In this document: positions 1-64,000 of the stretch, in pieces | Position numbering within the stretch: the first letter of the stretch is position 1 | How the letters are laid out: each line of letters opens with the position of its first letter | IMG/VR virus record: IMGVR_UViG_3300021959_007301 | Location: 1 to 64,000 of that record | Reading direction: 5' to 3' (one strand) | Length of the DNA stretch: 64,000 bases | Source: a virus | The notes under the pieces: generated by a model | The model's database searches: none | Told to the model about the DNA's origin: nothing | What the model saw: the letters and a program-made list of their open reading frames with translations, nothing else | Made by a program: the position numbers and the translations under genes

Positions 1-474
1 ATCATCGCAAACTACCTTAACCACATTTCTATCTTCTATTTTAAAGTAATCAGTAATACGTACATACGCATTCCCTACGCAAGTATTCGGTGACTCTGCA
101 AAAGTACGTACCAAAGTGTCAATAGTGTAAGGGTCGATGACAGGTTCGTCACCTTGAATGTTTACGAAGTAATCCCCATCAAGTATCTCAATTGCTTTTG
201 CACATCGGTCTGTTCCAGTGTGACATGGTTCGTCCACCACAACACATGGTATTTCATTTGATGCACAGTACTGATTGATTCGTTCATCGTCTGTAAGAAC
301 AACAACTCTATCTAAGGACTCTGCTTGGATGCATTGATTATAAACCCTATGAATCATAGGGATACCATTTATAAGTTCGAGGGGTTTACCTTCGAATCGA
401 GTTGACTTCCAACGTGCAGGAATTAATCCAATAACTTGATTAAGTCCGACAGTCGGTTTAGAGAGTGTTCGCAT
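1..474 (-). CDS. kdsB: CMP-KDO synthetase-like nucleotidyltransferase (partial, C-terminus off the left edge)
   Basis: Starting at the ATG whose complement is 472-474, 158 uninterrupted codons run to base 1, so the protein is cut at its C-terminal side. Visible motifs are IPARWKSTRFEGKP (residues 18-31, the nucleotide-binding signature of 3-deoxy-manno-octulosonate cytidylyltransferases), GTDR (87-90) and NIQGDEP (105-111). The family activates KDO with CTP to give CMP-KDO for surface polysaccharide; marine T4-like phages often carry such a gene. It overlaps the 3' end of the upstream phosphatase gene by about 50 nt, suggesting coupled translation. The exact sugar substrate cannot be told from sequence. 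Confidence 0.85.
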   Translation of the reverse strand, partial: MRTLSKPTVGLNQVIGLIPARWKSTRFEGKPLELINGIPMIHRVYNQCIQAESLDRVVVLTDDERINQYCASNEIPCVVVDEPCHTGTDRCAKAIEILDGDYFVNIQGDEPVIDPYTIDTLVRTFAESPNTCVGNAYVRITDYFKIEDRNVVKVVCDD

Positions 475-1019
475 TGTACTTCACCGTATCCATAGTTTGC
501 ATGTATAAATTTTACACCAGCACGGTCTGCACATTCTTTATCAGATTGCATATCACCGACATAGACTGCATCTGCAGGGTCTACCTTTAAGTGTGCAAGT
601 GTATATAGTAGTTGGTCAGGTGCTGGTTTACCTCTACTGGAATTACGAGGACAACTGACCCAATCAAAACGTGGGAGTTTCAATAGTATTTGATGAGTCC
701 TATCTTCAGACTTCGATGTAACTATAGCAATCTTGTATGTCTTTTTTAACTCCACTAGTGTATCAAATACACCATCATAAAACTCAACTTTGTTTAGTGT
801 CTCTTTAGAGTAATGGTCGTAGATGCTTTTGATGAGAGTGTGCGAATGATTGATACCTATGGTGTCTAGTATATCCTCAAAGGGTTTACCAATCTCTGCA
901 AAGTATTTCTCAAAGGGAACTTTGATGTTACACTGCAACATTACCATACCCCATGCAGTTCGCATGTTTTCTTTGGAATCTATGAGGACTCCATCTAAGT
1001 CAAAGATTACTGCTTTCAT
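423..1019 (-). CDS. HAD-superfamily phosphatase
   Basis: A 198-residue HAD hydrolase. Motif I is FDLDG (residues 6-10, nucleophile D7 and acid/base D9), motif II is the T101-S102 stretch, motif III is K131 in GKPAPD, and motif IV is GDMQSD (155-160). The helical cap between residues 15 and 85 is of the phosphoglycolate-phosphatase/beta-phosphoglucomutase type. It starts 4 nt inside the end of gp4 and overlaps the kdsB-like gene downstream, so the three form one leftward unit. A role as a sugar-phosphate phosphatase alongside the CMP-KDO synthetase (as KdsC acts with KdsB in bacteria) is inference; KdsC proper lacks a cap, so this is not a straightforward KdsC. Confidence 0.8.
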   Translation of the reverse strand: MKAVIFDLDGVLIDSKENMRTAWGMVMLQCNIKVPFEKYFAEIGKPFEDILDTIGINHSHTLIKSIYDHYSKETLNKVEFYDGVFDTLVELKKTYKIAIVTSKSEDRTHQILLKLPRFDWVSCPRNSSRGKPAPDQLLYTLAHLKVDPADAVYVGDMQSDKECADRAGVKFIHANYGYGEVQCEHSLNRLSDLIKLLD

Positions 1020-1462
1020 TTTTTCTTGTTTGGTAATAAGTGGTCTTCCGTTAATATTCTAAAACTCATTCGTCTGTCTGCACAAAACTCTTCTGCAGCT
1101 TTCCATTTTGCTTGATTCACTGCATAGGTGGCAATCTCGTTGAGAAATTTTTTGGTTTTACGTTTCTGTTCTTTGGGTGGTAGTGTCTGTCTCTTAGGTT
1201 TAACTTCGATAATCTCACGTAACGATTGTCCCCTAGTGTTCACATACTTTATATAGAAGTCAGGAAAGTATCGATGCACCCTTTTATCGATAGGTGAACG
1301 ATACGGTATGATGATTTCTTCACTTCCCCACTCTATGATAGCAGGATTGTTATCACAATAGACCATAAACTTACGTTCCCATAGAGAACGATAAAAGATT
1401 TTAGTAGGGTCTCCTTTGTATTTTTTATAGTTCTTCGGTTTGAACTTACCACTGTATGACAT
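1016..1462 (-). CDS. gp4: Head completion nuclease gp4
   Basis: 148 residues, close to T4 gp4 (150). The N-terminal GDPTKIFYRSLWERKFMVYC segment (residues 17-36), the WGSEE turn and the PDF...EVKPK strands follow the conserved pattern of T4 gp4, a TnsA/VSR-like endonuclease-fold protein. In T4, gp4 is added after DNA packaging and is needed for head completion and head-tail joining. In marine T4-like phages it lies divergently beside the baseplate genes, as here. A late promoter on the minus strand (1487-1494) lies 24 nt upstream. Confidence 0.9.
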   Translation of the reverse strand: MSYSGKFKPKNYKKYKGDPTKIFYRSLWERKFMVYCDNNPAIIEWGSEEIIIPYRSPIDKRVHRYFPDFYIKYVNTRGQSLREIIEVKPKRQTLPPKEQKRKTKKFLNEIATYAVNQAKWKAAEEFCADRRMSFRILTEDHLLPNKKK

Positions 1463-1467
1463 AAATA
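1460..1467 (+). promoter_or_regulatory. T4-type late promoter, CATAAATA (rightward, gp48 operon)
   Basis: One mismatch to TATAAATA, the gp55-dependent late promoter. Expected start near 1473, 21 nt before the gp48 ATG at 1494. It sits back to back with the leftward promoter at 1487-1494. Confidence 0.8.
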
Positions 1468-1486
1468 ACTGTAAACTCTTTAGGAT

Positions 1487-1494
1487 TATTTATA
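1487..1494 (-). promoter_or_regulatory. T4-type late promoter, TATAAATA (leftward, gp4 operon)
   Basis: Perfect late-promoter octamer on the minus strand (TATTTATA on plus). It overlaps the gp48 start codon and would drive gp4, the HAD phosphatase and kdsB-like genes with a leader of about 20 nt. Confidence 0.8.
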
Positions 1495-2570
1495 TGTCAT
1501 TCATTGATAAACTTTTAAGTAAAGTAAACAAGGCAAAGTCTGCACTCAATTCAGTCAAAGGTATTGAGAGTAAAATCAAAAGTCTCAACTTCAACTCAGT
1601 TATTGACCAACTGGGAGAACAAGCACGTGAGGCAAGAGAAAGTTTAGAAGAGAGACGTTCAAGTCTTGAGTCTCAAATTAGTTCATCTACTCAAAATAAA
1701 GGATTTGCAAAAGCAAATCCTGCAACATCATTTACAGATTTACAATATCCTTTAGAGGATTTAGATAATTGGATTGTTTTCACCACTCGTCCAAGAAAGA
1801 AACGAGGTGGTGGTAGAAATGCAAACTTACTTTCAGATAATAATCAAGTTGAAATAAAATTGTATGTACCTGATGGTCTATTATCACAAGCAAACGTCAC
1901 CTACAATGCAAAAGGACAGAGTGCTGCCATCCAAGCAATTGCAGATGTTATTGAAGGATTTGGTGAGAATGGTCTGAGTGCAGAATCATTTGAGAATATG
2001 GGTACAGAAGCAATGAGTGCAATTAAATCTGTAGGTAATAAAATGGCAGATTCTATAACAGGAGGATTGACTAATCTTACACAAGGTCGTGCAGTTAATC
2101 CTATGCAAGAACAAATGTTAGATGGTATTGGATTTAGGTCATTTAACTTTACATATGAATTCTATCCTAAATCACAAAAAGAAGCAGAGATGATGAATAA
2201 TATCATTTTCTCATTTAGAACTGCTATGTTGCCTGATACATTTGCACCCCAAGACGGTGGAGACATAGAAAACTTTTTCAACTATCCAAACATATTTGAT
2301 GTAGAATTTGAAGGCCCAATTTCAGAAAAGGTTGATGGTTTCTTACCTATGGTATGTTCAAAATGTGATGTTGACCATACTGGTGGACAAAAGTTCTCAA
2401 CATTCGTAGATGGTCAACCTATTAAAACAACATTAACAATGGAATTCTTAGAGATTAAGATTCTATCTCAAGAGAACTATGTACAAATCAGTCCGTTTGC
2501 AGAACAATTTAGAGGTGAAATTTCAGGTGGTACAAGTGTTCTTGAAGAGTCAACTGGTGGAGGCGGATAA
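1494..2570 (+). CDS. gp48: Baseplate tail-tube cap gp48
   Basis: 358 residues from the ATG at 1494 (T4 gp48: 364). An upstream in-frame ATG at 1440 is rejected because it lies inside gp4 and upstream of the late promoter. The C-terminal half holds the conserved tail-tube-fold block: FRSFNFTYEFYPKS, then EAEMMNNIIFSFR, then FDVEF and the CSKCDVDHT region. In T4, gp48 caps the hub and starts tail-tube polymerisation with gp54. The N-terminal 80 residues are charged and probably coiled coil. The stop TAA shares its last base with the gp53 start codon. Confidence 0.85.
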   Translation: MSFIDKLLSKVNKAKSALNSVKGIESKIKSLNFNSVIDQLGEQAREARESLEERRSSLESQISSSTQNKGFAKANPATSFTDLQYPLEDLDNWIVFTTRPRKKRGGGRNANLLSDNNQVEIKLYVPDGLLSQANVTYNAKGQSAAIQAIADVIEGFGENGLSAESFENMGTEAMSAIKSVGNKMADSITGGLTNLTQGRAVNPMQEQMLDGIGFRSFNFTYEFYPKSQKEAEMMNNIIFSFRTAMLPDTFAPQDGGDIENFFNYPNIFDVEFEGPISEKVDGFLPMVCSKCDVDHTGGQKFSTFVDGQPIKTTLTMEFLEIKILSQENYVQISPFAEQFRGEISGGTSVLEESTGGGG

Positions 2571-3283
2571 TGGCAAACGAACTATTTAAAAATTTTCCTA
2601 AGATAGGATATCGATTAGAGAGTGGTAAGTATGTCACCATCAGAGACTTCTTTAGAAAATCTACTGTTGAACAAAGTTTTATAAATGATATCATAGATTA
2701 TGAGTATTATGAATTGCAAGATGGTGAAAGACCTGATATCGTTGCAACTAAAATCTATGGTAACGGTGACTTACACTGGACATTATTTCTAGTTAACGAA
2801 TTCTTAAACTATAACGACTGGCATAAAGACACTGAAACTTTTGATATATACATGAAAGAAAAATATCCAGGCCATTATCTTACTGTAACAAATGTATCTG
2901 ATTTAATAGACCAAGACAAAAAATTCCTCTTGGGGGAAAAAATATCAACCCCTGTTGGACACGGAAGAGTGTTACAATTACAACCTACATATAAAAGACT
3001 AGGTGTAACTAATAGCACTAAATGGAGAACTGGTGATGTAATCACTGGTGAAGTTAGTGGTAAATCATTTGAAATAGAAAATGTCATTGAGATGAAAGAT
3101 GGCGTGTCTCATTATGTTAATTCAGATGGTTTAAAGAAAAACTATTTTGAAAATGGTTATACCTCCGTTTCATTGATAGAACATGAAATGGAACACAATG
3201 AGGAAAAACGTAAAATCAAAATCATTAGACCTGAACTAATCAATAGAGTGGTAAATGAGTTTGAACGTTTAATGTCTAATTAA
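2570..3283 (+). CDS. gp53: Baseplate wedge subunit gp53
   Basis: 237 residues (T4 gp53: 196). The N-terminal NFPKIGYRLESGK, the DGERPDIVATKIYGNGDLHW stretch (about residues 50-70) and FLNYNDW are typical of gp53 in marine T4-like phages. gp53 joins wedges to each other and to the hub during baseplate assembly. Residues 110-190 form an extra beta-rich region. Its start and stop each overlap the neighbouring genes by one base, so it is translationally coupled to gp48 and the hub gene. Confidence 0.85.
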   Translation: MANELFKNFPKIGYRLESGKYVTIRDFFRKSTVEQSFINDIIDYEYYELQDGERPDIVATKIYGNGDLHWTLFLVNEFLNYNDWHKDTETFDIYMKEKYPGHYLTVTNVSDLIDQDKKFLLGEKISTPVGHGRVLQLQPTYKRLGVTNSTKWRTGDVITGEVSGKSFEIENVIEMKDGVSHYVNSDGLKKNYFENGYTSVSLIEHEMEHNEEKRKIKIIRPELINRVVNEFERLMSN

Positions 3284-4734
3284 TGGAAAAGAGAAACTTC
3301 AATCCTGGCGAGTTTGTCATTGAAGCAATGACACTAGTTACACCTGAGGGTGATTCAATTGCAATCGAAGGTATTGTTGCAAACTTTCGTCTGTTTGAAA
3401 GTATCTACAATAAGTTTGTATCAGCAGACATTTCTATTATCGATGGTGTCAACCTTTTAAAGAATTATAAAATCACTGGACAAGAACATGTTAGATTATC
3501 ACTGCGTGGGAAAGAGGGAGTTGGGGATACATCTGAAAAGAAATTCTCAATAGATAAAACTCTAAGAGTCTATAAAGTCCTTAACAATATAAGAGTTGAT
3601 GATAAGTCACAAACTTATCAACTTAAATTATGTGAACCGAGATTGTTTTACATCCAAAAACAAAGAATGAGCAGAACATTTAGAGGTTCATACTCATCAA
3701 TGATTTTGAAAACGATGAAAGAATTCGGAAGCATGAAGGATGCAGAAGTAGACTTTTGGGAATCAACACTTCCACAAAATGTACAGTTCATATGTCCCAA
3801 TTGGACAATCAATAAATTTTTAGATTACTGTGTAAACAATGCAGATAGGTCAGTCAATGCAGCTTGGAGAAACGGATACTTTTTATTTCAGACATTAAAT
3901 GGTGGATTTAGATTCATGTCAGTTGATGAGATGTTTGAAAGAGAATTTCCAGTTGCATTTAATTACTACCCTAAATCTGCAAGTGTCGATTCACTTGATA
4001 TACCTATCAATGCACCAGGCGGTTTAAACTCTACTGTCCTAAGATACGAGAAACCACAATTGTTTGATACACTACGTGGTCAAATTGCAGGTGCTTATGC
4101 ATCTTCAACTAGAGTGTACAATCCTCTGAAAAAAATTGAAGAAGAACATCATTATGACCTTGCAAAAACTATGAAACGAGGTACACACCTTTCAGGATTT
4201 CCAATAATTAGATTAGATGATGAAGAGGTGATACTAGAACCTGAAAACCAAATAGACCCATTTGTAAGTCCACCCTCAGTTCCTAAAGATGCTGATTTTG
4301 CACCTAATAAGGCATTCAATAGTGTAGTTATTGAAGACTTTAACATGATGCATAACTATGGTGAAGCAGATGATATTACCTTACCTGAAATTTTTGAAGG
4401 TAATAAAGTTGTAGATTCTGCAAGACTAGAGAGACGTGCATTGTTAGAGATACTTCAACAACATGTTATGAAACTTGACATTCCTTTTAGAACAGATATC
4501 AGTTGTGGTTCAATTATTACACTAGATATACCTGAACCTGAAGTTAAAAAACCTGATAATAAAATTAAAAACGAATTAAATGACAATAGATATCTTATAA
4601 CAGATTTATGTTTTGAGGGTTATCCGTTTAAGAAGAGTGGTGTAATACATGTAGAATGTGTTAAAGAAAGTTTTGCAAAAGATATTGCATCTTATAAACC
4701 ACTTGAGAATGTTGCTGGTGGAGAAGTTATATAA
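3283..4734 (+). CDS. gp27: Baseplate hub protein, gp27-like
   Basis: 483 residues, longer than T4 gp27 (391). The N-terminal third contains SADISIIDGVNLLKNYKITG, characteristic of the hub protein found directly before gp5 in marine T4-like phages. gp27 trimers make the torus that connects the gp5 needle to the tube. The assignment rests on position plus this family pattern rather than on clear similarity to T4 gp27 itself. It overlaps gp5 by one base (TAATG). Confidence 0.72.
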   Translation: MEKRNFNPGEFVIEAMTLVTPEGDSIAIEGIVANFRLFESIYNKFVSADISIIDGVNLLKNYKITGQEHVRLSLRGKEGVGDTSEKKFSIDKTLRVYKVLNNIRVDDKSQTYQLKLCEPRLFYIQKQRMSRTFRGSYSSMILKTMKEFGSMKDAEVDFWESTLPQNVQFICPNWTINKFLDYCVNNADRSVNAAWRNGYFLFQTLNGGFRFMSVDEMFEREFPVAFNYYPKSASVDSLDIPINAPGGLNSTVLRYEKPQLFDTLRGQIAGAYASSTRVYNPLKKIEEEHHYDLAKTMKRGTHLSGFPIIRLDDEEVILEPENQIDPFVSPPSVPKDADFAPNKAFNSVVIEDFNMMHNYGEADDITLPEIFEGNKVVDSARLERRALLEILQQHVMKLDIPFRTDISCGSIITLDIPEPEVKKPDNKIKNELNDNRYLITDLCFEGYPFKKSGVIHVECVKESFAKDIASYKPLENVAGGEVI

Positions 4735-5789
4735 TGGAAACTTTTTTTGGAGTAGTAGAAGACAGACATGACCCTCTCAAAGTAGGTAGGGTTCGTGTAC
4801 GTATTCACGGTATTCATACAGACAACAAATCAGAGATTGCAACACCTGACCTTCCATGGGCTCATGTAATTCTTCCAACTACTGCAGGTGGTTTATCAGG
4901 TATCGGATTTAACTCACACGGTCTCGTAGAAGGTGCAACCGTATTCGGTTTCTTTAGAGATGCGACCAAACAAGACCCTGTAGTGTTAGGAGTGTCAACA
5001 GGTATCACTACAGATGGATACAAACAAACAGTTGATGGTACTATCCTATCTCGTAAAGTAGACAAAGGATTCAATGACCCACGTAGATTAAAAGAAGAAG
5101 ATTATAAGGACACAGAAGATGGTGTATCACCAACCTCTGCACCAAACAGGTCATGGGGTTTGACATATGCATTGGACACTGCACCCAAACAACCATCAAT
5201 TGAAGGAAGAGATATCAAGTACGATGGAAGTGGTTCGTCAGTTGACCATGCAGAAATTAAAGAGGATGAACTTCCATACTACCCACTGAACTTTGAAGAA
5301 TCAGACATATCAAAGTTTGCCCGTGGTGAAGGTGACTATAGTGTCAGAAAGATTAACTCCATAAAAGGTATGGAACACTATCCAAACTCACCTGCAAATC
5401 CAGTGTATCCATACAACAAAGTTTTACATACAGAGTCAGGACACTTAATAGAAATAGATGACACATTCGAAGCAGAAAGACTTGCAATCGAACATAGGTC
5501 AGGAACCTTTACAGAGATACACCCTGATGGTTCTGAAGTCCACCATGTAGTGAATGACCACTACCATGTTACATGTAAAAACCAAGAAGTCTATGTTGGT
5601 GGTAATGTTAATGTACGTATTTTAGGAAATGCCAAAATCCACGCAAATGGTAATGCAGATGTGACAGCATACGGAGACGGTAAGTTTGACGTATCAGGAA
5701 AAATGGATATCAGGTCAGGTAAAGACATGAATCTCACTTCTGCTCGTAATATCGTATTGAGTGCAGTGGAAGTGAAGATGAATTCATGA
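4734..5789 (+). CDS. gp5: Baseplate hub spike gp5 (OB fold plus beta-helix, no lysozyme)
   Basis: 351 residues. Residues 1-90 are an OB fold of the gp5/VgrG type (HDPLKVGRVRVRIHGIH ... DLPWAHVILPTTAG). The C-terminal third (about 230-351) has the periodic VxV pattern of the triple-stranded beta-helix needle, with HVTCKNQEVYVGGNVNVR and IRSGKDMNLTSARNIVLSA. The lysozyme domain that lies between these parts in T4 gp5 (575 residues) is missing; about 120 acidic residues of other sequence replace it. This protein should puncture the outer membrane without its own peptidoglycan hydrolase. Confidence 0.88.
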   Translation: METFFGVVEDRHDPLKVGRVRVRIHGIHTDNKSEIATPDLPWAHVILPTTAGGLSGIGFNSHGLVEGATVFGFFRDATKQDPVVLGVSTGITTDGYKQTVDGTILSRKVDKGFNDPRRLKEEDYKDTEDGVSPTSAPNRSWGLTYALDTAPKQPSIEGRDIKYDGSGSSVDHAEIKEDELPYYPLNFEESDISKFARGEGDYSVRKINSIKGMEHYPNSPANPVYPYNKVLHTESGHLIEIDDTFEAERLAIEHRSGTFTEIHPDGSEVHHVVNDHYHVTCKNQEVYVGGNVNVRILGNAKIHANGNADVTAYGDGKFDVSGKMDIRSGKDMNLTSARNIVLSAVEVKMNS

Positions 5790-8374
5790 CAGTAGAACCT
5801 GCAAAAATAGAAATCCCTACAATAATTCCTTGTCCTGAAGGGGATCTCTTCAATCTACCCACAAAGGCAGACCTTATCAATGCATTCAATCAGATAGGTC
5901 AAATCCCAAGTAAACTTGAAGCAAAACTTTTAGAGTTTAGAACAACCAGTGAAAGAGAGATTGGTGAACTTTATCAACAACTCAAAACTGGTGAAGGATT
6001 AACCGATGAACAACGTCAAGGTATCTTAAGCACCATTGCAACTCTAGAATCACTTACTGAAGGTTATAATACTGTAAGAACTGGTGGACAACCTAAAACT
6101 GTCGGTGGATGGAATCCTCATGTGTATGCAGGGGCTACAGTAGTTATGGATGAACTTCTTTATAGAAGTAGAGGTAGAATAACATCGTCACTTCGTAATG
6201 GTGATGTTATATCATTTGCACATTATTTGGGAAATGTTCCTGAAGATGATGTGGGATTAACAGGACGATATGATATTTGGAATAACATGCCAGGCATTCC
6301 ACAGGGCCCACAATCTTTTAGAATTTGGGTTTCGGTAGAGCCAGGTGGCCCACCTATTGAACGTGCAGGATACAAATATGAGGGGTTTTCAAAACAACCC
6401 AACCCTGCAACTTGGACGTGGTCACAAAGTAGAAATAACTTAGGAAGAGCTGGTGTATGGCATTTAGGTTTCTTTGAAAGAATCGTGTATGTAAACTTTG
6501 AAATATTTGGTGGTTGGTGGGACACTAACTTCTATAGACTTCCTGATGCATATGCTGGAGGTAGAGAAATACCTGAAGGTCAAGATGGTATTCCGTATGA
6601 TTACTATGTATTTTGGTTTAGGTCATATTGGGTCGATAATATAGAATATGATGAGAACGGTGTTGGATACAGGGTTGCACCCAATGTTCCAACATTACCT
6701 GATGAATGGATGAAAGTGATAGAAGAAGGTGCAGAGAGAAGAGAGGCAGGTGGAGGTGTCATTACTGCTGCAAATCAAACACCCCCTGATCCAGGCGAAG
6801 AAGCAATAAAAAATGAAACTGCAGATAAAGTTGCATCCATCTTAACTACTATTTTATTAATAGATGAAACTATTAAGACTATCAGGGAGTTAATGGAAAC
6901 TATCGAAGATGCATTAGAACCTTGGTGGAATAAAGACCAAAATCGTAACTGGCAAAAAGAATGTAACGATGCAATCACTAAAATGATGGCAGAGTTTCAT
7001 TTGTATATCCCTATTAAAATTGCAGAATTTGTTAAGAAGTTTTTTAGTATAAACTTCACAATTACAGTTTTTACCATCTCCATTGATATGCTTGAACTTG
7101 TTACATCACCTGATTATAAGAAATATCTCAAAGACCAAATTGCAGGTTCAGAGATAGTAAAACAGATTATAAGTGTTAAAGAAGATATTGAAAAGTTAGA
7201 TGAAGAACTCAACAAACTAAAAGAAGACCCACAATCACTAAGTGCTGAAGCAGAAGCAAAACTCTTAGAAGAAAAGGAGAATTTAGAAAAGACACTTGGT
7301 GAGCTCACACTTTCAAGACTAGAGTTTGTTGATAAAATTTATCAGTTATTACCTGACCACTGTAAAGCATTTGATGGTGAGTTAGGATTAGAAGACGTTG
7401 ATGCAAAAGTTGAACAAGCATTTCAATGTATCGAATTAGAAATAAAAGACTGGATGTTGAATTGGCATATAAAAGCATTTAAAGCACTTATAGATTTGTT
7501 TGACGAGATATGGGACTTATTGGGTTTACCTGACTTACCATTCAGTGAAATTATGGATGTATTAAACTTAGATATAAATGAACTCATTGATAAAGCAGTA
7601 CAGTATATCAAAGATGAATTTGATAAAACAAAACTAGGTATTCAGAAAAAAATAAATGAAATCGATAAACTAATTGAAGATAATCCTGATATGGATATCG
7701 CTGCAAAAGAAGAGTTATTGTTGGAGAGAAAAAAACTTGAAGATGAACTCTTCAAAGAGATGAATGAATTTAGACAAAGGATTAGGGATGCAATACTAGA
7801 ACTTTCAATTTTTGGAATGTCAGTAAGAGATATTATTGGTGATGAAATTGAGACAACAGTGAAGTCAATTGAACAAGAAATTGCAGAGTTTAAACTTGCA
7901 TTGCAAGACTTTAAAGTTAATTGGGCATCTAAACTGTTTTGGGCATGGGTCAAACTTATTAAAAAGTTCTTAGATAAAATAGGATTAGGTATAATATTCG
8001 AGTTCCTTAATTTAACATTCTGTGATTTCCTAAAAATGGTTGGACTACCTCTCGGTATTAGTTTAAATCTTCCTGATTTTGGTGAGATTGATGGTAATCC
8101 GATTGCAGATGTTGTTAGTACAAAACCAAAAGTAACTGTAAGGGGTACAAGTATTGATGAATCACTAGACGAAACGTCTTTCGAAGCAGACGGTTCTCGT
8201 GTTGATTTCCCAACAGATGGTTCAGGTAGTAATACATATGTCTTCATAGATGGGGTACGTCAGAAACCTAATACATACACTGATAATGAAGATGGGACTA
8301 TAACATTCAATTCTGCACCCATAAATGGAATTGTTTCTGTATTCCTCTCTAACAAATCATTACCTGTGTTATAA
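5786..8374 (+). CDS. Large virion structural protein with coiled coils (unknown role)
   Basis: 862 residues, starting at an ATGA overlap with gp5. I do not recognise the whole. Residues 1-100 are helical. Residues 105-320 are rich in Trp, Tyr, Gly and Pro and look like a beta-rich, possibly carbohydrate-binding domain. Residues 335-760 are long amphipathic helices rich in Lys/Glu (coiled coil). The last 90 residues form a small beta domain (VFIDGVRQKPNTYTDNEDG then SVFLSNK) common at the ends of phage tail proteins. A large gene at this place between gp5 and gp25 is usual in marine T4-like phages, so a baseplate or tail accessory role is likely. Confidence 0.7.
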   Translation: MTVEPAKIEIPTIIPCPEGDLFNLPTKADLINAFNQIGQIPSKLEAKLLEFRTTSEREIGELYQQLKTGEGLTDEQRQGILSTIATLESLTEGYNTVRTGGQPKTVGGWNPHVYAGATVVMDELLYRSRGRITSSLRNGDVISFAHYLGNVPEDDVGLTGRYDIWNNMPGIPQGPQSFRIWVSVEPGGPPIERAGYKYEGFSKQPNPATWTWSQSRNNLGRAGVWHLGFFERIVYVNFEIFGGWWDTNFYRLPDAYAGGREIPEGQDGIPYDYYVFWFRSYWVDNIEYDENGVGYRVAPNVPTLPDEWMKVIEEGAERREAGGGVITAANQTPPDPGEEAIKNETADKVASILTTILLIDETIKTIRELMETIEDALEPWWNKDQNRNWQKECNDAITKMMAEFHLYIPIKIAEFVKKFFSINFTITVFTISIDMLELVTSPDYKKYLKDQIAGSEIVKQIISVKEDIEKLDEELNKLKEDPQSLSAEAEAKLLEEKENLEKTLGELTLSRLEFVDKIYQLLPDHCKAFDGELGLEDVDAKVEQAFQCIELEIKDWMLNWHIKAFKALIDLFDEIWDLLGLPDLPFSEIMDVLNLDINELIDKAVQYIKDEFDKTKLGIQKKINEIDKLIEDNPDMDIAAKEELLLERKKLEDELFKEMNEFRQRIRDAILELSIFGMSVRDIIGDEIETTVKSIEQEIAEFKLALQDFKVNWASKLFWAWVKLIKKFLDKIGLGIIFEFLNLTFCDFLKMVGLPLGISLNLPDFGEIDGNPIADVVSTKPKVTVRGTSIDESLDETSFEADGSRVDFPTDGSGSNTYVFIDGVRQKPNTYTDNEDGTITFNSAPINGIVSVFLSNKSLPVL

Positions 8375-8377
8375 ATA
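8370..8377 (+). promoter_or_regulatory. T4-type late promoter placed to give a leaderless gp25 mRNA
   Basis: Perfect TATAAATA followed by exactly 5 nt and then the gp25 ATG at 8383. With the octamer at -13 to -6, +1 is the A of the ATG. No Shine-Dalgarno sequence precedes the ATG. Confidence 0.8.
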
Positions 8378-8382
8378 GTTAC

Positions 8383-8805
8383 ATGGTAGATTACGTAAAG
8401 TCAGAAGGCAAGACAATTGCCACCAAAGCTGCATATGCAGACTTGGATTTATCCTTTAAACCTCATCCGATTACAGGTGATATTACACTTCGTAAAGACA
8501 CGGATGCAGTTAGACGTGCTGTTAGGAACATTATACAAACGAATAAATATGAAAGACCCTTTAAACCTAACTTCGGTGCATCAGTAAGAGATAATCTATT
8601 TGAACTAGACACCACTAGTAAGGTTAAAAGACTTAAGAATAAAATCAAAGAACAAATCGAAAGATTTGAACCTCGTGCAAGAGACGTAGATGTTTCTTTT
8701 AATACATTGGGTGATAATAATAAATTAGACGTAACAGTTTTCTACAGTATAGTTAATGGACTAAGGGGTCAACAGATAAACTTCACAATTACTAGGGTTC
8801 GATAA
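8383..8805 (+). CDS. gp25: Baseplate wedge subunit gp25
   Basis: 140 residues (T4 gp25: 132). The N-terminal LSFKPHPITGDITLRKDTDAV, then NIIQTNKYERPFKPNFGASV and the C-terminal VTVFYSIVNG are the conserved blocks of the gp25/lysozyme-like wedge family shared by contractile tails and type VI secretion (TssE). It forms part of the core wedge bundle with gp6 and gp53 and contacts the first sheath ring. It is preceded by a late promoter 5 nt away and overlaps gp6 by one base. Confidence 0.92.
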   Translation: MVDYVKSEGKTIATKAAYADLDLSFKPHPITGDITLRKDTDAVRRAVRNIIQTNKYERPFKPNFGASVRDNLFELDTTSKVKRLKNKIKEQIERFEPRARDVDVSFNTLGDNNKLDVTVFYSIVNGLRGQQINFTITRVR

Positions 8806-10676
8806 TGGCAATAGACAGTTCAAAAATTAATGTATCCGATTTAGACTTCGATGAGATTGCACTTAATCTCAAGTCTTATCTAAAAGGTCAAGAGAAATTC
8901 AAAGACTATGACTTCGAAGGGTCAACAATGTCTATGCTTATTGACTTACTTGCATACTCATCACATATCAGTGCAGTAAACACAAACATTGCAGCTTCAG
9001 AGTTATTCTTAGACTCTGCACAAATTAGAAAGAATGTAGTGTCACGTGCAAAGGACTTAGGGTTTACACCTGCATCAGAAAAATGTTCTTCTGCAATTGT
9101 AGATATTAATCTAAGAAATGTAAGAAATCCTGATGGGTCATTACCATCAACTACAAATATGATTCTTCAAAGGGGTGCTATCTTTAGTACTTCATATGAC
9201 GGTACAACTTATGAGTTTGTTGTACCTAGTTCAGTAAGACCTCAACAAAACAAAACAAATTATTTTTATTCTGATGTAAACTTAGTACAAGGTCAGTATG
9301 TAACCGACAAGTACATACATGATAATCAAATACAAAATCCAAAGTATGTGTTATCAAATAGTAGAGTTGACAAGTCACACATCACAGTTACTGTAGATTC
9401 AAATGGTGATATAGAAACCTACACTTTGTCTACAGATATCTCAAACATCAACACTGAATCAAGAGTGTATTATGCTCAAGAGAATGATGAACAGTTTACA
9501 GAGATTTATTTTGGTGACGGTGTATTAGGTAAGAGATTAAAAGACGGTGACCTCATCACTGTAACTTATATTGTGGTAGATGAAGAACATGCTGATGGTG
9601 CAAACATCTTCAACATGCAGAGTGGTATCAACGGTTTCTTTGATGCAGTTATTACAACTAAACAGAGTTCAACAGGTGGTGCAGAGAAAGAATCAATTGA
9701 GTCTATCAAGTTTAAAGCAAACAAATTCTACACTTCACAAAACAGACTGGTAACATTGAATGACTACAAAGCAAAGGTCAGTGAGTATTATCCGAATGCA
9801 GATGCAGTTGCAGTGTGGGGTGGTGAAGACAATGACCCACCTGAGTATGGTAAAGTGTTCCTTGCAATCAAACCAAACAATGCAGACTATCTATCAGACA
9901 CAGAAAAGAAAACAGTAGTAGACAAATTAAAGGCACTAAACATTTTAACAGTAAGACCTATTATTGTCGAACCTGAAATCACTAAGATTCTTTTATCAAC
10001 TACTTTCAAATATAATGCAAAGAATACTGACCTATCGGTAGGTGAATTGGAAAACATAGTGACCAATGCAATCAATGAATTTGATGCAACTAATCTAAAC
10101 AATTTTGATTCAGTGTTTAGACATTCAAAACTATTACAATCAATCGATGCATCAAATACTGCAATCCTTTCTAACACAACTAATGTTAGATTGAAAAAGA
10201 ATTTGACTGCAAGTATTAACGCAGAAAAGGGATACACTGTAAACTTTGGTAATGCATTGTATAACCCTCATGACAATCACAATAAAGCAGGTGGTGGTGT
10301 TGTATCATCCACAGGTTTTAAGATACAAGGTGATTCTGTAAATACACAATACTTTGACGAAGATGGTGCTGGTAATCTAAGAAGATACTACCTATCAGGT
10401 TCAACAAGAATTTATCAAGACAGTGCTGCTGGTACTATTGAGTATTCCAGTGGAAAAATTACAATCAATGCCATCACATTCACCTCAACGGTTAATGTTG
10501 ATAGTACGATTGACTTCACTATTATTCCTGACGGTAACGATGTCGTTGCAACAAGGGGTAGTTTGATTGACATATCAGTTGATGATGTGAAAGTCAAAGG
10601 TGAAGTAGACACCATCGCAAGTGGTGAAAGTAGTGCTGGTGTTGGATATCGTTCAACATCTAGTACAAATTATTAA
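8805..10676 (+). CDS. gp6: Baseplate wedge subunit gp6
   Basis: 623 residues (T4 gp6: 660). The N-terminal SSKINVSDLDFDEIALNLK, FEGSTMSMLIDLLAY and the AASELFLDSAQIRKNV stretch are the hallmark of gp6/baseplate J proteins. gp6 dimerises between wedges to form the continuous inner ring of the baseplate. The C-terminal 150 residues are beta-rich and end in low-complexity Ser/Gly. Direct overlap with gp25 fits the conserved wedge operon. Confidence 0.9.
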   Translation: MAIDSSKINVSDLDFDEIALNLKSYLKGQEKFKDYDFEGSTMSMLIDLLAYSSHISAVNTNIAASELFLDSAQIRKNVVSRAKDLGFTPASEKCSSAIVDINLRNVRNPDGSLPSTTNMILQRGAIFSTSYDGTTYEFVVPSSVRPQQNKTNYFYSDVNLVQGQYVTDKYIHDNQIQNPKYVLSNSRVDKSHITVTVDSNGDIETYTLSTDISNINTESRVYYAQENDEQFTEIYFGDGVLGKRLKDGDLITVTYIVVDEEHADGANIFNMQSGINGFFDAVITTKQSSTGGAEKESIESIKFKANKFYTSQNRLVTLNDYKAKVSEYYPNADAVAVWGGEDNDPPEYGKVFLAIKPNNADYLSDTEKKTVVDKLKALNILTVRPIIVEPEITKILLSTTFKYNAKNTDLSVGELENIVTNAINEFDATNLNNFDSVFRHSKLLQSIDASNTAILSNTTNVRLKKNLTASINAEKGYTVNFGNALYNPHDNHNKAGGGVVSSTGFKIQGDSVNTQYFDEDGAGNLRRYYLSGSTRIYQDSAAGTIEYSSGKITINAITFTSTVNVDSTIDFTIIPDGNDVVATRGSLIDISVDDVKVKGEVDTIASGESSAGVGYRSTSSTNY

Positions 10677-10692
10677 CTTATGAAACACGTGG

Positions 10693-10707
10693 TCAGGAGT
10701 CCCCTGA
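10693..10707 (+). other. Small hairpin in the gp6 to 10747 gap
   Basis: TCAGG (10693-10697) pairs with CCTGA (10703-10707) around a 5-nt loop. No T run follows, so it is unlikely to be a terminator. The rest of this 70-nt gap holds only the strong ribosome binding site TAGGAGGA before the ATG at 10747. Confidence 0.4.
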
Positions 10708-10746
10708 GTAGTTTCCCATTCAATTGGATTTTAGGAGGAAAATAGA

Positions 10747-11223
10747 ATGGCAGATAAAAAAATTAGTGCGTTATCATCAGTCGCAGATTCAGATATTGGA
10801 TCAGATGATTTGTTGCATATCGTAGATAACCCTGGCGGTACACCAGTAAACAAGAAGATGACTATTGGTCAACTTTTTGAAAACGTACCAACTCACCTTG
10901 CAATCAATGACATCGTAACTGAATCATCAGCTGCGACAGACTTGGCTGCATCATCAACAACTATTGTAGATGGTTCATCATTCACTGCAGACGTTGCTTT
11001 CACATTAGATGACGGTACAGATACAGGTCAGATTAAGTTCTTATCTTGTTCAGGAATGGCATCATCATTTGCAGCTAACATCACTGTTTCATCATGGCAT
11101 GATTCAAGTGTTTCTGCACCACAAATAGTGTTGAATGCACAGGGTGAAGGTTGTATCTTAGTTTGGAATGGTTCCGTATGGTTACCAGTTGCAAACTCAG
11201 GTGCTACAATCAACAATTCTTAA
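10747..11223 (+). CDS. Small virion/tail-fibre-like protein
   Basis: 158 residues with a strong Shine-Dalgarno (TAGGAGGA, spacing about 8). The first 45 residues (MADKKISALSSV ... DLLHIVDNP ... NKKMTIGQLF) are a capsid/tail attachment-type N-terminus seen in many phage fibre proteins. The rest is a beta-rich Ser/Thr/Ala domain with GCILVWNGSVWLPVANSGA near the end. It lies between the wedge genes gp6 and gp7, so it may be a baseplate-attached decoration protein. No specific function is recognised. Confidence 0.7.
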   Translation: MADKKISALSSVADSDIGSDDLLHIVDNPGGTPVNKKMTIGQLFENVPTHLAINDIVTESSAATDLAASSTTIVDGSSFTADVAFTLDDGTDTGQIKFLSCSGMASSFAANITVSSWHDSSVSAPQIVLNAQGEGCILVWNGSVWLPVANSGATINNS

Positions 11224-11243
11224 TAATAAGGTATAGTTTCTAG

Positions 11244-14200
11244 ATGTCTCACGAAAAGTTAATTGTCGACAAACTGTCACACAGATTACCCTCTCTCTTA
11301 CCTGAATTTGTAAGGGAGGAGTCACCTGCACTTGAACAGTTTCTGAAGGCATACTTTGAGTTTCTAGAAGCAGAAATACTAGTCCTCGAATCTCCTGAGG
11401 AGATTGGGGATATTGTCTTAGAAGACGGGCAGGGTTCCATTCTTTTGGAACCCTATACCGTTGCACCATCTCCTGATGCTTACACTTCTAAGATTGTACA
11501 GGAGAAAACCAAACAATTTAATGGCGATAGTGTTCAAGTAACTCCTTTCCAAATCGGAGAGTATGTTTATGGTTCCGTTAGTGGTTCCGTTGCAGAAATT
11601 AGAGTTGTAAATGGTCAGACACTATACCTAAAAACAATTTCAGGTAATGGTTTCTCAAAAGGAGAAACGGTTACTGGTAGAGATGGTAACTTTACTGCAA
11701 AGGTTAAATCATTTAAAGAAAATACTATCCTTGCAAACAATCGTCTCTTAGATTATTCAGATATTGACCATACTACAGAATCTTTCTTAGAGTACTTCCA
11801 AAAAGATTTTGTGCCGTCTTTGAACATTAACAATGTTCAGAATAAAAGACTTGCAATTAAGAACATTAGTACCCTATACAAGAAGAAGGGTACAGAGGAA
11901 TCATTAAAGTTCCTTATGCGTATTCTCTACGGAGAAGATGCAGAAATTAGATACCCCTTTGACCAAACTATTCAAATATCAGAATCAAACCATAGTCAGA
12001 AAAGACGTATGGTTGTTAGAATGGATAATGAAAATCTTATCCCTTCTGCAACAGATAAAATTGTACAATACACACAAGGTTCTGATTTTATTGAAGCAGA
12101 GTCGATTGTAGAAAACGTCTACAACTTAGAAACAGACAAGGGTATCTACTCAATAGAAATCACAGACAATCATATTGGCACATTCACTGAAGGTTCAATT
12201 GTAAACCTAGTAGATAGAGATGGTGTTACCAATGTTACTGCACGTGTCTTAGGTGTTATCAATGATGTGAACTTTGATAAGTCATCAATATACTTCGTTA
12301 CAGATGAAGGTGATAACATTGTAATAGAGACAGTAGTACAATCAGTGACTGCAGGTGCTGTAATTGCAGACAAACAAAAAGTAGGAATCAACACTCTATC
12401 AGCAAATTACATTGGAACTTTTGATAGAGGTGACATTGTTCAGTTCGATAATCACAGTACACAATATCGTATTATTGAGATTATAGAATCTGCAACACTT
12501 GTATTAGAAAGACTTAGTTCACCACATGGAACTGGATTAGAAACAGATGTGCCTGATGGTACAATAATAAGAAAGGCGAGTGAAGGTTTAATTTCAGAGA
12601 ACAGCGATAGAGGTTCTCTGTATGAAATTAATAACAGATTAGATTTCGTTGGTGGTAATAGAGATAAAGATGCTGTAACAGCAAGAACAATTGTTGATGC
12701 AGTAAATTCTGGCGGTGTAGAAAAAATCTATATCGAAGATGGTGGTAATGGTTATTATAACACATATTCTGCTGTAACAGAAGGTACAGTAGACCAAATG
12801 ATAACTGAAGATGGTTTTGAAATACAATACGAAGACAATTCATATTGTGTAACAGAATACTCAGAATCATCAACACACTTAATGTTCTCTACTGAACTGG
12901 ACAGTTCAATCAGAGTTGGACAAGAAGTATTTGGTACAAACATTCAAAGAGTGAGGGTAGTGTCTATCGCAGAAGATAGACTATCGATGATTGTAAGTAA
13001 ACCACTTGCACTTACTGATAACTCTATTCTTCAAATTGGTTTACCACAGTTAGTTGTATTTGACAACAGGGAAACTGGCGGTAGTAATGCACATGCTGTT
13101 ATCGGTTCAGTTGGTGATGAAATCATCTTAGAGAACAAAGATGTGTATGGACAATTTGAATTCACTGCAACTGCAGGACAAACACTATTCAATGGTAGAG
13201 ACAATTACGGTAACAGACTAATCTTTAATGACCAAAAAGTTAGAGTATTTGTTGATGGTATCGAATACCAAGAAGCAGATGTCACTTATGGATATGCAAA
13301 GAAAAACGATAGAATTACATTCAACAGTGGGTTGAGTGTAGGACAACAAGTAGACATCTATCAAGAGTTTAACAATCTAGTATACGAAGATGGTACACGT
13401 GCAAACTTAGAAACAACAAACTCTGCAATCAGAACAATCAATATAATCGATGAAGGTGTCGGTTATAGAAAGATACCAAAAGTGTATCCAGGCGGATACG
13501 TTTATGTAGAAAATGCTACAGGGTATCAAATCGGTGAACAGGTAAATCAATCAGAATCAGGTGTAACTACTGCAACAGGTCTTCTTATTAGAATAGAAAA
13601 GAAAGAAGGTCGTTTAGTTATTGCAAGAAGGTCAACTGATACAGGTACATTCCTTGCTGGTAAACAAATTGTTGGTGGAACATCTGAAACTACACAAACT
13701 ATGGAACAGGTCAATGTTTCTAGTGGTACAGGTGCAAAACTATTTGCATGGTCAAGTACTATTGGTGGTGTAGGTTCAGTTAACGTAGAAGAACAGGGTT
13801 ATAACTTTAGTGAAGACGGTCTTATTGCACCATCCTCACAACACCCAATGTTAATCAAAACACCGACAACAAATTTAACAACAGGTATAGAATTAACAGG
13901 TGCAGTATCAGGCACAACTGCAACCGTTGTATCTTATGATGCAGACAGACATATCCTTATATACACTGATTTAAATGGTGACTTCTTAGACGAAGAAACT
14001 GTTAACTTCAATCTTACAGATTCATTCGTTGTATTAAGAAATAACAGATTTGATGGTAGAGGTAACTTTGGTGGTGAAGGTCTTATTGAAGAACAACTCT
14101 TAGGAGATAAGAGTACACTTGATGCATCAGCATCAAACATCCACGATGGTTTATTCTATCAGACACACTCATATGTTGTCAAGATTGGTGAGTCAATTAA

Positions 14201-15638
14201 CAAGTGGAGAAGTGCTGTTAAGGATTTACTCCACCCTGCAGGTCACATATTCTTTGGTGAGGTTGCAATTAAAAACGTTGTGGTTTCAGATGAAACTGCA
14301 GGTATCATTTCTGCAGACGATTCATTGCAGAACGTTAACATTGAAACAAGAGACGATGTAGATAACTCATTAAACGTTGAAGTTATATTCCGTCCTACTA
14401 TCATTATTCACGGTGATACAGGTGAGGGACAACTGCTTTATGAGGATGGAAGTAGAATCCTCATCAATGATACAGACCACATCGAAGACATCCCTGATAC
14501 AAGAAATGATTATCTATTATTAGATAGAGACACAACAAATATCCCTGATGCATTCTACAATTCATCAAGAGAAATTGAGTTACACGACTTCTTCCCACAT
14601 GGAGATATCGTATTTGAAGATGGTGGCAAACCATTATTAGAAGAACAAACAACAGGTTGGAGATTAGGTGATACCAATTACTTCCGTATGGAAGATACTT
14701 CACCTGACCCACTGGTTGTATTGTTAGATGCAGGACTCGAAGATAACATACCTACAGTAGATAACAGTGGAGTGTTAATTGCATCAACAGTAACAAACCC
14801 AGCTGGTATTGACTTTGGTGCAAGGTCAGAGTACTACGACACTTCTCATAAGAACAGACACTTTAATGTTAATGTTATAAACTCATTTGCACATACACCT
14901 ATACAGTATTCACCAAGACTTGACGATGCAATGACAGTCTTGAACTTATGTCGTGCAGATGATAATGATGAATACTTAACACCTATCAACTCTTTTGCTT
15001 CAGTTCCTGAAAGAAGACCTTCAGACCAAGGTAAAATTTTCTCAGTCTTTACACAAGAAGATGAGGTACTAGTCTTAGAGGATGGTAGTAGAATCGAGAT
15101 GGAAGAACATGTTCATCATTTAAGATTTGAACCAAACGAACATGCTATAGTTAAAGATTGTAACGGTGACAGAATGTTACTGGAAGATGGTGACATTGCA
15201 ACACTAGAATCTGCAACAGAACCAGTAGAGTTTGAGTACTTCGTTTCAGAAAGGTCAATTGACTTATTTGATAATGAAATATATACAGAAGATTATCATA
15301 GAATGATTATGGAAGACGGCAGTGTACTTGTACACGAACAGTCTTCAGAGAATAATATCAGTACGTTTGTTCCACTGGGACACACATTCCGTACACTAAA
15401 TACTATTCAAGGTCAGAGGACATATAACATCGCTTATTACTTAAAAGATGAGACTGACTCTGATGATTTTATACTAGAAGATGGAACAGGTGCATTCCTA
15501 AAAGAAGAATCCAAATCAGAAGGTATCCGAATATCAGACTTTAGTTATTACTATCCTGATACTGTAATACCTGATTACCCTCTTCATGAAAGAAAAAGAA
15601 CAAATATTGCATTTAGTACTTATGTAAAGTCTGCATAA
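11244..15638 (+). CDS. gp7: Baseplate wedge initiator gp7-like, with repeated EDG motifs
   Basis: 1464 residues (T4 gp7: 1032). The first 240 residues (SHRLPSLLPEFVREESPALEQF, FLEYFQKDFVPSLNINNV, and STLYKKKGTEESLKFLMRILYGE) match the large protein between gp6 and gp8 in marine T4-like phages, taken to be gp7. The remainder is a string of small beta modules. At least nine copies of an EDG hairpin motif (for example VLEDGQGSILLE, LLEDGDIATLE, IMEDGSVLVHE) are spread from about 11410 to 15510, most in the last third. One module resembles part of gp18 and another part of gp15 (see findings). Confidence 0.8.
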   Translation: MSHEKLIVDKLSHRLPSLLPEFVREESPALEQFLKAYFEFLEAEILVLESPEEIGDIVLEDGQGSILLEPYTVAPSPDAYTSKIVQEKTKQFNGDSVQVTPFQIGEYVYGSVSGSVAEIRVVNGQTLYLKTISGNGFSKGETVTGRDGNFTAKVKSFKENTILANNRLLDYSDIDHTTESFLEYFQKDFVPSLNINNVQNKRLAIKNISTLYKKKGTEESLKFLMRILYGEDAEIRYPFDQTIQISESNHSQKRRMVVRMDNENLIPSATDKIVQYTQGSDFIEAESIVENVYNLETDKGIYSIEITDNHIGTFTEGSIVNLVDRDGVTNVTARVLGVINDVNFDKSSIYFVTDEGDNIVIETVVQSVTAGAVIADKQKVGINTLSANYIGTFDRGDIVQFDNHSTQYRIIEIIESATLVLERLSSPHGTGLETDVPDGTIIRKASEGLISENSDRGSLYEINNRLDFVGGNRDKDAVTARTIVDAVNSGGVEKIYIEDGGNGYYNTYSAVTEGTVDQMITEDGFEIQYEDNSYCVTEYSESSTHLMFSTELDSSIRVGQEVFGTNIQRVRVVSIAEDRLSMIVSKPLALTDNSILQIGLPQLVVFDNRETGGSNAHAVIGSVGDEIILENKDVYGQFEFTATAGQTLFNGRDNYGNRLIFNDQKVRVFVDGIEYQEADVTYGYAKKNDRITFNSGLSVGQQVDIYQEFNNLVYEDGTRANLETTNSAIRTINIIDEGVGYRKIPKVYPGGYVYVENATGYQIGEQVNQSESGVTTATGLLIRIEKKEGRLVIARRSTDTGTFLAGKQIVGGTSETTQTMEQVNVSSGTGAKLFAWSSTIGGVGSVNVEEQGYNFSEDGLIAPSSQHPMLIKTPTTNLTTGIELTGAVSGTTATVVSYDADRHILIYTDLNGDFLDEETVNFNLTDSFVVLRNNRFDGRGNFGGEGLIEEQLLGDKSTLDASASNIHDGLFYQTHSYVVKIGESINKWRSAVKDLLHPAGHIFFGEVAIKNVVVSDETAGIISADDSLQNVNIETRDDVDNSLNVEVIFRPTIIIHGDTGEGQLLYEDGSRILINDTDHIEDIPDTRNDYLLLDRDTTNIPDAFYNSSREIELHDFFPHGDIVFEDGGKPLLEEQTTGWRLGDTNYFRMEDTSPDPLVVLLDAGLEDNIPTVDNSGVLIASTVTNPAGIDFGARSEYYDTSHKNRHFNVNVINSFAHTPIQYSPRLDDAMTVLNLCRADDNDEYLTPINSFASVPERRPSDQGKIFSVFTQEDEVLVLEDGSRIEMEEHVHHLRFEPNEHAIVKDCNGDRMLLEDGDIATLESATEPVEFEYFVSERSIDLFDNEIYTEDYHRMIMEDGSVLVHEQSSENNISTFVPLGHTFRTLNTIQGQRTYNIAYYLKDETDSDDFILEDGTGAFLKEESKSEGIRISDFSYYYPDTVIPDYPLHERKRTNIAFSTYVKSA

Positions 15639-15641
15639 GTA

Positions 15642-15649
15642 TATAAATA
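15642..15649 (+). promoter_or_regulatory. T4-type late promoter, TATAAATA (gp8)
   Basis: Perfect octamer just after the gp7 stop. A second weaker copy, GATAAATA, follows at 15654-15661. The gp8 ATG at 15677 has its own ribosome binding site TAGGAGAT. Confidence 0.8.
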
Positions 15650-15676
15650 GTTAGATAAATATCTTAGGAGATAGAA

Positions 15677-17146
15677 ATGGCAGCAATTATAACCGAAAAG
15701 TTTCGTACTCATAATGCGAGACAATTCAAAGAAGACTTTGATGAATCAGCTTCATCAACGTATATTTTTATAGGACGTTCATTCGATTGGACTGATGAAA
15801 ATTCACCCCCTTCACCTGCTAATGCAGTTGGTGAAGAGATAGATGCATTTGCAGACATGATTGCACTTAAGAAGGTTGCACCTTCTGACGTGACACATGG
15901 TTTGGTAAGAAGAAACTATGATTCAACAGGTGCAACATCATATGATGAGTATCAACATGACATCTCAACTTCAAATACTGCAGTAGCATCAGGTGCAACT
16001 AACTTATATGACTCAAGATTTTATGTAATTACTGATGAGTATCACGTCTACAAGTGTATTAGAACTGGTAGAGATTCAAGTGGTGCTGTAATTGCATCAA
16101 CAGTCAAACCAACAGGTACAAGTCCTACTGCATTAGTTGAAACATCTGATACAAATGCAGCTGGTGGTAGAGGTTACCTATGGAAGTATATGTACACAAT
16201 CGGTGCATCCGATACAATCAAATTCGTAACAAACGATTTTATTCCAGTTAAGACATTAGGTGCTCAAACTGAAGTAGATGGTGAAACAGGAATCGGTACT
16301 GCTGCCACCGATGACGGTTCATCTCTATGGGATGTTGAGAACCAAGCAGTTGATGGTGCTGTCCATCACATTGAAGTAACAAACGGTGGGTCAGGTTATA
16401 ACGATAACGACTACACTGGTGTTGCAATCCTAGGAGACGGTCAAAACGGTGAATGTACAGTTCACGTTTCAGGTAATGTTGTAACTCATATCACTGTAAC
16501 AACTGCAGGTTCAGGTTACAAACGTGCATCAATTGATATCAATGGAATCACAGGTATTGGTTCAGGTGCAAACGCAACTGCAAAAGTAATTATTTCACCC
16601 ATATATGGACATGGTGCTAATCCAGTTGAAGAACTTGGTGGTAACTATATTATCGTTAACTCAAGACTTGAGTTCAACGAAGGTTCAGGTGACTTCCCAA
16701 CAGATAACGATTTTAGACGAATTGGTTTAATTCAAGACCCATTTGCTAAAGGTACAACAACTGTATCAACAAGTGATTCACTTACTGCATACAACGAAAT
16801 CACTGTATCGTCAGTGGGTAACATTAGTGTTGATGATATAATCATGAATGCAAACTCAAACGGTTCAAGTGCTGCAGTATCAAGAGTAGTATCAGTTGAT
16901 GCATCAACTAACGTTGTATCACACATTCCAGTTGCAAACTCAGGCGGTCAATATGTTGACTTCGCAAATAGTGACACTATCTATGTTGACGGTGTACAGG
17001 TTGCAACAACTGGTGGAAGTGCCGTGAGTACAACTCACCCTGAAGTAGAAAGATTTACAGGGAAGATTATGTACATTGAAAACAGAGGTGCAGTAACACG
17101 TGCCGCTGATCAGATTGAAGATATCAAACTGATTGTTGAAATGTAA
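15677..17146 (+). CDS. gp8: Baseplate wedge subunit gp8
   Basis: 489 residues (T4 gp8: 334). The N-terminal ITEKFRTHNARQFKEDF, then YIFIGRSFDWTDENSPPSP and LYDSRFYVITDEYHVYKC are diagnostic of gp8. gp8 dimers link gp7, gp10 and gp6 in each wedge. The protein is longer than in T4 because of Gly/Ser-rich beta repeats between residues 225 and 430 (for example HIEVTNGGSGYNDNDYTG), probably surface-exposed. It has its own late promoter and ribosome binding site. Confidence 0.88.
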   Translation: MAAIITEKFRTHNARQFKEDFDESASSTYIFIGRSFDWTDENSPPSPANAVGEEIDAFADMIALKKVAPSDVTHGLVRRNYDSTGATSYDEYQHDISTSNTAVASGATNLYDSRFYVITDEYHVYKCIRTGRDSSGAVIASTVKPTGTSPTALVETSDTNAAGGRGYLWKYMYTIGASDTIKFVTNDFIPVKTLGAQTEVDGETGIGTAATDDGSSLWDVENQAVDGAVHHIEVTNGGSGYNDNDYTGVAILGDGQNGECTVHVSGNVVTHITVTTAGSGYKRASIDINGITGIGSGANATAKVIISPIYGHGANPVEELGGNYIIVNSRLEFNEGSGDFPTDNDFRRIGLIQDPFAKGTTTVSTSDSLTAYNEITVSSVGNISVDDIIMNANSNGSSAAVSRVVSVDASTNVVSHIPVANSGGQYVDFANSDTIYVDGVQVATTGGSAVSTTHPEVERFTGKIMYIENRGAVTRAADQIEDIKLIVEM

Positions 17147-17148
17147 TC

Positions 17149-17173
17149 ATTCGTCCTCTTTATGGGGACGAAT
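17149..17173 (+). other. Hairpin overlapping the promoter before 17196
   Basis: ATTCGTCC (17149-17156) pairs perfectly with GGACGAAT (17166-17173) around a 9-nt loop. No T run follows. It may slow read-through from gp8 or protect the 3' end of that message. Confidence 0.5.
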
Positions 17174-17178
17174 AAATA
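17171..17178 (+). promoter_or_regulatory. Possible late promoter, AATAAATA
   Basis: One mismatch to the late octamer, 17 nt before the ATG at 17196, overlapping the right arm of a hairpin. Weaker than most others in the window. Confidence 0.5.
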
Positions 17179-17195
17179 TAATAAAGAGATAGGAC

Positions 17196-20100
17196 ATGCC
17201 AGAAAAAACTGATTTAAATATATCACCATACTACGATGACTACTCTGAAGATAAAAACTTTCATAAGGTTCTCTTCAGAGCAGGAAGACCTCTACAAGCA
17301 AGAGAGTTAACTCAGTCACAATCAATTCTTCAGAACCAAGTTGAAAGACTTGGTGGACATTTCTTTAAAGAAGGTTCTATTGTTGCAGGTGTTCAGTCAG
17401 GTATTGACTTAGAACTTTACTATGCAAAAGTAGATACTGAGAATCCAAATACTAATGGTGATGACGTTGTCGAAACATATAGAGAATCATTCCATGGTAA
17501 ACTAATTCGTGGTAAAACTTCAGGTGTTGTTGCAAAGGTTATAGATTCTTCTGCAAAAACATCCGATGACGAATTAACTATCTTCTTTAAGTATCTAACT
17601 TCAGGTACAAACAACGAATACACATTCACTGCAGGTGAGGAACTACAGGAAGTAACTGTAGATTCAGGTGGTGCATACTCTGCTGTATCTGCAAACAACA
17701 ACGAATTTAAAGTCCTTCCATCAACAAACAACTCAATCGGAGTTGGTTCAAGAGCAGAGATTGATGAAGGTGTTATCTTTACAAGAGGTTTCTTTGTAAA
17801 GGTTCCAAAACAACATTTACTATTAGAAAAGTATAGTTCAAGACCATCATATAGAATTGGTCTAAAAATAGAAGAGAAACTCATTTCTAATTCAGAAGAC
17901 TCATCATTACAAGATAATGCACAAGGGTCTTCAAACGAGAACGCTGCAGGTGCAGATAGATTCCAAGTTAATCTAACACTTGCAAAGTTCACTATTGACA
18001 CTCAAACTGATGCAAACTTTATTGAATTGATTAGAGTTAATCAAGGTATCATTGAGTTACAGATTTCCAATCCTATCTACAACACCATTGAAAAGACACT
18101 TGCACGTAGAACATACGATGCAAATGGTGACTTTGTAGTTAGACAATTTACACAATCATTAAGAGAACACTTAGACGACACAACCAACAGAGGTTTCTAT
18201 CCTGTAGGTTCAGGTGGTAAAGAAGATAAGTTTGTAATGCAAGTATCGCCTGGTAAGGCATATGTTAGAGGTTTTGAAATTGACAAAACTGGTACTACAA
18301 CAATTCCTTTCTCAAAGGCACGTTCAACTAAGTCGTTATCAAATGCAAAATCACCTATTCGTTTAGGTAATAAATTAAGAGTTTCAAATGCACACGGATT
18401 ACCTGAAGTAATTCAAGGTGTTAACAGTACAGGTATCACTCCTTACAAATTCTGTAAGTTATGGCCTAGTGTTGTTGCAGTAGACGGAACAGAAAACTCT
18501 GAAGATTTTATCGGTTATGCAAGAGTACGAGATATTGAATTGCATGACGGTTCAGACACAAGTGGTGTCTATGCAAGTAATTCAGAATATGATTTGTCAA
18601 TGTTTGACATTAAGATGTTCTCCAAATTACCGTATACATCTCATACAGGTACTGCACAAGCAGGTGATAAGATAACAGGTAGTGCAACAGGTGCTACTGG
18701 TATTGTTGCGTATGATAATAATTCAGATGCACTTTATGTTCATGATGTAGTAGGAAACTTCTCATCAAATGACTCACTTTCTTCTGAGGGTGCAGGTAAC
18801 TTTGCATGTAGTATTGATGGTACACCAAGAAACTATAACATTGACCGTACAAGGTCTATTACACAGGCACCAACAAATGGTTCAAGGGAAACCTTTACTG
18901 CAGATATCAATACAGATGCAGTTAAAATTCTAACAGGTACACTAGTATTCACTGCATCAAGCACTGCAGTTAGTGGTGTAGGTACTTTATTTGCATCAGA
19001 ACTTAAAGAGGGTGACATTATTGTTAACCCACTTGGTGGCCAAGAACTTATTGTTGCATCAATTACAAACGATATCAGTTTAACACTTACAAGTCCTTCA
19101 ACTAATGCATATCAAGGTAATGTTGAAAGAAGACGTGTAAAACTTATTGACCAAGACCAAACAGTAAACATCTTCTCATGGCCTAGAGACTGGGTTAAAG
19201 ACCACACTGCAGATTTAGTAAAAGTTAAAAGACAAACAGTACAAACCATTGGTGCATCAGGTAATATTACTATTGCACAAACAGAGGGTACATTTGAAGA
19301 CCAAAACACTGATAACTTCTCAATTGCAGTTATCGATGTCAGTTCTGCAGCTTCTCCAACATTCTCTGCAGGTGATACACTAAACATAGAAGATTATGAA
19401 GACACTTCACCTACACAAAATGGTGATGGTCAGAGTATTACACTTACAGGTTTTGGTGCTGCAAACGAAGATGTCGTTTTAAGAGTTACATACTCAGTAT
19501 TAATTGCAGACCCAAATCCAAGAACAAAAGATTTAAACAAAGGACGTGCATTACGAGTCTCAGGTGATAGAAACGGTTCATACACAGGAGTGTATGGTTC
19601 ATCATTTAGAGATAAAGAGATTTCTCTTGGTATTGCAGACGTATTTAAAATTAGAGGAATCTATGAAGGTGTTGGAGGAACTCCAGTTACACCTAATGCA
19701 TCACTTTCAAGTGAAGTAGGTACATTCCAACTTCATGAAGTCCTTGTTGGACAAACATCAAATGCACGTGCTGTATTGATTGACTATAACTCAGGTGGAA
19801 CATCGTACTGGTATATGATATCAGGTAGATTCCAAGAGAATGAGTTTGTTGTTGGTCAAGATTCACTTGCACAAGCAACACTTACAGACGTATCACAAGG
19901 TTCACCAAATATCACATCAAGATATTTCTTTGATGATGGTCAGAGAGATGGTTACTATGATATATGTAAATTAGTCAGAAAACCAGCAGAACCTGCACCT
20001 AATAATCAGATTCTTATTGTTTTTGACCAATTCTCACATGGTGATGGTGACTTCTTTGATGTCACATCATATAGTGTACCATATAAAGACATTCCTGTCT

Positions 20101-23100
20101 ACTCTGCAAACAAAGTAGACTTGGGTGGTTTAGAACCTGACGGTACTTATGAATTATCAGATGCCTTAGACTTCAGACCAGTTGTTGGTCAGTTGTATGA
20201 TATAGATTTATCTGCAAACCCTGATTTATCTTCAGTATCTGATATCAGTACTGCAATTGAATATGCACCATTCTCATATGAGAAAGGTAGAAGTTATAAA
20301 TCTTCAAGAGACAAAGAGACAACTAACACAGGTTATAACTATGATACTAATCCTAGTTTGCCTGGCACTCCTGTAACAGGTTCAAGTGTCCAAGGTGACA
20401 TTGAATTCTATGTTGGAAGAGTTGATAAACTCTTCCTACACAAGTCAGGTAAGTTCCAAGTCTCTTCAGGTGAACCTGCATTATCTCCAACCAAACCAAA
20501 GAGTGTTGATGGTGCTATCGAATTGTTTGAATTAACAATTCCTCCGTTTACCAAAAACTTAAAGAACATTAGAGTTAGGTCACAAGACCATAGAAGATTT
20601 ACCATGAAAGATATTGGTAAAATCAATCAGAGAGTGACTAACTTAGAAAGAGTAACATCTCTTTCATTACTTGAGAAAGACACTCAAACAAAACAAATTT
20701 TAGATGGAGATGGATTTGATAGATTCAAATCAGGTTTCCTAGTAGACAACTTTAGAGGTCACAGAGTCGGTGATGTAAACCATCCTGATTACAAGAACTC
20801 CGTTGATTCACAACTTGGTGTATTAAGACCACAATCATATTCACAATTCTTTGATATTGGATTTAAGAGTGCAACATCTCAGAACTATAAGAAGACTGGT
20901 GACTTATTGACACTTCCTTATTCTGAGGTTACATTTGTAAATCAAGACAAGGCATCACGTGCAATCAATGTTAACCCATATCACGTCTTTGCATTTATTG
21001 GTGATGTTAAACTCACACCTGAAACAGACGTGTGGAACGATTCAGAAAGATTACCTGAAGTTAGAGTAAACAGAGAAGGTAATTTCGATGCAGTTCTTGC
21101 TGAGAATACAAACTCATTAGGTACAGTTTGGAATGCATGGCAGACCACATGGGTTGGTCAACCTCAAACTATTTCAACAGAAGTTACTGCATCATCTAAC
21201 GGTTCATGGAGTGGAGACCCAACTCAAGGTGGAGAATGGGTTCCAGGCTTACAAGTATCAAGAGAGATTACAGAAACACCTGAGATTCAAACAAGAACAG
21301 GTGTTACTACATCAGTTGTTGAAGACTTTGTAGAATCAAGAAACGACAGACTCGTATCAGTTTCAATCATACCTTTCATTCGTGCAAAGACTATTGAGAT
21401 TGATGCAACAAATTTAAAACCTGACACATGGCATTACGTCTATTTTGATGACGTACCAGTGGGGTCATATGTAAGACCATTCAGTAGTGCATATGCACAA
21501 GATGGTTCTTCTACAACACTTGGAAAAGGTGTTAAGACAGATGGTAACGGTAGACTTCGTGCATACTTTGAATTACCTAATTCAAATACACAAAGATTCC
21601 CTACAGGTCAGAGAGAATTAAAACTTACCTCATCTAAGTATAATGAGAGAAGTCCTTCATCTGCAGGAACAGGTATCTATCAAGCACAAGGTTTATTACA
21701 ATCCAACCAAACTGAGATTGTATCTACTAGAAATGGTAGAGTGGTAACAGAAAGACTTTCAGGAGAAAGAAACTTCTCAACTAGAGGTGAGGTTGTCAAT
21801 GCAACAAATATTGACACTACTGCACCTGCAATACCACAACCACCTAGTGAACCTAATGAACCACCTGAACCGCCTATTATTATTGACCCACCTGTGTTAC
21901 CACCTGAACCACCTGTGGTACCACCAGTCATTATATCAGACCCACCACCTCCACCGCCACCTGGCCCGCCGTTTGAGTTTGACTTTGATTTCCCAATCTT
22001 TGATATTGGTAATGATTTATTTTTTGAATGGTCAGACCCACTTGCACAATCATTCTTGGTTGATGCAAAAGGTGGAGTAATGTTATCATCCATAGACTTG
22101 TTCTTTAAGACAAGAGATGCAAACTTACCAGTGTCAGTACAAGTAAGAACAATGGTGAATGGTTATCCAGGCCCTAACGTGGTTCCATTCTCAACAGTAA
22201 CTAAGAATCCAAGTGAAATTAACCTTTCACAAGATGGTTCAACTGCAACCACTTTTACTTTCGAATCACCAGTATTTTTAGAGACAAACCAAGAGTATGT
22301 GTTTGTGGTATATTCAAACTCTAACGAATACGAAGTGTTCCATTCAAGAATGGGTGAAACAGACCTTGCAACTGGACAAACAATTTCAGGACAACCTTAT
22401 GCAGGTTCATTATTCATGTCACAGAACAACTCGACTTGGACTGCTGCACAAGAAGATGACCTCAAGTTCCACTTGAGAGCATGTAAGTTTGACACTTCAG
22501 TGTCAGGATATCTTGAATTTGAAAACTTAGATTTACCGAATGCAAAACTGCAGAACAACCCAATAGAAACTGTTTCAGGTCAGACATATGTTAAAGTATA
22601 TAACTATACTCACGGTATGTACAATACATCATCAAATGTAACCATTTCAGGTGTGACTGGTGATAGAACTGGTTCAGTATTAGAGGTACAAAATGCAGTA
22701 GATAGTGGTACACTACCTTCAGATGGAACCTATGACATTGTTCATGGTGGAACCGTTGGTTCAGATGCAGTAACGATTACAACTAATGGTAGTGGTGATG
22801 TAACTGAAAACGGTATTGCATTTGAAATTAAAGTGGAAACACTTTCAGGAACTGCAGACATTACAAGAACAAGAATACTACAAGCAGGTAGTGGACATGT
22901 TGCAGGTGATATTATCACTTGTACTATTGGTTCAACCTTTAGTTTTACCGTAACTATCGATACAGTTGGTGATTCACTTGGTGGTATTCCAATTGATGCA
23001 ATCAATCAAACATTCACTTCGATTGGTTCAACATTTACAATGGATACATTTAGAGTAACTCCTGATATCTCAGGATATGACTTTGTGTCAGATTACTCTG

Positions 23101-23894
23101 CAAGTGATTCGACAGTTGGTGGTGGTGATGAGGTATACTCAACACGTAACTATTACTACGATACACTGCATACTGTTATTCCAAATGTAACACCTGAAGA
23201 TTGTTTCATTAGTGTACATAAAGTTGGTACTCCTATGAATTCACCTGAAGGTTATATCAACGGTACAGTATATAATAGAAGAACTGCTGGAGAGATTATC
23301 GCATTGAACGATAACGTGTTCTTCTCATATCCAAGTGTCGTTGCATCAAGAATCAATGAACAGAATGAGATGTCTTCGAACAGGTCATTTAGATGTGCTT
23401 TACAATTAGTGTCAGGTAATTCAAACCTTTCACCAGTTGTAGACTTAAGTTCATTGGGTGCAATTGCAATTGCAAACAGATTAAACGGATTAAATTCAAG
23501 TGATGCAGAAACCATTTCAATCTCAACCGATTCAGAAGGTGAAGATAATGCAATGTGTTACATCACTAAGAAAGTTAACTTGAAAGCACCTGCATCAGGA
23601 TTAAGGGTGACTGCAGATATCTTTAGACCTGCAACGACAGACGTTAAGGTCATGTATAAGATTATCAAAAACGATGAAGAATCTGCAATCGATGATATCG
23701 GTTTTGAATTCTTCAACAGTGATGGTTCACCTGATACAGTAATTGATGCAGATGCAAGAAACTTTAAAGAGTATGAATTCAGTGTAGATGACCTACCTGA
23801 ATTTAGTGGGTTCATCATTAAGATTGTAGGAAGAGGATACAATACATCAACAGTACCATTGGTATCTGCATTGAGATGTATTGCAGTTGCATAA
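17196..23894 (+). CDS. Giant baseplate/tail-fibre protein (DUF4815-like) with a polyproline hinge
   Basis: 2232 residues, the largest gene here. The N-terminus (ISPYYDDYSEDKNFHKVLFR, then RPLQARELTQSQSILQNQVE) resembles the DUF4815 family of marine phage tail proteins. Beta-rich modules fill residues 400-1500. Residues about 1545-1592 are a proline-rich linker in which runs of P alternate with E, V and I, then an acidic-aromatic stretch. After it comes a conserved block (DPLAQSFLVDAKGGVMLSSI) that begins a new globular part. Its position after gp8 and its size suggest a peripheral baseplate or fibre-holding protein (the place of T4 gp9/gp10). The exact equivalent is unclear. Confidence 0.72.
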   Translation: MPEKTDLNISPYYDDYSEDKNFHKVLFRAGRPLQARELTQSQSILQNQVERLGGHFFKEGSIVAGVQSGIDLELYYAKVDTENPNTNGDDVVETYRESFHGKLIRGKTSGVVAKVIDSSAKTSDDELTIFFKYLTSGTNNEYTFTAGEELQEVTVDSGGAYSAVSANNNEFKVLPSTNNSIGVGSRAEIDEGVIFTRGFFVKVPKQHLLLEKYSSRPSYRIGLKIEEKLISNSEDSSLQDNAQGSSNENAAGADRFQVNLTLAKFTIDTQTDANFIELIRVNQGIIELQISNPIYNTIEKTLARRTYDANGDFVVRQFTQSLREHLDDTTNRGFYPVGSGGKEDKFVMQVSPGKAYVRGFEIDKTGTTTIPFSKARSTKSLSNAKSPIRLGNKLRVSNAHGLPEVIQGVNSTGITPYKFCKLWPSVVAVDGTENSEDFIGYARVRDIELHDGSDTSGVYASNSEYDLSMFDIKMFSKLPYTSHTGTAQAGDKITGSATGATGIVAYDNNSDALYVHDVVGNFSSNDSLSSEGAGNFACSIDGTPRNYNIDRTRSITQAPTNGSRETFTADINTDAVKILTGTLVFTASSTAVSGVGTLFASELKEGDIIVNPLGGQELIVASITNDISLTLTSPSTNAYQGNVERRRVKLIDQDQTVNIFSWPRDWVKDHTADLVKVKRQTVQTIGASGNITIAQTEGTFEDQNTDNFSIAVIDVSSAASPTFSAGDTLNIEDYEDTSPTQNGDGQSITLTGFGAANEDVVLRVTYSVLIADPNPRTKDLNKGRALRVSGDRNGSYTGVYGSSFRDKEISLGIADVFKIRGIYEGVGGTPVTPNASLSSEVGTFQLHEVLVGQTSNARAVLIDYNSGGTSYWYMISGRFQENEFVVGQDSLAQATLTDVSQGSPNITSRYFFDDGQRDGYYDICKLVRKPAEPAPNNQILIVFDQFSHGDGDFFDVTSYSVPYKDIPVYSANKVDLGGLEPDGTYELSDALDFRPVVGQLYDIDLSANPDLSSVSDISTAIEYAPFSYEKGRSYKSSRDKETTNTGYNYDTNPSLPGTPVTGSSVQGDIEFYVGRVDKLFLHKSGKFQVSSGEPALSPTKPKSVDGAIELFELTIPPFTKNLKNIRVRSQDHRRFTMKDIGKINQRVTNLERVTSLSLLEKDTQTKQILDGDGFDRFKSGFLVDNFRGHRVGDVNHPDYKNSVDSQLGVLRPQSYSQFFDIGFKSATSQNYKKTGDLLTLPYSEVTFVNQDKASRAINVNPYHVFAFIGDVKLTPETDVWNDSERLPEVRVNREGNFDAVLAENTNSLGTVWNAWQTTWVGQPQTISTEVTASSNGSWSGDPTQGGEWVPGLQVSREITETPEIQTRTGVTTSVVEDFVESRNDRLVSVSIIPFIRAKTIEIDATNLKPDTWHYVYFDDVPVGSYVRPFSSAYAQDGSSTTLGKGVKTDGNGRLRAYFELPNSNTQRFPTGQRELKLTSSKYNERSPSSAGTGIYQAQGLLQSNQTEIVSTRNGRVVTERLSGERNFSTRGEVVNATNIDTTAPAIPQPPSEPNEPPEPPIIIDPPVLPPEPPVVPPVIISDPPPPPPPGPPFEFDFDFPIFDIGNDLFFEWSDPLAQSFLVDAKGGVMLSSIDLFFKTRDANLPVSVQVRTMVNGYPGPNVVPFSTVTKNPSEINLSQDGSTATTFTFESPVFLETNQEYVFVVYSNSNEYEVFHSRMGETDLATGQTISGQPYAGSLFMSQNNSTWTAAQEDDLKFHLRACKFDTSVSGYLEFENLDLPNAKLQNNPIETVSGQTYVKVYNYTHGMYNTSSNVTISGVTGDRTGSVLEVQNAVDSGTLPSDGTYDIVHGGTVGSDAVTITTNGSGDVTENGIAFEIKVETLSGTADITRTRILQAGSGHVAGDIITCTIGSTFSFTVTIDTVGDSLGGIPIDAINQTFTSIGSTFTMDTFRVTPDISGYDFVSDYSASDSTVGGGDEVYSTRNYYYDTLHTVIPNVTPEDCFISVHKVGTPMNSPEGYINGTVYNRRTAGEIIALNDNVFFSYPSVVASRINEQNEMSSNRSFRCALQLVSGNSNLSPVVDLSSLGAIAIANRLNGLNSSDAETISISTDSEGEDNAMCYITKKVNLKAPASGLRVTADIFRPATTDVKVMYKIIKNDEESAIDDIGFEFFNSDGSPDTVIDADARNFKEYEFSVDDLPEFSGFIIKIVGRGYNTSTVPLVSALRCIAVA

Positions 23895-24106
23895 TGTCTG
23901 ATTATATTAAAGTAGAAGGTGCAACACATTTATATAGAGACGATAGTTCTCAAGCAATCGTGTCTACTGATATTGAACAGTGGAGACTTGCAAAGAAAAG
24001 AAAAGAGATTTTTAGGAATCAGGTAAACGAGATAAATACATTAAAAGAAGAGATGGGTGAAATTAAGTCTCTCTTAACTGAACTCATGGGGAAATTAAGT
24101 GGCTAG
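23894..24106 (+). CDS. Small conserved phage protein with C-terminal coiled coil
   Basis: 70 residues from the ATG at 23894, which shares a base with the preceding stop; an earlier in-frame ATG at 23876 lies inside the giant gene and is unlikely. The N-terminus MSDYIKVEGATHLYRDDSS is typical of a short protein found next to tail-fibre genes in marine T4-like phages. The last 40 residues are a heptad-patterned helix (INTLKEEMGEIKSLLTELMG). Function unknown. It overlaps the next gene by 8 nt. Confidence 0.75.
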   Translation: MSDYIKVEGATHLYRDDSSQAIVSTDIEQWRLAKKRKEIFRNQVNEINTLKEEMGEIKSLLTELMGKLSG

Positions 24107-25214
24107 AACAGTAGACAATCACAGTACATTAGAAGATTTTAGACGTAATTATAATGACCTCGCTAATGACGTTGGTGACAGGTCAGGTCTTAGAACTGAA
24201 AAACAAAGTACTATCGTAGATGCAATTAATAGTATCGAAGATAAGTCGTTCTTCTTTCAGGAGTTTATCTATACTGCTGGAACACATGGTTCTACACTTT
24301 CAAGATACGAAGGTGTTGATGCATTCAGCAATACATTATCTTTTAAACCTAACAGAATTCAAGTCTTTAAAAACACTCAACACTTAATTGAAGGTGATGA
24401 TTATTCTATTGGGCCTGTGTCAGATGGTCTTGCAGATAGAATTGATTTAGTTGTTGCTGCAACTAATGGTGATAAGATTACTGTTTATGCATTCACTGGT
24501 TCATACTTAGGTGTTGTCGGTGATGGTGCAACCTCAACATACTTTACAGAAACTGCATTAAACACTATTTACAATAATAATGATAACGGTATTATTTTAA
24601 ATGGTGATGGTGCTGATAAAACCGTTGCACTAGAGACAGGATATACAATTCAATTTGCAGGAAGAGTGTATGGTGAAGATGACCTTACACTTGCAAGTGG
24701 AACAACATTCACTTTTGACACTGCAACAAACGGAACACTTACTTTAGATGGTGGTGCTATTACAGGTGCAACCTCTATTACATCAACTGCATTTGTTGGT
24801 GATGTCACTGGTCAAGTATCAGACATTACTAATCATAGTGTAAATAGTCTTTCAGACATTAACACCACTGGTGCAACAAACGGTCAGTTATTAATTTATA
24901 ATGTTTCAACAGGTGATTGGGAAGCAGGTGATGCACCTGCAAACTACACAGATGAACAAGCACAAGATGCAGCTGCATCTATGATTACAAGTGCAACTCA
25001 CAGTAACATAACTGTTACTTATGATGATAATGCAGGAACATTATCATTTTCTGCTGCTGCTCAATATGGTGACTCTGATGTAGATGCACACTTAAGTGGT
25101 AGTAACGGTGTTAGTTACAGTTCAGGTAGTATTAGTTTAGATTATGAGACCACATCTACTGCACCTTCAGGTGTAGGTAGTACTGCAACTGGTCATTTAT
25201 GGTTTGTGATATGA
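24099..25214 (+). CDS. Tail-fibre-like structural protein
   Basis: 371 residues. The first 60 residues (NHSTLEDFRRNYNDLANDVG, then KQSTIVDAINSIE) are a helical N-terminal attachment domain. A beta domain follows (FKPNRIQVFKNTQHLIEGDDYSIG, DKITVYAF), then low-complexity Gly/Thr/Ser repeats of fibre-shaft type. Its place at the head of the fibre cluster and overlap with the small upstream gene suggest a fibre adaptor or short fibre. It ends one base before the next ATG. Confidence 0.72.
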   Translation: MARTVDNHSTLEDFRRNYNDLANDVGDRSGLRTEKQSTIVDAINSIEDKSFFFQEFIYTAGTHGSTLSRYEGVDAFSNTLSFKPNRIQVFKNTQHLIEGDDYSIGPVSDGLADRIDLVVAATNGDKITVYAFTGSYLGVVGDGATSTYFTETALNTIYNNNDNGIILNGDGADKTVALETGYTIQFAGRVYGEDDLTLASGTTFTFDTATNGTLTLDGGAITGATSITSTAFVGDVTGQVSDITNHSVNSLSDINTTGATNGQLLIYNVSTGDWEAGDAPANYTDEQAQDAAASMITSATHSNITVTYDDNAGTLSFSAAAQYGDSDVDAHLSGSNGVSYSSGSISLDYETTSTAPSGVGSTATGHLWFVI

Positions 25215-25215
25215 T

Positions 25216-26430
25216 ATGGCTGATGAAATCTATATAAACACAGGGTCGAGTTTTCAACAACCGTACCAAGGTCAATCTGTAAGAAATGCTCAATCGCTAG
25301 AAGTCAGACAGACTCCTGCACAGACTCCTGCAAACGCAAGACAACCTAGTACGTATCAAAACAGACAACCGTTTACCTACAGAAGTCCTGTAAATGCACA
25401 GACACCATTTATAAGAAACGCTCAGCAACCCTTTACATACCAAAACCAAGGTAGAACACCTTTTACCTATAACTATCGTTCTCCGTTCACGTATGCACGT
25501 CAGGGACAGACTCCTTTCACGTATGCAAGACAGGGTAGAACACCATATGTTGCAAATGCACAACAACCGTATCCTTATATCGCAAATAGTCAGACTCCAT
25601 ACATTGCTAATGCTCAACAACCCTATCCGTACATAGCAAACAAACAGAGTCCATACATTGCAAATGGTCAGAGTCCATACATTGCAAATGCTCAGTCACC
25701 TTATATTGCAAACGCTCAACAACCGTATCCGTACATTGCATCGTATCAAAGTCCGTTTACCTATAATCATAGACAACCGTTTACCTATGCAAGACAGGGT
25801 AGGTCACCATTTACGTATAGTAATCAACAACCTTACCCATATATTGCACAGACACCTTATACGTTTAATGCAACTGGAACACAAAGCATCAGTCCTCTAG
25901 ACCAATCTTGGGGCCCATCAGGTGCAAGTCCATGGGTTCCTCGTCAAAGTGTTAACTCTTCAGGATTCCCTGAAGCATTCGCAACAATGGGGTTTAGTTT
26001 AGACACTACAAATAACCAAGTCGATGTTAGCTGGAAAGCTGGTACTTCAGCACAAATGGCAACAGTGTATACCGACTCAATTAATTATCAGTCTCCAGTA
26101 ACAGATTCTTCAACATTTGAATGTAAATATACAGTATCTCAGCAATCGTGTTCAGGTAATTGTATGAGTGGTGCATTTGGGCCCACACCAGTTACCGATG
26201 GGTATAATTCAGGAACATATTATTCACTCACAACATTTGGTTGGATGGCAAAGGTTAATCCAAACTATGGTTCGTCCTTTTCAAGGGTTGAAACTGGTAT
26301 TGGTGGCACATATGGTGTAACATTTACAGTCCGTGCAACTCCTTCAGGAAGTAGTGACAGTTATATTACAACTTATACTTCAGGTGGAATAGAACTGATT
26401 GCATCTACAGGACAGTTTAACGAGAACTAA
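25216..26430 (+). CDS. Repeat-built tail protein 1 (PFTY/PYIANAQ repeats plus C-terminal globular domain)
   Basis: 404 residues. Residues about 35-215 are back-to-back repeats of two lengths: 8 residues (TPYIANAQ, SPFTYNHR) and 10 residues (QPYPYIANAQ, TPFTYARQGQ). Each begins with x-Pro-aromatic and ends in Gln or Arg. There is almost no Lys or acidic residue. Codons differ between copies, so amino-acid sequence rather than DNA is conserved. Residues 216-404 form a separate domain with Cys in SQQSCSGNCMSG. No family is recognised; an elongated beta-structured fibre is inferred. A strong Shine-Dalgarno is absent. Confidence 0.8.
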   Translation: MADEIYINTGSSFQQPYQGQSVRNAQSLEVRQTPAQTPANARQPSTYQNRQPFTYRSPVNAQTPFIRNAQQPFTYQNQGRTPFTYNYRSPFTYARQGQTPFTYARQGRTPYVANAQQPYPYIANSQTPYIANAQQPYPYIANKQSPYIANGQSPYIANAQSPYIANAQQPYPYIASYQSPFTYNHRQPFTYARQGRSPFTYSNQQPYPYIAQTPYTFNATGTQSISPLDQSWGPSGASPWVPRQSVNSSGFPEAFATMGFSLDTTNNQVDVSWKAGTSAQMATVYTDSINYQSPVTDSSTFECKYTVSQQSCSGNCMSGAFGPTPVTDGYNSGTYYSLTTFGWMAKVNPNYGSSFSRVETGIGGTYGVTFTVRATPSGSSDSYITTYTSGGIELIASTGQFNEN

Positions 26431-26432
26431 AA

Positions 26433-27248
26433 ATGGCAGAGTTGCAAACCACACAACAACCGTATCCTTATATTGCACAAGGTCAAACACCTTATGCATT
26501 GCAGGGTAGAACGCCTTATATTGCTAATGCACAGCAACCGTATCCTTATATTGCGAATGCACAAAGTCCATATATTGCTAATGCAAGACAACCTGTAACC
26601 TATGCAAGACAGGGTCAAACACCGTTTACGTATCAGAGTAGACAACCATTTACTTATCAGAACAGACAACCGTTTACATATCAAAATAGACAACCTGTTA
26701 CCTATGCACGTCAAGGTCAAACACCATTTACCTATAGTAACAGACAACCTGCAACGTATGCTAGACAAGGTAGAACACCTTTCACGTATAACAATCAACA
26801 ACCTTATCCGTACATTGCAAATGCTCAACAACCCTATCCGTACATTGCAAATGCACAGGAACCAAATATTAGGTCTGCACAACAGGCATATCCTTACATT
26901 GCAAATGCAAGGAATCCGTTTACCTATCAACATAGGTCACCTTCTACATATAGAAACCCTGTAAATGCACAGAGTCCGTATATTGCAAATAGTCAAACAC
27001 CATTTACCTATCAAGTTGCATATCAGATTCCTTATACTATAAGGTCACCATTTACCTATCAAGTATCCTACCCAACTACAAGAACCGTTGGGCCAGTTGC
27101 AAAGGTTAAAGGTGTTTTTGTGAATGATAGTGGAACACTTAGAAAACTTGATGAAGTATATGTAAACGATGGTGGAACATTAGAAAAAATTCACCAGTCC
27201 GTTCCTACTGCAAGATTCTCTAAGAATCCAAGTAACACGAGTGTATAA
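26433..27248 (+). CDS. Repeat-built tail protein 2 (PFTY/PYIANAQ repeats)
   Basis: 271 residues, 2 nt after the previous stop. Residues 5-215 are the same 8/10-residue repeats (PYIANAQ, PFTYQNRQ, PFTYARQGQT, EPNIRSAQ). The last 45 residues carry two copies of a vyVNDgGTLxK motif (VFVNDSGTLRKLDEVYVNDG), a short beta module seen at the ends of other phage fibre proteins. It lacks the globular C-terminal domain of repeat protein 1. A late promoter overlaps its stop region. Confidence 0.8.
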   Translation: MAELQTTQQPYPYIAQGQTPYALQGRTPYIANAQQPYPYIANAQSPYIANARQPVTYARQGQTPFTYQSRQPFTYQNRQPFTYQNRQPVTYARQGQTPFTYSNRQPATYARQGRTPFTYNNQQPYPYIANAQQPYPYIANAQEPNIRSAQQAYPYIANARNPFTYQHRSPSTYRNPVNAQSPYIANSQTPFTYQVAYQIPYTIRSPFTYQVSYPTTRTVGPVAKVKGVFVNDSGTLRKLDEVYVNDGGTLEKIHQSVPTARFSKNPSNTSV

Positions 27249-27251
27249 ATA
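27244..27251 (+). promoter_or_regulatory. T4-type late promoter placed to give a leaderless mRNA (27257 gene)
   Basis: Perfect TATAAATA, then GTATT, then ATG at 27257. Expected +1 is the A of the ATG. No Shine-Dalgarno sequence is present. Confidence 0.8.
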
Positions 27252-27256
27252 GTATT

Positions 27257-27589
27257 ATGGCGATAATTGCAAACATATACATAGACCAAGGTACTGATTT
27301 TTCCATTACTGTAGACGTTACAGATTCTGCAGGGGAAGTTTTAGAATTAAGTGGTTACACTGCAACTGCACAAGTGAGAAGAACTTATACCTCATCTACA
27401 GTTGCTGCAACCTTTGATACGTCTATTGCAGAATTAGCAGGACAGGTGACTATCTCGTTAACCGATACTGTAACTGCAGGACTGGAAGGTGGAAGATACG
27501 TGTATGACCTAAATATTGAAAGCAGTGCTGGTCAGAAAACTCGTGTTATAGAAGGACAAGCAATTGTCACACCAGGCGTAACGAGGTAA
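27257..27589 (+). CDS. Small Ig-like/beta-sandwich virion protein
   Basis: 110 residues. The pattern IYIDQGTDFSITVDVTDSAG, then LSGYTATAQVRR, then GRYVYDLNIES and GQKTRVIEGQAIVTPGVTR is that of a small beta-sandwich domain widely found in phage tail and baseplate proteins (BppU-like N-terminal type). It probably decorates the fibre or connects subunits. The late promoter lies exactly 5 nt before the start, so its own message should be leaderless. Confidence 0.72.
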   Translation: MAIIANIYIDQGTDFSITVDVTDSAGEVLELSGYTATAQVRRTYTSSTVAATFDTSIAELAGQVTISLTDTVTAGLEGGRYVYDLNIESSAGQKTRVIEGQAIVTPGVTR

Positions 27590-27593
27590 TAAA

Positions 27594-27812
27594 ATGGCAG
27601 GAAATATTAAAGCAAGAGTATTAACAAACAATACAATTCGTGCAAAACAGGTTGCAGTTGGTAACTCATCAACTAATGTAAACTTGTCTGCAAAATCTAT
27701 TAACGAACTTGCAGATGTTAACGTAATTGAAACAGATGAAGGTGTATTGAAGTATAACGCTACTACAGACAAGTGGGAAACCTCTAATGTTTTAGATGGT
27801 GGAACTTTTTAG
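27594..27812 (+). CDS. Small fibre-associated protein
   Basis: 72 residues, 4 nt after the Ig-like gene. The end (SINELADVNVIETDEG, then LKYNATTDKWETSNVLDGG) is the ELxDVN...YNxxTxxWE motif common in phage tail-fibre proteins, where it sits near trimerisation regions. Alone, it may be a fibre connector or a capping piece. Function unknown. Confidence 0.68.
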   Translation: MAGNIKARVLTNNTIRAKQVAVGNSSTNVNLSAKSINELADVNVIETDEGVLKYNATTDKWETSNVLDGGTF

Positions 27813-27828
27813 ATAATTTAAAAAATTT

Positions 27829-28710
27829 ATGTTATGTTCACGTGACGAGTGGTCTCCACTACGTGAGATTGTTGTAGGGACACTCAAAGGATTTCAAAAA
27901 CAAGACAATTATTCAGAGTATCATACTACTGAATTCATATACGATATATTTGTTGAGGCAGAAGAAGGACTTAACAAATTTGTTAATATTCTAGAATCCA
28001 ATAATGTAAAGGTTTACAGACCTAATGGAATGTGTTATAATGTTAGGGATTGTGCTGTCGTCATAGATGATGTTATAGTTGAAGGGTCTATGCGATATGA
28101 AAAAGAGTACGGAAATCTATCTACACTTAAAAAAATATTTTTTGAAAAATGGTCTGAAGGATACACATGGATATCAGGCCCCAAACCTTCTTGGAATTCA
28201 GAATTTGATATTATTTTTGATGGTGCAAATATCTGTAGACTGGGAGATAATCTACTCATTGCAACAAACGAAACTGCAAATCGATATGGAAGATTGTGGT
28301 TAGAAAAACAATTTCCTAATAAAAATATTGATTACATTTCTCTAAGAGATAACATATCACACATAGACACAACTATTGTTCCCATATCAGAGGGTACAGT
28401 TATGATTAATGCTAACAGAGTCAACAAAGACAATGTACCAGTATTTTTTAAAGATTGGGACATTATTTGGATACATGATGAGGATATCGTAGAGGAGAGA
28501 CCTGTCATTAAAGACGAGATAGCAGGAAAAATGATTGGTATGAATACTCTTTCTCTTAATCATAATACACTGTTTGTGAATGAAAGTCAAGTAAAATTAA
28601 TGGATAAATTGGGTAAGAAAGGATTTAATTGTATACCTGTACCTCTAAGATACACACGTGAGTTATCAGGTGGACTACATTGTTGCACTTTAGACCTCGT
28701 TAGAGGTTAA
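27829..28710 (+). CDS. Amidinotransferase-family enzyme (AGAT/StrB-like)
   Basis: 293 residues. The N-terminus SRDEWSPLREIVVGT follows the SxNEWDPLxEVIVG pattern of arginine:glycine and inosamine-phosphate amidinotransferases. Other family motifs are in order: NVRD (71-74), FDGANICR (130-137, equivalent of the FDAADFxR strand), HID (178-180, catalytic His) and GGLHCCTLDL (281-290, catalytic Cys285). The family moves an amidino group from arginine to an amine, or in relatives hydrolyses guanidino groups. All catalytic positions appear intact. It sits within the tail-fibre cluster and is not itself a structural gene. Substrate unknown. Confidence 0.82.
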   Translation: MLCSRDEWSPLREIVVGTLKGFQKQDNYSEYHTTEFIYDIFVEAEEGLNKFVNILESNNVKVYRPNGMCYNVRDCAVVIDDVIVEGSMRYEKEYGNLSTLKKIFFEKWSEGYTWISGPKPSWNSEFDIIFDGANICRLGDNLLIATNETANRYGRLWLEKQFPNKNIDYISLRDNISHIDTTIVPISEGTVMINANRVNKDNVPVFFKDWDIIWIHDEDIVEERPVIKDEIAGKMIGMNTLSLNHNTLFVNESQVKLMDKLGKKGFNCIPVPLRYTRELSGGLHCCTLDLVRG

Positions 28711-28716
28711 AGATGT

Positions 28717-28724
28717 TATAAATA
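28717..28724 (+). promoter_or_regulatory. T4-type late promoter, TATAAATA (28856 fibre gene)
   Basis: Perfect octamer 7 nt after the amidinotransferase stop, giving a leader of about 126 nt before the ATG at 28856. Confidence 0.8.
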
Positions 28725-28739
28725 CTAGTACAAATCAAG

Positions 28740-28816
28740 GTGTCATTCAGTGAGACACGACCCACATGGTGAGTGGACAGGTATATAATGGTCTTCTAGG
28801 GATATGTGAACTAGAA
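28740..28816 (+). other. Structured 5' leader before 28856
   Basis: Two hairpins fall in the long leader: GTGTC (28740-28744) with GACAC (28754-28758), and TTCTAG (28794-28799) with CTAGAA (28811-28816). The ribosome binding site TTAGGAGA follows. This is the longest untranslated gap in the left half; no gene was found in it. Confidence 0.4.
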
Positions 28817-28855
28817 TAAGCTTATTTAAATTAAACACATTTTAGGAGAAATAAA

Positions 28856-30271
28856 ATGGCAACAGTAATTCAAATTAAAAGAAGTACTGGGGTTTCTGCA
28901 CCTACTACGTCAGACCTTTCAGAAGGAGAATTGGCGTATATTCAGGACAGAAGTAACAGTGGTGCTGGTGCAAAACTTTTCATAGAATCAGTTGACTCCG
29001 ACAATAGTACTCCATTAATCCATGCGATTGGTGGTAAGTTCTATACCGATATTATTGATGGTTCATCTGCTACACCAGCAGATTTCAAAGTCGGTAACGG
29101 TTCAACATCAGGTGGTTCTGTAAAGTTTTACGAAGATTCGGACAATGGTGTTCACTTCGTTGCACTTAAGTCGCCAGACTCAGTCGCTTCAGACTTAACT
29201 TTTGTACTTCCAGCATCAGATGGTAGTGCAAACCAAGTATTAGGAACAGACGGTTCAGGTAACCTATCTTTCCTTTCAACAACATCAACACTTGCAGGTG
29301 CATCTGACTCAGATATCTCTACTCCATCATCAGGACAAATCCTTGTTCATGACGGTTCAGATTCATTTGACAACGTAACACTAAGTGGAGACGTGACACT
29401 TGCATCTAATGGTGCAGTCACAATCGCTTCTAACGCAGTTGAAGTCGGTATGATTGACTTCTTAGTTGACGAAGATGACATGAACTCTGATTCAGATGTC
29501 AAAGTCCCTTCACAACAATCTGTTAAAGCATACGTTGATTCACAAGTAACTGCTCAAGATTTAGACGTTGCTGGTGATTCAGGAACAGGTGCAATTGATT
29601 TAGATTCACAATCATTAACGATTGCTGGTACATCTAATGAGATTGAAACATCTGCTTCAGGACAAACAATAACAATCGGTTTACCTAATGACGTAACAGT
29701 AGGAAATGACCTAACAGTTACAGGAAACTTAACAGTTTCAGGAACAACCACAACTGTAGACTCAACAACAGTATCAATTGCAGACCCTGTATTTGAAATT
29801 GGTGACGATTCTGCAGACGACAACCTCGATAGAGGTATTAAATTCAAATATAACGATGGATCTGCTAAAGTAGGTTTCTTCGGTATGGACGAATCTAATG
29901 AGAAGTTCGTAGCATTACATGATGCAACAGACAGTTCTTCAGTATTCACAGGTACAGCAATGGATGCAGTATTTGGTGGATTAGAAGCAACAGGTCTTGC
30001 ATTATCAGGTTCAATTACTTCAGTCGATGGTGCAGCTCCAACTGCAGGTCAATTATTAATTGGTAACGGTTCTAACGGAGACATGGAACTTGCAGCTCTA
30101 ACTGCAGGCTCTAACGGTGTAACAATCACCAACGCAGACGGTTCTATAACTATTGAAAATGCGATTGCTTCTACATCACAAGTTGGTGTGGCATCATTTG
30201 CTTCTTCAGAGTTCTCAGTAACTGGTGCTGGTGAAGTTTCTATCTCCAACATAGACGGTGGTTCATTCTAA
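28856..30271 (+). CDS. Tail-fibre-like protein with GNLTVSGTTTTV shaft module
   Basis: 471 residues with ribosome binding site TTAGGAGA. The N-terminus MATVIQIKRSTG then APTTSDLSEGELAYIQD is the fibre attachment domain also present in the next gene. Near residue 285 is LTVTGNLTVSGTTTTVDSTT, the shaft module shared with the 31629 and 32792 genes, followed by a DNLDRGIKFKYND ... GFFGMDE domain. The body is Ser/Thr/Asp/Gly-rich. Probably a host-range-related fibre. Confidence 0.75.
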   Translation: MATVIQIKRSTGVSAPTTSDLSEGELAYIQDRSNSGAGAKLFIESVDSDNSTPLIHAIGGKFYTDIIDGSSATPADFKVGNGSTSGGSVKFYEDSDNGVHFVALKSPDSVASDLTFVLPASDGSANQVLGTDGSGNLSFLSTTSTLAGASDSDISTPSSGQILVHDGSDSFDNVTLSGDVTLASNGAVTIASNAVEVGMIDFLVDEDDMNSDSDVKVPSQQSVKAYVDSQVTAQDLDVAGDSGTGAIDLDSQSLTIAGTSNEIETSASGQTITIGLPNDVTVGNDLTVTGNLTVSGTTTTVDSTTVSIADPVFEIGDDSADDNLDRGIKFKYNDGSAKVGFFGMDESNEKFVALHDATDSSSVFTGTAMDAVFGGLEATGLALSGSITSVDGAAPTAGQLLIGNGSNGDMELAALTAGSNGVTITNADGSITIENAIASTSQVGVASFASSEFSVTGAGEVSISNIDGGSF

Positions 30272-30300
30272 CAATAATTAATCGTTTATAGGAGTAGCAA

Positions 30301-31125
30301 ATGGCAACAGTAATTCAATTTAAGAGAAGTTCGACTCAAGGTTCTTCGCCGACCACTGGTGATTTATCACTCGGTGAATTAGCGATTAATACATATCATG
30401 GTAGGGTCTATACTGAGGCAGATAATGGAACAGCTTCTATTGTAGAAGTTGGTTCAAATCCTGCAACTCTTACTGTTAACGATGCGTACTCTTTTCCAAC
30501 AAGTGATGGTAACTCTAACGAAGCATTAACAACTGATGGTTCAGGACAGTTAAGTTTCACTGCACTTCCTTCATCAGGAATTGAAACTTTCACCTATTCA
30601 ATCACATCTACTGGTACAGGTATCAGTGGTGCAGATGATAATTCAAACACACTTCAGTACCAAGTAGGTTCTGAACAAGTTTTTATTAATGGTGTTAAGT
30701 TAATAAGTGGTTCAGACTATACTGCAACTTCATCAACCGTAATAACCCTTGCAGAAAATGCTGTAAATGGTGATACAGTTGAAGTCGTTGCAATAACCGA
30801 CACACAAAATCTTGTGCAAGGTTATTATACGGCTAACACTTTCAGTGCAACAACTGCTGACCAAGTTTTATCATCCAATGGAGTCGCAAACAAAGCGATT
30901 AAGTATGTTATAAATGCAACTCACGCCTCTGCAGGAACACATGCTGCAGAAGTATTGTTGATTAACGATGGTACGAATGCATATTTCATCCAATACGGTG
31001 ACGTGTATTCATCATCATCATTGTTCTCACTTAGTTCAGATGTGAATTCAGGTAACATGAGACTTCTCATTACACCTGCAAACACTGACACTACAGTTGA
31101 TACTTTCCAAATTAGGCATTCATAG
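30301..31125 (+). CDS. Tail-fibre-like protein with exchangeable C-terminal domain (copy 1)
   Basis: 274 residues, ribosome binding site ATAGGAGT. The N-terminus MATVIQFKRSST ... TTGDLSLGELAINTYHGRVY copies that of the preceding gene. Residues 95-185 hold a beta domain (QVFINGVKLISGSDYTATSS). The last 80 residues (HAAEVLLINDGTNAYFIQYG, then GNMRLLITPAN) recur in the next two genes. It looks like a short fibre or tip protein. Confidence 0.72.
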   Translation: MATVIQFKRSSTQGSSPTTGDLSLGELAINTYHGRVYTEADNGTASIVEVGSNPATLTVNDAYSFPTSDGNSNEALTTDGSGQLSFTALPSSGIETFTYSITSTGTGISGADDNSNTLQYQVGSEQVFINGVKLISGSDYTATSSTVITLAENAVNGDTVEVVAITDTQNLVQGYYTANTFSATTADQVLSSNGVANKAIKYVINATHASAGTHAAEVLLINDGTNAYFIQYGDVYSSSSLFSLSSDVNSGNMRLLITPANTDTTVDTFQIRHS

Positions 31126-31138
31126 GAGGAGATGAATA

Positions 31139-31549
31139 ATGGCAAAGACAAAAGCATTTGAAATTGCAGAATTGATTAGACACCTTCGATATGATGCTGA
31201 TACAGACGAGATTGTAACTGATAAGGTAACTCAAGACAAAAACAAAAAGAGGGGTAATGCAACAAAAACCTCTACTGACGAATTTGCTCTTGATACTTTT
31301 GCAAAATCAGATTACAGAGCTGGACGATATATCGTTGCAATGTCTGAAGGATCAAAGTATCACTCAACTGAAATCGTGTTAGTTCACGATGGAAGTAGTG
31401 TAACAATGACACAATATGGCACACTTAAATCACACTCGTTAGCAACCTTTGATGCAGACATTTCAGGATCAGACGTAAGACTGCTCGTGACACCTGCATC
31501 CACAAGTTCTACAGTGATTAAATTCGATAGAACAGTAGTCGAAGCATAA
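31139..31549 (+). CDS. Short fibre protein with exchangeable C-terminal domain (copy 2)
   Basis: 136 residues with a strong ribosome binding site (TAGGAGGAG). The first 50 residues are a basic helical start (KAFEIAELIRHLRYDADTDE), and the rest is the C-terminal domain shared with its neighbours (STEIVLVHDGSSVTMTQYG, then SDVRLLVTPAS ... VIKF). It is thus an attachment piece joined directly to the domain, with no shaft. A strong terminator follows. Confidence 0.72.
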   Translation: MAKTKAFEIAELIRHLRYDADTDEIVTDKVTQDKNKKRGNATKTSTDEFALDTFAKSDYRAGRYIVAMSEGSKYHSTEIVLVHDGSSVTMTQYGTLKSHSLATFDADISGSDVRLLVTPASTSSTVIKFDRTVVEA

Positions 31550-31571
31550 AATCAAAAAATGCAATCTAGAT

Positions 31572-31598
31572 GGGGGACTTTATGTCCCCCTTCTTTTA
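31572..31598 (+). terminator. Rho-independent terminator after the 31139 gene
   Basis: GGGGGAC (31572-31578) pairs with GTCCCCC (31584-31590) around a 5-nt loop, followed by TTCTTTTAT. It separates two fibre transcription units; the next begins at the promoter 31616-31623. Confidence 0.88.
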
Positions 31599-31615
31599 TA
31601 TGCACGGTAAAAATG

Positions 31616-31623
31616 ACTAAATA
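31616..31623 (+). promoter_or_regulatory. Late promoter ACTAAATA placed to give a leaderless mRNA (31629 gene)
   Basis: Variant late octamer 5 nt (GTATA) before the ATG at 31629, just after the terminator. No Shine-Dalgarno precedes the ATG, so this gene depends on this promoter and on leaderless initiation. Confidence 0.68.
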
Positions 31624-31628
31624 GTATA

Positions 31629-32462
31629 ATGGCAACGAAACATAAACTTATTGCAGACTTGGGACTTGCAACTAACGGTGACTTGAGTGTTGATGGAAAC
31701 GCAACAATTACAGGAAACTTAACGGTTAATGGTACGACAATTACCATTAACTCTACTACCACATCAGTTGAAGACAGTTTATTAGAACTTGCAAATCAGA
31801 ACACTTCTAGTGACACTATAGATATTGGTTTCTATGGTAACTATGATGATGGTTTATCAGATGATGCAAGTGAGTATACAGGTCTATTCAGAGATGCATC
31901 AGATTCCACATGGAAACTCTTTGATGGTCTAGAAGTCGAGCCAGGAACAACGGTAGACACTACAGGTTCAGGATATGCAAAGGCAGCACTAGAAGTTGGT
32001 GATTTAACTGCAACGACACTCAATGTATCAAACAGTATCACTGGTGCAAGTATATCATACCCAACATCAGACGGAACAAGCGGACAGGTTCTTACAACCA
32101 ATGGCAGTGGAACATTAACATTTCAAGATGCAGGAAGTGGACTTAGTGAAGGTAGTGTAACAACTACATCAACTTCTGAAACAAATTTAGATACATGGTC
32201 TTCTTCAACGTATCGATCCGTTAAATATACTATATCAATTTCAGATAGTACTGCAGGTGATTACGAAATGACTGAGATACATGTACTACACGATGGTACA
32301 AATGCATATTTCTCTCAATTCGGTACTGTACTTGCAGGAACCACGAGTGAATTAGTATCTTTTGGTGTTGATATCAGTGGTGGGGATGTGAGATTAAGAA
32401 TTACACCTGCTTCTACAAACTCTACTGCAATAAAGTTTAAAAAAATTGAAATTGGGGTGTAG
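31629..32462 (+). CDS. Tail-fibre protein with shaft module and exchangeable C-terminal domain (copy 3)
   Basis: 277 residues. Residues 18-45 are the shaft module ATITGNLTVNGTTITINST. A middle part (DASEYTGLFRDASDSTWKLF) follows, and the last 85 residues are the domain shared with the two preceding genes (MTEIHVLHDGTNAYFSQFG, then GDVRLRITPASTNSTAIKF). With an upstream terminator and a leaderless-type promoter it is an independent transcription unit. Confidence 0.75.
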   Translation: MATKHKLIADLGLATNGDLSVDGNATITGNLTVNGTTITINSTTTSVEDSLLELANQNTSSDTIDIGFYGNYDDGLSDDASEYTGLFRDASDSTWKLFDGLEVEPGTTVDTTGSGYAKAALEVGDLTATTLNVSNSITGASISYPTSDGTSGQVLTTNGSGTLTFQDAGSGLSEGSVTTTSTSETNLDTWSSSTYRSVKYTISISDSTAGDYEMTEIHVLHDGTNAYFSQFGTVLAGTTSELVSFGVDISGGDVRLRITPASTNSTAIKFKKIEIGV

Positions 32463-32479
32463 TTTAAACATCACAAACT

Positions 32480-32487
32480 CATAAATA
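32480..32487 (+). promoter_or_regulatory. T4-type late promoter, CATAAATA (32532 gene)
   Basis: One mismatch to the late octamer, giving a leader of about 39 nt. The ATG at 32532 has only a weak TATAGGA upstream. Confidence 0.72.
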
Positions 32488-32531
32488 CAAGTGTTAAACC
32501 ACACTTTTAAGTTTTATAGGACACACAAAAC

Positions 32532-32792
32532 ATGGCAACACAGAATACATTTGTTATAGAGTACGGATTGACAGTGGGTTCTACAGAGGTTATCAATAGT
32601 TCAGGTAAACTACAGGCAACTGCATTATCAGAATTAGACACAGATAGTCTTTCAGAAGGTTCCACGAATCAATACTTTTCAAACACAAGAGCAAGAGGTT
32701 CTATATCACTTGCTACTGGAGAATCAAATTTAAGTTATAATTCATCTACTGGTGAACTTTCATTACCAACAGTTGATGGGGGTAGTATCTAA
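32532..32792 (+). CDS. Mini fibre protein, short relative of the next gene
   Basis: 86 residues. The N-terminus (FVIEYGLTVGSTEVINSSGK) and C-terminus (LSEGSTNQYFSNTRARGSIS, then LSYNSSTGELSLP) match the beginning and the C-terminal part of the adjoining 505-residue fibre. It looks like that fibre with its shaft removed, from either an internal deletion after duplication or a functional connector. It overlaps the next gene by one base. Confidence 0.7.
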   Translation: MATQNTFVIEYGLTVGSTEVINSSGKLQATALSELDTDSLSEGSTNQYFSNTRARGSISLATGESNLSYNSSTGELSLPTVDGGSI

Positions 32793-34309
32793 TGGCAGGG
32801 GAAAAGAATTTTATAATCAAGAATGGTCTGACCGTTGGTAACGTAGAGGTTATCGATAGTTCAGGTAACATCACTGCAAGTGGTGTTGGTGCTGCCGTTC
32901 AAGAAGCAATCGCAGACAAAATCGGTGGTATTATTCAGGGTTCAGGTTCAACCACAGTAACCTATGATGATACAAACGATACTATCACGATTTCATCAAC
33001 TGGTAAGACAGAAGAAGAGATTCAAGATATAGTTGGTGGTCAATTAGTAACCAACGGTTCACATACAAACATTACTGCATCTTACGATGATGCAGGAGAC
33101 GGTGCAGTTGACCTTGTAATTTCAGATGCAACAATTCAATCTAAAATTACTGCTGGAACTGGTGTTTCAGTTTCAAGTGGTGAAGTTAGTATCGGTCAGG
33201 CAGTAGGAACTTCAGATTCACCTTCATTTGCAGGTATGACACTTACAGGTGCATCAACAGTTTCAGGACATATTCTTCCAAGTGCAGATGTTACCTACGA
33301 CTTAGGTTCAGCATCGTATCAATGGAGAGACGTATATGTCGGGTCAGGGTCACTTTATGTTAACGGACAAAAAGTATTAGAAGATAGTTCAGGAACAATC
33401 GTTGTTTCTGCTGACAGTGACCAAAACCTTCAAATGAAAACTGCTGGTAGTGGTGACATTGAGTTCAACCCATCAGGTACAGGTATCATTCAAGCAAAAG
33501 GTACACTTCAAATGTTGGATGGTGAAACAATCACCAACAGTGCAGGTAACGATGTAGAGTTTGGAAACAATATCAGTGTAAACCAAATTGCATCAAGAAG
33601 TGCAGATACTAACTTAGTATTAAGTGGTAATGGAACAGGTAATGTTACACTTAACGATACAGTTGTAATTACTGGAGACCTTACAGTTTCAGGTACAACA
33701 ACTACTGTTAACTCAGAAACAATCAACCTTGCAGATAACATTCTAAATTTAAACTCTGATTTCACATCAGGTTCACCTACTCAAGATGCTGGTTTAAGTA
33801 TCTCAAGAGGTGGTTCAGCTGCAAAAACATTCTTATGGGATGAGACCAACGATAGATGGACAGTCGGTTCAGAGTCTATGGTTGCAGCAACATTTATTGG
33901 TAACTTAACTGGAGATGTAACTGGAACAGTTTCAGATATTTCAAACCATGATACAGACGATGTTTCTGAAGGCTCAACCAATTTATATCATACTACTGCA
34001 AGAGCAAGAGGTTCAATCTCTGCTGGTGGTGATTTATCATACAACAGTTCAACTGGTGTAGTATCATTTACTGAAAGAACAGATTCAGAAGTACAAGGAT
34101 TAATCACTGCAGGAACTGGTGTTTCAGTTTCTTCAGGTCAGGTAAGTATCGGACAGGCAGTTTCAACATCATCAAACGTAGAGTTTACACAAATTAGTAC
34201 AAACTATGCCAACAATAGTGGTGCTGTTGCAAGGAATATACATCAATCAACTTCTACACCTTCATCAGGTGATGGTGCAGTTGGTGACTTGTGGATTTAC
34301 TACGCATAA
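32792..34309 (+). CDS. Tail-fibre protein with shaft module
   Basis: 505 residues. The N-terminus NFIIKNGLTVGNVEVIDSSG is the attachment domain. Near residue 165 is ILPSADVTYDLGSASYQWRD, a motif common in phage fibres. Near 290 is VVITGDLTVSGTTTTVNSET, the shared shaft module. STNLYHTTARARGSIS and YNSSTGVVSF come next. The end (SSGDGAVGDLWIYYA) is short. Likely a long fibre or its distal half. Confidence 0.78.
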   Translation: MAGEKNFIIKNGLTVGNVEVIDSSGNITASGVGAAVQEAIADKIGGIIQGSGSTTVTYDDTNDTITISSTGKTEEEIQDIVGGQLVTNGSHTNITASYDDAGDGAVDLVISDATIQSKITAGTGVSVSSGEVSIGQAVGTSDSPSFAGMTLTGASTVSGHILPSADVTYDLGSASYQWRDVYVGSGSLYVNGQKVLEDSSGTIVVSADSDQNLQMKTAGSGDIEFNPSGTGIIQAKGTLQMLDGETITNSAGNDVEFGNNISVNQIASRSADTNLVLSGNGTGNVTLNDTVVITGDLTVSGTTTTVNSETINLADNILNLNSDFTSGSPTQDAGLSISRGGSAAKTFLWDETNDRWTVGSESMVAATFIGNLTGDVTGTVSDISNHDTDDVSEGSTNLYHTTARARGSISAGGDLSYNSSTGVVSFTERTDSEVQGLITAGTGVSVSSGQVSIGQAVSTSSNVEFTQISTNYANNSGAVARNIHQSTSTPSSGDGAVGDLWIYYA

Positions 34310-34312
34310 ATA
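34305..34312 (+). promoter_or_regulatory. T4-type late promoter, CATAAATA (34344 repeat gene)
   Basis: The octamer overlaps the stop of the preceding fibre gene and gives a leader of about 26 nt before the ATG at 34344 (weak site GTGAGGA). Confidence 0.75.
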
Positions 34313-34343
34313 ATTGCGTAGATTAGTGAGGATAAAAACATAA

Positions 34344-35315
34344 ATGGCGTCAGGTAATCAAAGCGTAAAAACACCTACAGGGTGGAGTGCTACAAGAGGT
34401 GCATGGGTAAAAACTGCACAAGGTACTTGGAGTGCTGTAAAACAAATTTACATCAAAACTCCTACTGGTTGGAATGACGCTTCAGGTCAAGAGTTAACTC
34501 AACAACCTTATCCGTACATTGCAAATGGTCAGTATCCATATATTGCTAATGCACAACAACCTTATCCGTACATTGCAAATGGACAAACACCATATATTGC
34601 AGATGCACAACAACCTTATCCTTATATAGCAAATGCACAATCACCATATATTGCTGATGCACAACAACCTTATCCTTACATTGCAAATGCACAGTCACCT
34701 TATATTGCAAATGGTCAGACACCATTTACGTATCAACATAGACAACCATTTACATATGCTAGACAAGGTCAGACACCATTTACGTATCAACATAGACAAC
34801 CTGTAACATATGCTAGACAAGGACAAACTCCTTTCACATATCAAAACAGACAACCGTTTACCTATCAACATAGGTCACCGTTTACCTATCAACATAGGTC
34901 ACCGTTTACATACAACCATAGGTCTCCATTTACATACAGAAACCCTGTGTCTGCACAAGAACCTAATATTAGAAATGGTCAAACACCGTTCACTTATAGT
35001 GCAAGGTATCCTGCAAATGCTCGATATCCAGCAAACGGTCAAACACCGTTCACTTATAGTGCAAGGTATCCTGCAAATGCAAGACAACCAGTAGCATTTA
35101 GGTCACCGTTTACATATCGTGTACCTTATATTGCTAATGCAAGACAACCAAACAGTGCAAGGAACCCATTTACCTATCGTGTGCCTTATATTGCAAACGC
35201 AAGACAACCAAGTACAGCACAACAACCGTATACGTATAACTTCAGACAGAATGTTGTATACTTCTACGGTGGTGGTGGCGGCGGTGGCGGTTTCTTCCCA
35301 CAACAATTGAAATAA
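34344..35315 (+). CDS. Repeat-built tail protein 3 (PYIANAQ/PFTY repeats, polyglycine end)
   Basis: 323 residues. Residues 1-50 are a distinct basic start with two TPTGW motifs. Residues 52-305 are 8/10-residue repeats: PYIANAQ types first, then PFTYQHRQ/PFTYARQGQT, then RYPANARYPANGQ and RVPYIANARQP types. The C-terminus has eight consecutive glycines followed by FFPQQLK, reminiscent of polyglycine-containing receptor-binding tips. Several repeats are near-identical at DNA level here (periods 24, 54 and 60 nt). Confidence 0.8.
   Translation: MASGNQSVKTPTGWSATRGAWVKTAQGTWSAVKQIYIKTPTGWNDASGQELTQQPYPYIANGQYPYIANAQQPYPYIANGQTPYIADAQQPYPYIANAQSPYIADAQQPYPYIANAQSPYIANGQTPFTYQHRQPFTYARQGQTPFTYQHRQPVTYARQGQTPFTYQNRQPFTYQHRSPFTYQHRSPFTYNHRSPFTYRNPVSAQEPNIRNGQTPFTYSARYPANARYPANGQTPFTYSARYPANARQPVAFRSPFTYRVPYIANARQPNSARNPFTYRVPYIANARQPSTAQQPYTYNFRQNVVYFYGGGGGGGGFFPQQLK
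34713..34820 (+). repeat. Near-identical tandem repeat, period 54 nt
   Basis: GGTCAGACACCATTTACGTA recurs at 34713 and 34767, with nearly the whole 54-nt unit (18 residues) repeated in frame. It lies inside repeat protein 3. Confidence 0.75.
34979..35080 (+). repeat. Near-identical tandem repeat, period 60 nt
   Basis: The stretch starting GTCAAACACCGTTCACTTAT near 34979 is repeated 60 nt later with about 40 identical bases, encoding TPFTYSARYPANAR twice. It indicates recent duplication within repeat protein 3. Confidence 0.75.
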
Positions 35316-35333
35316 TGAGGATTATAAAGTAAA

Positions 35334-36161
35334 ATGGCAACAGGTTTTTATAGGACGATAACAACAGGAAATGCGAGAAGCACGATAAACGTGCAGACTC
35401 CGTTTACCTATAATGCTAGGTATCCTGCATCAGCACAACAACCGTTTACGTTCCAAAACCCATTTACGTATTCCAATAGATATCCTGCATCAGCACAACA
35501 ACCTGTAACTTATCGGTCACCGTTTACATATCGTGTGCCTTATATTGCTAATGCAAGACAACCGTTTACCTATAGAGTACCATTTACATATAGGGTTCCT
35601 TATATTGCTAATGCAAGACAACCGTTTACATACAACTATAGGTCACCATTTACCTATAGAAACCCTGTGTCTGCACAAGAACCAAATATAAGGTCTGCAC
35701 AAGAACCAAATATAAGGTCAGCACAAGAACCTAACATTAGAAATGCACAAAGTCCATATATTGCATCAGCACAACAACCGTACCCATATATTGCAAATGC
35801 ACAATCGCCTTATATTGCTAATGCACAACAACCGTATCCTTACATTGCAAATGGACAATACCCATATATTGCTAGTGCAAGACAACCGTTTACATATCAA
35901 CATAGACAACCAGTGACATATGCAAGACAGGGTCAAACACCTTTCACCTATCAGCATAGACAACCAGTGACATATGCAAGACAGGGTCAAACACCTTTCA
36001 CCTATCAAAATAGACAACCATTTACTTATGCACGTCAAGGTCAAACACCATTTACCTATCAACATAGACAACCGTTTACCTATGCAAGACAGGGTAGAAC
36101 TCCAGTTGCAAGATGGGATGGTGAATTATCACAACAGTGGCCTGCAACACCTATTTCCTAG
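35334..36161 (+). CDS. Repeat-built tail protein 4 (PFTY/PYIANAQ/EPNIRSAQ repeats)
   Basis: 275 residues, 18 nt after repeat protein 3. After about 20 residues (MATGFYRTITTGNARSTINV) nearly the whole protein is repeats: RYPASAQQPF, RVPYIANARQPF, EPNIRSAQ in three copies, PYIANAQS, QPYPYIANAQ, and PFTYQHRQPVTYARQGQT copies. The C-terminal 20 residues (TPVARWDGELSQQWPATPIS) are unique. Arg is frequent and Lys practically absent. Confidence 0.8.
   Translation: MATGFYRTITTGNARSTINVQTPFTYNARYPASAQQPFTFQNPFTYSNRYPASAQQPVTYRSPFTYRVPYIANARQPFTYRVPFTYRVPYIANARQPFTYNYRSPFTYRNPVSAQEPNIRSAQEPNIRSAQEPNIRNAQSPYIASAQQPYPYIANAQSPYIANAQQPYPYIANGQYPYIASARQPFTYQHRQPVTYARQGQTPFTYQHRQPVTYARQGQTPFTYQNRQPFTYARQGQTPFTYQHRQPFTYARQGRTPVARWDGELSQQWPATPIS
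35901..36008 (+). repeat. Tandem 54-nt repeat, two nearly perfect copies
   Basis: Units 35901-35954 and 35955-36008 start CATAGACAACCAGTGACATA and differ by about one base over 54 nt (18 residues, in frame). Other repeats in the same gene differ at many synonymous positions, so this copy is recent. Confidence 0.8.
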
Positions 36162-36163
36162 TG

Positions 36164-36171
36164 ACTAAATA
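36164..36171 (+). promoter_or_regulatory. Late promoter variant, ACTAAATA (36201 gene)
   Basis: Same variant octamer as at 31616. It starts 3 nt after the repeat protein 4 stop codon, with a leader of about 24 nt to the ATG at 36201. Confidence 0.6.
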
Positions 36172-36200
36172 CTAGTAAGTTTAACAATTCGGTTTATATT

Positions 36201-37754
36201 ATGTTTATTGATTTAAAGGAATACGATATTGCAAAAGAAATCCTCTCAAAGGTTGAGGATTTCAGTGGTAAGTATTATCATCTAGGACAAATTGACATAG
36301 ACAGAGATTACTCTGAAAAAGAATCGTATAAGATTCTGAAGTATGTCATGGAAGAAATCATTCCACCAATTAAGATTTTTAAATGGGGTGATTTTGAAAA
36401 GGAACGCAAATCATCTAAGTGGTCACTGTTCAACGGTCTCAAAAATGAAGCACCATGTTATCATAAATTCCTACCTTTAGGATACACCACCAAACCAAGA
36501 AATGAAGAGAAAGGTGTCGCAGGTATGGACACCATTACACTTGATGGTGAGTACATAGATATTGAAAACGAAGTCACATGGAATGATGGATACACTCCTA
36601 CAGAAAGTGATGCAGAGTCATTACATTCAATGTATTACCATGCTGCAAAAGCACACTGGTTAACTCAAAGTATTCAAAAAGAAGGTCTTTGGGCACCAAT
36701 TCAAGGTAAAGTGGTAGAACTTGTTAAAGATAGCAGATATCAATTAAGAATACATCCAGGCTCTGTTAGGTCAGGAGTATTTGAAGAAATGGGTGACCCT
36801 GATATGGAGTTATGTATCATAGATAAGTATGATGCAATCGATTCCCCTGCTGTTACTGTAGATGAACTTATAGAGTATTGGAAAACCAAACTTGATGCAA
36901 GACCTGAATTAAATAAAGACAATGGACACTATAATGTTTCCTTTACACTTATTGAAGGTGCATTAGAGTATAATACAAACTTAATGAACGTAGGTATGTT
37001 TCGTCCAGTTGTATATGAATTCAATAAAAAGGTTACAGAACTTGCAAAAGGTAAACCATTCAATATCTATATTGGATACGACAGTAGACACAGAGACCTG
37101 CCTGAGATTGCAAAAAAATCTATATTAGACACCATCGAAAAGGACACTGGTAATGGTCACTGTATTGAACAGGTAAAATTTAAACCTGAAGTTAAGTTCT
37201 TAGATGTTTCAAAGATACCTGAATACACTAGAGAGTATGCAAATCAATCAACTGAGTTTACTTACAGTAGATTTTTAATTCCATACTTAGAGAACTATGA
37301 AGGATTCAGTATGTTCATTGATGATGACTTCATCTTTCAAAAAAGTTTATTACCTATGTTCTATTATTTAAATCCTGATGATGCTGTTGCATGTATTCAG
37401 TATCCACAATACAAACATGATGGCACTAAGTTTAAAGGTGAGGTAAATATCGATTACCCCAAAAAACTGTGGTCAAGTCTAATGATATTTAACAATGGAC
37501 ATGAAGATTGTAAAAAATTAACACCTGAAGTGGTTAACACTTGGACAGGAAAACAACTCCATCAATTTGAATGGACGGACAAAATCAGTAAGATTCCTGA
37601 ACGATATATATTTACAGAAGGGTATGATGACCCTGAAACTAAATGGGATTTCAACGGTATTCATTACACAAGGGGTGGGCCTTGGGTAGAAAGTATGGAT
37701 TATTCCCACATAAATAATTTAGATATTTACAAAAGATGGGAAATTTTAGTTTGA
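36201..37754 (+). CDS. Glycosyltransferase (GT-A type) with an unassigned N-terminal half
   Basis: 517 residues. Residues 287-517 form a GT-A glycosyltransferase: FNIYIGYDSRH (287-297) as the nucleotide-sugar entry strand, TEFTYSRFLIPYL (351-363), and FIDDDFIF (372-379) as the DxD metal site. SLMIFNNGHEDC (426-437) follows. Residues 1-270 are a separate domain; LTQSIQKEGLWAPIQG ... YQLRIHPGSVR (154-190) recalls the ParB/sulfiredoxin-like layout, but this is weak. It may glycosylate a virion or host-surface component; the preceding genes are repeat-built tail proteins. Substrate unknown. Confidence 0.78.
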   Translation: MFIDLKEYDIAKEILSKVEDFSGKYYHLGQIDIDRDYSEKESYKILKYVMEEIIPPIKIFKWGDFEKERKSSKWSLFNGLKNEAPCYHKFLPLGYTTKPRNEEKGVAGMDTITLDGEYIDIENEVTWNDGYTPTESDAESLHSMYYHAAKAHWLTQSIQKEGLWAPIQGKVVELVKDSRYQLRIHPGSVRSGVFEEMGDPDMELCIIDKYDAIDSPAVTVDELIEYWKTKLDARPELNKDNGHYNVSFTLIEGALEYNTNLMNVGMFRPVVYEFNKKVTELAKGKPFNIYIGYDSRHRDLPEIAKKSILDTIEKDTGNGHCIEQVKFKPEVKFLDVSKIPEYTREYANQSTEFTYSRFLIPYLENYEGFSMFIDDDFIFQKSLLPMFYYLNPDDAVACIQYPQYKHDGTKFKGEVNIDYPKKLWSSLMIFNNGHEDCKKLTPEVVNTWTGKQLHQFEWTDKISKIPERYIFTEGYDDPETKWDFNGIHYTRGGPWVESMDYSHINNLDIYKRWEILV

Positions 37755-37779
37755 CAAATCCCACATTATAGTTTATAAT
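37751..37779 (+). promoter_or_regulatory. Consensus sigma-70 promoter (TTGACA-17-TATAAT)
   Basis: TTGACA at 37751-37756 and TATAAT at 37774-37779 with a 17-nt spacer: a perfect housekeeping promoter. The expected start is near 37786, about 10 nt before the ATG at 37796, beside the AAAGAGG ribosome site. It implies early, host-polymerase transcription of the 37796-40648 block, within otherwise late genes. Confidence 0.88.
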
Positions 37780-37795
37780 ATGAAAGAGGTAACTT

Positions 37796-38362
37796 ATGAA
37801 AAGTGAATTAATATATACAGAAAATGGTGAATTGAGAATCACCAAACCTAATGGTCTCTCATACAGTTTTGAAAATGTAGATGCACCTGAGTTAGGTTTT
37901 GAATATGACATGCTGGTGTATTCAGACATCGAAGTCAAGGTTCTTAAATGGGACGATAGTTTAGGGTTTGATAGTCAAGACCACATAAAACTTAATGACG
38001 AAGAGAAAGATGCTATTGAGTTATACATAGAAAACTCTGAACCTCCTATAGGTTATTCTTTAAACAACCAATTCCTAAAACGTCTTAATGACATGTGTCA
38101 TGAAAATGTTAATAATCAATGTAATGCATATGGTTTTGATAATGAAGTTGAAGTTCTTATTGCAGGTAGAGAGGGTTCAGCACATCCTGCAAGGTCACCT
38201 GCAAGACGTGTTTTAGAGTACATAGATGCCCTTTGGTGTTGTTATCAACAAGTAGAAGAAGAGATTTTAAATACTAGAGAAGACTTCTTAAAAGACTTCG
38301 AAGAGTATCTTAGTGTAATTCCACAACCTTTACAGGCACCTGATAGTCAAGCCAGGACTTAG
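37796..38362 (+). CDS. Hypothetical protein, first gene of a sigma-70 driven block
   Basis: 188 residues, not recognised. The first 80 residues are beta-rich and acidic (LRITKPNGLSYSFENVD, IEVKVLKWDDSLGF). The second half is helical, with REGSAHPARSPARRVLEYID and a Trp-Cys-Cys helix, ending PQPLQAPDSQART. The last part faintly recalls tail-fibre assembly chaperones, which would fit the fibre genes upstream, but the early-type promoter argues against a purely structural role. It is separated by one base from the next gene. Confidence 0.7.
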   Translation: MKSELIYTENGELRITKPNGLSYSFENVDAPELGFEYDMLVYSDIEVKVLKWDDSLGFDSQDHIKLNDEEKDAIELYIENSEPPIGYSLNNQFLKRLNDMCHENVNNQCNAYGFDNEVEVLIAGREGSAHPARSPARRVLEYIDALWCCYQQVEEEILNTREDFLKDFEEYLSVIPQPLQAPDSQART

Positions 38363-38363
38363 T

Positions 38364-39086
38364 ATGTCTGATTTTGATATTGTGTACTTGGATGAACCAT
38401 TCAAGGTCACAGAACTACCACTTAAAAAAATCTATGTAATTGATGACTATCTATGTACAGAATTACATCATCATATAGATAAAATTTTAACCAATAGTTC
38501 TATATGGTCTAAGACCAATCAAGTAAGCAGTAGAAATCCCACAGGATTACCACATCATAGTTTTTGGGGTGCAAGTTTTCTTAGAGAGGATGAAAGATTA
38601 GAACAAGGTCAAGATGAATATCACTCCTATATACCTTTATGGTTTAACCGAAGAATCCAAACTGACTTTCAATTTAAGTGGATTAGATTTCAATACATGG
38701 GATTGAATAGTCAGACACAAGGATTACATGGAACCACTCACTCTGATTGTGCTGACCATGATGAATGGAATCTATCTTTTTTATATTACTATAATAGATT
38801 TTGGAACAAGGAGTGGGGTGGAAATTTAAGATTTTATGATGAACCACAGTTTGGACTTCAAGGTAGAGACGAACACATTAAAAACCATCAGATAGGTGAA
38901 GTTGAATTCAAACCTAATAGGTTATTAATGTTTGATGGTAGAATACCACATGGTGCAGATGCACCAACACCTAAAGCAAAATATGTAGACAGAAGGTCAA
39001 TTGTTCTTAGAGGTGACGAGGTTCAATTAATAGATAGTGAGGAAATGTTTAGTGCCAACGATAGAGTTCACAACATACGATACTGA
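38364..39086 (+). CDS. 2-oxoglutarate/Fe(II)-dependent oxygenase 1
   Basis: 240 residues. The double-stranded beta-helix residues are visible: H126-x-D128 in GTTHSDC, distal H196 in GRIPHGAD, and R211 in RRSIVLR, the 2-oxoglutarate anchor. WGGNLRFYDE (151-160) is the usual strand before the distal His. The prolyl-4-hydroxylase-like family hydroxylates protein side chains or small molecules. The stretch LLMFDGRIPHGA is typical of phage members. It overlaps the next gene by 35 nt. Confidence 0.85.
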   Translation: MSDFDIVYLDEPFKVTELPLKKIYVIDDYLCTELHHHIDKILTNSSIWSKTNQVSSRNPTGLPHHSFWGASFLREDERLEQGQDEYHSYIPLWFNRRIQTDFQFKWIRFQYMGLNSQTQGLHGTTHSDCADHDEWNLSFLYYYNRFWNKEWGGNLRFYDEPQFGLQGRDEHIKNHQIGEVEFKPNRLLMFDGRIPHGADAPTPKAKYVDRRSIVLRGDEVQLIDSEEMFSANDRVHNIRY

Positions 39087-39954
39087 AACAACAAAAAACT
39101 TTAGACCTGTTTTAGCAAGAAAATACCAACCACATTGGTGGAAACGTGCTAAAGTTGGAATGGACGTTAGAAATAAGAAGACGACTACTATTCGTGCATG
39201 TCCTGCTATGGATGATTGGTTAAAGAGTGGGTGGTATTTAATTGCAAATAGAGATTTGCATGTTAAGTTTGGAAGAACTCCTGAAACTAATGATGACCAT
39301 TCTAGAGGTCATGTTGTAGATAATGGTGATTATGCATCACCTTCGCACCCCTCAGAACAAATGGCAGGTGCATTTCAATACTTAGATAATGAAGGCCCGA
39401 TTAAAGATGCCTTTAAAATGAGAAATCCATGGAACGTAGTTACACCTCCAGGCTATTCTTGTTTTTACTTAGACCCCTTTCTTTTTCAAAATAGATACTT
39501 TGCAACTTGGCAAGGAATTATAGATACCGATAAATTCAATAAGAATATGGACAATGCACAGATAATCTTTTATCCAAAGGTGAATCATTCATTTACTATA
39601 AAAGAAGGAACTCCTTTGTGTCAAGTGATTCCATATAAAAGAGAAGAGTGGAATGCAAGTTATATTCAATACGACCACAAATCATTCACAGAAAATAGGT
39701 CATCCGTTACATCACATCATTCACAAGAAGATGGAACAGGTGCAACAATGGATGAGTGGGTTAGAAAACCAGGCCTATCTGAATCAGATAGAGCAGAAAA
39801 TTTAACTAGTGGTGGATATAGAAAAGGTGAATATTGGACACCTAAAGGCAAGTTTTATAAAGAAGAATCTCCACCACCTGAGTGTCCATTTCATGTAAGC
39901 GAAAACGATGATAGTGGAGAACATCAACTGGAGTTAGATTTAGATGGCAGTTAG
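39052..39954 (+). CDS. DUF6065-like protein
   Basis: 300 residues if started at GTG 39052, chosen because GAGGAA lies 7 nt upstream; an in-frame GTG at 39037 would add five residues but lacks a ribosome site. The protein has a PHWWKRAK motif near the start, KTTTIRACPAMDDWLKSGW, and a double-stranded-beta-helix-like middle (IIFYPKVNHSFTIKEGTPLCQVIPYKR). This is how I recall phage and bacterial DUF6065 proteins, often next to 2OG oxygenases. No catalytic motif is recognised. It overlaps both neighbouring genes. Confidence 0.72.
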   Translation: MPTIEFTTYDTETTKNFRPVLARKYQPHWWKRAKVGMDVRNKKTTTIRACPAMDDWLKSGWYLIANRDLHVKFGRTPETNDDHSRGHVVDNGDYASPSHPSEQMAGAFQYLDNEGPIKDAFKMRNPWNVVTPPGYSCFYLDPFLFQNRYFATWQGIIDTDKFNKNMDNAQIIFYPKVNHSFTIKEGTPLCQVIPYKREEWNASYIQYDHKSFTENRSSVTSHHSQEDGTGATMDEWVRKPGLSESDRAENLTSGGYRKGEYWTPKGKFYKEESPPPECPFHVSENDDSGEHQLELDLDGS

Positions 39955-40648
39955 ATTACTATTTCCTAATTTTGTATTTGAAAGAAACTTATTAGACCCA
40001 AACTTGGATAAAAGAAGAGGAATAACTAATGAGTATCTTCAACAGTGTGTAGATGCAATAGATGGTATGAGAAGAAAAGACCCTGAAGGTAGAAGAGTAT
40101 CTAATGCATATACTGGTTGGCAATCAAACGATGGGTGTGAATCAAATCCAATTTTACAACAGTTAATGAGAAAAATAGAACAACTTTTTAAAGATGAAGT
40201 ATTTCCTTTTCATGGATTAGACCAAACAAAAACATCGATACATATTGGTAACTCTTGGGCTAACGTAAACGATTTCTCTGCATGGAATAAACCACATATG
40301 CATAATGGATGTTGGTATAGTGGTGTGTTTTATATAAAGGGAGACGGTGATGAAGGTTGCATAGATATGGTCGATAAAGATGTTAAGGTTGTGTCTGATT
40401 TTCCACATTCACCTCGGGCGCCAGGTTCTATGAGTTATGCACCCACATCAGGTATGTTAATTTTATTTCCTAGTGGATTGATGCATATGGTAGAACCCAA
40501 CATGACAGATAAAGACCGATACAGCATTTCATTCAATATGGTAGTTAAATACCATGGTGATGGAGGTCAATTTGGTGAACCACAAAACTACCATCCTGAT
40601 GAATTTCTTTTTGAAATAGACGAAAACGGTGACCCTATAATGGGTTGA
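39944..40648 (+). CDS. 2-oxoglutarate/Fe(II)-dependent oxygenase 2
   Basis: 234 residues. NSWANVNDFSAWNKPHMHNG (103-122) and SGVFYIKGD (126-134) belong to the 2OG-Fe(II) oxygenase type common in marine phages (PF13759-like). H118 and H120 lie in the metal strand, the distal His is H181 in FPSGLMHMVEP, and the 2OG-binding Arg is R192 before YSISFN. The metal triad shows HxH rather than HxD at the first site, as in other members of this type. It overlaps the DUF6065-like gene by 11 nt. Confidence 0.83.
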   Translation: MAVRLLFPNFVFERNLLDPNLDKRRGITNEYLQQCVDAIDGMRRKDPEGRRVSNAYTGWQSNDGCESNPILQQLMRKIEQLFKDEVFPFHGLDQTKTSIHIGNSWANVNDFSAWNKPHMHNGCWYSGVFYIKGDGDEGCIDMVDKDVKVVSDFPHSPRAPGSMSYAPTSGMLILFPSGLMHMVEPNMTDKDRYSISFNMVVKYHGDGGQFGEPQNYHPDEFLFEIDENGDPIMG

Positions 40649-40652
40649 TTTT

Positions 40653-40660
40653 CATAAATA
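40653..40660 (+). promoter_or_regulatory. T4-type late promoter placed to give a leaderless mRNA (40666 gene)
   Basis: CATAAATA followed by CTCGT and the ATG at 40666. It also fixes the start: the upstream in-frame ATG at 40645 precedes the promoter. Confidence 0.75.
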
Positions 40661-40665
40661 CTCGT

Positions 40666-40926
40666 ATGGAAATCACAGTAGACCCAACCTTTCTTTGGAA
40701 CTTCTTTATAACAGTGGTGTTAGTGCCATTGGGATTCTTAGTACGTTCAGTTTTATCTGAACAAAAAAGAATTGATATTCTTCTCAATAAAACACGTGAA
40801 GAGATAGCAAAAGATTATGTTACAAGAGAACAAATCGAAGCAGATTTCCAACGTTTAATGAATACAATTGAACGTATCGATGAAAAGATAGACAGATTAC
40901 AGTCTAGAACTTACTTCCAAGATTAA
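40666..40926 (+). CDS. Small membrane-anchored protein with coiled coil
   Basis: 86 residues from ATG 40666. Residues 8-29 (TFLWNFFITVVLVPLGFLV) are a single transmembrane helix with the N-terminus short and outside. The rest is a charged helix with heptads (IERIDEKIDRLQSR). Similar short proteins precede gp13 in other marine T4-like phages; function unknown. Its own message should be leaderless. Confidence 0.72.
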   Translation: MEITVDPTFLWNFFITVVLVPLGFLVRSVLSEQKRIDILLNKTREEIAKDYVTREQIEADFQRLMNTIERIDEKIDRLQSRTYFQD

Positions 40927-40932
40927 AATTCA

Positions 40933-40940
40933 CATAAATA
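40933..40940 (+). promoter_or_regulatory. T4-type late promoter, CATAAATA (gp13 operon)
   Basis: Octamer 31 nt before the gp13 ATG at 40972. It would drive the neck/terminase operon gp13 to gp17. Confidence 0.78.
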
Positions 40941-40971
40941 GTAGTAGAACATTTATTAATGGAACACTACT

Positions 40972-41787
40972 ATGGCAGAACCAAATTCAAAAGCATCATT
41001 AAAAGAGTATATCAAACGTAAGTTAGGGGCGCCTGTTCTCGAAATTAACGTGGATGATGACCAATTTGATGACAGAATCGATGAAGCACTTCAGTACTTC
41101 AGAGAGTATCACTATGATGGTTCAATCAAAACATATCTAAAACACAGAATAACTGATGCTAAAAAGACTGCAATGAAAACAAATGAGTCTTTTACAGAGA
41201 GTGCAGCTGGTACACATGCATATGACGATGAGGTTGTATATCAACAACAGAATTACATCGTGTTACCTGAACATGTCCTTGCAGTTATAAACATATTCCC
41301 ATTTAATGATAAACATAACATGAATATGTTTGACCTTAGATATCAATTAAGATTGAATGATTTATGGGATTTAACATCAACAAACATCTTATACTACGAA
41401 CAAGTACAACAACACATCAACTTACTAGACAACATTTTAGTGGGTAGAACTCCTATCAGATACAACACACACATGAATAGATTGTATCTAGATATGGATG
41501 TGGATTCAATCTATGACAATGAGTATATTCTCATTGAGTGTTATAGAAAATTAGACCCAACAGATTTCACAGATATTTACAACGACATGTGGTTGAAAAA
41601 GTATGCAACCTCATTAGTGAAGTATCAATGGGGAGAAAACTTATCTAAGTTCTCAGGTATTCAATTGCCAGGCGGTGTAACACTTGATGGTTCTGCAATG
41701 AAACAAGAAGCACAGGAAGAGATACGTAGATTAGAAGAAGAGTCTCGATTGAACTTTGAAATGCCTGTGATGGATATGATAGGTTAA
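40972..41787 (+). CDS. gp13: Neck protein gp13
   Basis: 271 residues (T4 gp13: 309). The N-terminal SLKEYIKRKLGAPVLEINVD and FDDRIDEALQYFREYHYDG are diagnostic. IYNDMWLKKYATSLVKYQWG near residue 200 is also conserved. gp13 with gp14 forms the neck that seals the packaged head and accepts the tail. It heads the gp13-gp14-gp15-gp16-gp17 run with gaps of at most 3 nt. Confidence 0.92.
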   Translation: MAEPNSKASLKEYIKRKLGAPVLEINVDDDQFDDRIDEALQYFREYHYDGSIKTYLKHRITDAKKTAMKTNESFTESAAGTHAYDDEVVYQQQNYIVLPEHVLAVINIFPFNDKHNMNMFDLRYQLRLNDLWDLTSTNILYYEQVQQHINLLDNILVGRTPIRYNTHMNRLYLDMDVDSIYDNEYILIECYRKLDPTDFTDIYNDMWLKKYATSLVKYQWGENLSKFSGIQLPGGVTLDGSAMKQEAQEEIRRLEEESRLNFEMPVMDMIG

Positions 41788-41789
41788 TT

Positions 41790-42644
41790 ATGCCAACAAA
41801 TGTATATTTCAATCATGCAGTATCGACTGAACAACATCTATACGAAGATTTAGTTGTTGAGTCTTTACGATTCTATGGGCATGAATGTTTCTATTTACCT
41901 AGAGAGATAGTCGAAGAAGACAGTATCTTAGGTGAAGACATTCAGTCTACATTTGGTGATGCATACAGTGTTGAAATGTACATTGAAAACACAGAAGGTT
42001 TTGAAGGAGAGGGAGACCTCTTCAGTAAGTTTGGTGTTCAAGTAAGAGACCAAGCAACATTTGTTTTATCACTGAGAAGTTGGGAAAGATTTATTTCGTT
42101 AGACAGCAACCTTGCAACAAGTCTAAGACCAAATGAGGGTGATCTCATATATTTCCCACTTTCAGGTTCTTTATTTGAAATCAAATTTGTTGAACACGAA
42201 AACCCATTCTATCAAGTTGGTAAACTCTTTGTATTCAAGATGCAGTGTGAACTGTTTGAATACAGTGGTGAAGACTTTGATACAGATATCACTAACATTG
42301 ACTTGGTTGAAGACCAACAAGCATATACTATTGAATTAACAATGGCAGATGGTGGAAGTGGTCAATACTATGTTAATGAAAATGTGTCATTAAACGAAAC
42401 CGTAGTTGGTGAAGTGGTTTCATGGGATGGTGGTGCAAATAGAAAACTTACCATTAAAGATAACACTACTACACTTCAAGTCGGTGATACACTGGTTGGT
42501 GCAAACGGTGCCTCTTATGACATTGCATCAATCACAGATATACTTACATTTGCAAACGATGGTAATGCACAGAACAAAGAGTTTGAAGATTCTGAAACAT
42601 CATACCTAGACTTCAGTGAAACTAATCCATTTGGAGAACCCTAA
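41790..42644 (+). CDS. gp14: Neck protein gp14
   Basis: 284 residues (T4 gp14: 256). The N-terminal VYFNHAVSTEQHLYEDLVVE and FYGHECFYLPRE, then SFSKFG-like region and GDLIYFPLSG, follow the gp14 pattern. The C-terminal part (about 185-260) is an added small beta domain (YYVNENVSLNETVVGEVVSW) like those in other tail proteins of this phage. It forms the neck with gp13. It overlaps gp15 by one base. Confidence 0.9.
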   Translation: MPTNVYFNHAVSTEQHLYEDLVVESLRFYGHECFYLPREIVEEDSILGEDIQSTFGDAYSVEMYIENTEGFEGEGDLFSKFGVQVRDQATFVLSLRSWERFISLDSNLATSLRPNEGDLIYFPLSGSLFEIKFVEHENPFYQVGKLFVFKMQCELFEYSGEDFDTDITNIDLVEDQQAYTIELTMADGGSGQYYVNENVSLNETVVGEVVSWDGGANRKLTIKDNTTTLQVGDTLVGANGASYDIASITDILTFANDGNAQNKEFEDSETSYLDFSETNPFGEP

Positions 42645-43690
42645 TGTTTGGTACATATTTTTATAATGAGACAATCAAAAGGTCAATATCAATCTTTGGT
42701 ACACTCTTCAATAATCTGACTGTAAAGAAGACTAAGTCAGACGGTACAGTATTGTCATCACAAAAGGTTCCGATTTCATATGGCCCAAAACAAAAGTTTC
42801 TACAGAGACTTGCAGAAGAACCTAATCTAACAGATGGAAACAGAACTGCAATCTCTCTACCACGTATGACATTCCAGTTAAGTGGTTTTGAATACGATGC
42901 AACAAGACAACAGAATAAAATTATTCGTCATTCTAAGACAGTATTAGAAGACGGTAATCTAACAAGAGGTTATCAGTATCAACCTGCACCTTACAATCTA
43001 AACTTTACATTGAGTGTTCTTGCAAAGAACGCTGCTGATGGTTTACAGATTGTAGAACAGATAATACCATATTTCCAACCTGAATACACAGTCACAATGA
43101 AGATGATTGATGATATGTCAGATGTAAGAGATGTTCCTATTACACTTACTAGTGTCACAATGGATGACCAGTTTGAAGGAACATTCGAAGAACGTAGAGT
43201 GCTCGAATATACACTAGAGTTTTCTATGAAGATATACTTCTTCGGGCCTGTGTCTACTGGAAATGTTATCAAGAATGTTATTGAAAGAGACTATATCAGT
43301 GACAGTACAGGACAGTTTACCTCAACACAAATCGATGGTGCAGGTCTTATCAAAGAAGTTAAACACTATGAACCTGCATTCGGTGAGACTGCAAACGCAG
43401 TATCTAACTCAACATCAGTGACATTTGCCACTGCAATAAATAGTAAGATAAGTGTGGGAGATGAAGTATTTGGAACAAATTTATCAACAAATCCAACTAT
43501 CTCATCTATTGCATCAGATAGATTAGCAATCGTATTAAGTAATGCAATTACTATCGATGCAAACACTACACTCAAGTTTGTTGGTTCAGTAGACCCATCA
43601 GATTCATTTGTAATTGCAGAGACAGTTACATTCTATGATGACGGCACTACATCAACATTTGAAGAAGATAAAACAAGTGATGCAAGTTAA
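42644..43690 (+). CDS. gp15: Tail sheath terminator/stabiliser gp15
   Basis: 348 residues (T4 gp15: 272). Typical are FGTYFYNETIKRSISIFGTL at the start, VPISYGPKQKFLQRL, and LPRMTFQLSGFEYDATR. gp15 hexamers cap the tail and stabilise the sheath. The C-terminal 100 residues are an extra beta module (KISVGDEVFGTNL ... ASDRLAIVLSN), similar to one in gp7 of this phage (12862-13038). The T4 protein lacks it. Confidence 0.9.
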   Translation: MFGTYFYNETIKRSISIFGTLFNNLTVKKTKSDGTVLSSQKVPISYGPKQKFLQRLAEEPNLTDGNRTAISLPRMTFQLSGFEYDATRQQNKIIRHSKTVLEDGNLTRGYQYQPAPYNLNFTLSVLAKNAADGLQIVEQIIPYFQPEYTVTMKMIDDMSDVRDVPITLTSVTMDDQFEGTFEERRVLEYTLEFSMKIYFFGPVSTGNVIKNVIERDYISDSTGQFTSTQIDGAGLIKEVKHYEPAFGETANAVSNSTSVTFATAINSKISVGDEVFGTNLSTNPTISSIASDRLAIVLSNAITIDANTTLKFVGSVDPSDSFVIAETVTFYDDGTTSTFEEDKTSDAS

Positions 43691-43692
43691 TT

Positions 43693-44085
43693 ATGACAGA
43701 CAAAGTAGACCAACAGTTAAATGACCTGTTAGATATTAGTACAGATATAAAGAAGGAGACTGATATAGTAAAACTTCCTTCTCGTTCTGATAATATCGAA
43801 ACAGATTACAAATATGCCCGTGAGAACCTCTACAACCTCGTAGAACGAGGACAAGATGCAATCGATGGTATCCTTGAACTTTCCAAAGAAACCGAACACC
43901 CACGTGCCTACGAAGTCGCAGGACAGTTAATTAAAACTGTGGGGGAGACTGCAGAAAAACTAATTGACTTACAAAACAAACTTAAAAAATTAGAAGGTGA
44001 AGATGCACCTAAGACTCAACACAATCATTTATATGTGGGGTCAACTTCGGAATTACAGAAGTTTTTGAAAAAAAATAAAGACTAA
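43693..44085 (+). CDS. gp16: Small terminase subunit gp16
   Basis: 130 residues (T4 gp16: 164). The middle is helical (NLYNLVERGQDAIDGILELS, then LIKTVGETAEKLIDLQNKLK), a conserved central coiled coil that makes the ring-shaped oligomer regulating gp17. Here it is separated from the large subunit gene by a methyltransferase gene. Confidence 0.9.
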   Translation: MTDKVDQQLNDLLDISTDIKKETDIVKLPSRSDNIETDYKYARENLYNLVERGQDAIDGILELSKETEHPRAYEVAGQLIKTVGETAEKLIDLQNKLKKLEGEDAPKTQHNHLYVGSTSELQKFLKKNKD

Positions 44086-44088
44086 ATT

Positions 44089-44796
44089 ATGGACAAATTT
44101 GGTTACACACACTTAATGTGTGCATATGACTATTATAGGACTAATGCATATGAGAGTTGGATTCGTGACAATGTGAAAGATAAAGTCGTCTGTGACTTAG
44201 GTGCAGGGACTGGAATCTTAATGTGGCTTGCATACATAAATGGTGCAAAAAAGGTCATTGGTATAGAAAGAGAAGTGGAGACTTTGAAACTACTACATTA
44301 TCGTTTCGATAACATACCTGAGATGGAGATTATTGAAGGAGACATCCATGAGATGGATTATCCTGAGAGTGACATCTACCTACAGGAAAATATAGGAGCA
44401 CAGTTTATACAAGAGCGTGTTGATTTGCTCTTTGAAAACTGCAGAAGACAAGGTATTATAGATAAAGTATACCCAAACAGGTATAAAATTTTAGAGGGTA
44501 TATGCGAAGAAGAAACCTTTATTCGAATAGAATCTGATAAAAATTTTATGGAAGGGGGTAAAGATTTTTTTAGAAAGCACAATTTAACACCAAAACAGAC
44601 ATTGGTAGACAGTAAGACTAAAGTGTTAAATACTAAACATGAAGGACACATATCAGAATTTAAGGTGGAGATGTTAAAAGGAGATGCTAATCATATGTTA
44701 TGGGAAATGAGTTTTGATGGTGATTTTGTAATATCTAACTATCTAACTCCATCTCATTGGAAAGCAAGTTGGGGGTTTTTAGATGGTACAACCTAA
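44089..44796 (+). CDS. PRMT-like protein methyltransferase inserted between terminase genes
   Basis: 235 residues. SAM site: DLGAGTG (36-42) and acidic E60 at the end of strand 2. The features of protein arginine methyltransferases are present: a YYRTNAYESW helix (15-24), a double-E hairpin with E100 and E109 spaced nine apart and Gly at +3, and a THW-like loop as SHW (222-224). The C-terminal part is shorter than in cellular PRMTs (about 340 residues), so the beta-barrel/dimerisation region is reduced. It starts 3 nt after gp16 and overlaps gp17 by 14 nt. Substrate unknown. Confidence 0.75.
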   Translation: MDKFGYTHLMCAYDYYRTNAYESWIRDNVKDKVVCDLGAGTGILMWLAYINGAKKVIGIEREVETLKLLHYRFDNIPEMEIIEGDIHEMDYPESDIYLQENIGAQFIQERVDLLFENCRRQGIIDKVYPNRYKILEGICEEETFIRIESDKNFMEGGKDFFRKHNLTPKQTLVDSKTKVLNTKHEGHISEFKVEMLKGDANHMLWEMSFDGDFVISNYLTPSHWKASWGFLDGTT

Positions 44797-46363
44797 AAAC
44801 GAAGGTTACTTAGGTAACACACTCATTAAACGTGCTGGTATAGACCACCAGTACGATGAAAAAGAGTTAAAAGAATACATAAAGTGTTCCAAAGACCCCT
44901 GTTACTTTATCGAATCTTACACTCAAATTATCTCACTTGACGAAGGCTTAGTTCCATTTAAACTACGTGGTTATCAGTCAGGACTAATAGAACACTACAA
45001 TGCAAATAGATTTAATGTAGTACTTGCATCACGTCAGAGTGGTAAGTCCATCACATCCTGTGCATATTTACTGTGGTTTTTACTCTTTCATCCTGAAGTA
45101 AACGTTGCTATCCTTGCAAACAAAGGTGCAATTGCAAGAGAGATGATTGCACGTCTCGTAACTATGTTAGAGTCTGTACCATTCTTTTTACAGCCTGGAG
45201 TTAAGATTCTTAACAAAGGTTCAATTGAATTTGCAAACGATTCTAAAGTCGTTGCAGCTGCAACATCTTCATCATCCATTCGTGGTATGTCAATCAACCT
45301 ACTATACCTCGATGAGTTTGCATTCGTTGAAGGTGCAGAAGAGTTCTACACATCAACATATCCTGTGGTAACCTCAGGTAAAGATTCTAAGGTTATTATT
45401 ACCTCAACTGCAAACGGTGTGGGTAATATGTTTCATAAGATATACGAAAGTGCAGTACATAGTCAATCAGAGTACAAACACTTCACTATTAACTGGTATG
45501 ATGTCCCTGATAGAGATGAAGAATGGAAGAAAATGACCATTGCAAACACCTCAGAGGCACAGTTTGAACAGGAATATGGTAATAGTTTCTTAGGTACTGG
45601 TTCTACACTTATCAACTCAGATACCCTACTAGGAATGCGTGCTGTGGACTGTGAGTGGGGTCGTGACGGTGTTTCTGTCTATGAACTACCCCAACCTGAC
45701 CACAACTATGTATGCACCGTAGACGTGTCCTCAGGACGTGGATTAGACTATTCATCGTTCACTGTTATAGACGTATCAGTCAAACCATTTAGACAAGTGC
45801 TATGTTATAGGGACAATATGATATCAAGTATGTTGTTACCTGACATAATTAATAAATACGTTAGACCTTACAACGAAGCATTAGTTATTATTGAAAATAA
45901 TGCAGAAGGTTCCATGGTTGCAACACAATTACACTATGATATAGAGTATCCAAATGTGTTTGCACAAGGGTTACAAAAGGCGTCTGATATAGGTGTAACT
46001 ATGAACAGACGTATTAAAAGAGTTGGTTGTTCTACTCTCAAAGAATTATTAGAAGAGAATAGACTATCAATAGTTGACCGTGCAACTATAACTGAATTGA
46101 TGACGTTTGTTATCAAAGGAAACAGTTATGAAGCAGACCGTGGATATAATGATGACACTGTTATGAATCTAGTGTTGTTTAGTTGGTTTGTGACAACAGA
46201 ACAGTTCACATACCTTACAGACCGTGCAGTAAAGGATTTATTGTATGCAGAACAACAAAAAATGATTGAAGACGACCTTTTACCTCCAGGCTTCTTCCAC
46301 CAAGAAGAAGAAAGTACAAGTTTTGTAGACCCTAATGGAGATAGATGGTTCATTGAACAATAA
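44783..46363 (+). CDS. gp17: Large terminase subunit gp17
   Basis: 526 residues (T4 gp17: 610). Walker A is SRQSGKS (83-89), Walker B LLYLDEF (173-179), and the coupling motif TSTANG is near 211. The nuclease domain has its metal aspartate in CTVDVSSGRGLDYSSF and IIENNAEG, with a late aspartate pair in YNDDTVMN. It is the packaging motor that cuts and translocates concatemer DNA. The start lies within the upstream methyltransferase gene; the ATG at 44783 matches the family N-terminus. Confidence 0.95.
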   Translation: MVQPKNEGYLGNTLIKRAGIDHQYDEKELKEYIKCSKDPCYFIESYTQIISLDEGLVPFKLRGYQSGLIEHYNANRFNVVLASRQSGKSITSCAYLLWFLLFHPEVNVAILANKGAIAREMIARLVTMLESVPFFLQPGVKILNKGSIEFANDSKVVAAATSSSSIRGMSINLLYLDEFAFVEGAEEFYTSTYPVVTSGKDSKVIITSTANGVGNMFHKIYESAVHSQSEYKHFTINWYDVPDRDEEWKKMTIANTSEAQFEQEYGNSFLGTGSTLINSDTLLGMRAVDCEWGRDGVSVYELPQPDHNYVCTVDVSSGRGLDYSSFTVIDVSVKPFRQVLCYRDNMISSMLLPDIINKYVRPYNEALVIIENNAEGSMVATQLHYDIEYPNVFAQGLQKASDIGVTMNRRIKRVGCSTLKELLEENRLSIVDRATITELMTFVIKGNSYEADRGYNDDTVMNLVLFSWFVTTEQFTYLTDRAVKDLLYAEQQKMIEDDLLPPGFFHQEEESTSFVDPNGDRWFIEQ

Positions 46364-46388
46364 ATAACGATGTTAAAAGTATTAAACT

Positions 46389-46396
46389 TATAAATA
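46389..46396 (+). promoter_or_regulatory. T4-type late promoter, TATAAATA (gp18)
   Basis: Perfect octamer in the gp17-gp18 gap, about 35 nt of leader with a good ribosome site (ACAGGAGA) before the ATG at 46437. Confidence 0.85.
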
Positions 46397-46436
46397 AAAC
46401 TGTAAGAAAACTTTTTACATTAACAGGAGAAAAAGT

Positions 46437-48434
46437 ATGGCATTTCAAGTATCACCAGGCGTACAGGTCTCAGAGATAGACCTTACAAATGTTGTGCCAG
46501 CAGTTTCATCTACTACAGGTGCATTCGCTGGTTCATTTCAATGGGGCCCTGTTGATGAAGTAGTAACAGTTTCAGATGCGAAAAGTTTAGTCGATACATT
46601 CTACGAACCTGAAAATAGTGACGCTGGAGCTGAAGACTTTTATTCAGCAGAGTCGTTCCTAAGATATGGTTCGTCACTTCGAGTAGTGAGAGTAAACAAA
46701 TCAGGTTTACTAAACGCTAACCAAAGTGGTGGGACTCAACTAATCAAAAATGAATCTAATTACCAAGATATTGCAAGAGATGGTTCTCTAAACGGTACAA
46801 TCGGTAAATGGGCAGCAAGATATGCTGGTGCTTTAGGTAATTCACTTAAAGTTTCAGTATGTGCTAGTTCAGACGCTTACTTTAATGATAGCGAGACAAC
46901 TGTTTCCTCAGAAGAGGTTTCAGGTCAAACTACAATTTCAATGACTTCATCCGATGGGTTTGCAGTCAGAGATATCATTAAGTTCGCAAACCATAGTACT
47001 AGTTATAGAGTAACTTCAGTTGATACAGATGCAGACACAGTTGTTGTCGAAGCATTAAATCAACCTGCAGGAACAGGTCTAACAGAGACAGTACCTGCAT
47101 TAACATCTGTTGACAGATATTGGGAGTTCTACAGATTATTCAACAAAGCTCCAGGCAAATCTGCATCTGCCCTCGCAGCAGGTGGTTCAGATGACGAGAT
47201 TCATGTAGTCGTAGTTGACGAAGACGGAAGTATTTCAGGAACTGCAAACACAGTCTTAGAAACATTTGGTTTCGTATCACTCGCATCGGATTCAAAAGAT
47301 TCAAACGGTAACTCAAATTACTATAGAGATGTAATCGAAAGATTGTCTCAATGGGTATGGTGGTCAGGTCATTCAACTGCAATGGTCACAACCGCTAACG
47401 AACATAGAACACACTTAGTTTCAGCAACAACTGCATTCTTAAGACCTTCAACACCTGAAAACTCATCATTGAGTGCTGGTTCAGATGGTAGTGCAATGAC
47501 TGCTGGAGAAAAATATGGTGCATGGCAAGACCACTTTGAGGATGCAGAGTCAGTAGACATCTCATTCTTGATTATGGGTTCAGTTGCAGGTGACACACTT
47601 GCAGATTGGACATCAATTGTCAACCAAGGTATCTTAGTATGTGAAAACAGAAAAGATTGTATGTTAGTTGCATCACCTTTAAGAAAGGACTGCATCGGAA
47701 CTGCAAATGGTGAAACTAATCACTTTGCACCAACTTCAGAGTCTAATAGAAATACTAACGTTGTAGAAACAGTAAATACTGCAAGTTCATCATCTTATGT
47801 TGTGTTTGACTCAACATGGGTGTATCAGTACGATAGATTCAACGATAGATACGTATGGATTCCTGCAAACCCCCATACTGCAGGTATTATGTCAAGATCA
47901 GACCTTCTTAGAGACCCATGGTTCTCACCTGCAGGTTTCTCAAGAGGACAGTATCTAGGAATTACAAAACTTGCTCACAATCCAAAACAAGCATCAAGAG
48001 ATGACCTATACCGTGCAAGGGTTAACCCTGTGGTTACATTCCCTGGCCAAGGTACAGTGTTATTTGGTGACAAAACTGGATTAACAACAACAAGTGCATT
48101 TGACAGAATTAACGTCAGAAGATTATTCATTGTACTTGAGAAAGCAATTGCAACTGCTGCTAAAGCACAACTCTTTGAATTCAACGATGCATTCACAAGA
48201 GCACAATTTAGAAGTGCAGTAGAACCTTTCTTAAGAGACGTGAAGAATAGAAGAGGACTAGTAGATTACTCAGTAGTTTGTGACGAAACAAACAACACTG
48301 ATTCAGTGATTGATAGAAACGAATTTGTTTGTTCAATCTTTGTGAAACCTGCTAAGTCTATTAACTTTGTAACTTTAAACTTTGTTGCCACAAGAAGTGG
48401 TGTACAGTTTGAAGAAGTATACAGTGCAGTTTAA
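46437..48434 (+). CDS. gp18: Tail sheath protein gp18
   Basis: 665 residues (T4 gp18: 659). The N-terminus FQVSPGVQVSEIDLTNVVPA and the C-terminal WKS-equivalent PGQGTVLFGDKT then FVATRSGVQFEEVYSAV are diagnostic for contractile sheath proteins. Residues 170-225 (DIIKFANHSTSYRV ... AGTGLTETV) form an inserted beta module that resembles part of gp7 (12405-12579). Surface insertions are usual in gp18. It is preceded by its own late promoter. Confidence 0.93.
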   Translation: MAFQVSPGVQVSEIDLTNVVPAVSSTTGAFAGSFQWGPVDEVVTVSDAKSLVDTFYEPENSDAGAEDFYSAESFLRYGSSLRVVRVNKSGLLNANQSGGTQLIKNESNYQDIARDGSLNGTIGKWAARYAGALGNSLKVSVCASSDAYFNDSETTVSSEEVSGQTTISMTSSDGFAVRDIIKFANHSTSYRVTSVDTDADTVVVEALNQPAGTGLTETVPALTSVDRYWEFYRLFNKAPGKSASALAAGGSDDEIHVVVVDEDGSISGTANTVLETFGFVSLASDSKDSNGNSNYYRDVIERLSQWVWWSGHSTAMVTTANEHRTHLVSATTAFLRPSTPENSSLSAGSDGSAMTAGEKYGAWQDHFEDAESVDISFLIMGSVAGDTLADWTSIVNQGILVCENRKDCMLVASPLRKDCIGTANGETNHFAPTSESNRNTNVVETVNTASSSSYVVFDSTWVYQYDRFNDRYVWIPANPHTAGIMSRSDLLRDPWFSPAGFSRGQYLGITKLAHNPKQASRDDLYRARVNPVVTFPGQGTVLFGDKTGLTTTSAFDRINVRRLFIVLEKAIATAAKAQLFEFNDAFTRAQFRSAVEPFLRDVKNRRGLVDYSVVCDETNNTDSVIDRNEFVCSIFVKPAKSINFVTLNFVATRSGVQFEEVYSAV

Positions 48435-48445
48435 GGGAGAAATAA

Positions 48446-48943
48446 ATGGCAACTATAGACCAATTTAAAGCACAATTAATCGGAGGTGGCCCACGTGCTA
48501 ACCGATTTAGAGTGTTCTTACCTCGTGCAGGTAATAAGATAGAATTCCTGTGTAAAGCTGCACAAATACCACCTGCAACAATCGGAGTAGTACCTGTAAA
48601 CTTTAGAGGTCACATTCTGAAACTTGCTGGAGATAGAACCTTCGAACCATGGAGTGTTACTATCATCAATGACGTTGAGTTCTCTGCAAGAACTGCTCTT
48701 GAAGCATGGCAAACAGAAATTCAAGCATTAGATAGTGGTGAAGGTGCAACAGACACTGATTACTTATTATCACGTGCATACGTAGAACAATTAAACAAAG
48801 ACGATTCAGTCCTAGCGAGATATGAGTTCTTCAACATGTTCCCAACTTCAATTGGTGCAATCGAACTTTCTTACGAGACAGTAGATGCATTAGAAGAGTT
48901 TACAGTTGATTTTGAATTCTCTCACTGGGAAAGAGTAGTCTAA
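48446..48943 (+). CDS. gp19: Tail tube protein gp19
   Basis: 165 residues (T4 gp19: 163). Conserved segments are NRFRVFLPRAGNKIEFLCKA (about 19-38), PATIGVVPVNFRG and FEPWSVTIINDVEFSARTAL, with the C-terminal LSYETVDALEEFTVDFEF. It polymerises into the inner tube of the contractile tail. The ribosome site AGGGAGA is 8 nt upstream. Confidence 0.93.
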   Translation: MATIDQFKAQLIGGGPRANRFRVFLPRAGNKIEFLCKAAQIPPATIGVVPVNFRGHILKLAGDRTFEPWSVTIINDVEFSARTALEAWQTEIQALDSGEGATDTDYLLSRAYVEQLNKDDSVLARYEFFNMFPTSIGAIELSYETVDALEEFTVDFEFSHWERVV

Positions 48944-48952
48944 AAAGTGAAT

Positions 48953-48972
48953 AACATCTCTTTTGGGGTGTT
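48953..48972 (+). other. Hairpin just before the gp20 promoter
   Basis: AACATC (48953-48958) pairs with GGTGTT (48967-48972), one G-T pair, around an 8-nt loop. No T run follows. The right arm touches the late promoter octamer at 48972. Confidence 0.4.
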
Positions 48973-48979
48973 ATAAATA
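48972..48979 (+). promoter_or_regulatory. T4-type late promoter placed to give a leaderless gp20 mRNA
   Basis: Perfect TATAAATA, then TCAGT and the gp20 ATG at 48985. The expected +1 is the A of the ATG; no Shine-Dalgarno is present. Confidence 0.8.
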
Positions 48980-48984
48980 TCAGT

Positions 48985-50514
48985 ATGGAATTATTTGGGT
49001 TTGAAATATCTCGTAAGAAAGACGAGTTAAGAACAACGGAGGTCAAAGGGCCTTCGTTTGTTCCACCTGTAGACGATGACGGAACACCTGTCATACAGAC
49101 ACAACCAGGCGGTTTTATCACTGGTGGTGCCTATGGGTCTTTTGTAGATTTTGATGGCAACATTAGGAATGAGGCAGAACTCATTCGTAGGTACAGAGAA
49201 GTCTCATTAGTACCTGAGTGTGACTCTGCCATCGAAGACATTATTAATGAGTGTATCACATCTGATTCAGCCGATAGGATTGTTTCACTCGATCTCAGAG
49301 ATGTTAAACTCTCTGATGGTATCAAGAGAAAGATACAAGACGAGTTTGCTTACATCCTATCCTTAATGAAGTTCAATCAGAACTCTCATGAAATTTTCAG
49401 AAAGTGGTACGTTGACGGAAGAATCTATCTGCATAAGGTAGTGAATTCGTCACGTGAGAAAGCTGGTATTGTAGATTTACGAATCATTGACCCTTTAAAA
49501 ATTAAAAAGGTTCGTAACGTAGAGAAAGAAAAAGACAAAAAGGGTATAGAAAAGATTACGAAGATTGAAGAGTACTTCATCTTCAACGACAAAGGTTTTG
49601 ACAAAACAGGGAGTGCAGGTGAAGGTGCAACCCTGAAAATTGCACCTGAGGCAGTAACATATACGACTTCAGGTCTGTTAGATTACACTAAGAATGTTGT
49701 AATCGGATACCTTCACAAAGCATTGAAGACTGCAAACCAGTTATCAATGATGGAAGATGCACTTGTTATCTATAGGATTTCAAGGGCACCTGAAAGAAGA
49801 ATTTTCTACATTGATGTAGGTAACCTTCCAAAGGCAAAGGCAGAACAATATCTTGCTGATGTTATGAACAAGTACAGAAACAAACTTGTTTATAATGCAC
49901 AAACAGGTGAGATAAAAGATGACCGTAAACATATGTCTATGATGGAAGACTTTTGGTTACCACGTAGAGAAGGTGGAAGAGGTACAGAAATTAGTACACT
50001 TCCAGGCGGACAGAATCTTTCAGAGATTGAAGATATAGAATACTTCAAGAAGAAACTATATCAGTCTCTGAATGTTCCTAGAAGTCGAATGGAGGCAGAC
50101 AATGGTTTTAACATGGGTCGTGCTTCTGAGATATCTAGGGACGAATTGAAGTTTAATAAGTTTACGAATAGACTTCAAAAGAAATTTGCAAGAGTGTTTA
50201 TTGATGTATTAAAAACACAACTTGTACTTAAAGAGATAGTCTCTGCAGAAGAATTTGATACAATCAAAGACTTCATGCAGTTTGATTATGCAACTGACAA
50301 CCACTTTACAGAGTTGAAAGATGCAGAAATCATGAGAGAAAGACTAGATACTTTAAGTCAAGCACAAGAATACATTGGTAAATACTTTAGTCATGAGTAT
50401 GTACGTAAATACATACTTAGACAAACAGAAGATGAAATGATCGTCCTCAATAAACAGATTGAAACTGAAAAAGAGGAAGGTGGTGATGACGAAGATGACT
50501 TCGGAGGATTTTAA
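48985..50514 (+). CDS. gp20: Portal vertex protein gp20
   Basis: 509 residues (T4 gp20: 524). Conserved blocks are LIRRYREVSLVPECDSAIED, FRKWYVDGRIYLHKV, LRIIDPLKIKKVRNV, ISRAPERRIFYIDVGNLPK and EDFWLPRREGGRGTEISTLP. It forms the 12-mer portal through which DNA is packaged. The C-terminus is acidic (EEGGDDEDDFGGF). This gene is commonly used as a diversity marker for marine myoviruses. Confidence 0.95.
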   Translation: MELFGFEISRKKDELRTTEVKGPSFVPPVDDDGTPVIQTQPGGFITGGAYGSFVDFDGNIRNEAELIRRYREVSLVPECDSAIEDIINECITSDSADRIVSLDLRDVKLSDGIKRKIQDEFAYILSLMKFNQNSHEIFRKWYVDGRIYLHKVVNSSREKAGIVDLRIIDPLKIKKVRNVEKEKDKKGIEKITKIEEYFIFNDKGFDKTGSAGEGATLKIAPEAVTYTTSGLLDYTKNVVIGYLHKALKTANQLSMMEDALVIYRISRAPERRIFYIDVGNLPKAKAEQYLADVMNKYRNKLVYNAQTGEIKDDRKHMSMMEDFWLPRREGGRGTEISTLPGGQNLSEIEDIEYFKKKLYQSLNVPRSRMEADNGFNMGRASEISRDELKFNKFTNRLQKKFARVFIDVLKTQLVLKEIVSAEEFDTIKDFMQFDYATDNHFTELKDAEIMRERLDTLSQAQEYIGKYFSHEYVRKYILRQTEDEMIVLNKQIETEKEEGGDDEDDFGGF

Positions 50515-50517
50515 TAA

Positions 50518-50697
50518 ATGAACGATGTAAGTAGAAAAGTTGTAGACCAAATCGAACAAGGTCAATGGAACGATGCAAAGGAAACTGCTTTTGATGGTAT
50601 CAAACAGAAAGCTGCAGAAGTTGTTGACATGAAAAGAGTTGAAATGCAACTAGATTGGATAAACAATCCAACACAAATAGGTGACGATTCCGAATGA
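50518..50697 (+). CDS. Small prohead-core-position protein (place of gp67)
   Basis: 59 residues, ATG at 50518 to TGA at 50695-50697. It begins MNDVSRKVVDQIEQGQW and continues as a helix (KQKAAEVVDMKRVEMQLDWI) that ends acidic. It lies 3 nt after gp20 and overlaps the next gene by 4 nt (ATGA). T4 encodes prohead core proteins 67 and 68 in the same position between 20 and 21, so a scaffold-core role is likely by synteny, though sequence similarity to T4 gp67 is not evident. Confidence 0.72.
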   Translation: MNDVSRKVVDQIEQGQWNDAKETAFDGIKQKAAEVVDMKRVEMQLDWINNPTQIGDDSE

Positions 50698-51002
50698 AAA
50701 CGTTTGCATCAATGTCAAAAGAGTTGAACGAATCAAAGTTCAAAGCACCTCGTGACCAAAAAGAGGTTAAGAGAGACATTGAGAAAGTCGGTGGAAAGAA
50801 GATTGAAATAGTCTTCACACAAGACAAGAAAGGGAAGATTCATGTCTACCTAAACGGTGATGATTTCACTGGAGGTAACCCTTATAAAGACATGAAACAG
50901 GCAGAAAAAGAAACAAAGGACATGAAGAAAATTATGTTACAAATGTCCTATGATGGAATCAATACTGGAGATATATTAGATGAAATTAATATCAGAATTT
51001 AA
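50694..51002 (+). CDS. Prohead-core-position protein (place of gp68)
   Basis: 102 residues starting in an ATGA overlap. The N-terminal third is basic and helical (MKTFASMSKELNESKF). The middle is a beta hairpin (KKIEIVFTQDKKGKIHVYLNG) and the C-terminal helix is Lys/Glu-rich. It ends 23 nt inside gp21. By synteny it stands for T4 gp68, a minor prohead core protein; this is inference. Confidence 0.68.
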   Translation: MKTFASMSKELNESKFKAPRDQKEVKRDIEKVGGKKIEIVFTQDKKGKIHVYLNGDDFTGGNPYKDMKQAEKETKDMKKIMLQMSYDGINTGDILDEINIRI

Positions 51003-51633
51003 CGATTACGCTGTATCACCTATTATCGTTGAAGAAAACGAAGATGGTAAAAAGGATTACTTCATCGAAGGTATCTTCATGCAGTCTGAAATAAAGAACA
51101 GAAATGGACGTGTTTACCCTAAAGATGTAATGGAAAAAGAGGTAAAACGTTACGTAAAAGAATTCGTTGAGAAAGGTAGAGCATTTGGTGAGTTGGGACA
51201 TCCTGACGGGCCAACTATCAATCTTGACAAAGTGTCACACTTAATTACCAAGTTAGAAGCTGACGGTAATAATTATGTGGGGCGTGCAAAAATTTTAAGT
51301 ACACCAAACGGTCAAATCGTAAGAAATTTAATCGATGATGGTGCAAAATTGGGTGTTTCTTCTAGAGGTCTAGGTTCACTAGAACAAAAGGGTGGCGCTC
51401 AATACGTGAAAAGTGACTTCCAACTTGCAACTGCAGGTGATATTGTTGCTGACCCATCCGCTCCTGAGGCATTTGTCGAAGGTATTATGGAAGGTGTTGA
51501 ATGGATATATGAAAATGGTATCCTGAAAGCACGTGAAGTAGAAGAGATGAGAGAAACAATTAAGTCTGCAAAACTCAATAAATTGCAGGAAGTTAAATTA
51601 AATGCATGGAAAAGGTTTGTTGAAAACCTTTAA
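50980..51633 (+). CDS. gp21: Prohead core protease gp21
   Basis: 217 residues (T4 gp21: 212). The herpesvirus-protease-like catalytic elements are visible: His74 in GELGHPDGPT and the Ser in GVSSRG (S127/S128). The N-terminal IVEENEDGKKDYFIEGIFMQ and NRNGRVYPKDVME are typical. It cleaves scaffold and capsid proteins after (L/I)xE. The start ATG overlaps the end of the preceding gene. Confidence 0.92.
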   Translation: MKLISEFNDYAVSPIIVEENEDGKKDYFIEGIFMQSEIKNRNGRVYPKDVMEKEVKRYVKEFVEKGRAFGELGHPDGPTINLDKVSHLITKLEADGNNYVGRAKILSTPNGQIVRNLIDDGAKLGVSSRGLGSLEQKGGAQYVKSDFQLATAGDIVADPSAPEAFVEGIMEGVEWIYENGILKAREVEEMRETIKSAKLNKLQEVKLNAWKRFVENL

Positions 51634-51635
51634 CA

Positions 51636-51643
51636 TATAAATA
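51636..51643 (+). promoter_or_regulatory. T4-type late promoter, TATAAATA (gp22)
   Basis: Perfect octamer right after the gp21 stop, with a second ATAAATA partly overlapping. The leader to the gp22 ATG at 51674 is about 25 nt and carries ACAGGAGA. Confidence 0.83.
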
Positions 51644-51673
51644 AATAATATAAAACTCAAACAGGAGAAAAGA

Positions 51674-53038
51674 ATGGCAGAGTTAGATAAAAACCTAGAA
51701 ACAGTTGAAGAAACTGTGGAGGCTATTGAGGAAGGTCAACAACCTGATTCAAAAGCAGAAAAGGGTGACAAAGCGCCTGTAAAACAAGGTTCATCTGATG
51801 CCGCTAAAATAGAAAGTGGTAAAGGTGAAGTCGTCAAACCTGAAGAAAATCCTGTTGACAAAGCAGTTGCATCCGTCAAGTCTGCTGAGAAAGGTACTAA
51901 AGAAGTTAGTAATGATTCTCAACAGAAAGGTGAGGGTAAACCTGATGCACAACCTAAATTGAAAAAAGTTTCAGAGGGCGAAGATTCTGAAAAGGATTCA
52001 CCATCTAAGATGGAAACAATTAAGGCAATGGTCAACGCAATGAAGGGTATGGATAAAGAAAAACTTCAGGCAATGTTCTCTAAAGTCAAGGATGACGAAG
52101 AGGAAGTTGACGAATCCTTAACAAAGGCAGAAATCGCTCGAAACATCGTTGAACTTATGAAAAAGAAAGAAGACGATGATGTTAAAAAAGTTATGTCTGA
52201 AATGGAAGATGAAGACGAAGTCGAAGACGAAGATGATGAGGAAGAAAAAGTAGATGAGCAATTGTCTGCTGACCTCGAATCAGAGTTAGTAGAGATGGAA
52301 ATAGATGACGACCTATCTGCAATCTCAGAAGCTCTTGACTTATCAGAAGAAAACACTGAAAAAGCAAGAACTATCTTTAAAGCTGCAGTGTCTTCTAAAG
52401 TCTCAGAAATCAAGACAGAACTTGAAGAACAATACAACGAACAACTAAAAACCTCGACAGAAGAAGTCAAGAACGACCTTGCAGAAGCAGTGGACAAGTA
52501 CATGACTTATTGTGCAGAAGAGTGGACGAAAGAAAACGAACTTGCAATCGAAAGAGGTTTGAGGTCAGAAATGACAGAAAACTTTATTGAAGGTCTAAAA
52601 ACATTATTCGTAGAACACTACGTTGATGTTCCTGAAGACAAGTACGATGTCATTGACGAACTCGCAAATCGTCTCGATGAGATGGAAGCAAAACTTGACA
52701 GTGAAGTCCAAAAAAATATGGAAATAGCTGAAGAGAATGATTCACTCAAGAGAAGTAACGTGATCAGAGAAGCCTGCAAAGACTTAACTGAATCACAAAA
52801 AGAGAAGATGGTTTCATTATCAAATGGTGTAGACTTCACAGATATCGAAGACTTTAGTGATAAAGTTAACGAACTCAAAGAAGCATACTTTCCAGTTGAA
52901 GGTGAAACAATTGCAGAAGAAACAAGGGTAGAGGAAGGAACAGGAACTTTAGAAGAAGAAGCATCTTCAGATAAAGTCACTAACCCAACAATGTCTAAGT
53001 ATGCTACTGCAATATCTAAATTAAAACCATTAGGTTAA
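51674..53038 (+). CDS. gp22: Prohead scaffold core protein gp22
   Basis: 454 residues, far longer than T4 gp22 (269). The first 190 residues are low-complexity and very acidic (EDDDVKKVMSEMEDEDEVED and similar). The rest is a Glu/Lys-rich helical coil including SADLESELVEMEIDDDLSAI and a conserved MTENFIEGLKTLFVEHYVDV motif. The C-terminus ends NPTMSKYATAISKLKP. Composition, position before gp23 and the conserved segment identify the scaffold. The protein is degraded by gp21 during head maturation. Confidence 0.87.
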   Translation: MAELDKNLETVEETVEAIEEGQQPDSKAEKGDKAPVKQGSSDAAKIESGKGEVVKPEENPVDKAVASVKSAEKGTKEVSNDSQQKGEGKPDAQPKLKKVSEGEDSEKDSPSKMETIKAMVNAMKGMDKEKLQAMFSKVKDDEEEVDESLTKAEIARNIVELMKKKEDDDVKKVMSEMEDEDEVEDEDDEEEKVDEQLSADLESELVEMEIDDDLSAISEALDLSEENTEKARTIFKAAVSSKVSEIKTELEEQYNEQLKTSTEEVKNDLAEAVDKYMTYCAEEWTKENELAIERGLRSEMTENFIEGLKTLFVEHYVDVPEDKYDVIDELANRLDEMEAKLDSEVQKNMEIAEENDSLKRSNVIREACKDLTESQKEKMVSLSNGVDFTDIEDFSDKVNELKEAYFPVEGETIAEETRVEEGTGTLEEEASSDKVTNPTMSKYATAISKLKPLG

Positions 53039-53059
53039 TTTAAAGGGGAAACTTAAAAA

Positions 53060-54364
53060 ATGTTTTTATCAGAAAACTTACAAGAAAAGTGGCAGCCGAT
53101 TCTAGAACACTCTGATCTTCCTGAGATCAAAGACAACTACAAGAAAGCAGTCACAGCAGTAATCCTTGAAAACCAAGAGAAAGCTCTAAACGAAGATAGA
53201 GCATCTCTTCAAGAAGCTGCACCTTTAAATGCTACTGGTAGTTCTGCAATTTCTAACTGGGATCCAATCTTGATCTCATTAGTACGTAGAGCTATGCCAA
53301 ATCTCGTTGCTTACGACATTTGTGGTGTTCAACCAATGACAGGCCCAACAGGTCTTATCTTTGCCATGAAGGCAAGATATAATGACTATCCTTCTGCTGG
53401 AAGAGAAAGTCAATCTGAAGCTATGGGTATCAACGAAGTTAGAACTGGGAACTCCGCTACAAACGGCCCAAATAGTTCAGCTGGTGTTGATGCTGATCCA
53501 TCAAACGACCCATTCGCAGGTGGATATGATACAGATACAGTCGGTGGTATGAGTACTGCAACTGCAGAAGCATTAGGTGATTCATCATCTAACGCATTCA
53601 ACGAGATGTCATTCACAATTGAAAAAGCAACTGTGACTGCCAAATCCAGAGCATTAAAAGCAGAGTACACACTCGAACTTGCACAAGACCTTAAAGCAAT
53701 CCACGGTCTAGATGCAGAATCAGAACTTGCAAACATTCTTTCATCAGAAATCCTTGCAGAAATCAACAGAGAAGTTGTTAGAGAAGTAAACCTTCAAGCT
53801 AAAACAGGTGCCTCAGGTACTGCTTCAGCTGGTACTTTCAACTTAGACGTTGATGCAAACGGTAGATGGTCAGTAGAGAAGTTTAAAGGATTGTTATTCC
53901 AAATCGAAAGAGAATCAAACGTAATCGCTAAAGAATCAAGAAGAGGTAAAGGTAACTTTATCCTTTGTTCTTCAGACGTAGCGTCTGCTCTTTCAATGGC
54001 TGGTGTATTAGATTACGCACCTGCATTATCAACTAACTTAAACGTTGACGACACAGGCAATACTTTTGCTGGTGTATTAAACGGTAGAGTTAAAGTATAC
54101 ATCGACCCATATGCTGGTGTTGATTACTTAACAGTTGGTTACAGAGGGTCTAACCCTTATGATGCTGGTATGTTCTATTGCCCATACGTTCCATTACAAA
54201 TGGTACGTGCCGTTGGTGAGAATACATTCCAACCAAAAATTGGTTTCAAAACAAGATACGGTATGGTGTCTAATCCATTCGTGGGTTCAACTCCAACAAG
54301 CGGTCTTGCTACCAATGGGACAAACTTCTACTACAGAAAGATGGCAGTGTCCAACATTCTGTAA
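53060..54364 (+). CDS. gp23: Major capsid protein gp23
   Basis: 434 residues (T4 gp23: 521). The N-terminal helix (MFLSENLQEKWQPILEH) is a prohead propeptide; SLQE|AAPL at E52/A53 fits the gp21 cleavage rule. AISNWDPILISLVRRAMPNL, GVQPMTGPTGLIFAMKARY, LKAEYTLELAQDLKAIHGLD, and YDAGMFYCPYVPLQMVRA are conserved gp23 motifs. The Gly-rich insertion (residues 130-180) is shorter than in T4. The first third is unusually rich in GATC (see findings). A strong terminator follows. Confidence 0.95.
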   Translation: MFLSENLQEKWQPILEHSDLPEIKDNYKKAVTAVILENQEKALNEDRASLQEAAPLNATGSSAISNWDPILISLVRRAMPNLVAYDICGVQPMTGPTGLIFAMKARYNDYPSAGRESQSEAMGINEVRTGNSATNGPNSSAGVDADPSNDPFAGGYDTDTVGGMSTATAEALGDSSSNAFNEMSFTIEKATVTAKSRALKAEYTLELAQDLKAIHGLDAESELANILSSEILAEINREVVREVNLQAKTGASGTASAGTFNLDVDANGRWSVEKFKGLLFQIERESNVIAKESRRGKGNFILCSSDVASALSMAGVLDYAPALSTNLNVDDTGNTFAGVLNGRVKVYIDPYAGVDYLTVGYRGSNPYDAGMFYCPYVPLQMVRAVGENTFQPKIGFKTRYGMVSNPFVGSTPTSGLATNGTNFYYRKMAVSNIL

Positions 54365-54376
54365 GACGAAAGTCTC

Positions 54377-54424
54377 GTTCCTTAATCGGAACACTAAAAA
54401 GGTCTCTCACGAGACCTTTTTTTT
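54377..54424 (+). terminator. Terminator after gp23
   Basis: A strong hairpin GGTCTC (54401-54406) with GAGACC (54411-54416), loop TCAC, is flanked by AAAAA and a run of eight T: a classic, possibly bidirectional terminator. A smaller hairpin GTTCC/GGAAC (54377-54392) precedes it. Confidence 0.9.
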
Positions 54425-54426
54425 GA

Positions 54427-54434
54427 CCTAAATA
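54427..54434 (+). promoter_or_regulatory. Late promoter variant, CCTAAATA (54485 gene)
   Basis: Variant octamer two bases after the T run of the gp23 terminator. The leader before the ATG at 54485 has ACAGGAGA. Confidence 0.55.
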
Positions 54435-54484
54435 AAAGTGTATCCAAGTGGATACAATTACACATACACACACAGGAGAAAAAT

Positions 54485-54700
54485 ATGAGTAATACTAAAT
54501 CAGGGTACGAAATCCGTGCCGACCTATTATCTCTCGCAGAGGGAATCATCATCAACAACATCGAAAATGAAAGACAGACCATTCATTCGTGGAATGATAA
54601 TCATGCTGAATCTAAAAAGGAATTGCCTTTAAGGACTTATTCAGTGCAAGATGTTATTGACAATGCAAAACAATTAAACGATTTTGTAAACGAGAAATAA
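54485..54700 (+). CDS. Small conserved phage protein downstream of gp23
   Basis: 71 residues, good ribosome site ACAGGAGA. SGYEIRADLLSLAEGIIINN is followed by a polar stretch and a helix ending DNAKQLNDFVNEK. Comparable short proteins occur after gp23 in other marine T4-like phages. No function is known. Confidence 0.78.
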   Translation: MSNTKSGYEIRADLLSLAEGIIINNIENERQTIHSWNDNHAESKKELPLRTYSVQDVIDNAKQLNDFVNEK

Positions 54701-54708
54701 CATAAATA
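54701..54708 (+). promoter_or_regulatory. T4-type late promoter, CATAAATA (54753 gene)
   Basis: Octamer right after the 54485 gene. The same GTATT-ATG sequence as at leaderless promoters follows, but the ATG at 54714 opens only ATG GGG TAG. Confidence 0.75.
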
Positions 54709-54714
54709 GTATTA

Positions 54715-54739
54715 TGGGGTAGATTTACTACCCCATTTT
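54715..54739 (+). terminator. Hairpin with T run in the 5' leader of 54753
   Basis: TGGGGTAG (54715-54722) pairs with CTACCCCA (54728-54735), loop ATTTA, followed by TTTT. It is terminator-like, but lies immediately after a promoter start site, so it may act as a 5' stabiliser or attenuator. Confidence 0.6.
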
Positions 54740-54752
54740 CAGAGGAATAATT

Positions 54753-54977
54753 ATGTCAGAATATGCAAAAAATGTGAAAGTGTTAGAAGGCCCATGGGAG
54801 AGAGAAGCATTCCCTGATGGTGTCGAAACAACCAATGTATTGAGTAGAACTATTACTACAACATACATTCAAGATGGGTATCTTTGTGAAAAGATTGTTA
54901 CTAGAGAATATCGTGGTGACGACTATCAAGATACAACATCGACAAAAAGGATTATAAAACTTGGCAACAATCAATAA
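54753..54977 (+). CDS. Small conserved phage protein
   Basis: 74 residues with ribosome site AGAGGA. It begins SEYAKNVKVLEGPWEREAF and has a beta-rich middle (SRTITTTYIQDGYLCEKIVT). The type is common near gp23 in marine T4-like phages; function unknown. It overlaps the next gene by 17 nt. Confidence 0.75.
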   Translation: MSEYAKNVKVLEGPWEREAFPDGVETTNVLSRTITTTYIQDGYLCEKIVTREYRGDDYQDTTSTKRIIKLGNNQ

Positions 54978-55497
54978 GTCTATACTCAACAAGAACAATT
55001 TTAGATTGTTAGTAGACAAAGTACCCACAGTGGAGTACTATGTAAAGTCTGTTAACATTCCAGGCATGTCATTCTCAGAAACTACATCTGCTGCAGGTGT
55101 GGGTTTGGATGCATATTTTCCTGGCGACAAAGTGTCATTCGATACACTTGATGTCACGTTCTTGGTAGACGAAGACTTAGAAAACTTTAAAGAAATCTAC
55201 GATTGGATGGATGCAATTGTTCCTATTGCAAATCCTGAAGCATACTCTGCATACGTAGATTCCATCAAAACTGGTTCAGGTACTTACAGTTCAGTAGAAA
55301 ATGACCTAAACCAATACAGTGACATTACACTAGTAATGAACACTAACAAAAACGTTCCCAATAGATTCTTCAGATTCCATGACTGTTTCCCTATCTCATT
55401 AGGTGCATTAGAATTGGAATCAGGTGCAGAAGCAGAAGCAGTATCGACCACAGTGTCATTCAGATTCACATATTACGAGATAGAATCCACTTCCTAA
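54961..55497 (+). CDS. Tail-tube-fold protein (gp19/gp54-like; occupies the gp3 position)
   Basis: 178 residues with a TTG start at 54961, giving MATINKSILNKNNFRLLVDK; no in-frame ATG lies before the conserved region. VKSVNIPGMSFSETT, then DTLDVTFLVDEDLENFKEIY and FHDCFPISLGALEL are the pattern of tail-tube-family proteins (gp19, gp48, gp54). Marine T4-like phages usually have the tail completion protein gp3 annotated here, so it may be gp3 or a tube-initiator gp54 equivalent. It overlaps the previous gene. Confidence 0.72.
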   Translation: MATINKSILNKNNFRLLVDKVPTVEYYVKSVNIPGMSFSETTSAAGVGLDAYFPGDKVSFDTLDVTFLVDEDLENFKEIYDWMDAIVPIANPEAYSAYVDSIKTGSGTYSSVENDLNQYSDITLVMNTNKNVPNRFFRFHDCFPISLGALELESGAEAEAVSTTVSFRFTYYEIESTS

Positions 55498-55502
55498 AAC
55501 AC

Positions 55503-55510
55503 CATAAATA
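55503..55510 (+). promoter_or_regulatory. T4-type late promoter, CATAAATA (uvsY)
   Basis: Octamer after the 54961 gene. An overlapping TATAAT-like sequence at 55514-55519 could serve a middle or early promoter. Confidence 0.65.
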
Positions 55511-55516
55511 TGGTAT

Positions 55517-55538
55517 AATAGTAGAAAATACTACTATT
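55517..55538 (+). other. AT-rich hairpin in the uvsY leader
   Basis: AATAGTAG (55517-55524) pairs perfectly with CTACTATT (55531-55538), loop AAAATA, followed by GGATTTTTAT. It could terminate upstream transcripts weakly or shape the uvsY leader. Confidence 0.5.
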
Positions 55539-55551
55539 GGATTTTTATATT

Positions 55552-55995
55552 ATGAATTTAGATGAAATTAAAGAGATGTGGAAAGTCGATTGTGAAATCG
55601 ATGATATTGAATTAGATAAGTCCTCACTAGAAGTCCCAAGACTTCATGCAAAATACTCAGACTTACTATCCAGTAAGCTCATACTCTTAAAACAATATCA
55701 GATGAAATACGATACACTACTTAAAGATAAGTGGTTATGGTATAACGGAAAGATGGATGAGAATCGTATCAAAGAACTGGGATGGAATCCTGACCCATTT
55801 GATGGACTCAAAGTCATGAAGAATGACATGAACATTTTTTACAATTCTGATGAAGATTTACAAAAACTAAACGTCAAACTTGAATACCTTAAAATTACCA
55901 TTGAGTTTCTAAAAGAGTGTATGCAAAACATCACATGGAGACATCAAACTATTAAGAATACAATTGATTGGCGTAAATTTATGAGTGGTGCATAA
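55552..55995 (+). CDS. uvsY: Recombination mediator UvsY
   Basis: 147 residues from the ATG at 55552 (T4 UvsY: 137); an upstream TTG in frame at 55537 lies in a hairpin and is rejected. The start MNLDEIKEMWKVDCEIDDIE and LEVPRLHAKYSDL are typical. ITWRHQTIKNTIDWRKFMSG ends the protein. UvsY loads the UvsX recombinase on gp32-coated single strands. It overlaps the next gene by one base. Confidence 0.92.
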   Translation: MNLDEIKEMWKVDCEIDDIELDKSSLEVPRLHAKYSDLLSSKLILLKQYQMKYDTLLKDKWLWYNGKMDENRIKELGWNPDPFDGLKVMKNDMNIFYNSDEDLQKLNVKLEYLKITIEFLKECMQNITWRHQTIKNTIDWRKFMSGA

Positions 55996-56675
55996 TGATA
56001 TTAAATAACTACTGTACATTTATAACAGAATTCTTCACAGATGAAGAAGTTGCTCTAATTCACAAATCTGCAGATAAGATACCTGTAGATTACGGTAGAG
56101 TTGGTTTTGCAGAAAGTGACCCTGATGGTCTTGAAGAAGATTTCAATGTTAAAAATGAAATACGTCAATCTGAAATCAAATGGTTTGGTAAAAATGGACA
56201 TGAAATGCCTGAATCTATAGTAAACAAAATTCATGAAGGTGTTGGAGTGATGGTACAAGATGCAGGGTGGAGTAATTGGGAATATGATTACTTAGAACCC
56301 CTTCAATACACAATCTATAAACACAGACCTGATGCACCTACAGGAGACTTTTACACATGGCACACAGATGCAGGGCCTGAAGTGTATAGAGAAGGTGGAA
56401 TGAGAAAGTTGAGTTTTAGTATTCAGTTATCTCATCCTGATGATTATGAGGGTGGTCATTTTGAATATATTGATTCAAAACGTGCTTTTGATACATTGAA
56501 ATTAAATCAACAAACAATTGATGTTGATAACATCATTCAACCTTTGCCATTCTCTGCAAAGGAAAAGGGTAGCATGATTGTATTCCCCTCATTCGTACAT
56601 CACCAAGTCAAACCTGTTACAAGTGGTACACGAATCTCATTAGTAGGATGGTTAGTAGGTAAACCATACGTTTAA
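55995..56675 (+). CDS. 2-oxoglutarate/Fe(II)-dependent oxygenase 3 (prolyl-hydroxylase-like)
   Basis: 226 residues. WHTDAG (122-127) supplies H123 and D125, the distal His is H202 or H203 in FPSFVHHQVKPV, and R213 in TRISLVGW binds 2-oxoglutarate. LSFSIQLSHPDDYEGGHFEY (139-158) is the usual PKHD-type hydroxylase strand region. Such an enzyme between uvsY and uvsW is common in marine T4-like phages. Substrate unknown. Confidence 0.87.
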   Translation: MILNNYCTFITEFFTDEEVALIHKSADKIPVDYGRVGFAESDPDGLEEDFNVKNEIRQSEIKWFGKNGHEMPESIVNKIHEGVGVMVQDAGWSNWEYDYLEPLQYTIYKHRPDAPTGDFYTWHTDAGPEVYREGGMRKLSFSIQLSHPDDYEGGHFEYIDSKRAFDTLKLNQQTIDVDNIIQPLPFSAKEKGSMIVFPSFVHHQVKPVTSGTRISLVGWLVGKPYV

Positions 56676-56676
56676 T

Positions 56677-58137
56677 ATGGAAAGAGTAACGGTTCGTAAA
56701 GTCGATGATGTCTTTATGCAAGTTAATTGTGATGACTCTCTTGCACGTGACCTTTACGACTTCTTTTCTTTTACAGTGCCAGGCGCAAAGTTTATGCCGT
56801 CCTATAAAAATAAATTTTGGGATGGTAAGGTACGACTCTTCTCTCTAAAAACTAAAAAGATTTATATCGGACTACTACCATACGTTGATGAGTTCTGCAG
56901 AGAACGTGGATTTGAGTTTGGTGGTATTGAAGATGTCATAGGTGAAAAGACACTCCTTACAGATGAGGATGTTGATTTCTTTATTAACGGTGATGACCTA
57001 ATTCCAGGCTTGGGTCTTCCATTTGAACCACGTGATTATCAAATAGATGCATTTAAAACTGCAGTGCAATATGGTAGACAACTTCTACTATCACCAACTG
57101 CAAGTGGTAAATCACTTATTATATACATGTTGTGTAGGTGGTTTGAGGGAGAAATGTCTTTACCTAACTGTAAGACCGTTATAATCGTTCCTACGACATC
57201 TCTAGTGGAACAGATGAGTAAAGACTTTGAGGAGTATGGATACAAAGAAAAAATTTGTAAGATATACCATGGACAAGAAGTGTTTGATGCACCTATTACC
57301 ATTACCACATGGCAGAGTTTCGCTAAAGCACCTAAAGAAACATTACAGTCATTCGATGTAGTCATCGGAGACGAAGCACACTTATTCAAAGCACAAACAC
57401 TTAAGAGTATACTAGAGAAGATGTCTTCCACTGGTTTCCGTATAGGTACTACAGGTACACTTGATGGAACTGAAGTTCATAGACTACAACTTGAAGGATT
57501 ATTTGGGCCTGTCAAAAAAGTTATATCAACTGCAAAACTAATTGAAGACGGAACGATTGCAAATCTTTCTATCGATTGTGTCATACTTCGTCATACTAAA
57601 CAGAAAAAAATGTCGTATCAAGATGAGATGGATTACTTAGTATCTCATGAAAAACGTAATGAATTCATCTGTAATCTAGTGTACAGTTTAAAAGGCAATA
57701 CACTTGTACTTTTTCAATATGTCGAAAAACATGGAGTTCTTCTACACGATAAAATGTCATGTCGATTGGGTGAACAATTACACTATGTCTATGGTGGAAC
57801 CGATACCAAGGATAGGGAGAACGTAAGGGAAATCGTTGAGAAAGCAAATGACAACGTCATACTGGCGTCATACGGTACCTTTTCAACTGGTGTTAACATT
57901 AAGAAGATTGATAATGTAGTCTTTGCATCTCCTTCCAAATCACGAATAAGAAACCTACAGTCTATTGGTAGGGGTTTACGTAAGACTGAAGGGAAGGATA
58001 AAATGAGATTATTTGATATTGCCGATGATCTACAATGTGAGAACTTTACGTTGAGTCACCTCAAAGAAAGAATAAATATATACAATGAGGAACAATTTCC
58101 ATATGAGATTCAACAGTTCGAACTGAAAGATGACTAG
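56677..58137 (+). CDS. uvsW: Recombination/replication helicase UvsW
   Basis: 486 residues (T4 UvsW: 503). SF2 motifs: Walker A SPTASGKS (139-146), DEAH (232-235), TGT (about 255), and the C-terminal QSIGRGLRK (motif VI). The N-terminal 100 residues (PSYKNKFWDGKVRLFSLKTK) are the UvsW-specific double-stranded binding domain. UvsW unwinds R-loops and branched DNA, switching replication from origin to recombination mode. It overlaps the next gene by 8 nt. Confidence 0.93.
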   Translation: MERVTVRKVDDVFMQVNCDDSLARDLYDFFSFTVPGAKFMPSYKNKFWDGKVRLFSLKTKKIYIGLLPYVDEFCRERGFEFGGIEDVIGEKTLLTDEDVDFFINGDDLIPGLGLPFEPRDYQIDAFKTAVQYGRQLLLSPTASGKSLIIYMLCRWFEGEMSLPNCKTVIIVPTTSLVEQMSKDFEEYGYKEKICKIYHGQEVFDAPITITTWQSFAKAPKETLQSFDVVIGDEAHLFKAQTLKSILEKMSSTGFRIGTTGTLDGTEVHRLQLEGLFGPVKKVISTAKLIEDGTIANLSIDCVILRHTKQKKMSYQDEMDYLVSHEKRNEFICNLVYSLKGNTLVLFQYVEKHGVLLHDKMSCRLGEQLHYVYGGTDTKDRENVREIVEKANDNVILASYGTFSTGVNIKKIDNVVFASPSKSRIRNLQSIGRGLRKTEGKDKMRLFDIADDLQCENFTLSHLKERINIYNEEQFPYEIQQFELKDD

Positions 58138-58669
58138 CCCAAGAGATTTAAGTCTAATCCCAACAAAGTATGAAATACTTCGTCTTGATACAGGTCAAGA
58201 AGTGATAGGTATGACTCGACAAAATGGTAACATTGTTGAAGTAACTCTACCTATGATTTGTCATTTATCAGTAACAATGAGAGGTAAAACTCTTGCAACA
58301 TTCTATCCATACTCACCTCTAACCTCAGATACAGTTGTAAAAATTCCTGAAGAAATGATTCTTCATAGAAACAAAGTTAATCCTCAAGTTGTGCCGTTGT
58401 ATGACAATGCATCCACCAGTTGGTTAACTATGTTAGAAAACAAAAGTATACCACTTGCAAATAAGTTATCAAAAGATGATAACGTAGATGTACGAAACAA
58501 TGTAGACGAACTTTTAAGACAACTCTATGAAGATAAACATATGGCAACAGAAGAGGAGTTTTTAGAAATGATGGAACAGGAATTTCTCAATAGTGAAAAA
58601 GACTCTGAAGACCCATATAAGAAATTTAAAAGATTGACTCCACCAAAAGACAAGAAAAAAATTCACTAA
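58130..58669 (+). CDS. Conserved phage protein, Sm-like N-terminal fold (uncertain)
   Basis: 179 residues. KYEILRLDTGQEVIGMTRQN (12-31) followed by TLPMICHLSV and VVKIPEEMILHRNKV looks like a small Sm-like barrel. The C-terminal half is helical and acidic and ends in a basic tail. Directly downstream of UvsW in many marine T4-like phages; function unknown, possibly RNA or nucleic acid related by fold only. Confidence 0.7.
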   Translation: MTSPRDLSLIPTKYEILRLDTGQEVIGMTRQNGNIVEVTLPMICHLSVTMRGKTLATFYPYSPLTSDTVVKIPEEMILHRNKVNPQVVPLYDNASTSWLTMLENKSIPLANKLSKDDNVDVRNNVDELLRQLYEDKHMATEEEFLEMMEQEFLNSEKDSEDPYKKFKRLTPPKDKKKIH

Positions 58670-58694
58670 ACTATTTTGTTAGAACTGAAAGTTT

Positions 58695-58702
58695 TATAAA
58701 TA
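58695..58702 (+). promoter_or_regulatory. T4-type late promoter, TATAAATA (small membrane genes)
   Basis: Perfect octamer after the 58130 gene. The transcript starts near the hairpin GTATAAC (58710-58716) / GTTATAC (58722-58728), loop TTGGT, and runs into the genes at 58758, 58882 and 59009. Confidence 0.8.
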
Positions 58703-58709
58703 TCCACGT

Positions 58710-58728
58710 GTATAACTTGGTGTTATAC
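58710..58728 (+). other. Hairpin at the 5' end of the small-membrane-gene transcript
   Basis: A perfect 7-bp stem with 5-nt loop begins about 2 nt after the predicted start site, a place where stems often protect phage mRNA 5' ends. No T run. Confidence 0.5.
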
Positions 58729-58757
58729 CATATTATTAATGGAGTTTATAAAAGAAA

Positions 58758-58880
58758 GTGACCGAGTTAGTCAAAAAATTAAAAAAAGTAGATGGTCAAA
58801 CAATTGTGGAGGGAATGGAAATAGGTATTCTCGTATCTGTATTTTTTATCTGTACAATGGCAATTGCACCTATCGTATAA
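58758..58880 (+). CDS. Tiny membrane protein 1
   Basis: 40 residues from a GTG start at 58758 (GGAG lies 14 nt upstream, so initiation is uncertain). The N-terminal 15 residues are Lys-rich (TELVKKLKKVDGQT), then a hydrophobic helix (IGILVSVFFICTMAIAPIV) ends the protein. Small single-pass proteins of this kind occur next to UvsW in marine T4-like phages. No function can be assigned. Confidence 0.55.
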   Translation: MTELVKKLKKVDGQTIVEGMEIGILVSVFFICTMAIAPIV

Positions 58881-58881
58881 C

Positions 58882-59037
58882 ATGGAAGAAATAGCAATAT
58901 CAGTTTTATCGATAATCGTTAGTTATTTTTATTTGAAGTATGCGCCTATGAATGATATCAGAGGTGCAATTTATTATGCAGAACACATTGCAAATCAGAA
59001 ACACAAAAATGAATCAGTTGGAAATACCACTAAATAA
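58882..59037 (+). CDS. Tiny membrane protein 2
   Basis: 51 residues, one base after the previous stop. EIAISVLSIIVSYFYLKYAP is one membrane helix. The C-terminal half is polar with two His and ends GNTTK. It overlaps the next gene by 29 nt. Confidence 0.6.
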   Translation: MEEIAISVLSIIVSYFYLKYAPMNDIRGAIYYAEHIANQKHKNESVGNTTK

Positions 59038-59206
59038 ACCAAAGGATGCAACTCCTGAAGAGGTTGTAGAATGGAGGGAAACGGATTTCTTTTCAAAAGG
59101 TGATTTCGATGTCATGAAACTGTTTGTCGTCATTCCTGCTGTTGTTCAGGTTGTCATGTTTAGTTTCATGTTAGGTGTATTTTATATAAACAATCTCTTT
59201 ATATAA
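59009..59206 (+). CDS. Tiny membrane protein 3
   Basis: 65 residues from the ATG at 59009, chosen over 58952 because the latter lies deep in the preceding gene. PLNKPKDATPEEVVEWRETD is a cytosolic start, and a hydrophobic helix (KLFVVIPAVVQVVMFSFMLG) follows with a short tail. Function unknown; the three genes probably act together or are co-inherited. Confidence 0.6.
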   Translation: MNQLEIPLNKPKDATPEEVVEWRETDFFSKGDFDVMKLFVVIPAVVQVVMFSFMLGVFYINNLFI

Positions 59207-59279
59207 TATATTCCCTGTGGGACATAATCATTTTATCATAGATTTCTGAAAACACAAGGGGTTTTTTAAAAAAACTTCA

Positions 59280-59287
59280 TATAAATA
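59280..59287 (+). promoter_or_regulatory. T4-type late promoter, TATAAATA (IscA-like gene)
   Basis: Perfect octamer 7 nt before the ATG at 59295; the message would have at most 2 nt of leader. Confidence 0.75.
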
Positions 59288-59294
59288 CTAGATA

Positions 59295-59618
59295 ATGGTA
59301 GAACTCAGCAACGAAGCAATTACTCAAATTTTGTCGTTACAAGAAAAGGATGCATTTAATTACATCAGAGTTGGTGTTACTGGTGGTGGTTGTGCTGGTT
59401 TTGAATACATCTTTGATAGCAGTTTAGATGCTAACTTAGATGATACAGTAATTGATTATGGAAAATTCTCTATCCTAATTGATAATCATAGTGTACAATA
59501 TATAGAAGGGATGACACTAGATTATGTCAAAGAAGGACTGAACTCTTTCTTCAAATTCATAAACCCTAAAGAGGCAGCATCATGTGGATGTGGGGTTTCA
59601 GTAAACTTTAATATTTGA
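59295..59618 (+). CDS. A-type Fe-S carrier (IscA/HesB-like)
   Basis: 107 residues, the usual IscA length. The three cluster-binding cysteines are C33 in GGGCAGFEY and C97/C99 in SCGCG. The segment IRVGVTGGGCAG (24-35) is highly conserved in the family. These proteins deliver Fe-S clusters to target enzymes. Marine T4-like phages sometimes carry one as an auxiliary gene, possibly to supply phage or host Fe-S enzymes. It has a late promoter and precedes gp55. Confidence 0.9.
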   Translation: MVELSNEAITQILSLQEKDAFNYIRVGVTGGGCAGFEYIFDSSLDANLDDTVIDYGKFSILIDNHSVQYIEGMTLDYVKEGLNSFFKFINPKEAASCGCGVSVNFNI

Positions 59619-59621
59619 AAA

Positions 59622-59644
59622 AACCCCTTGTAGAATGGGGGGTT
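59622..59644 (+). other. Hairpin before gp55
   Basis: AACCCC (59622-59627) pairs with GGGGTT (59639-59644) around an 11-nt loop, directly after the IscA-like gene stop and 18 nt before the gp55 ATG. It may hold the upstream transcript end. Confidence 0.45.
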
Positions 59645-59662
59645 ATGGTGTATAGTATACGT

Positions 59663-60220
59663 ATGACTACGAAAAAACAATCTGAACACTACGTTAATAA
59701 CAAAGAGTTCACACAAGCAGTCTCCGATTATAACGAATCCGTTAGACTCGCAGAATCAAAGGGGAAAACCCCACCAAAGATGACAGAGTACATAGGGGAG
59801 TGCATTTATAAGATTGCTACTCGTTTATCTACACGTCCAAACTTTATCAACTATACGTACAGAGACGAAATGATTTGTGATGCAATCGAAAATTGCATTC
59901 AGTATATTCGTAATTTCAATGCAGAAAAATCTAACAATGCATTCGCATATATCACACAGATTTGTTACTATGCATTCCTAAGGCGTATTCAAAAGGAAAA
60001 GAAACAAGTTTTCATCAAACAACAAGCTATCGATGCAACAAACATTACTATGGATGCATACGATACAATTGATGGTGTTCACAACCCTGAATTCACTAAT
60101 ACAAACATTGAGTGGATGCAAGAGAACATGAACAGGGTTGCATACGAACCAAGAAAATCAAAGAGAACGAAAACAACAACTACAACCAAAAAATCATCAT
60201 TAGATAAATTTACTGAATGA
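59663..60220 (+). CDS. gp55: Late-promoter sigma factor gp55
   Basis: 185 residues from ATG 59663, identical in length to T4 gp55; an upstream in-frame ATG at 59615 overlaps the IscA-like gene and is rejected. PKMTEYIGECIYKIATRLST (about 37-56), FINYTYRDEMICDAIENCIQ (60-79) and AFAYITQICYYAFLRRIQKE follow the sigma region-2-like pattern. gp55 directs RNA polymerase to TATAAATA promoters. Its presence fits the many such promoters in this window. The Lys-rich tail (TTTTKKSSLDKFTE) resembles the clamp-binding end. Confidence 0.92.
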   Translation: MTTKKQSEHYVNNKEFTQAVSDYNESVRLAESKGKTPPKMTEYIGECIYKIATRLSTRPNFINYTYRDEMICDAIENCIQYIRNFNAEKSNNAFAYITQICYYAFLRRIQKEKKQVFIKQQAIDATNITMDAYDTIDGVHNPEFTNTNIEWMQENMNRVAYEPRKSKRTKTTTTTKKSSLDKFTE

Positions 60221-61284
60221 AAATAGCACTATTGAACGATACCCACTGTGGTGTTCGTGGTGACATGATTGAAATGTCCAAATACCAAGGACGCTTCTAT
60301 AACGAAGTGTTCTTTCCATACTTAGATAAACATGATATTAAACACATCATCCATCTAGGGGATTACTTTGACCGAAGAAAGTACATCAACTTTGCTTCGA
60401 TGAAAGCAAACATCAAACATTTTATTGAACCTATGAATGAACGTGGTATCACCATGGACTTAATCATTGGTAATCACGACACTTATTATAAGAACACTAA
60501 CGAAGTAAATGCACCTGAGTTATTACTCTACAATCAACCTAATGTCAATGTGATTTCCGAATGTGAAGTCAAAGAGTACGATGGGTTCAACATTGCATTG
60601 GTTCCTTGGATTAACTCTGAGAACTATGCTGATTCAGTAGAGTTTTTACAATCTGCAAATGCAAGTTGGTGTATGGGTCACTTTGAATTTGAAGGTGCAT
60701 TGATGATGCCAGGCATGACATGTCAACACGGACTTGACCATTCATACGTCAAACGATTTGACAAAGTATTGAGTGGACACTTCCATCAGAAGTCAGAGTT
60801 TGCAAACATCAGATACCTTGGTTCACAAATGCAGTTCACATGGTCAGATTATGGTGATGGAAAACACTTCCACATCTTTGATACTGAGAAGGTTGAATTA
60901 CTTCCAGTACATAATCCAATCACCATGTTTGAGAAAGCATTCTATGATGATACTAAAGAAACCTTTGAGACAATTAGTAATGCTGATTATAGTAAGTATG
61001 ATGGAAAGTTCACAAAGATTGTAGTAGTTAATAAAGAAAATCCATATTGGTTTGATACCTTCTTAGATAAGATTCATGGAGTCAATCCATTACATGTATC
61101 AGTAGTCGATGACAACAAGCACATGGACTTTATGGATGACGAAGATATGGGGGATGTTGAAGATACTTTAACAATCCTAACAAACTATATCGAAGGTCTT
61201 GACATTCAAGGGAAGAAAAAACCCCTTACAGAATTGATGACCTCATTATATAATGAAGCACTTGACCAACATAACTATCTATGA
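60217..61284 (+). CDS. gp47: Recombination nuclease subunit gp47 (SbcD/Mre11-like)
   Basis: 355 residues (T4 gp47: 339). Metallophosphoesterase motifs: D8 and H10 in NDTHCG, D49 in GDYFDRR, N86-H87-D88 in GNHDTY, and SGHFHQKS. It works with gp46 to resect DNA ends for recombination-dependent replication. It overlaps gp55 and gp46 by 4 nt each (ATGA). Confidence 0.94.
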   Translation: MKIALLNDTHCGVRGDMIEMSKYQGRFYNEVFFPYLDKHDIKHIIHLGDYFDRRKYINFASMKANIKHFIEPMNERGITMDLIIGNHDTYYKNTNEVNAPELLLYNQPNVNVISECEVKEYDGFNIALVPWINSENYADSVEFLQSANASWCMGHFEFEGALMMPGMTCQHGLDHSYVKRFDKVLSGHFHQKSEFANIRYLGSQMQFTWSDYGDGKHFHIFDTEKVELLPVHNPITMFEKAFYDDTKETFETISNADYSKYDGKFTKIVVVNKENPYWFDTFLDKIHGVNPLHVSVVDDNKHMDFMDDEDMGDVEDTLTILTNYIEGLDIQGKKKPLTELMTSLYNEALDQHNYL

Positions 61285-62996
61285 TTATATTTAAGAAAGT
61301 AAGATATAAAAATTTATTATCATCAGGTAACAAGTTTACCGAAATTCAATTAGATTCCCACCAAACAACTTTGATTTTGGGAGAGAATGGTGCAGGTAAG
61401 TCTACCTTATTAGATGCACTGTGCTTTGGACTCTATGGTAAAGGGTTCAGAAATCTTAAGAAAGACCTTCTTATAAACTCTATCAATGGACGTGACCTTA
61501 TAGTTGAGGTTGAGTTTGATATTGGTAGGAAATCATATAAAGTAATTCGTGGTGCAAAACCAAATAAGTTTGAGTTGTACGTCAATGACACACTCATTAA
61601 TCAAGATGCAACCATGAAGGACTATCAAGAACACTTAGAGAAGAACGTACTCAAAATGAGTTACCGTTCCTTTACTCAAGTTGCAATTTTAGGTTCTGCA
61701 AACTTTACACCTTTTATGCAGTTAAAGGCAGTAGAAAGACGTAAACTCGTAGAAGACCTATTGGATATCTCTATCTTTACAACTATGTCTGACATATTAA
61801 AGACGAAGATTTCCGAACATAAGATTGACGTGAATGAAAATAATCATGAAATTGAAATACTAGAAGAACGTATCAACGGATTGAATGGACAACTTAATGC
61901 ACTTCGTGAAAATCGTGAAAAGAAAATAAAACAATATGAATCCACCGTTGATGAAACTCAAACAAACATCGACAAACTTTTAGGAGAGGTGGATGAAAAG
62001 ACGGAAAATGTGGTGGAGAAAAAATCCACCATCAAGGATAAAGACCCTCAGGGCGATAGACTCAAAAAAGCAACAGAACTGGAGAGACAGTTGCAAGATG
62101 CTAGAAGGAAAGCAATTAAGGATGTCGAATTCTATGAGGAAAATGATGACTGTCCAACATGTAAACAGGGATTAGATGATGAACATAAAAAGAAACACAT
62201 TGCAGAAAGACAAGCTAAAGCAGATGAAATCAGGACTGCTTTGGTTGAAATTGAGAAGACAATCAACGAGTCCAATGGAAGACTTGAAGAAATCTCCAAG
62301 GTACAATCCGAAATCGATGATATTCAGAGAGGAATTGGTCTTCTTCAAGCAGAAGTGGTTTCAAATCAAAAATTCATTAAAAAGATTCAGGGAGAGATTA
62401 CTAAGTTAGAACAGGAACAGACTAGTAATAATAATGTTCAAGAACTCATTGACAGTGAAGAGGATACATTAGACATTCTCCATACAAAAAAAGGAACACT
62501 TGTTGAACAGAAACATTATCATGACATTGCTGTGACACTACTACGAGACCAAGGTGTCAGACAAAAGATTATCAAACAGTATGTTCCAGTCATGAATAAA
62601 TTAATCAACAAGTATCTTGCACAACTTGAATTCTATGTTGGGTTTGAACTTAACGAATCTTTTGAAGAAACAATCAAGTCACGATTCAGAGACGTATTCA
62701 AATACGATAACTTCTCACAAGGTGAAAAGATGAGAATCGATTTATCATTATTATTTACTTGGAGAAGTGTAGCACGTATGAAGAACTCAGTGAATACCAA
62801 TCTACTCATACTAGACGAAGTGTTTGACAGTTCATTAGACACTAATGGTACAGATGACTTCCTAAAATTATTAAATACCTTGACAGAAAAGACAAATGCA
62901 TTTATCATATCTCATAAAGGAGACGTGCTTTACGACAAGTTTGAAAATGTTATTCGATTTGAGAAACATAAAAACTTCAGTCGCATTGCAGAATAG
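61281..62996 (+). CDS. gp46: Recombination nuclease subunit gp46 (SbcC/Rad50-like)
   Basis: 571 residues (T4 gp46: 560). Walker A is GENGAGKST (34-42), the zinc hook C291-P-T-C294 sits in the middle of a long coiled coil, and Walker B LLILDEVFDSSLD is near residue 508. The NFSQGEKMRIDLSLLF signature motif precedes it. ATPase partner of gp47. It ends 12 nt before the next gene. Confidence 0.95.
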   Translation: MIIFKKVRYKNLLSSGNKFTEIQLDSHQTTLILGENGAGKSTLLDALCFGLYGKGFRNLKKDLLINSINGRDLIVEVEFDIGRKSYKVIRGAKPNKFELYVNDTLINQDATMKDYQEHLEKNVLKMSYRSFTQVAILGSANFTPFMQLKAVERRKLVEDLLDISIFTTMSDILKTKISEHKIDVNENNHEIEILEERINGLNGQLNALRENREKKIKQYESTVDETQTNIDKLLGEVDEKTENVVEKKSTIKDKDPQGDRLKKATELERQLQDARRKAIKDVEFYEENDDCPTCKQGLDDEHKKKHIAERQAKADEIRTALVEIEKTINESNGRLEEISKVQSEIDDIQRGIGLLQAEVVSNQKFIKKIQGEITKLEQEQTSNNNVQELIDSEEDTLDILHTKKGTLVEQKHYHDIAVTLLRDQGVRQKIIKQYVPVMNKLINKYLAQLEFYVGFELNESFEETIKSRFRDVFKYDNFSQGEKMRIDLSLLFTWRSVARMKNSVNTNLLILDEVFDSSLDTNGTDDFLKLLNTLTEKTNAFIISHKGDVLYDKFENVIRFEKHKNFSRIAE

Positions 62997-63003
62997 ATAA
63001 ATA
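62996..63003 (+). promoter_or_regulatory. Late promoter GATAAATA placed to give a leaderless mRNA (63009 gene)
   Basis: One mismatch to the late octamer, then GTATT, then the ATG at 63009. The octamer overlaps the final base of gp46. Confidence 0.7.
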
Positions 63004-63008
63004 GTATT

Positions 63009-64000
63009 ATGAAAAGTTTTTCAGAGTTCACAGGATTAGACACTACAACGAACACTAAGAGAGTTATCTCTGAGTTAACTGTGAGTCCTGATTATCAACG
63101 AAAGGGTGTATTTAATCCCTATTATGTTTTAGATACTAAGATGGAACCCATCACTAATATAGTAGGTGATGGTGAAATCAAATTCAAGTGTACCAACACC
63201 CCAGCAGGAGAAGAGTTACTTACATTAGGTAATGGTAAATTCTTTTTCCAAATCGAGAAGGATGGGGTAGACCAACCCTATTATATAAGAACAACTAAGT
63301 CTGCAGTTAAAGACCACCTCGGTGGGGGTACACGTAAAAACTCTACCGCTTCATCTAACGTAAATGAATTCTTATCTCTTTACTTTGTTGCACATCCTGA
63401 AGAAGGAAACATGGACAGTGTAGACTGGGAGAAAGAGGTTGGTGGACGTACAGGTAAGACTGGAGTTTTTGATGGTGAAGGAAATGCAGTTACATACGAA
63501 GACCTAGTTGCATTATTAGATGCAGACGAAACTGCACAACGTGATATCAAGATTGGTATGGCAAACGGAGTTGCAGTAAGGAATGACCTCAAAGGCAGAA
63601 AGATTAAAAAACTCTACTGGACACCAAGAGGTAAACCTGCAGGAATCAGTGGTAGGAATCCATCAGACGTGATAGTAGAACTAGACGATGGTTTTATAGG
63701 ATACTCTAATAAAATTTCTTCAGGTAAAGATGCAACGCCAAAGATGAATTCATCTATTACTGCACAATATAAAAAACTTGGAGACTCAAAACAACTTAAA
63801 ACAGTAATGGGATTTATTGATAAATCTTTAAAACATGCATTTGATTCTATCAACAATTCTGAACTCAAAAAGACAATTACACCACTATTAAAAAAAGTTG
63901 CAAAGGACGATTACACAGAAGGTGGTTCGAAATCTTCTTTCCCTAAAATTGCAAGAGAGTTTAACAAACATGCACTGAATTTTTATCAAGATGGGTTTTA
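63009..64000 (+). CDS. Hypothetical protein, possible PD-(D/E)XK nuclease fold (partial, runs off the right edge)
   Basis: 330 codons from ATG 63009 without a stop, so the C-terminus is outside the window. The start MKSFSEFTGLDTTTNTKRV is typical of phage structural or enzyme proteins. Residues about 215-240 (GRNPSDVIVELDDGFIGYSN then KISSGK) show a D...SxK layout like PD-(D/E)XK nucleases. This is pattern-level inference. Large proteins of unknown function lie next to gp46 in several marine phages. Confidence 0.55.
   Translation, partial: MKSFSEFTGLDTTTNTKRVISELTVSPDYQRKGVFNPYYVLDTKMEPITNIVGDGEIKFKCTNTPAGEELLTLGNGKFFFQIEKDGVDQPYYIRTTKSAVKDHLGGGTRKNSTASSNVNEFLSLYFVAHPEEGNMDSVDWEKEVGGRTGKTGVFDGEGNAVTYEDLVALLDADETAQRDIKIGMANGVAVRNDLKGRKIKKLYWTPRGKPAGISGRNPSDVIVELDDGFIGYSNKISSGKDATPKMNSSITAQYKKLGDSKQLKTVMGFIDKSLKHAFDSINNSELKKTITPLLKKVAKDDYTEGGSKSSFPKIAREFNKHALNFYQDGF

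What the first reader, a model, noticed from the sequence alone, without database searches (positions are those of the whole stretch)
25216..36161. Four tail-fibre-cluster genes made of 8- and 10-residue PYIANAQ / PFTYARQG repeats
Genes at 25216-26430, 26433-27248, 34344-35315 and 35334-36161 are almost wholly repeats with the layout x-Pro-(Phe/Tyr)-x(4-6)-(Gln/Arg): 8-residue types such as SPYIANAQ, TPFTYQHR, EPNIRSAQ, and 10-residue types such as QPYPYIANAQ and TPFTYARQGQ. Lys and acidic residues are nearly missing and Arg, Tyr, Gln and Pro dominate. Synonymous codons differ between copies, so selection keeps the peptide. The two pairs flank the other fibre genes like brackets. I know no assigned function; a repetitive beta-solenoid or fibrous surface is the simplest idea.
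Basis: partly seen in the sequence, partly recalled or inferred. Interest (0 to 1): 0.85.

Follow-up and report, generated by a model that had tools for sequence, protein, structure and literature searches.

The report
Paired phage fibre proteins zip antiparallel
In a large group of uncultured ocean phages, tail-fibre genes come in pairs whose short repeats match each other backwards, unit by unit like the two strands of DNA, which points to a new way of building a long fibre from two protein chains.

Summary
The repeats are real, and their organisation was missed. The four genes are two partner pairs: A (25216-26430) with B (26433-27248), and C (34344-35315) with D (35334-36161). Units are 6, 8 or 10 residues, practically always even, and of two classes: T (xPFTYQNR, xPFTYR, xPxTYARQGQ) and I (xPYIANAQ, xPNIRSAQ, xPVSAQ, QPYPYIANAQ). 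Read C from its N-end and D from its C-end: 30 of 30 units have equal length and 29 of 30 are of opposite class. A and B give 20 of 22. Over 49 distinct C-D pairs, 94.5% of aligned units are equal in length and 94% opposite in class; non-partners and the parallel orientation fail. Residue covariation peaks where the two positions sum to the unit length, the signature of antiparallel beta-strands. Insertions occur in both genes at the same place. A sister lineage encodes each pair as one ORF whose arms are mirror images around an internal domain. The best model is an out-and-back tail fibre: outgoing arm plus tip (A or C) zipped by a peptide code to a returning arm (B or D). It works like the T4 gp37 needle stem, but coded, longer and split into two genes. 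Virion location, oligomeric state and receptor binding are inferred.

The parts
25216..26430 (+). Gene A (404 aa): base anchor MADEIYINTG..., outgoing repeat arm, C-terminal tip domain
   Evidence: A-type N-terminus also opens the fused protein of the sister lineage
25342..25851 (+). Outgoing repeat arm of A; 20 consecutive units pair with reversed units of B (equal length, opposite class)
25858..26427 (+). Tip domain of A (190 aa), predicted all-beta (pLDDT 79); replaced by other domains in relatives
26433..27248 (+). Gene B (271 aa): returning repeat arm and C-terminal base anchor
26487..26996 (+). Returning repeat arm of B, read backwards complementary to A
27099..27200 (+). C-terminal anchor of B (KVKGVFVNDSGTLRKLDEVYVNDGGTLEKIHQ), phrog_13729
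34344..35315 (+). Gene C (323 aa): N-terminal anchor (KTPTGW...KTPTGW), outgoing arm, Gly-rich tail
34503..35204 (+). Outgoing repeat arm of C: 30 units, all equal in length to reversed D units, 29 opposite in class
35223..35312 (+). Gly-rich distal tail of C; in relatives a Hint/intein-like or other domain sits here
35334..36161 (+). Gene D (275 aa): returning arm and conserved C-terminal anchor RWDGELSQQWPATPIS
35397..36098 (+). Returning repeat arm of D, read backwards complementary to C
24099..25214 (+). Conserved fibre-like gene directly upstream of A in relatives
27257..27589 (+). Small protein similar to the L-shaped tail fibre assembly family (phrog_3304), downstream of B
36201..37754 (+). 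Conserved N-terminal domain + GT8/GT24-like glycosyltransferase; relatives found without using the repeats have a repeat gene just upstream in 68 of 68 testable loci
38364..39086 (+). 2OG-Fe(II) oxygenase (PF13640); possible modifying enzyme
39944..40648 (+). 2OG-Fe(II) oxygenase (PF13759); possible modifying enzyme

Best explanation
A/B and C/D are the two halves of two out-and-back tail fibres. A and C are anchored at the baseplate side by their N-termini, run outward as a long extended beta arm and carry the distal tip domain. B and D run back and are anchored by their C-termini. The arms lie antiparallel, in register along their whole length, as a beta ribbon held by a peptide code. Each aromatic T unit faces a small-residue I unit of the same length: 6:6 FTYR:NPVSAQ or YPANAR; 8:8 FTYQHR-S:EPNIRSAQ, FTYQNR-Q:TPYIANAQ, FTYNAR-Y:VPYIANAR; 10:10 xTYARQGQ:QPYPYIANAQ. 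All prolines sit on one parity because only every second residue of such a ribbon can lack a backbone NH. Shown here: the unit-by-unit antiparallel complementarity, equal arm lengths, residue covariation, concerted insertions, and the fused mirror-image homologues. Inferred: physical pairing, beta conformation, association into a higher-order (probably trimeric) fibre, presence on the virion, receptor binding by the tip, and modification by the adjacent glycosyltransferase and oxygenases.
For: Window C vs reversed D: 30/30 equal length, 29/30 opposite class (shuffle mean 5.8, maximum 18 in 20,000). A vs reversed B: 20 of 22 (maximum 13 over 5,000 shuffles x 13 offsets). Cross pairs A:D, C:B and parallel orientations reach only 7-10. 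49 distinct C-D pairs: 1520 of 1608 units equal in length, 1377 opposite vs 88 same; run from the base median 23 (partners), 5 (non-partners), mean 0.04 (parallel); true partner ranks first in 41 of 49; L099 has 68 and L055 59 consecutive matched units. Arm lengths match over 200-543 residues, median ratio 1.00; A-B r=0.94. Covariation with within-genome shuffles peaks at Tpos+Ipos=L for L=6, 8 and 10, repeated in A-B for 8 and 10. Near one-to-one code, e.g. ENR faces H/Y-S in 222 of 223. Concerted indels, e.g. L011->L046 inserts 8T,10T in C and 8I,10I in D at the same unit. Sister lineage: C+D fused in 1382 aa, out and in arms the same string of 32 unit lengths; A+B fused likewise.
Against: No structure or proteomics. 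The monomer AlphaFold2 model of D is uninformative. About 5% of units mismatch, and a few close relatives differ by an indel in only one partner (L020/L296, L011/L258); these may be intermediates or assembly errors. All examples come from one phage clade, so the pairs are not phylogenetically independent. The tip fold had no significant PDB match.
Confidence: 0.87

Rival explanations
1. Each protein folds by itself as a repetitive beta-solenoid or fibrous surface protein and the pairs do not interact.
For: Even-length, beta-like repeats with two-face alternation; location in the fibre cluster.
Against: Does not explain reverse unit-by-unit complementarity, equal arm lengths, sum=L covariation, concerted indels or mirror-image fusions. 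AlphaFold2 with an alignment finds no solenoid. Units of 6/8/10 in free order give no constant rung.
Confidence: 0.03
2. The complementarity is a by-product of an ancestral mirror-image (fold-back) repeat protein that was split, with no present pairing.
For: Fused mirror-image relatives exist.
Against: Pairs keep changing together: indels and class switches are matched at the same unit among close relatives, the code letters covary within genomes, and non-partners in the same clade have diverged (median run 5). dN/dS shows constraint.
Confidence: 0.05
3. Both arms bind a third linear partner or a template (another fibre protein or a chaperone) rather than each other, and covary through it.
For: The true geometry of the fibre is unknown; six or more strands are likely.
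Against: Covariation is direct and one-to-one between facing residues. No third repeat gene with matching units was seen in the cluster.
Confidence: 0.05
4. The signal is nucleic-acid level: the two genes are complementary as DNA or RNA.
For: The arrangement is formally reverse-complementary.
Against: Cognate units match the reverse complement of their partners at 25% identity, as expected by chance; RNA duplex energy of cognate and non-cognate units is -0.24 vs -0.23 kcal/mol per nt.
Confidence: 0.005

Closest known systems
Phage T4 gp37 distal needle (D11 stem and tip)
   Same: Chain runs out along a stem and back, with the receptor-binding tip inserted at the apex and equal arms (residues 882-931 and 960-1009, tip 932-959; PMC6957217); both arm ends join a base domain.
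   Different: gp37 stem arms are 50 residues, one gene, metal-binding histidines, no repeat code known to me. Here arms are 170-540 residues, made of coded 6/8/10 units and, in most members, split into two genes. No sequence similarity found.
Tandem beta-zipper of fibronectin-binding proteins with F1 modules
   Same: Antiparallel, modular pairing along a string (own knowledge; papers located, not read).
   Different: There one side is folded modules and the other a disordered chain. Here both sides are short-unit repeat arms with a length- and class-matched code.
Triple beta-spiral and other trimeric viral fibre shafts (adenovirus, T4 gp12/gp34, T5 pb1)
   Same: Repetitive beta fibre with distal receptor-binding domain (own knowledge).
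   Different: One chain type runs one way, with no complementary partner gene.
Host recognition cluster of pelagimyophages and cyanomyophages
   Same: Same genomic place between the VrlC-like gene and neck genes; fibres, glycosyltransferases and oxygenases (PMC7029224).
   Different: Repeat genes of this kind were not found in the regions of HTVC008M (1-50 kb) and Melnitz (85-130 kb) scanned, nor by tblastn in the phage collection.

Membership tests
T4 gp37-type needle (works like) | Two equal arms flanking a tip domain inserted at the apex | tested here: met
   Fused relatives: arms 205/207 and about 526/515 residues around a globular domain, mirror-image unit strings; split pairs equal in length.
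T4 gp37-type needle (membership) | Sequence or profile similarity to gp37 | tested here: not met
   No gp37-like Pfam or PHROG match for A-D, and no PDB match for C.
T4 gp37-type needle (membership) | Homotrimer with axial metal ions held by histidines | not testable with these tools
   Oligomeric state unknown; His occurs only in some T units.
Beta-solenoid | Rungs of near-constant length and a confident solenoid model | tested here: not met
   Unit lengths 6/8/10 in free order; AlphaFold2 pLDDT 34.
Tail-fibre/host-recognition module of T4-like marine phages | Located between VrlC-like/baseplate genes and neck genes | tested here: met
   Window: baseplate wedge and VrlC-like 2232-aa protein upstream, neck genes (phrog_211, phrog_460) at 40972 and 41790; the same order in relatives.
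Tail-fibre/host-recognition module of T4-like marine phages | Protein present on the virion and binds the receptor | not testable with these tools
   No proteomics or binding data.
Hint/intein-like tip (some relatives) | Catalytic Cys at start and terminal HN | tested here: met
   GGGGCF...HN in L009, L024, L103 with Hint/Vint/Intein_splicing matches below 1e-3, mostly under the Pfam cut-offs; absent from the window's own C.

The most novel reading that the evidence does not exclude
Two separately encoded proteins carry a digital, near one-to-one peptide pairing code (at least six letter pairs of fixed length) that zips them antiparallel over up to 68 units, and the two genes lengthen and shorten in concert; a sister lineage uses another alphabet (14/16-residue units) in a single mirror-image chain. 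This would be a general principle for programmable protein duplexes.
Probability: 0.8. Interest if true: 0.96.

Novelty: categorically new. Interest (0 to 1): 0.93.

Why it matters
I know of no natural system in which two proteins are reverse-complementary unit by unit over hundreds of residues, and the literature searches made here turned up none (the library is open-access only). It gives a structural explanation for the fibres of a widespread but uncultured marine T4-like phage group. It suggests a second protein architecture, beside coiled coils, with readable pairing rules, and it offers modules of 6, 8 and 10 residues that can be tested directly as peptides. It also poses a sharp evolutionary question: how two genes insert matching units at matching places.

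Tried and rejected
AlphaFold2 on D alone with 31 sequences: no fold, and its Foldseek search is meaningless. AlphaFold2 on the A tip gave a beta fold, but Foldseek found no significant PDB match. Whole-arm motif-class correlation antiparallel vs parallel was inconclusive because the code is heterotypic, not homotypic; unit parsing resolved it. GTDB genomes contain only isolated chance matches to PYIANAQ. Weak Vibrio and Pseudomonas phage hits: the Vibrio 1.185.O hit was checked and is an unrelated SNTGDYSAA repeat. The idea that 2OG-oxygenases are specific to these repeats was weakened: HTVC008M and Mosig have oxygenases in the same place. DNA/RNA-level complementarity rejected. A naive first pairing of window C and D without trimming two anchor units gave a misleading 14/30; corrected. 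An earlier count gave 112/113 for even proline spacing in the window; the correct count is 121/122.

Full report
OBSERVATION. The four ORFs are present as described. Splitting at each x-Pro gives units of 6, 8 and 10 residues. Spacings between successive prolines are even in 121 of 122 cases in the window and in 98.4% of 5,675 cases in 174 unique related ORFs, against 53 even and 64 odd in eleven other window ORFs. Relative to Pro, Tyr, Phe, Val, His and Ala sit on the odd face (99, 98, 95, 96 and 89%) and Ile on the even face (93%): a strict two-residue alternation. Copies use different synonymous codons, and dN/dS of B, C and D is 0.12-0.21, like the neighbouring genes.

CONTEXT. The window is part of an 87-kb virus record. 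It carries T4-like baseplate, neck, terminase, sheath and portal genes. The repeat genes lie between the VrlC-like 2232-aa gene and the neck genes, the interval named the host recognition cluster in pelagimyophages (PMC7029224). A DNA pattern for PYIANAQ finds at least 119 stretches in IMG/VR; 113 loci hold repeat ORFs. GTDB genomes hold only isolated matches. Gene order is conserved: upstream fibre gene - A - B - assembly protein - fibre genes - C - D - glycosyltransferase - 2OG-oxygenases - neck. Glycosyltransferase homologues fetched without using the repeats have a repeat ORF immediately upstream in 68 of 68 testable loci. Portal proteins of repeat-bearing contigs are 75-92% identical to the window's, whereas the best cultured phage reaches 56%. 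No cultured phage record among 50,697 gives a match to C; the same query finds 117 of 119 positive-control loci with the low-complexity filter on. So this is one uncultured clade with no match in that collection, which may leave out records very near the window.

THE KEY RESULT. Arm lengths of C and D match almost exactly over 200-543 residues (for example 483/483, 527/527, 536/537; median ratio 1.00), and those of A and B correlate at r=0.94. A few pairs that look unequal are parsing failures of the simple length measure (for example L061, L073, L017). Reading C from its N-end and D from its C-end, units have equal length and opposite class. In the window, C is 10I 8I 10I 8I 10I 8I 10I 8I 8T 10T 8T 10T 8T 8T 8T 8T 6T 6I 8I 8T 6I 6I 8T 6I 6T 6T 8I 6I 6T 8I, and reversed D is the same lengths with I and T exchanged at 29 of 30 places. 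The same statistic on shuffled D has mean 5.8 and maximum 18 in 20,000. A and reversed B give 20 of 22 (shuffle maximum 13); in B one unit boundary has QA in place of QP and was counted as a boundary. Cross-pairs (A:D, C:B, A:C, B:D) and parallel orientations give 7-10.

ACROSS THE CLADE. In 49 distinct C-D pairs, 1520 of 1608 units align at equal length and 1377 are opposite against 88 same. The run of matched units from the base has a median of 23 for partners and 5 for non-partners, and a mean of 0.04 for parallel; the true partner ranks first in 41 of 49. Sixteen A-B pairs give 209 opposite and 19 same.

RESIDUE REGISTER. Excess mutual information between T-unit and I-unit positions, with shuffling only inside each genome, peaks at Tpos+Ipos = L for L=8 (2.72 bits), 6 (2.45) and 10 (1.26), mainly at even positions. 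A-B pairs repeat it for 8 and 10; for the 50 six-residue pairs the peak is at 8 rather than 6. This is the register of antiparallel beta-strands, with F and Y of T units facing small residues of I units. Subtypes are nearly one-to-one: EPNIR units face (H/Y)R-S in 222 of 223, VPYIA units face AR-Y in 88 of 90, TPYIA units face NR-Q in 90 of 98.

CONCERTED CHANGE. Close relatives differ by matched indels: L011 to L046 inserts 8T,10T in C and 8I,10I in D at unit 10; L019 to L123 replaces 6T,6I,8I by 8T in C and 6I,6T,8T by 8I in D at unit 14; L017 to L055 inserts a six-unit block in both at unit 40. Length changes correlate at 0.84 among 89 related comparisons, which are not independent. A few differences are one-sided.

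FUSED RELATIVES. A 135-kb contig of the same clade (portal 74% identical) has no separate C and D. One 1382-aa ORF starts with the C-type N-terminus, ends with the D-type C-terminus, and has an internal globular Gly-rich domain between two repeat arms of a different alphabet (RPVQQSYQYHNRVPRR and RPARVQVLQRVSRQ). The A/B pair is likewise one 746-aa ORF. The 32 unit lengths of the outgoing arm (14,14,14,16x5,14,14,16x3,14,16x3,14x4,16x11) are identical to those of the returning arm read backwards; the A/B fusion shows the same. Related contigs at 80-87% identity repeat this nearly exactly for C/D. The ~240-residue internal domain cannot span arms of ~520 extended residues, so coextensive arms must be antiparallel, with both ends at the base and the domain at the apex.

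MECHANISM. I conclude that each pair makes an out-and-back beta fibre: anchors at the base, the tip of A or C distal, arms zipped by a heterotypic code. Prolines keep one parity because in a two-stranded antiparallel ribbon only alternate residues point their NH outward. Predicted length is about 0.33 nm per residue, that is about 80 nm for C/D here and up to about 180 nm in relatives (inference). A ribbon of two strands is unlikely to be stable alone, so association (for example three ribbons) is expected but not shown. Tips vary: a predicted beta domain in the window's A, Gly-rich ends, Hint/intein-like modules or other domains in relatives. Tip domains of the same type occur on A and C of one contig (L013 and L047). 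Adjacent glycosyltransferase and oxygenases may modify the repeats; oxygenases occur at the same place in phages in which no such repeats were found, so this is speculative.

COMPARISON. The T4 gp37 needle has the same topology: stem residues 882-931 and 960-1009, tip 932-959 inserted (PMC6957217). It works alike, but the present proteins show no sequence similarity, are up to ten times longer in the arms, use a unit code and are usually two genes. I found no description of such a two-protein code; the library covers open-access papers only.

LIMITS. No structure, no virion proteomics, no oligomeric state; one clade; AlphaFold2 could be run only on single chains and gave no model for D.

Noticed in passing
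L009, L024, L031, L037, L063, L070, L079, L088, L096, L103, L126 (C-terminus of gene C): Hint/intein-like domain after a Gly-rich stretch, starting with Cys and ending HN followed by a non-nucleophilic residue: suggests self-cleavage at the fibre tip rather than splicing.
   Followed up: partly
window 36201-37754: Glycosyltransferase (GT8/GT24-like) fused to a well conserved N-terminal domain; the full-length form was found only next to the repeat genes.
   Followed up: partly
window 27829-28710: Weak arginine deiminase/amidinotransferase-like protein between the two pairs, present in only some relatives; could act on Arg-rich repeats.
   Followed up: no
L020, L087, L267, L271, L276, L285, L293, L296: Gene order D-C instead of C-D; these pairs were included in the complementarity statistics.
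   Followed up: partly
L117: Gene C appears broken into two repeat ORFs (286 and 294 aa) whose repeat arms together roughly equal the arm of its D (538 aa).
   Followed up: no
L061, L073, L099, L104: Further unit alphabets (for example TGNTRSPFTYAYQVDARGNTQEP) that the simple parser does not read fully.
   Followed up: no
L020/L296 and L011/L258: One-sided indels in C without a matching change in D: possible evolutionary intermediates or assembly errors.
   Followed up: no
L223 (MG592551.1) 6038-6255: A Vibrio phage record annotates CRISPR spacers inside a protein repeat (SNTGDYSAA); probably a false CRISPR call.
   Followed up: no
L228 (S-CREM1) 9048-18527: Collagen-like gene followed by a run of 2OG-Fe(II) oxygenases and a tryptophan halogenase in a cyanophage; a parallel case for modification of fibre proteins.
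   Followed up: no

What the first reader, a model, noticed from the sequence alone, without database searches (positions are those of the whole stretch)
27829..28710. Complete amidinotransferase-family enzyme embedded among fibre genes
The motif order NVRD, FDGAN, HID and GGLHCC (Cys285) is intact, so the enzyme should be active, yet its neighbours on both sides are structural fibre genes and no small-molecule pathway is nearby. It lies just downstream of two Arg-rich repeat proteins. Possible roles are modification of a virion amine, alteration of host arginine metabolism, or making a guanidino compound as a countermeasure.
Basis: partly seen in the sequence, partly recalled or inferred. Interest (0 to 1): 0.78.

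Follow-up and report, generated by a model that had tools for sequence, protein, structure and literature searches.

The report
Phage amidinotransferase in tail-fibre locus
A marine virus of bacteria carries, between its tail-fibre genes, an intact optional gene for an enzyme that moves the amidino group of arginine onto another molecule; related enzymes often sit in sugar-coat gene clusters, so it may alter the host surface, but its real target is untested.

Summary
Window 27829-28710 encodes a complete 293-aa AGAT/StrB-type amidinotransferase with its active site intact and under purifying selection, in a marine T4-like (pelagimyophage-like) phage. It is a scarless optional cassette: 7 non-redundant relatives carry it at this site, 11 have the site empty, and four 135-154 kb relatives lack it altogether. 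Phage amidinotransferases are not new (Campylobacter phages, a cyanophage, hundreds of IMG/VR contigs), but many sit in sugar, radical-SAM or oxygenase clusters. Here the gene stands alone beside fibres, as does a 55% identical copy in an otherwise unrelated phage. The best, but not exclusive, tree places its six-member clade next to a second type of SAR11 amidinotransferase found in surface-glycan islands (NeuB, CMP-sugar and polysaccharide-deacetylase genes; one beside 23S rRNA, HVR2). Most likely it guanidinylates an amine of a surface glycan or its precursor and changes the receptor late in infection (inferred, about 0.4). AGAT-like metabolism and virion modification remain open. The genome also has an accessory PRMT-like methyltransferase, but its link to this gene is not significant (p = 0.13).

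The parts
27829..28710 (+). amidinotransferase gene (293 aa): D74, D131, H178, D180, C285 active site; the optional cassette
27594..27812 (+). 72-aa ORF directly upstream, PHROG 13853 (unknown); marks the left edge of the insertion site
27257..27589 (+). L-shaped tail-fibre assembly-like protein (PHROG 3304), first gene of the presumed late unit
27244..27251 (+). TATAAATA, T4-late-promoter-like box before the assembly gene (weak: boxes are about twice as frequent as chance in the window)
28717..28724 (+). TATAAATA box just after the amidinotransferase, before the fibre gene; kept in relatives with and without the cassette; right edge of the insertion site
28856..30271 (+). downstream fibre/structural protein (PHROG 697)
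25216..27248 (+). two PYIAN/TPFTY repeat proteins upstream (404 and 271 aa); also present in phages without the enzyme
44089..44796 (+). accessory PRMT-like methyltransferase; possible but unproven functional partner

Best explanation
The gene encodes a catalytically competent amidinotransferase that takes the amidino group of L-arginine onto Cys285 and passes it to an amine. It is an optional cassette, the last gene of the fibre-assembly unit upstream, probably expressed late. The acceptor is most likely an amino group on a surface glycan or its nucleotide-sugar precursor (for example a de-N-acetylated amino sugar of the host envelope), which becomes a guanidino group. The likely benefit is a changed receptor, with less adsorption of progeny to debris and to infected cells, which would fit its place beside receptor-binding fibres. 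Shown: family, fold, intact active site, purifying selection, clean presence/absence at one site. Inferred: arginine as donor, late expression, glycan acceptor, effect on the receptor.
For: Family and fold; invariant active site in 76 viral sequences; dN/dS 0.07-0.15 in four close pairs; same-site cassette, 1264-1282 bp occupied against 379-413 bp empty, 7 occupied and 11 empty non-redundant sites, absent from four 135-154 kb relatives; a 55% copy behind fibre genes in a phage sharing only 3 of 100 ORFs. For a glycan acceptor: of 78 viral loci with a relative, 40 have a UDP-glucose/GDP-mannose dehydrogenase and 19 a DegT aminotransferase within six genes; the cyanophage copy lies among glycosyltransferases; the nearest cellular genes in the best tree lie in surface-glycan islands with NeuB, cytidylyltransferase and, in three of four SAR11 loci, polysaccharide deacetylase within two genes, one beside 23S rRNA, the place of the SAR11 surface island HVR2 (PMC2217521).
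Against: No glycan genes near the gene in this phage. The sister position is only 80/89, and AU tests do not reject grouping with AGAT types (p 0.16) or with the main viral clade (p 0.48). No background rate was computed for the neighbour genes. Nothing tests substrate or receptor effect. A fibre-locus position may be a recombination hot spot only.
Confidence: 0.4

Rival explanations
1. Small-molecule guanidino metabolism: an AGAT-like enzyme makes guanidinoacetate, homoarginine or a guanidino polyamine from host arginine, possibly followed by N-methylation by the PRMT-like protein of the same genome.
For: AGAT and HsvA are among the closest structures; grouping with AGAT types is not rejected (p 0.16); an accessory PRMT-like methyltransferase is in the genome and in one other carrier; viral creatine-pathway genes have been discussed in an ocean survey (PMC11360552).
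Against: AGAT and the metabolic SAR11 type form a separate 100/99 clade without the phage genes. The methyltransferase is missing from the close relative L004/L005 (exact empty site), is present in a phage without the enzyme, and the association is not significant (2 of 3 against 1 of 9, p 0.13). No other metabolic gene nearby.
Confidence: 0.22
2. Virion modification: the enzyme guanidinylates lysines (to homoarginine) or a glycan on the tail fibres or repeat proteins next to it.
For: All six clade members are beside fibre genes, in two unrelated backbones; presumed co-transcription with the fibre assembly gene.
Against: Fibre and repeat proteins have the same Lys and Arg content in phages with and without the enzyme (a weak test). 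Family members known to me act on small molecules (own knowledge).
Confidence: 0.15
3. Arginine hydrolase (deiminase-like) that depletes arginine or removes a guanidino-based host signal or defence.
For: Same superfamily; weak hits to arginine deiminase and dimethylargininase models.
Against: Pfam ADI 15.9 bits, cut-off 22.8; NCBIfam hydrolase models 13.7-23.5 bits, cut-offs 300-450; structure Z 28-30 for deiminases and about 26 for DDAH against 35-37 for amidinotransferases.
Confidence: 0.06
4. Passenger gene: cargo at a recombination-prone site with no benefit to the phage.
For: Patchy occurrence, empty sites in close relatives.
Against: dN/dS 0.07-0.15 and invariant active site over deep divergence, several lineages keeping it at the site.
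Confidence: 0.07

Closest known systems
StrB1, inosamine-phosphate amidinotransferase (Streptomyces, 1bwd)
   Same: Fold (Z 37.3, 287 residues), active site, best sequence match
   Different: 30% identity, 348 aa against 293; the phage clade is not StrB (AU p 0.010); no streptomycin-type pathway nearby
AGAT, L-arginine:glycine amidinotransferase (human; SAR11 metabolic type)
   Same: Fold (Z about 35) and active site
   Different: Separate 100/99 clade, Ser177 where AGAT has Met302; grouping not formally rejected (p 0.16)
Second-type SAR11 amidinotransferases in surface-glycan islands (L149, L288, L289, L290)
   Same: Sister to the phage clade in the best tree, 80/89
   Different: 366-394 aa, about 30% identity, embedded in polysaccharide genes
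Phage amidinotransferases: Campylobacter phages CP220/CPt10/CP20, cyanophage S-SCSM2R
   Same: Phage-borne, same family, accessory (PMC2853527)
   Different: 25-28% identity; set in radical-SAM or glycosyltransferase/oxygenase clusters, not alone between fibres
PHROG 25854 (unknown function)
   Same: Profile match 5e-31 over most of the protein
   Different: No assigned function

Membership tests
AGAT/StrB-type amidinotransferases | Pentein fold over the full length | tested here: met
   AF2 pLDDT 92.5; Z 35-37 to four solved amidinotransferases over 284-287 residues
AGAT/StrB-type amidinotransferases | Catalytic Cys and His with acidic partners, guanidino-binding Asp | tested here: met
   D74, D131, H178, D180, C285 aligned with StrB1 and AGAT
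AGAT/StrB-type amidinotransferases | Closer to amidinotransferases than to deiminases or DDAH | tested here: met
   Z 35-37 against 28-30 and about 26; sequence search finds amidinotransferases first
AGAT/StrB-type amidinotransferases | Transfers the amidino group of arginine to an amine | not testable with these tools
   needs an assay
AGAT sensu stricto (glycine acceptor) | Groups with AGAT in the tree | tested here: inconclusive
   Best tree separates them; AU p 0.16 does not reject
StrB orthologues | Groups with StrB1 in the tree | tested here: not met
   AU p 0.010
Arginine deiminase (PF02274) | Reaches the curated Pfam score | tested here: not met
   15.9 bits, cut-off 22.8
SAR11 surface-island amidinotransferases | Sister position in the tree | tested here: inconclusive
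   80/89 in the best tree; alternatives not rejected
Campylobacter-phage radical-SAM/amidinotransferase module | Radical-SAM genes around the amidinotransferase | tested here: not met
   Neighbours are fibre and assembly genes

The most novel reading that the evidence does not exclude
A distinct clade of single-gene phage amidinotransferases travels with tail-fibre loci and remodels the receptor: it guanidinylates amino sugars of the host envelope late in infection (or a glycan on the fibre), giving superinfection exclusion by a chemistry not yet described for phages.
Probability: 0.27. Interest if true: 0.78.

Novelty: new variant of a known kind. Interest (0 to 1): 0.47.

Why it matters
Amidinotransferases occur in hundreds of phage contigs, yet I found no phage copy with an assigned substrate, and surveys file such genes under amino-acid or creatine metabolism. 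A version reduced to one gene, at a fixed site with natural empty-site controls and beside fibres, is the simplest case in which to ask what phages guanidinylate. If the target is the receptor, it adds a new chemistry of host-surface alteration in pelagic bacteria whose surface islands are thought to vary under phage pressure.

Tried and rejected
(1) Creatine-like pathway with the PRMT-like gene: a first comparison showed it as one of only three ORFs shared by two carrier genomes and absent from three non-carriers; a wider set broke the link (Fisher p 0.13). Kept as a rival only. (2) Fibre or repeat proteins as substrate: no difference in Lys/Arg content between carriers and non-carriers. (3) A travelling fibre module shared with the unrelated phage of L075: the shared fibre stretch is of a generic type (PHROG 697), so only the placement is used. 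(4) Window 2OG-Fe(II) oxygenases as the usual oxygenase-like partner of viral amidinotransferases: no BLAST similarity, and non-carriers have them too. (5) A single placement of the enzyme in the tree: AU tests leave three open. (7) Rfam: nothing above chance in the fibre region.

Full report
WHAT IS THERE. The ORF at 27829-28710 (+) encodes 293 aa. Compared with solved structures by sequence, only amidinotransferases match with confidence: StrB1 (E 8e-29), HsvA, SxtG, AGAT; a 23-row family profile gives E 1e-102 for StrB1. The AF2 model (pLDDT 92.5) aligns to SxtG, StrB1, HsvA and AGAT at Z 35-37 over about 285 residues, to arginine deiminases at 28-30 and to DDAH at about 26. Hydrolase models of Pfam and NCBIfam are below their cut-offs. 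PHROGs has a family of unknown function (25854). D74, H178 and C285 are in all 76 viral and 66 bacterial rows, D180 in all but one; D131 is D or E; R197, aligned with a conserved Arg of AGAT and StrB1, is in 73 of 76 viral rows. One departure: the Ser aligned with the second Ser of AGAT 'SSKW' is Gly in this copy and two others.

THE PHAGE. The window is part of an 87,242-base IMG/VR record of a T4-like marine phage: portal 56% identical to cyanophage S-BnM1 and 55% to Methylophilales phage Melnitz, fibre assembly protein 54% to Melnitz-1 and 47% to Pelagibacter phage HTVC008M, with CsgG/CsgF genes as described for pelagimyophages and Melnitz (PMC9004378). The host is unknown; SAR11 or OM43-like bacteria are a guess from relatedness.

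AN OPTIONAL CASSETTE. Five other contigs carry 97-100% identical copies in the same gene order. Phages 54-60% identical in this protein (L030, L039, L072, L073, L074) carry it at the same site. In 22 related contigs the site is empty: 379-413 bp lie between the assembly gene and the fibre gene, against 1264-1282 bp when occupied, the difference being one gene. After removing redundancy there are 7 occupied and 11 empty sites. Four records of 135-154 kb with the empty site have no match to the protein anywhere. In Melnitz-1 and HTVC008M the assembly gene is also followed by fibre genes without it. The cassette ends just before a TATAAATA box and a conserved leader of the downstream fibre, both kept with or without the cassette. 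With another such box at 27244 it would be the last gene of a late unit starting at the assembly gene; such boxes are only about twice as frequent as chance in the window, so this is inference. dN/dS is 0.07-0.15 in four close comparisons, at or below that of most neighbouring genes: it is kept as a working protein.

ANOTHER PHAGE, AGAIN BEHIND FIBRES. A 55% identical copy (L075), sister to L074 in the tree (100/100), lies in a phage record that shares only 3 of 100 window-genome ORFs: this enzyme and two matches to fibre segments. There too it stands two ORFs behind a fibre-like gene. All six members of the clade are thus beside fibre genes, in two unrelated backbones. This may reflect function or a recombination hot spot.

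RELATIVES. The family is common in viruses: at least 426 IMG/VR stretches. In 78 non-redundant loci (six genes either side), 60 have a 160-220 aa oxygenase-like neighbour (its member in S-SCSM2R is annotated 2OG-Fe(II) oxygenase; the member tested has no Pfam or PHROGs hit), 40 a UDP-glucose/GDP-mannose dehydrogenase, 19 a DegT aminotransferase. No background frequency was computed. Campylobacter phages have it in a radical-SAM module noted in 2010 (PMC2853527). A karst-lake survey lists a viral glycine amidinotransferase among metabolic genes (PMC8226683), and an ocean survey discusses viral creatine-pathway genes (PMC11360552). I found no paper that assigns a substrate to a phage copy.

CELLULAR SISTERS. 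62 of 197 SAR11-family genomes have a family member. The sampled common type groups with human AGAT at 100/99; in L280 it lies next to a creatinase/M24 gene. A second, rarer type (L149, L288, L289, L290) lies among surface-glycan genes: NeuB, cytidylyltransferases, DegT aminotransferases, and in three of the four a polysaccharide deacetylase within two genes. L289 lies beside the 23S rRNA gene, where SAR11 keeps its surface island HVR2 (PMC2217521). In the best tree the phage clade is sister to this type plus a Nitrospiraceae gene (80/89). AU tests: union with StrB is rejected (p 0.010), union with AGAT types is not (p 0.16), nor with the main viral clade (p 0.48). The two best placements both lie among genes with sugar-pathway neighbours, which is why a glycan amine is my first choice of acceptor; the tree does not prove it.

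HOW IT MOST LIKELY WORKS. By the established chemistry of the family (own knowledge), Cys attacks the guanidinium carbon of arginine, ornithine leaves, and the amidino-Cys adduct is passed to an amine; C285, H178 and the acidic residues would do the same here. A deacetylase next to an amidinotransferase in SAR11 suggests the order 'free the amine, then guanidinylate it'. A phage that brings only the second step would depend on amines made by the host. Changing envelope amines late in infection could lower adsorption of progeny to debris and to infected cells; a pairing of a receptor-blocking gene with a receptor-binding gene is known from phage T5 (llp and oad, own knowledge). Everything after 'probably active amidinotransferase' is inference; I give it 0.4.

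A SECOND ACCESSORY GENE. Window 44089-44796 encodes a PRMT-like protein: sequence matches to PRMTs, a double-E loop E100/E109 kept in four homologues, and only protein arginine methyltransferases among the 50 listed structure matches (Z 11-14, model pLDDT only 69). It too is optional: the contig of L004 has an exact empty site. It would be a natural partner for an enzyme that makes guanidino groups, but in contigs covering both sites it is in 2 of 3 lineages with and 1 of 9 without the amidinotransferase (p 0.13).

VERDICT. The function is a testable guess.

Noticed in passing
window 28711-28855: Leader of the fibre gene 28856: a late-promoter-like TATAAATA box followed by three small hairpins with GTGA-type loops, conserved in 13 phages; 6 of 12 predicted pairs show changes on both sides with pairing kept. 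Single copy in the window, no Rfam hit; possibly a translational operator.
   Followed up: partly
window 44089-44796: Phage-encoded PRMT-like methyltransferase (235 aa, double-E loop, listed structure matches all PRMTs) inserted between the small and large terminase genes; optional, with an exact empty site in a close relative.
   Followed up: partly
window 25216-27248 and 34344-36161: Four proteins made largely of PYIAN/TPFTYQ/ARQG repeats, present in the related phages, with no match to the first-array protein in the isolate-phage collection.
   Followed up: no
L024 1427-2852 (genome about 75427-76852): CsgF and CsgG homologues, as in pelagimyophages and Melnitz.
   Followed up: no
L024 9749-10861 (genome about 83749-84861): 370-aa protein with a marginal match to Druantia DruA; shared with the other long carrier genome G001 and absent from three non-carriers.
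   Followed up: no
L006 5091-5639 and homologues in 60 of 78 viral loci: A 160-220 aa family with an HxD...H...R pattern, without Pfam or PHROGs match in the member tested, is the most constant neighbour of viral amidinotransferases.
   Followed up: partly
L149, L288, L289, L290: SAR11 genomes carry two kinds of amidinotransferase, an AGAT type and one in surface-glycan islands beside polysaccharide deacetylases.
   Followed up: partly
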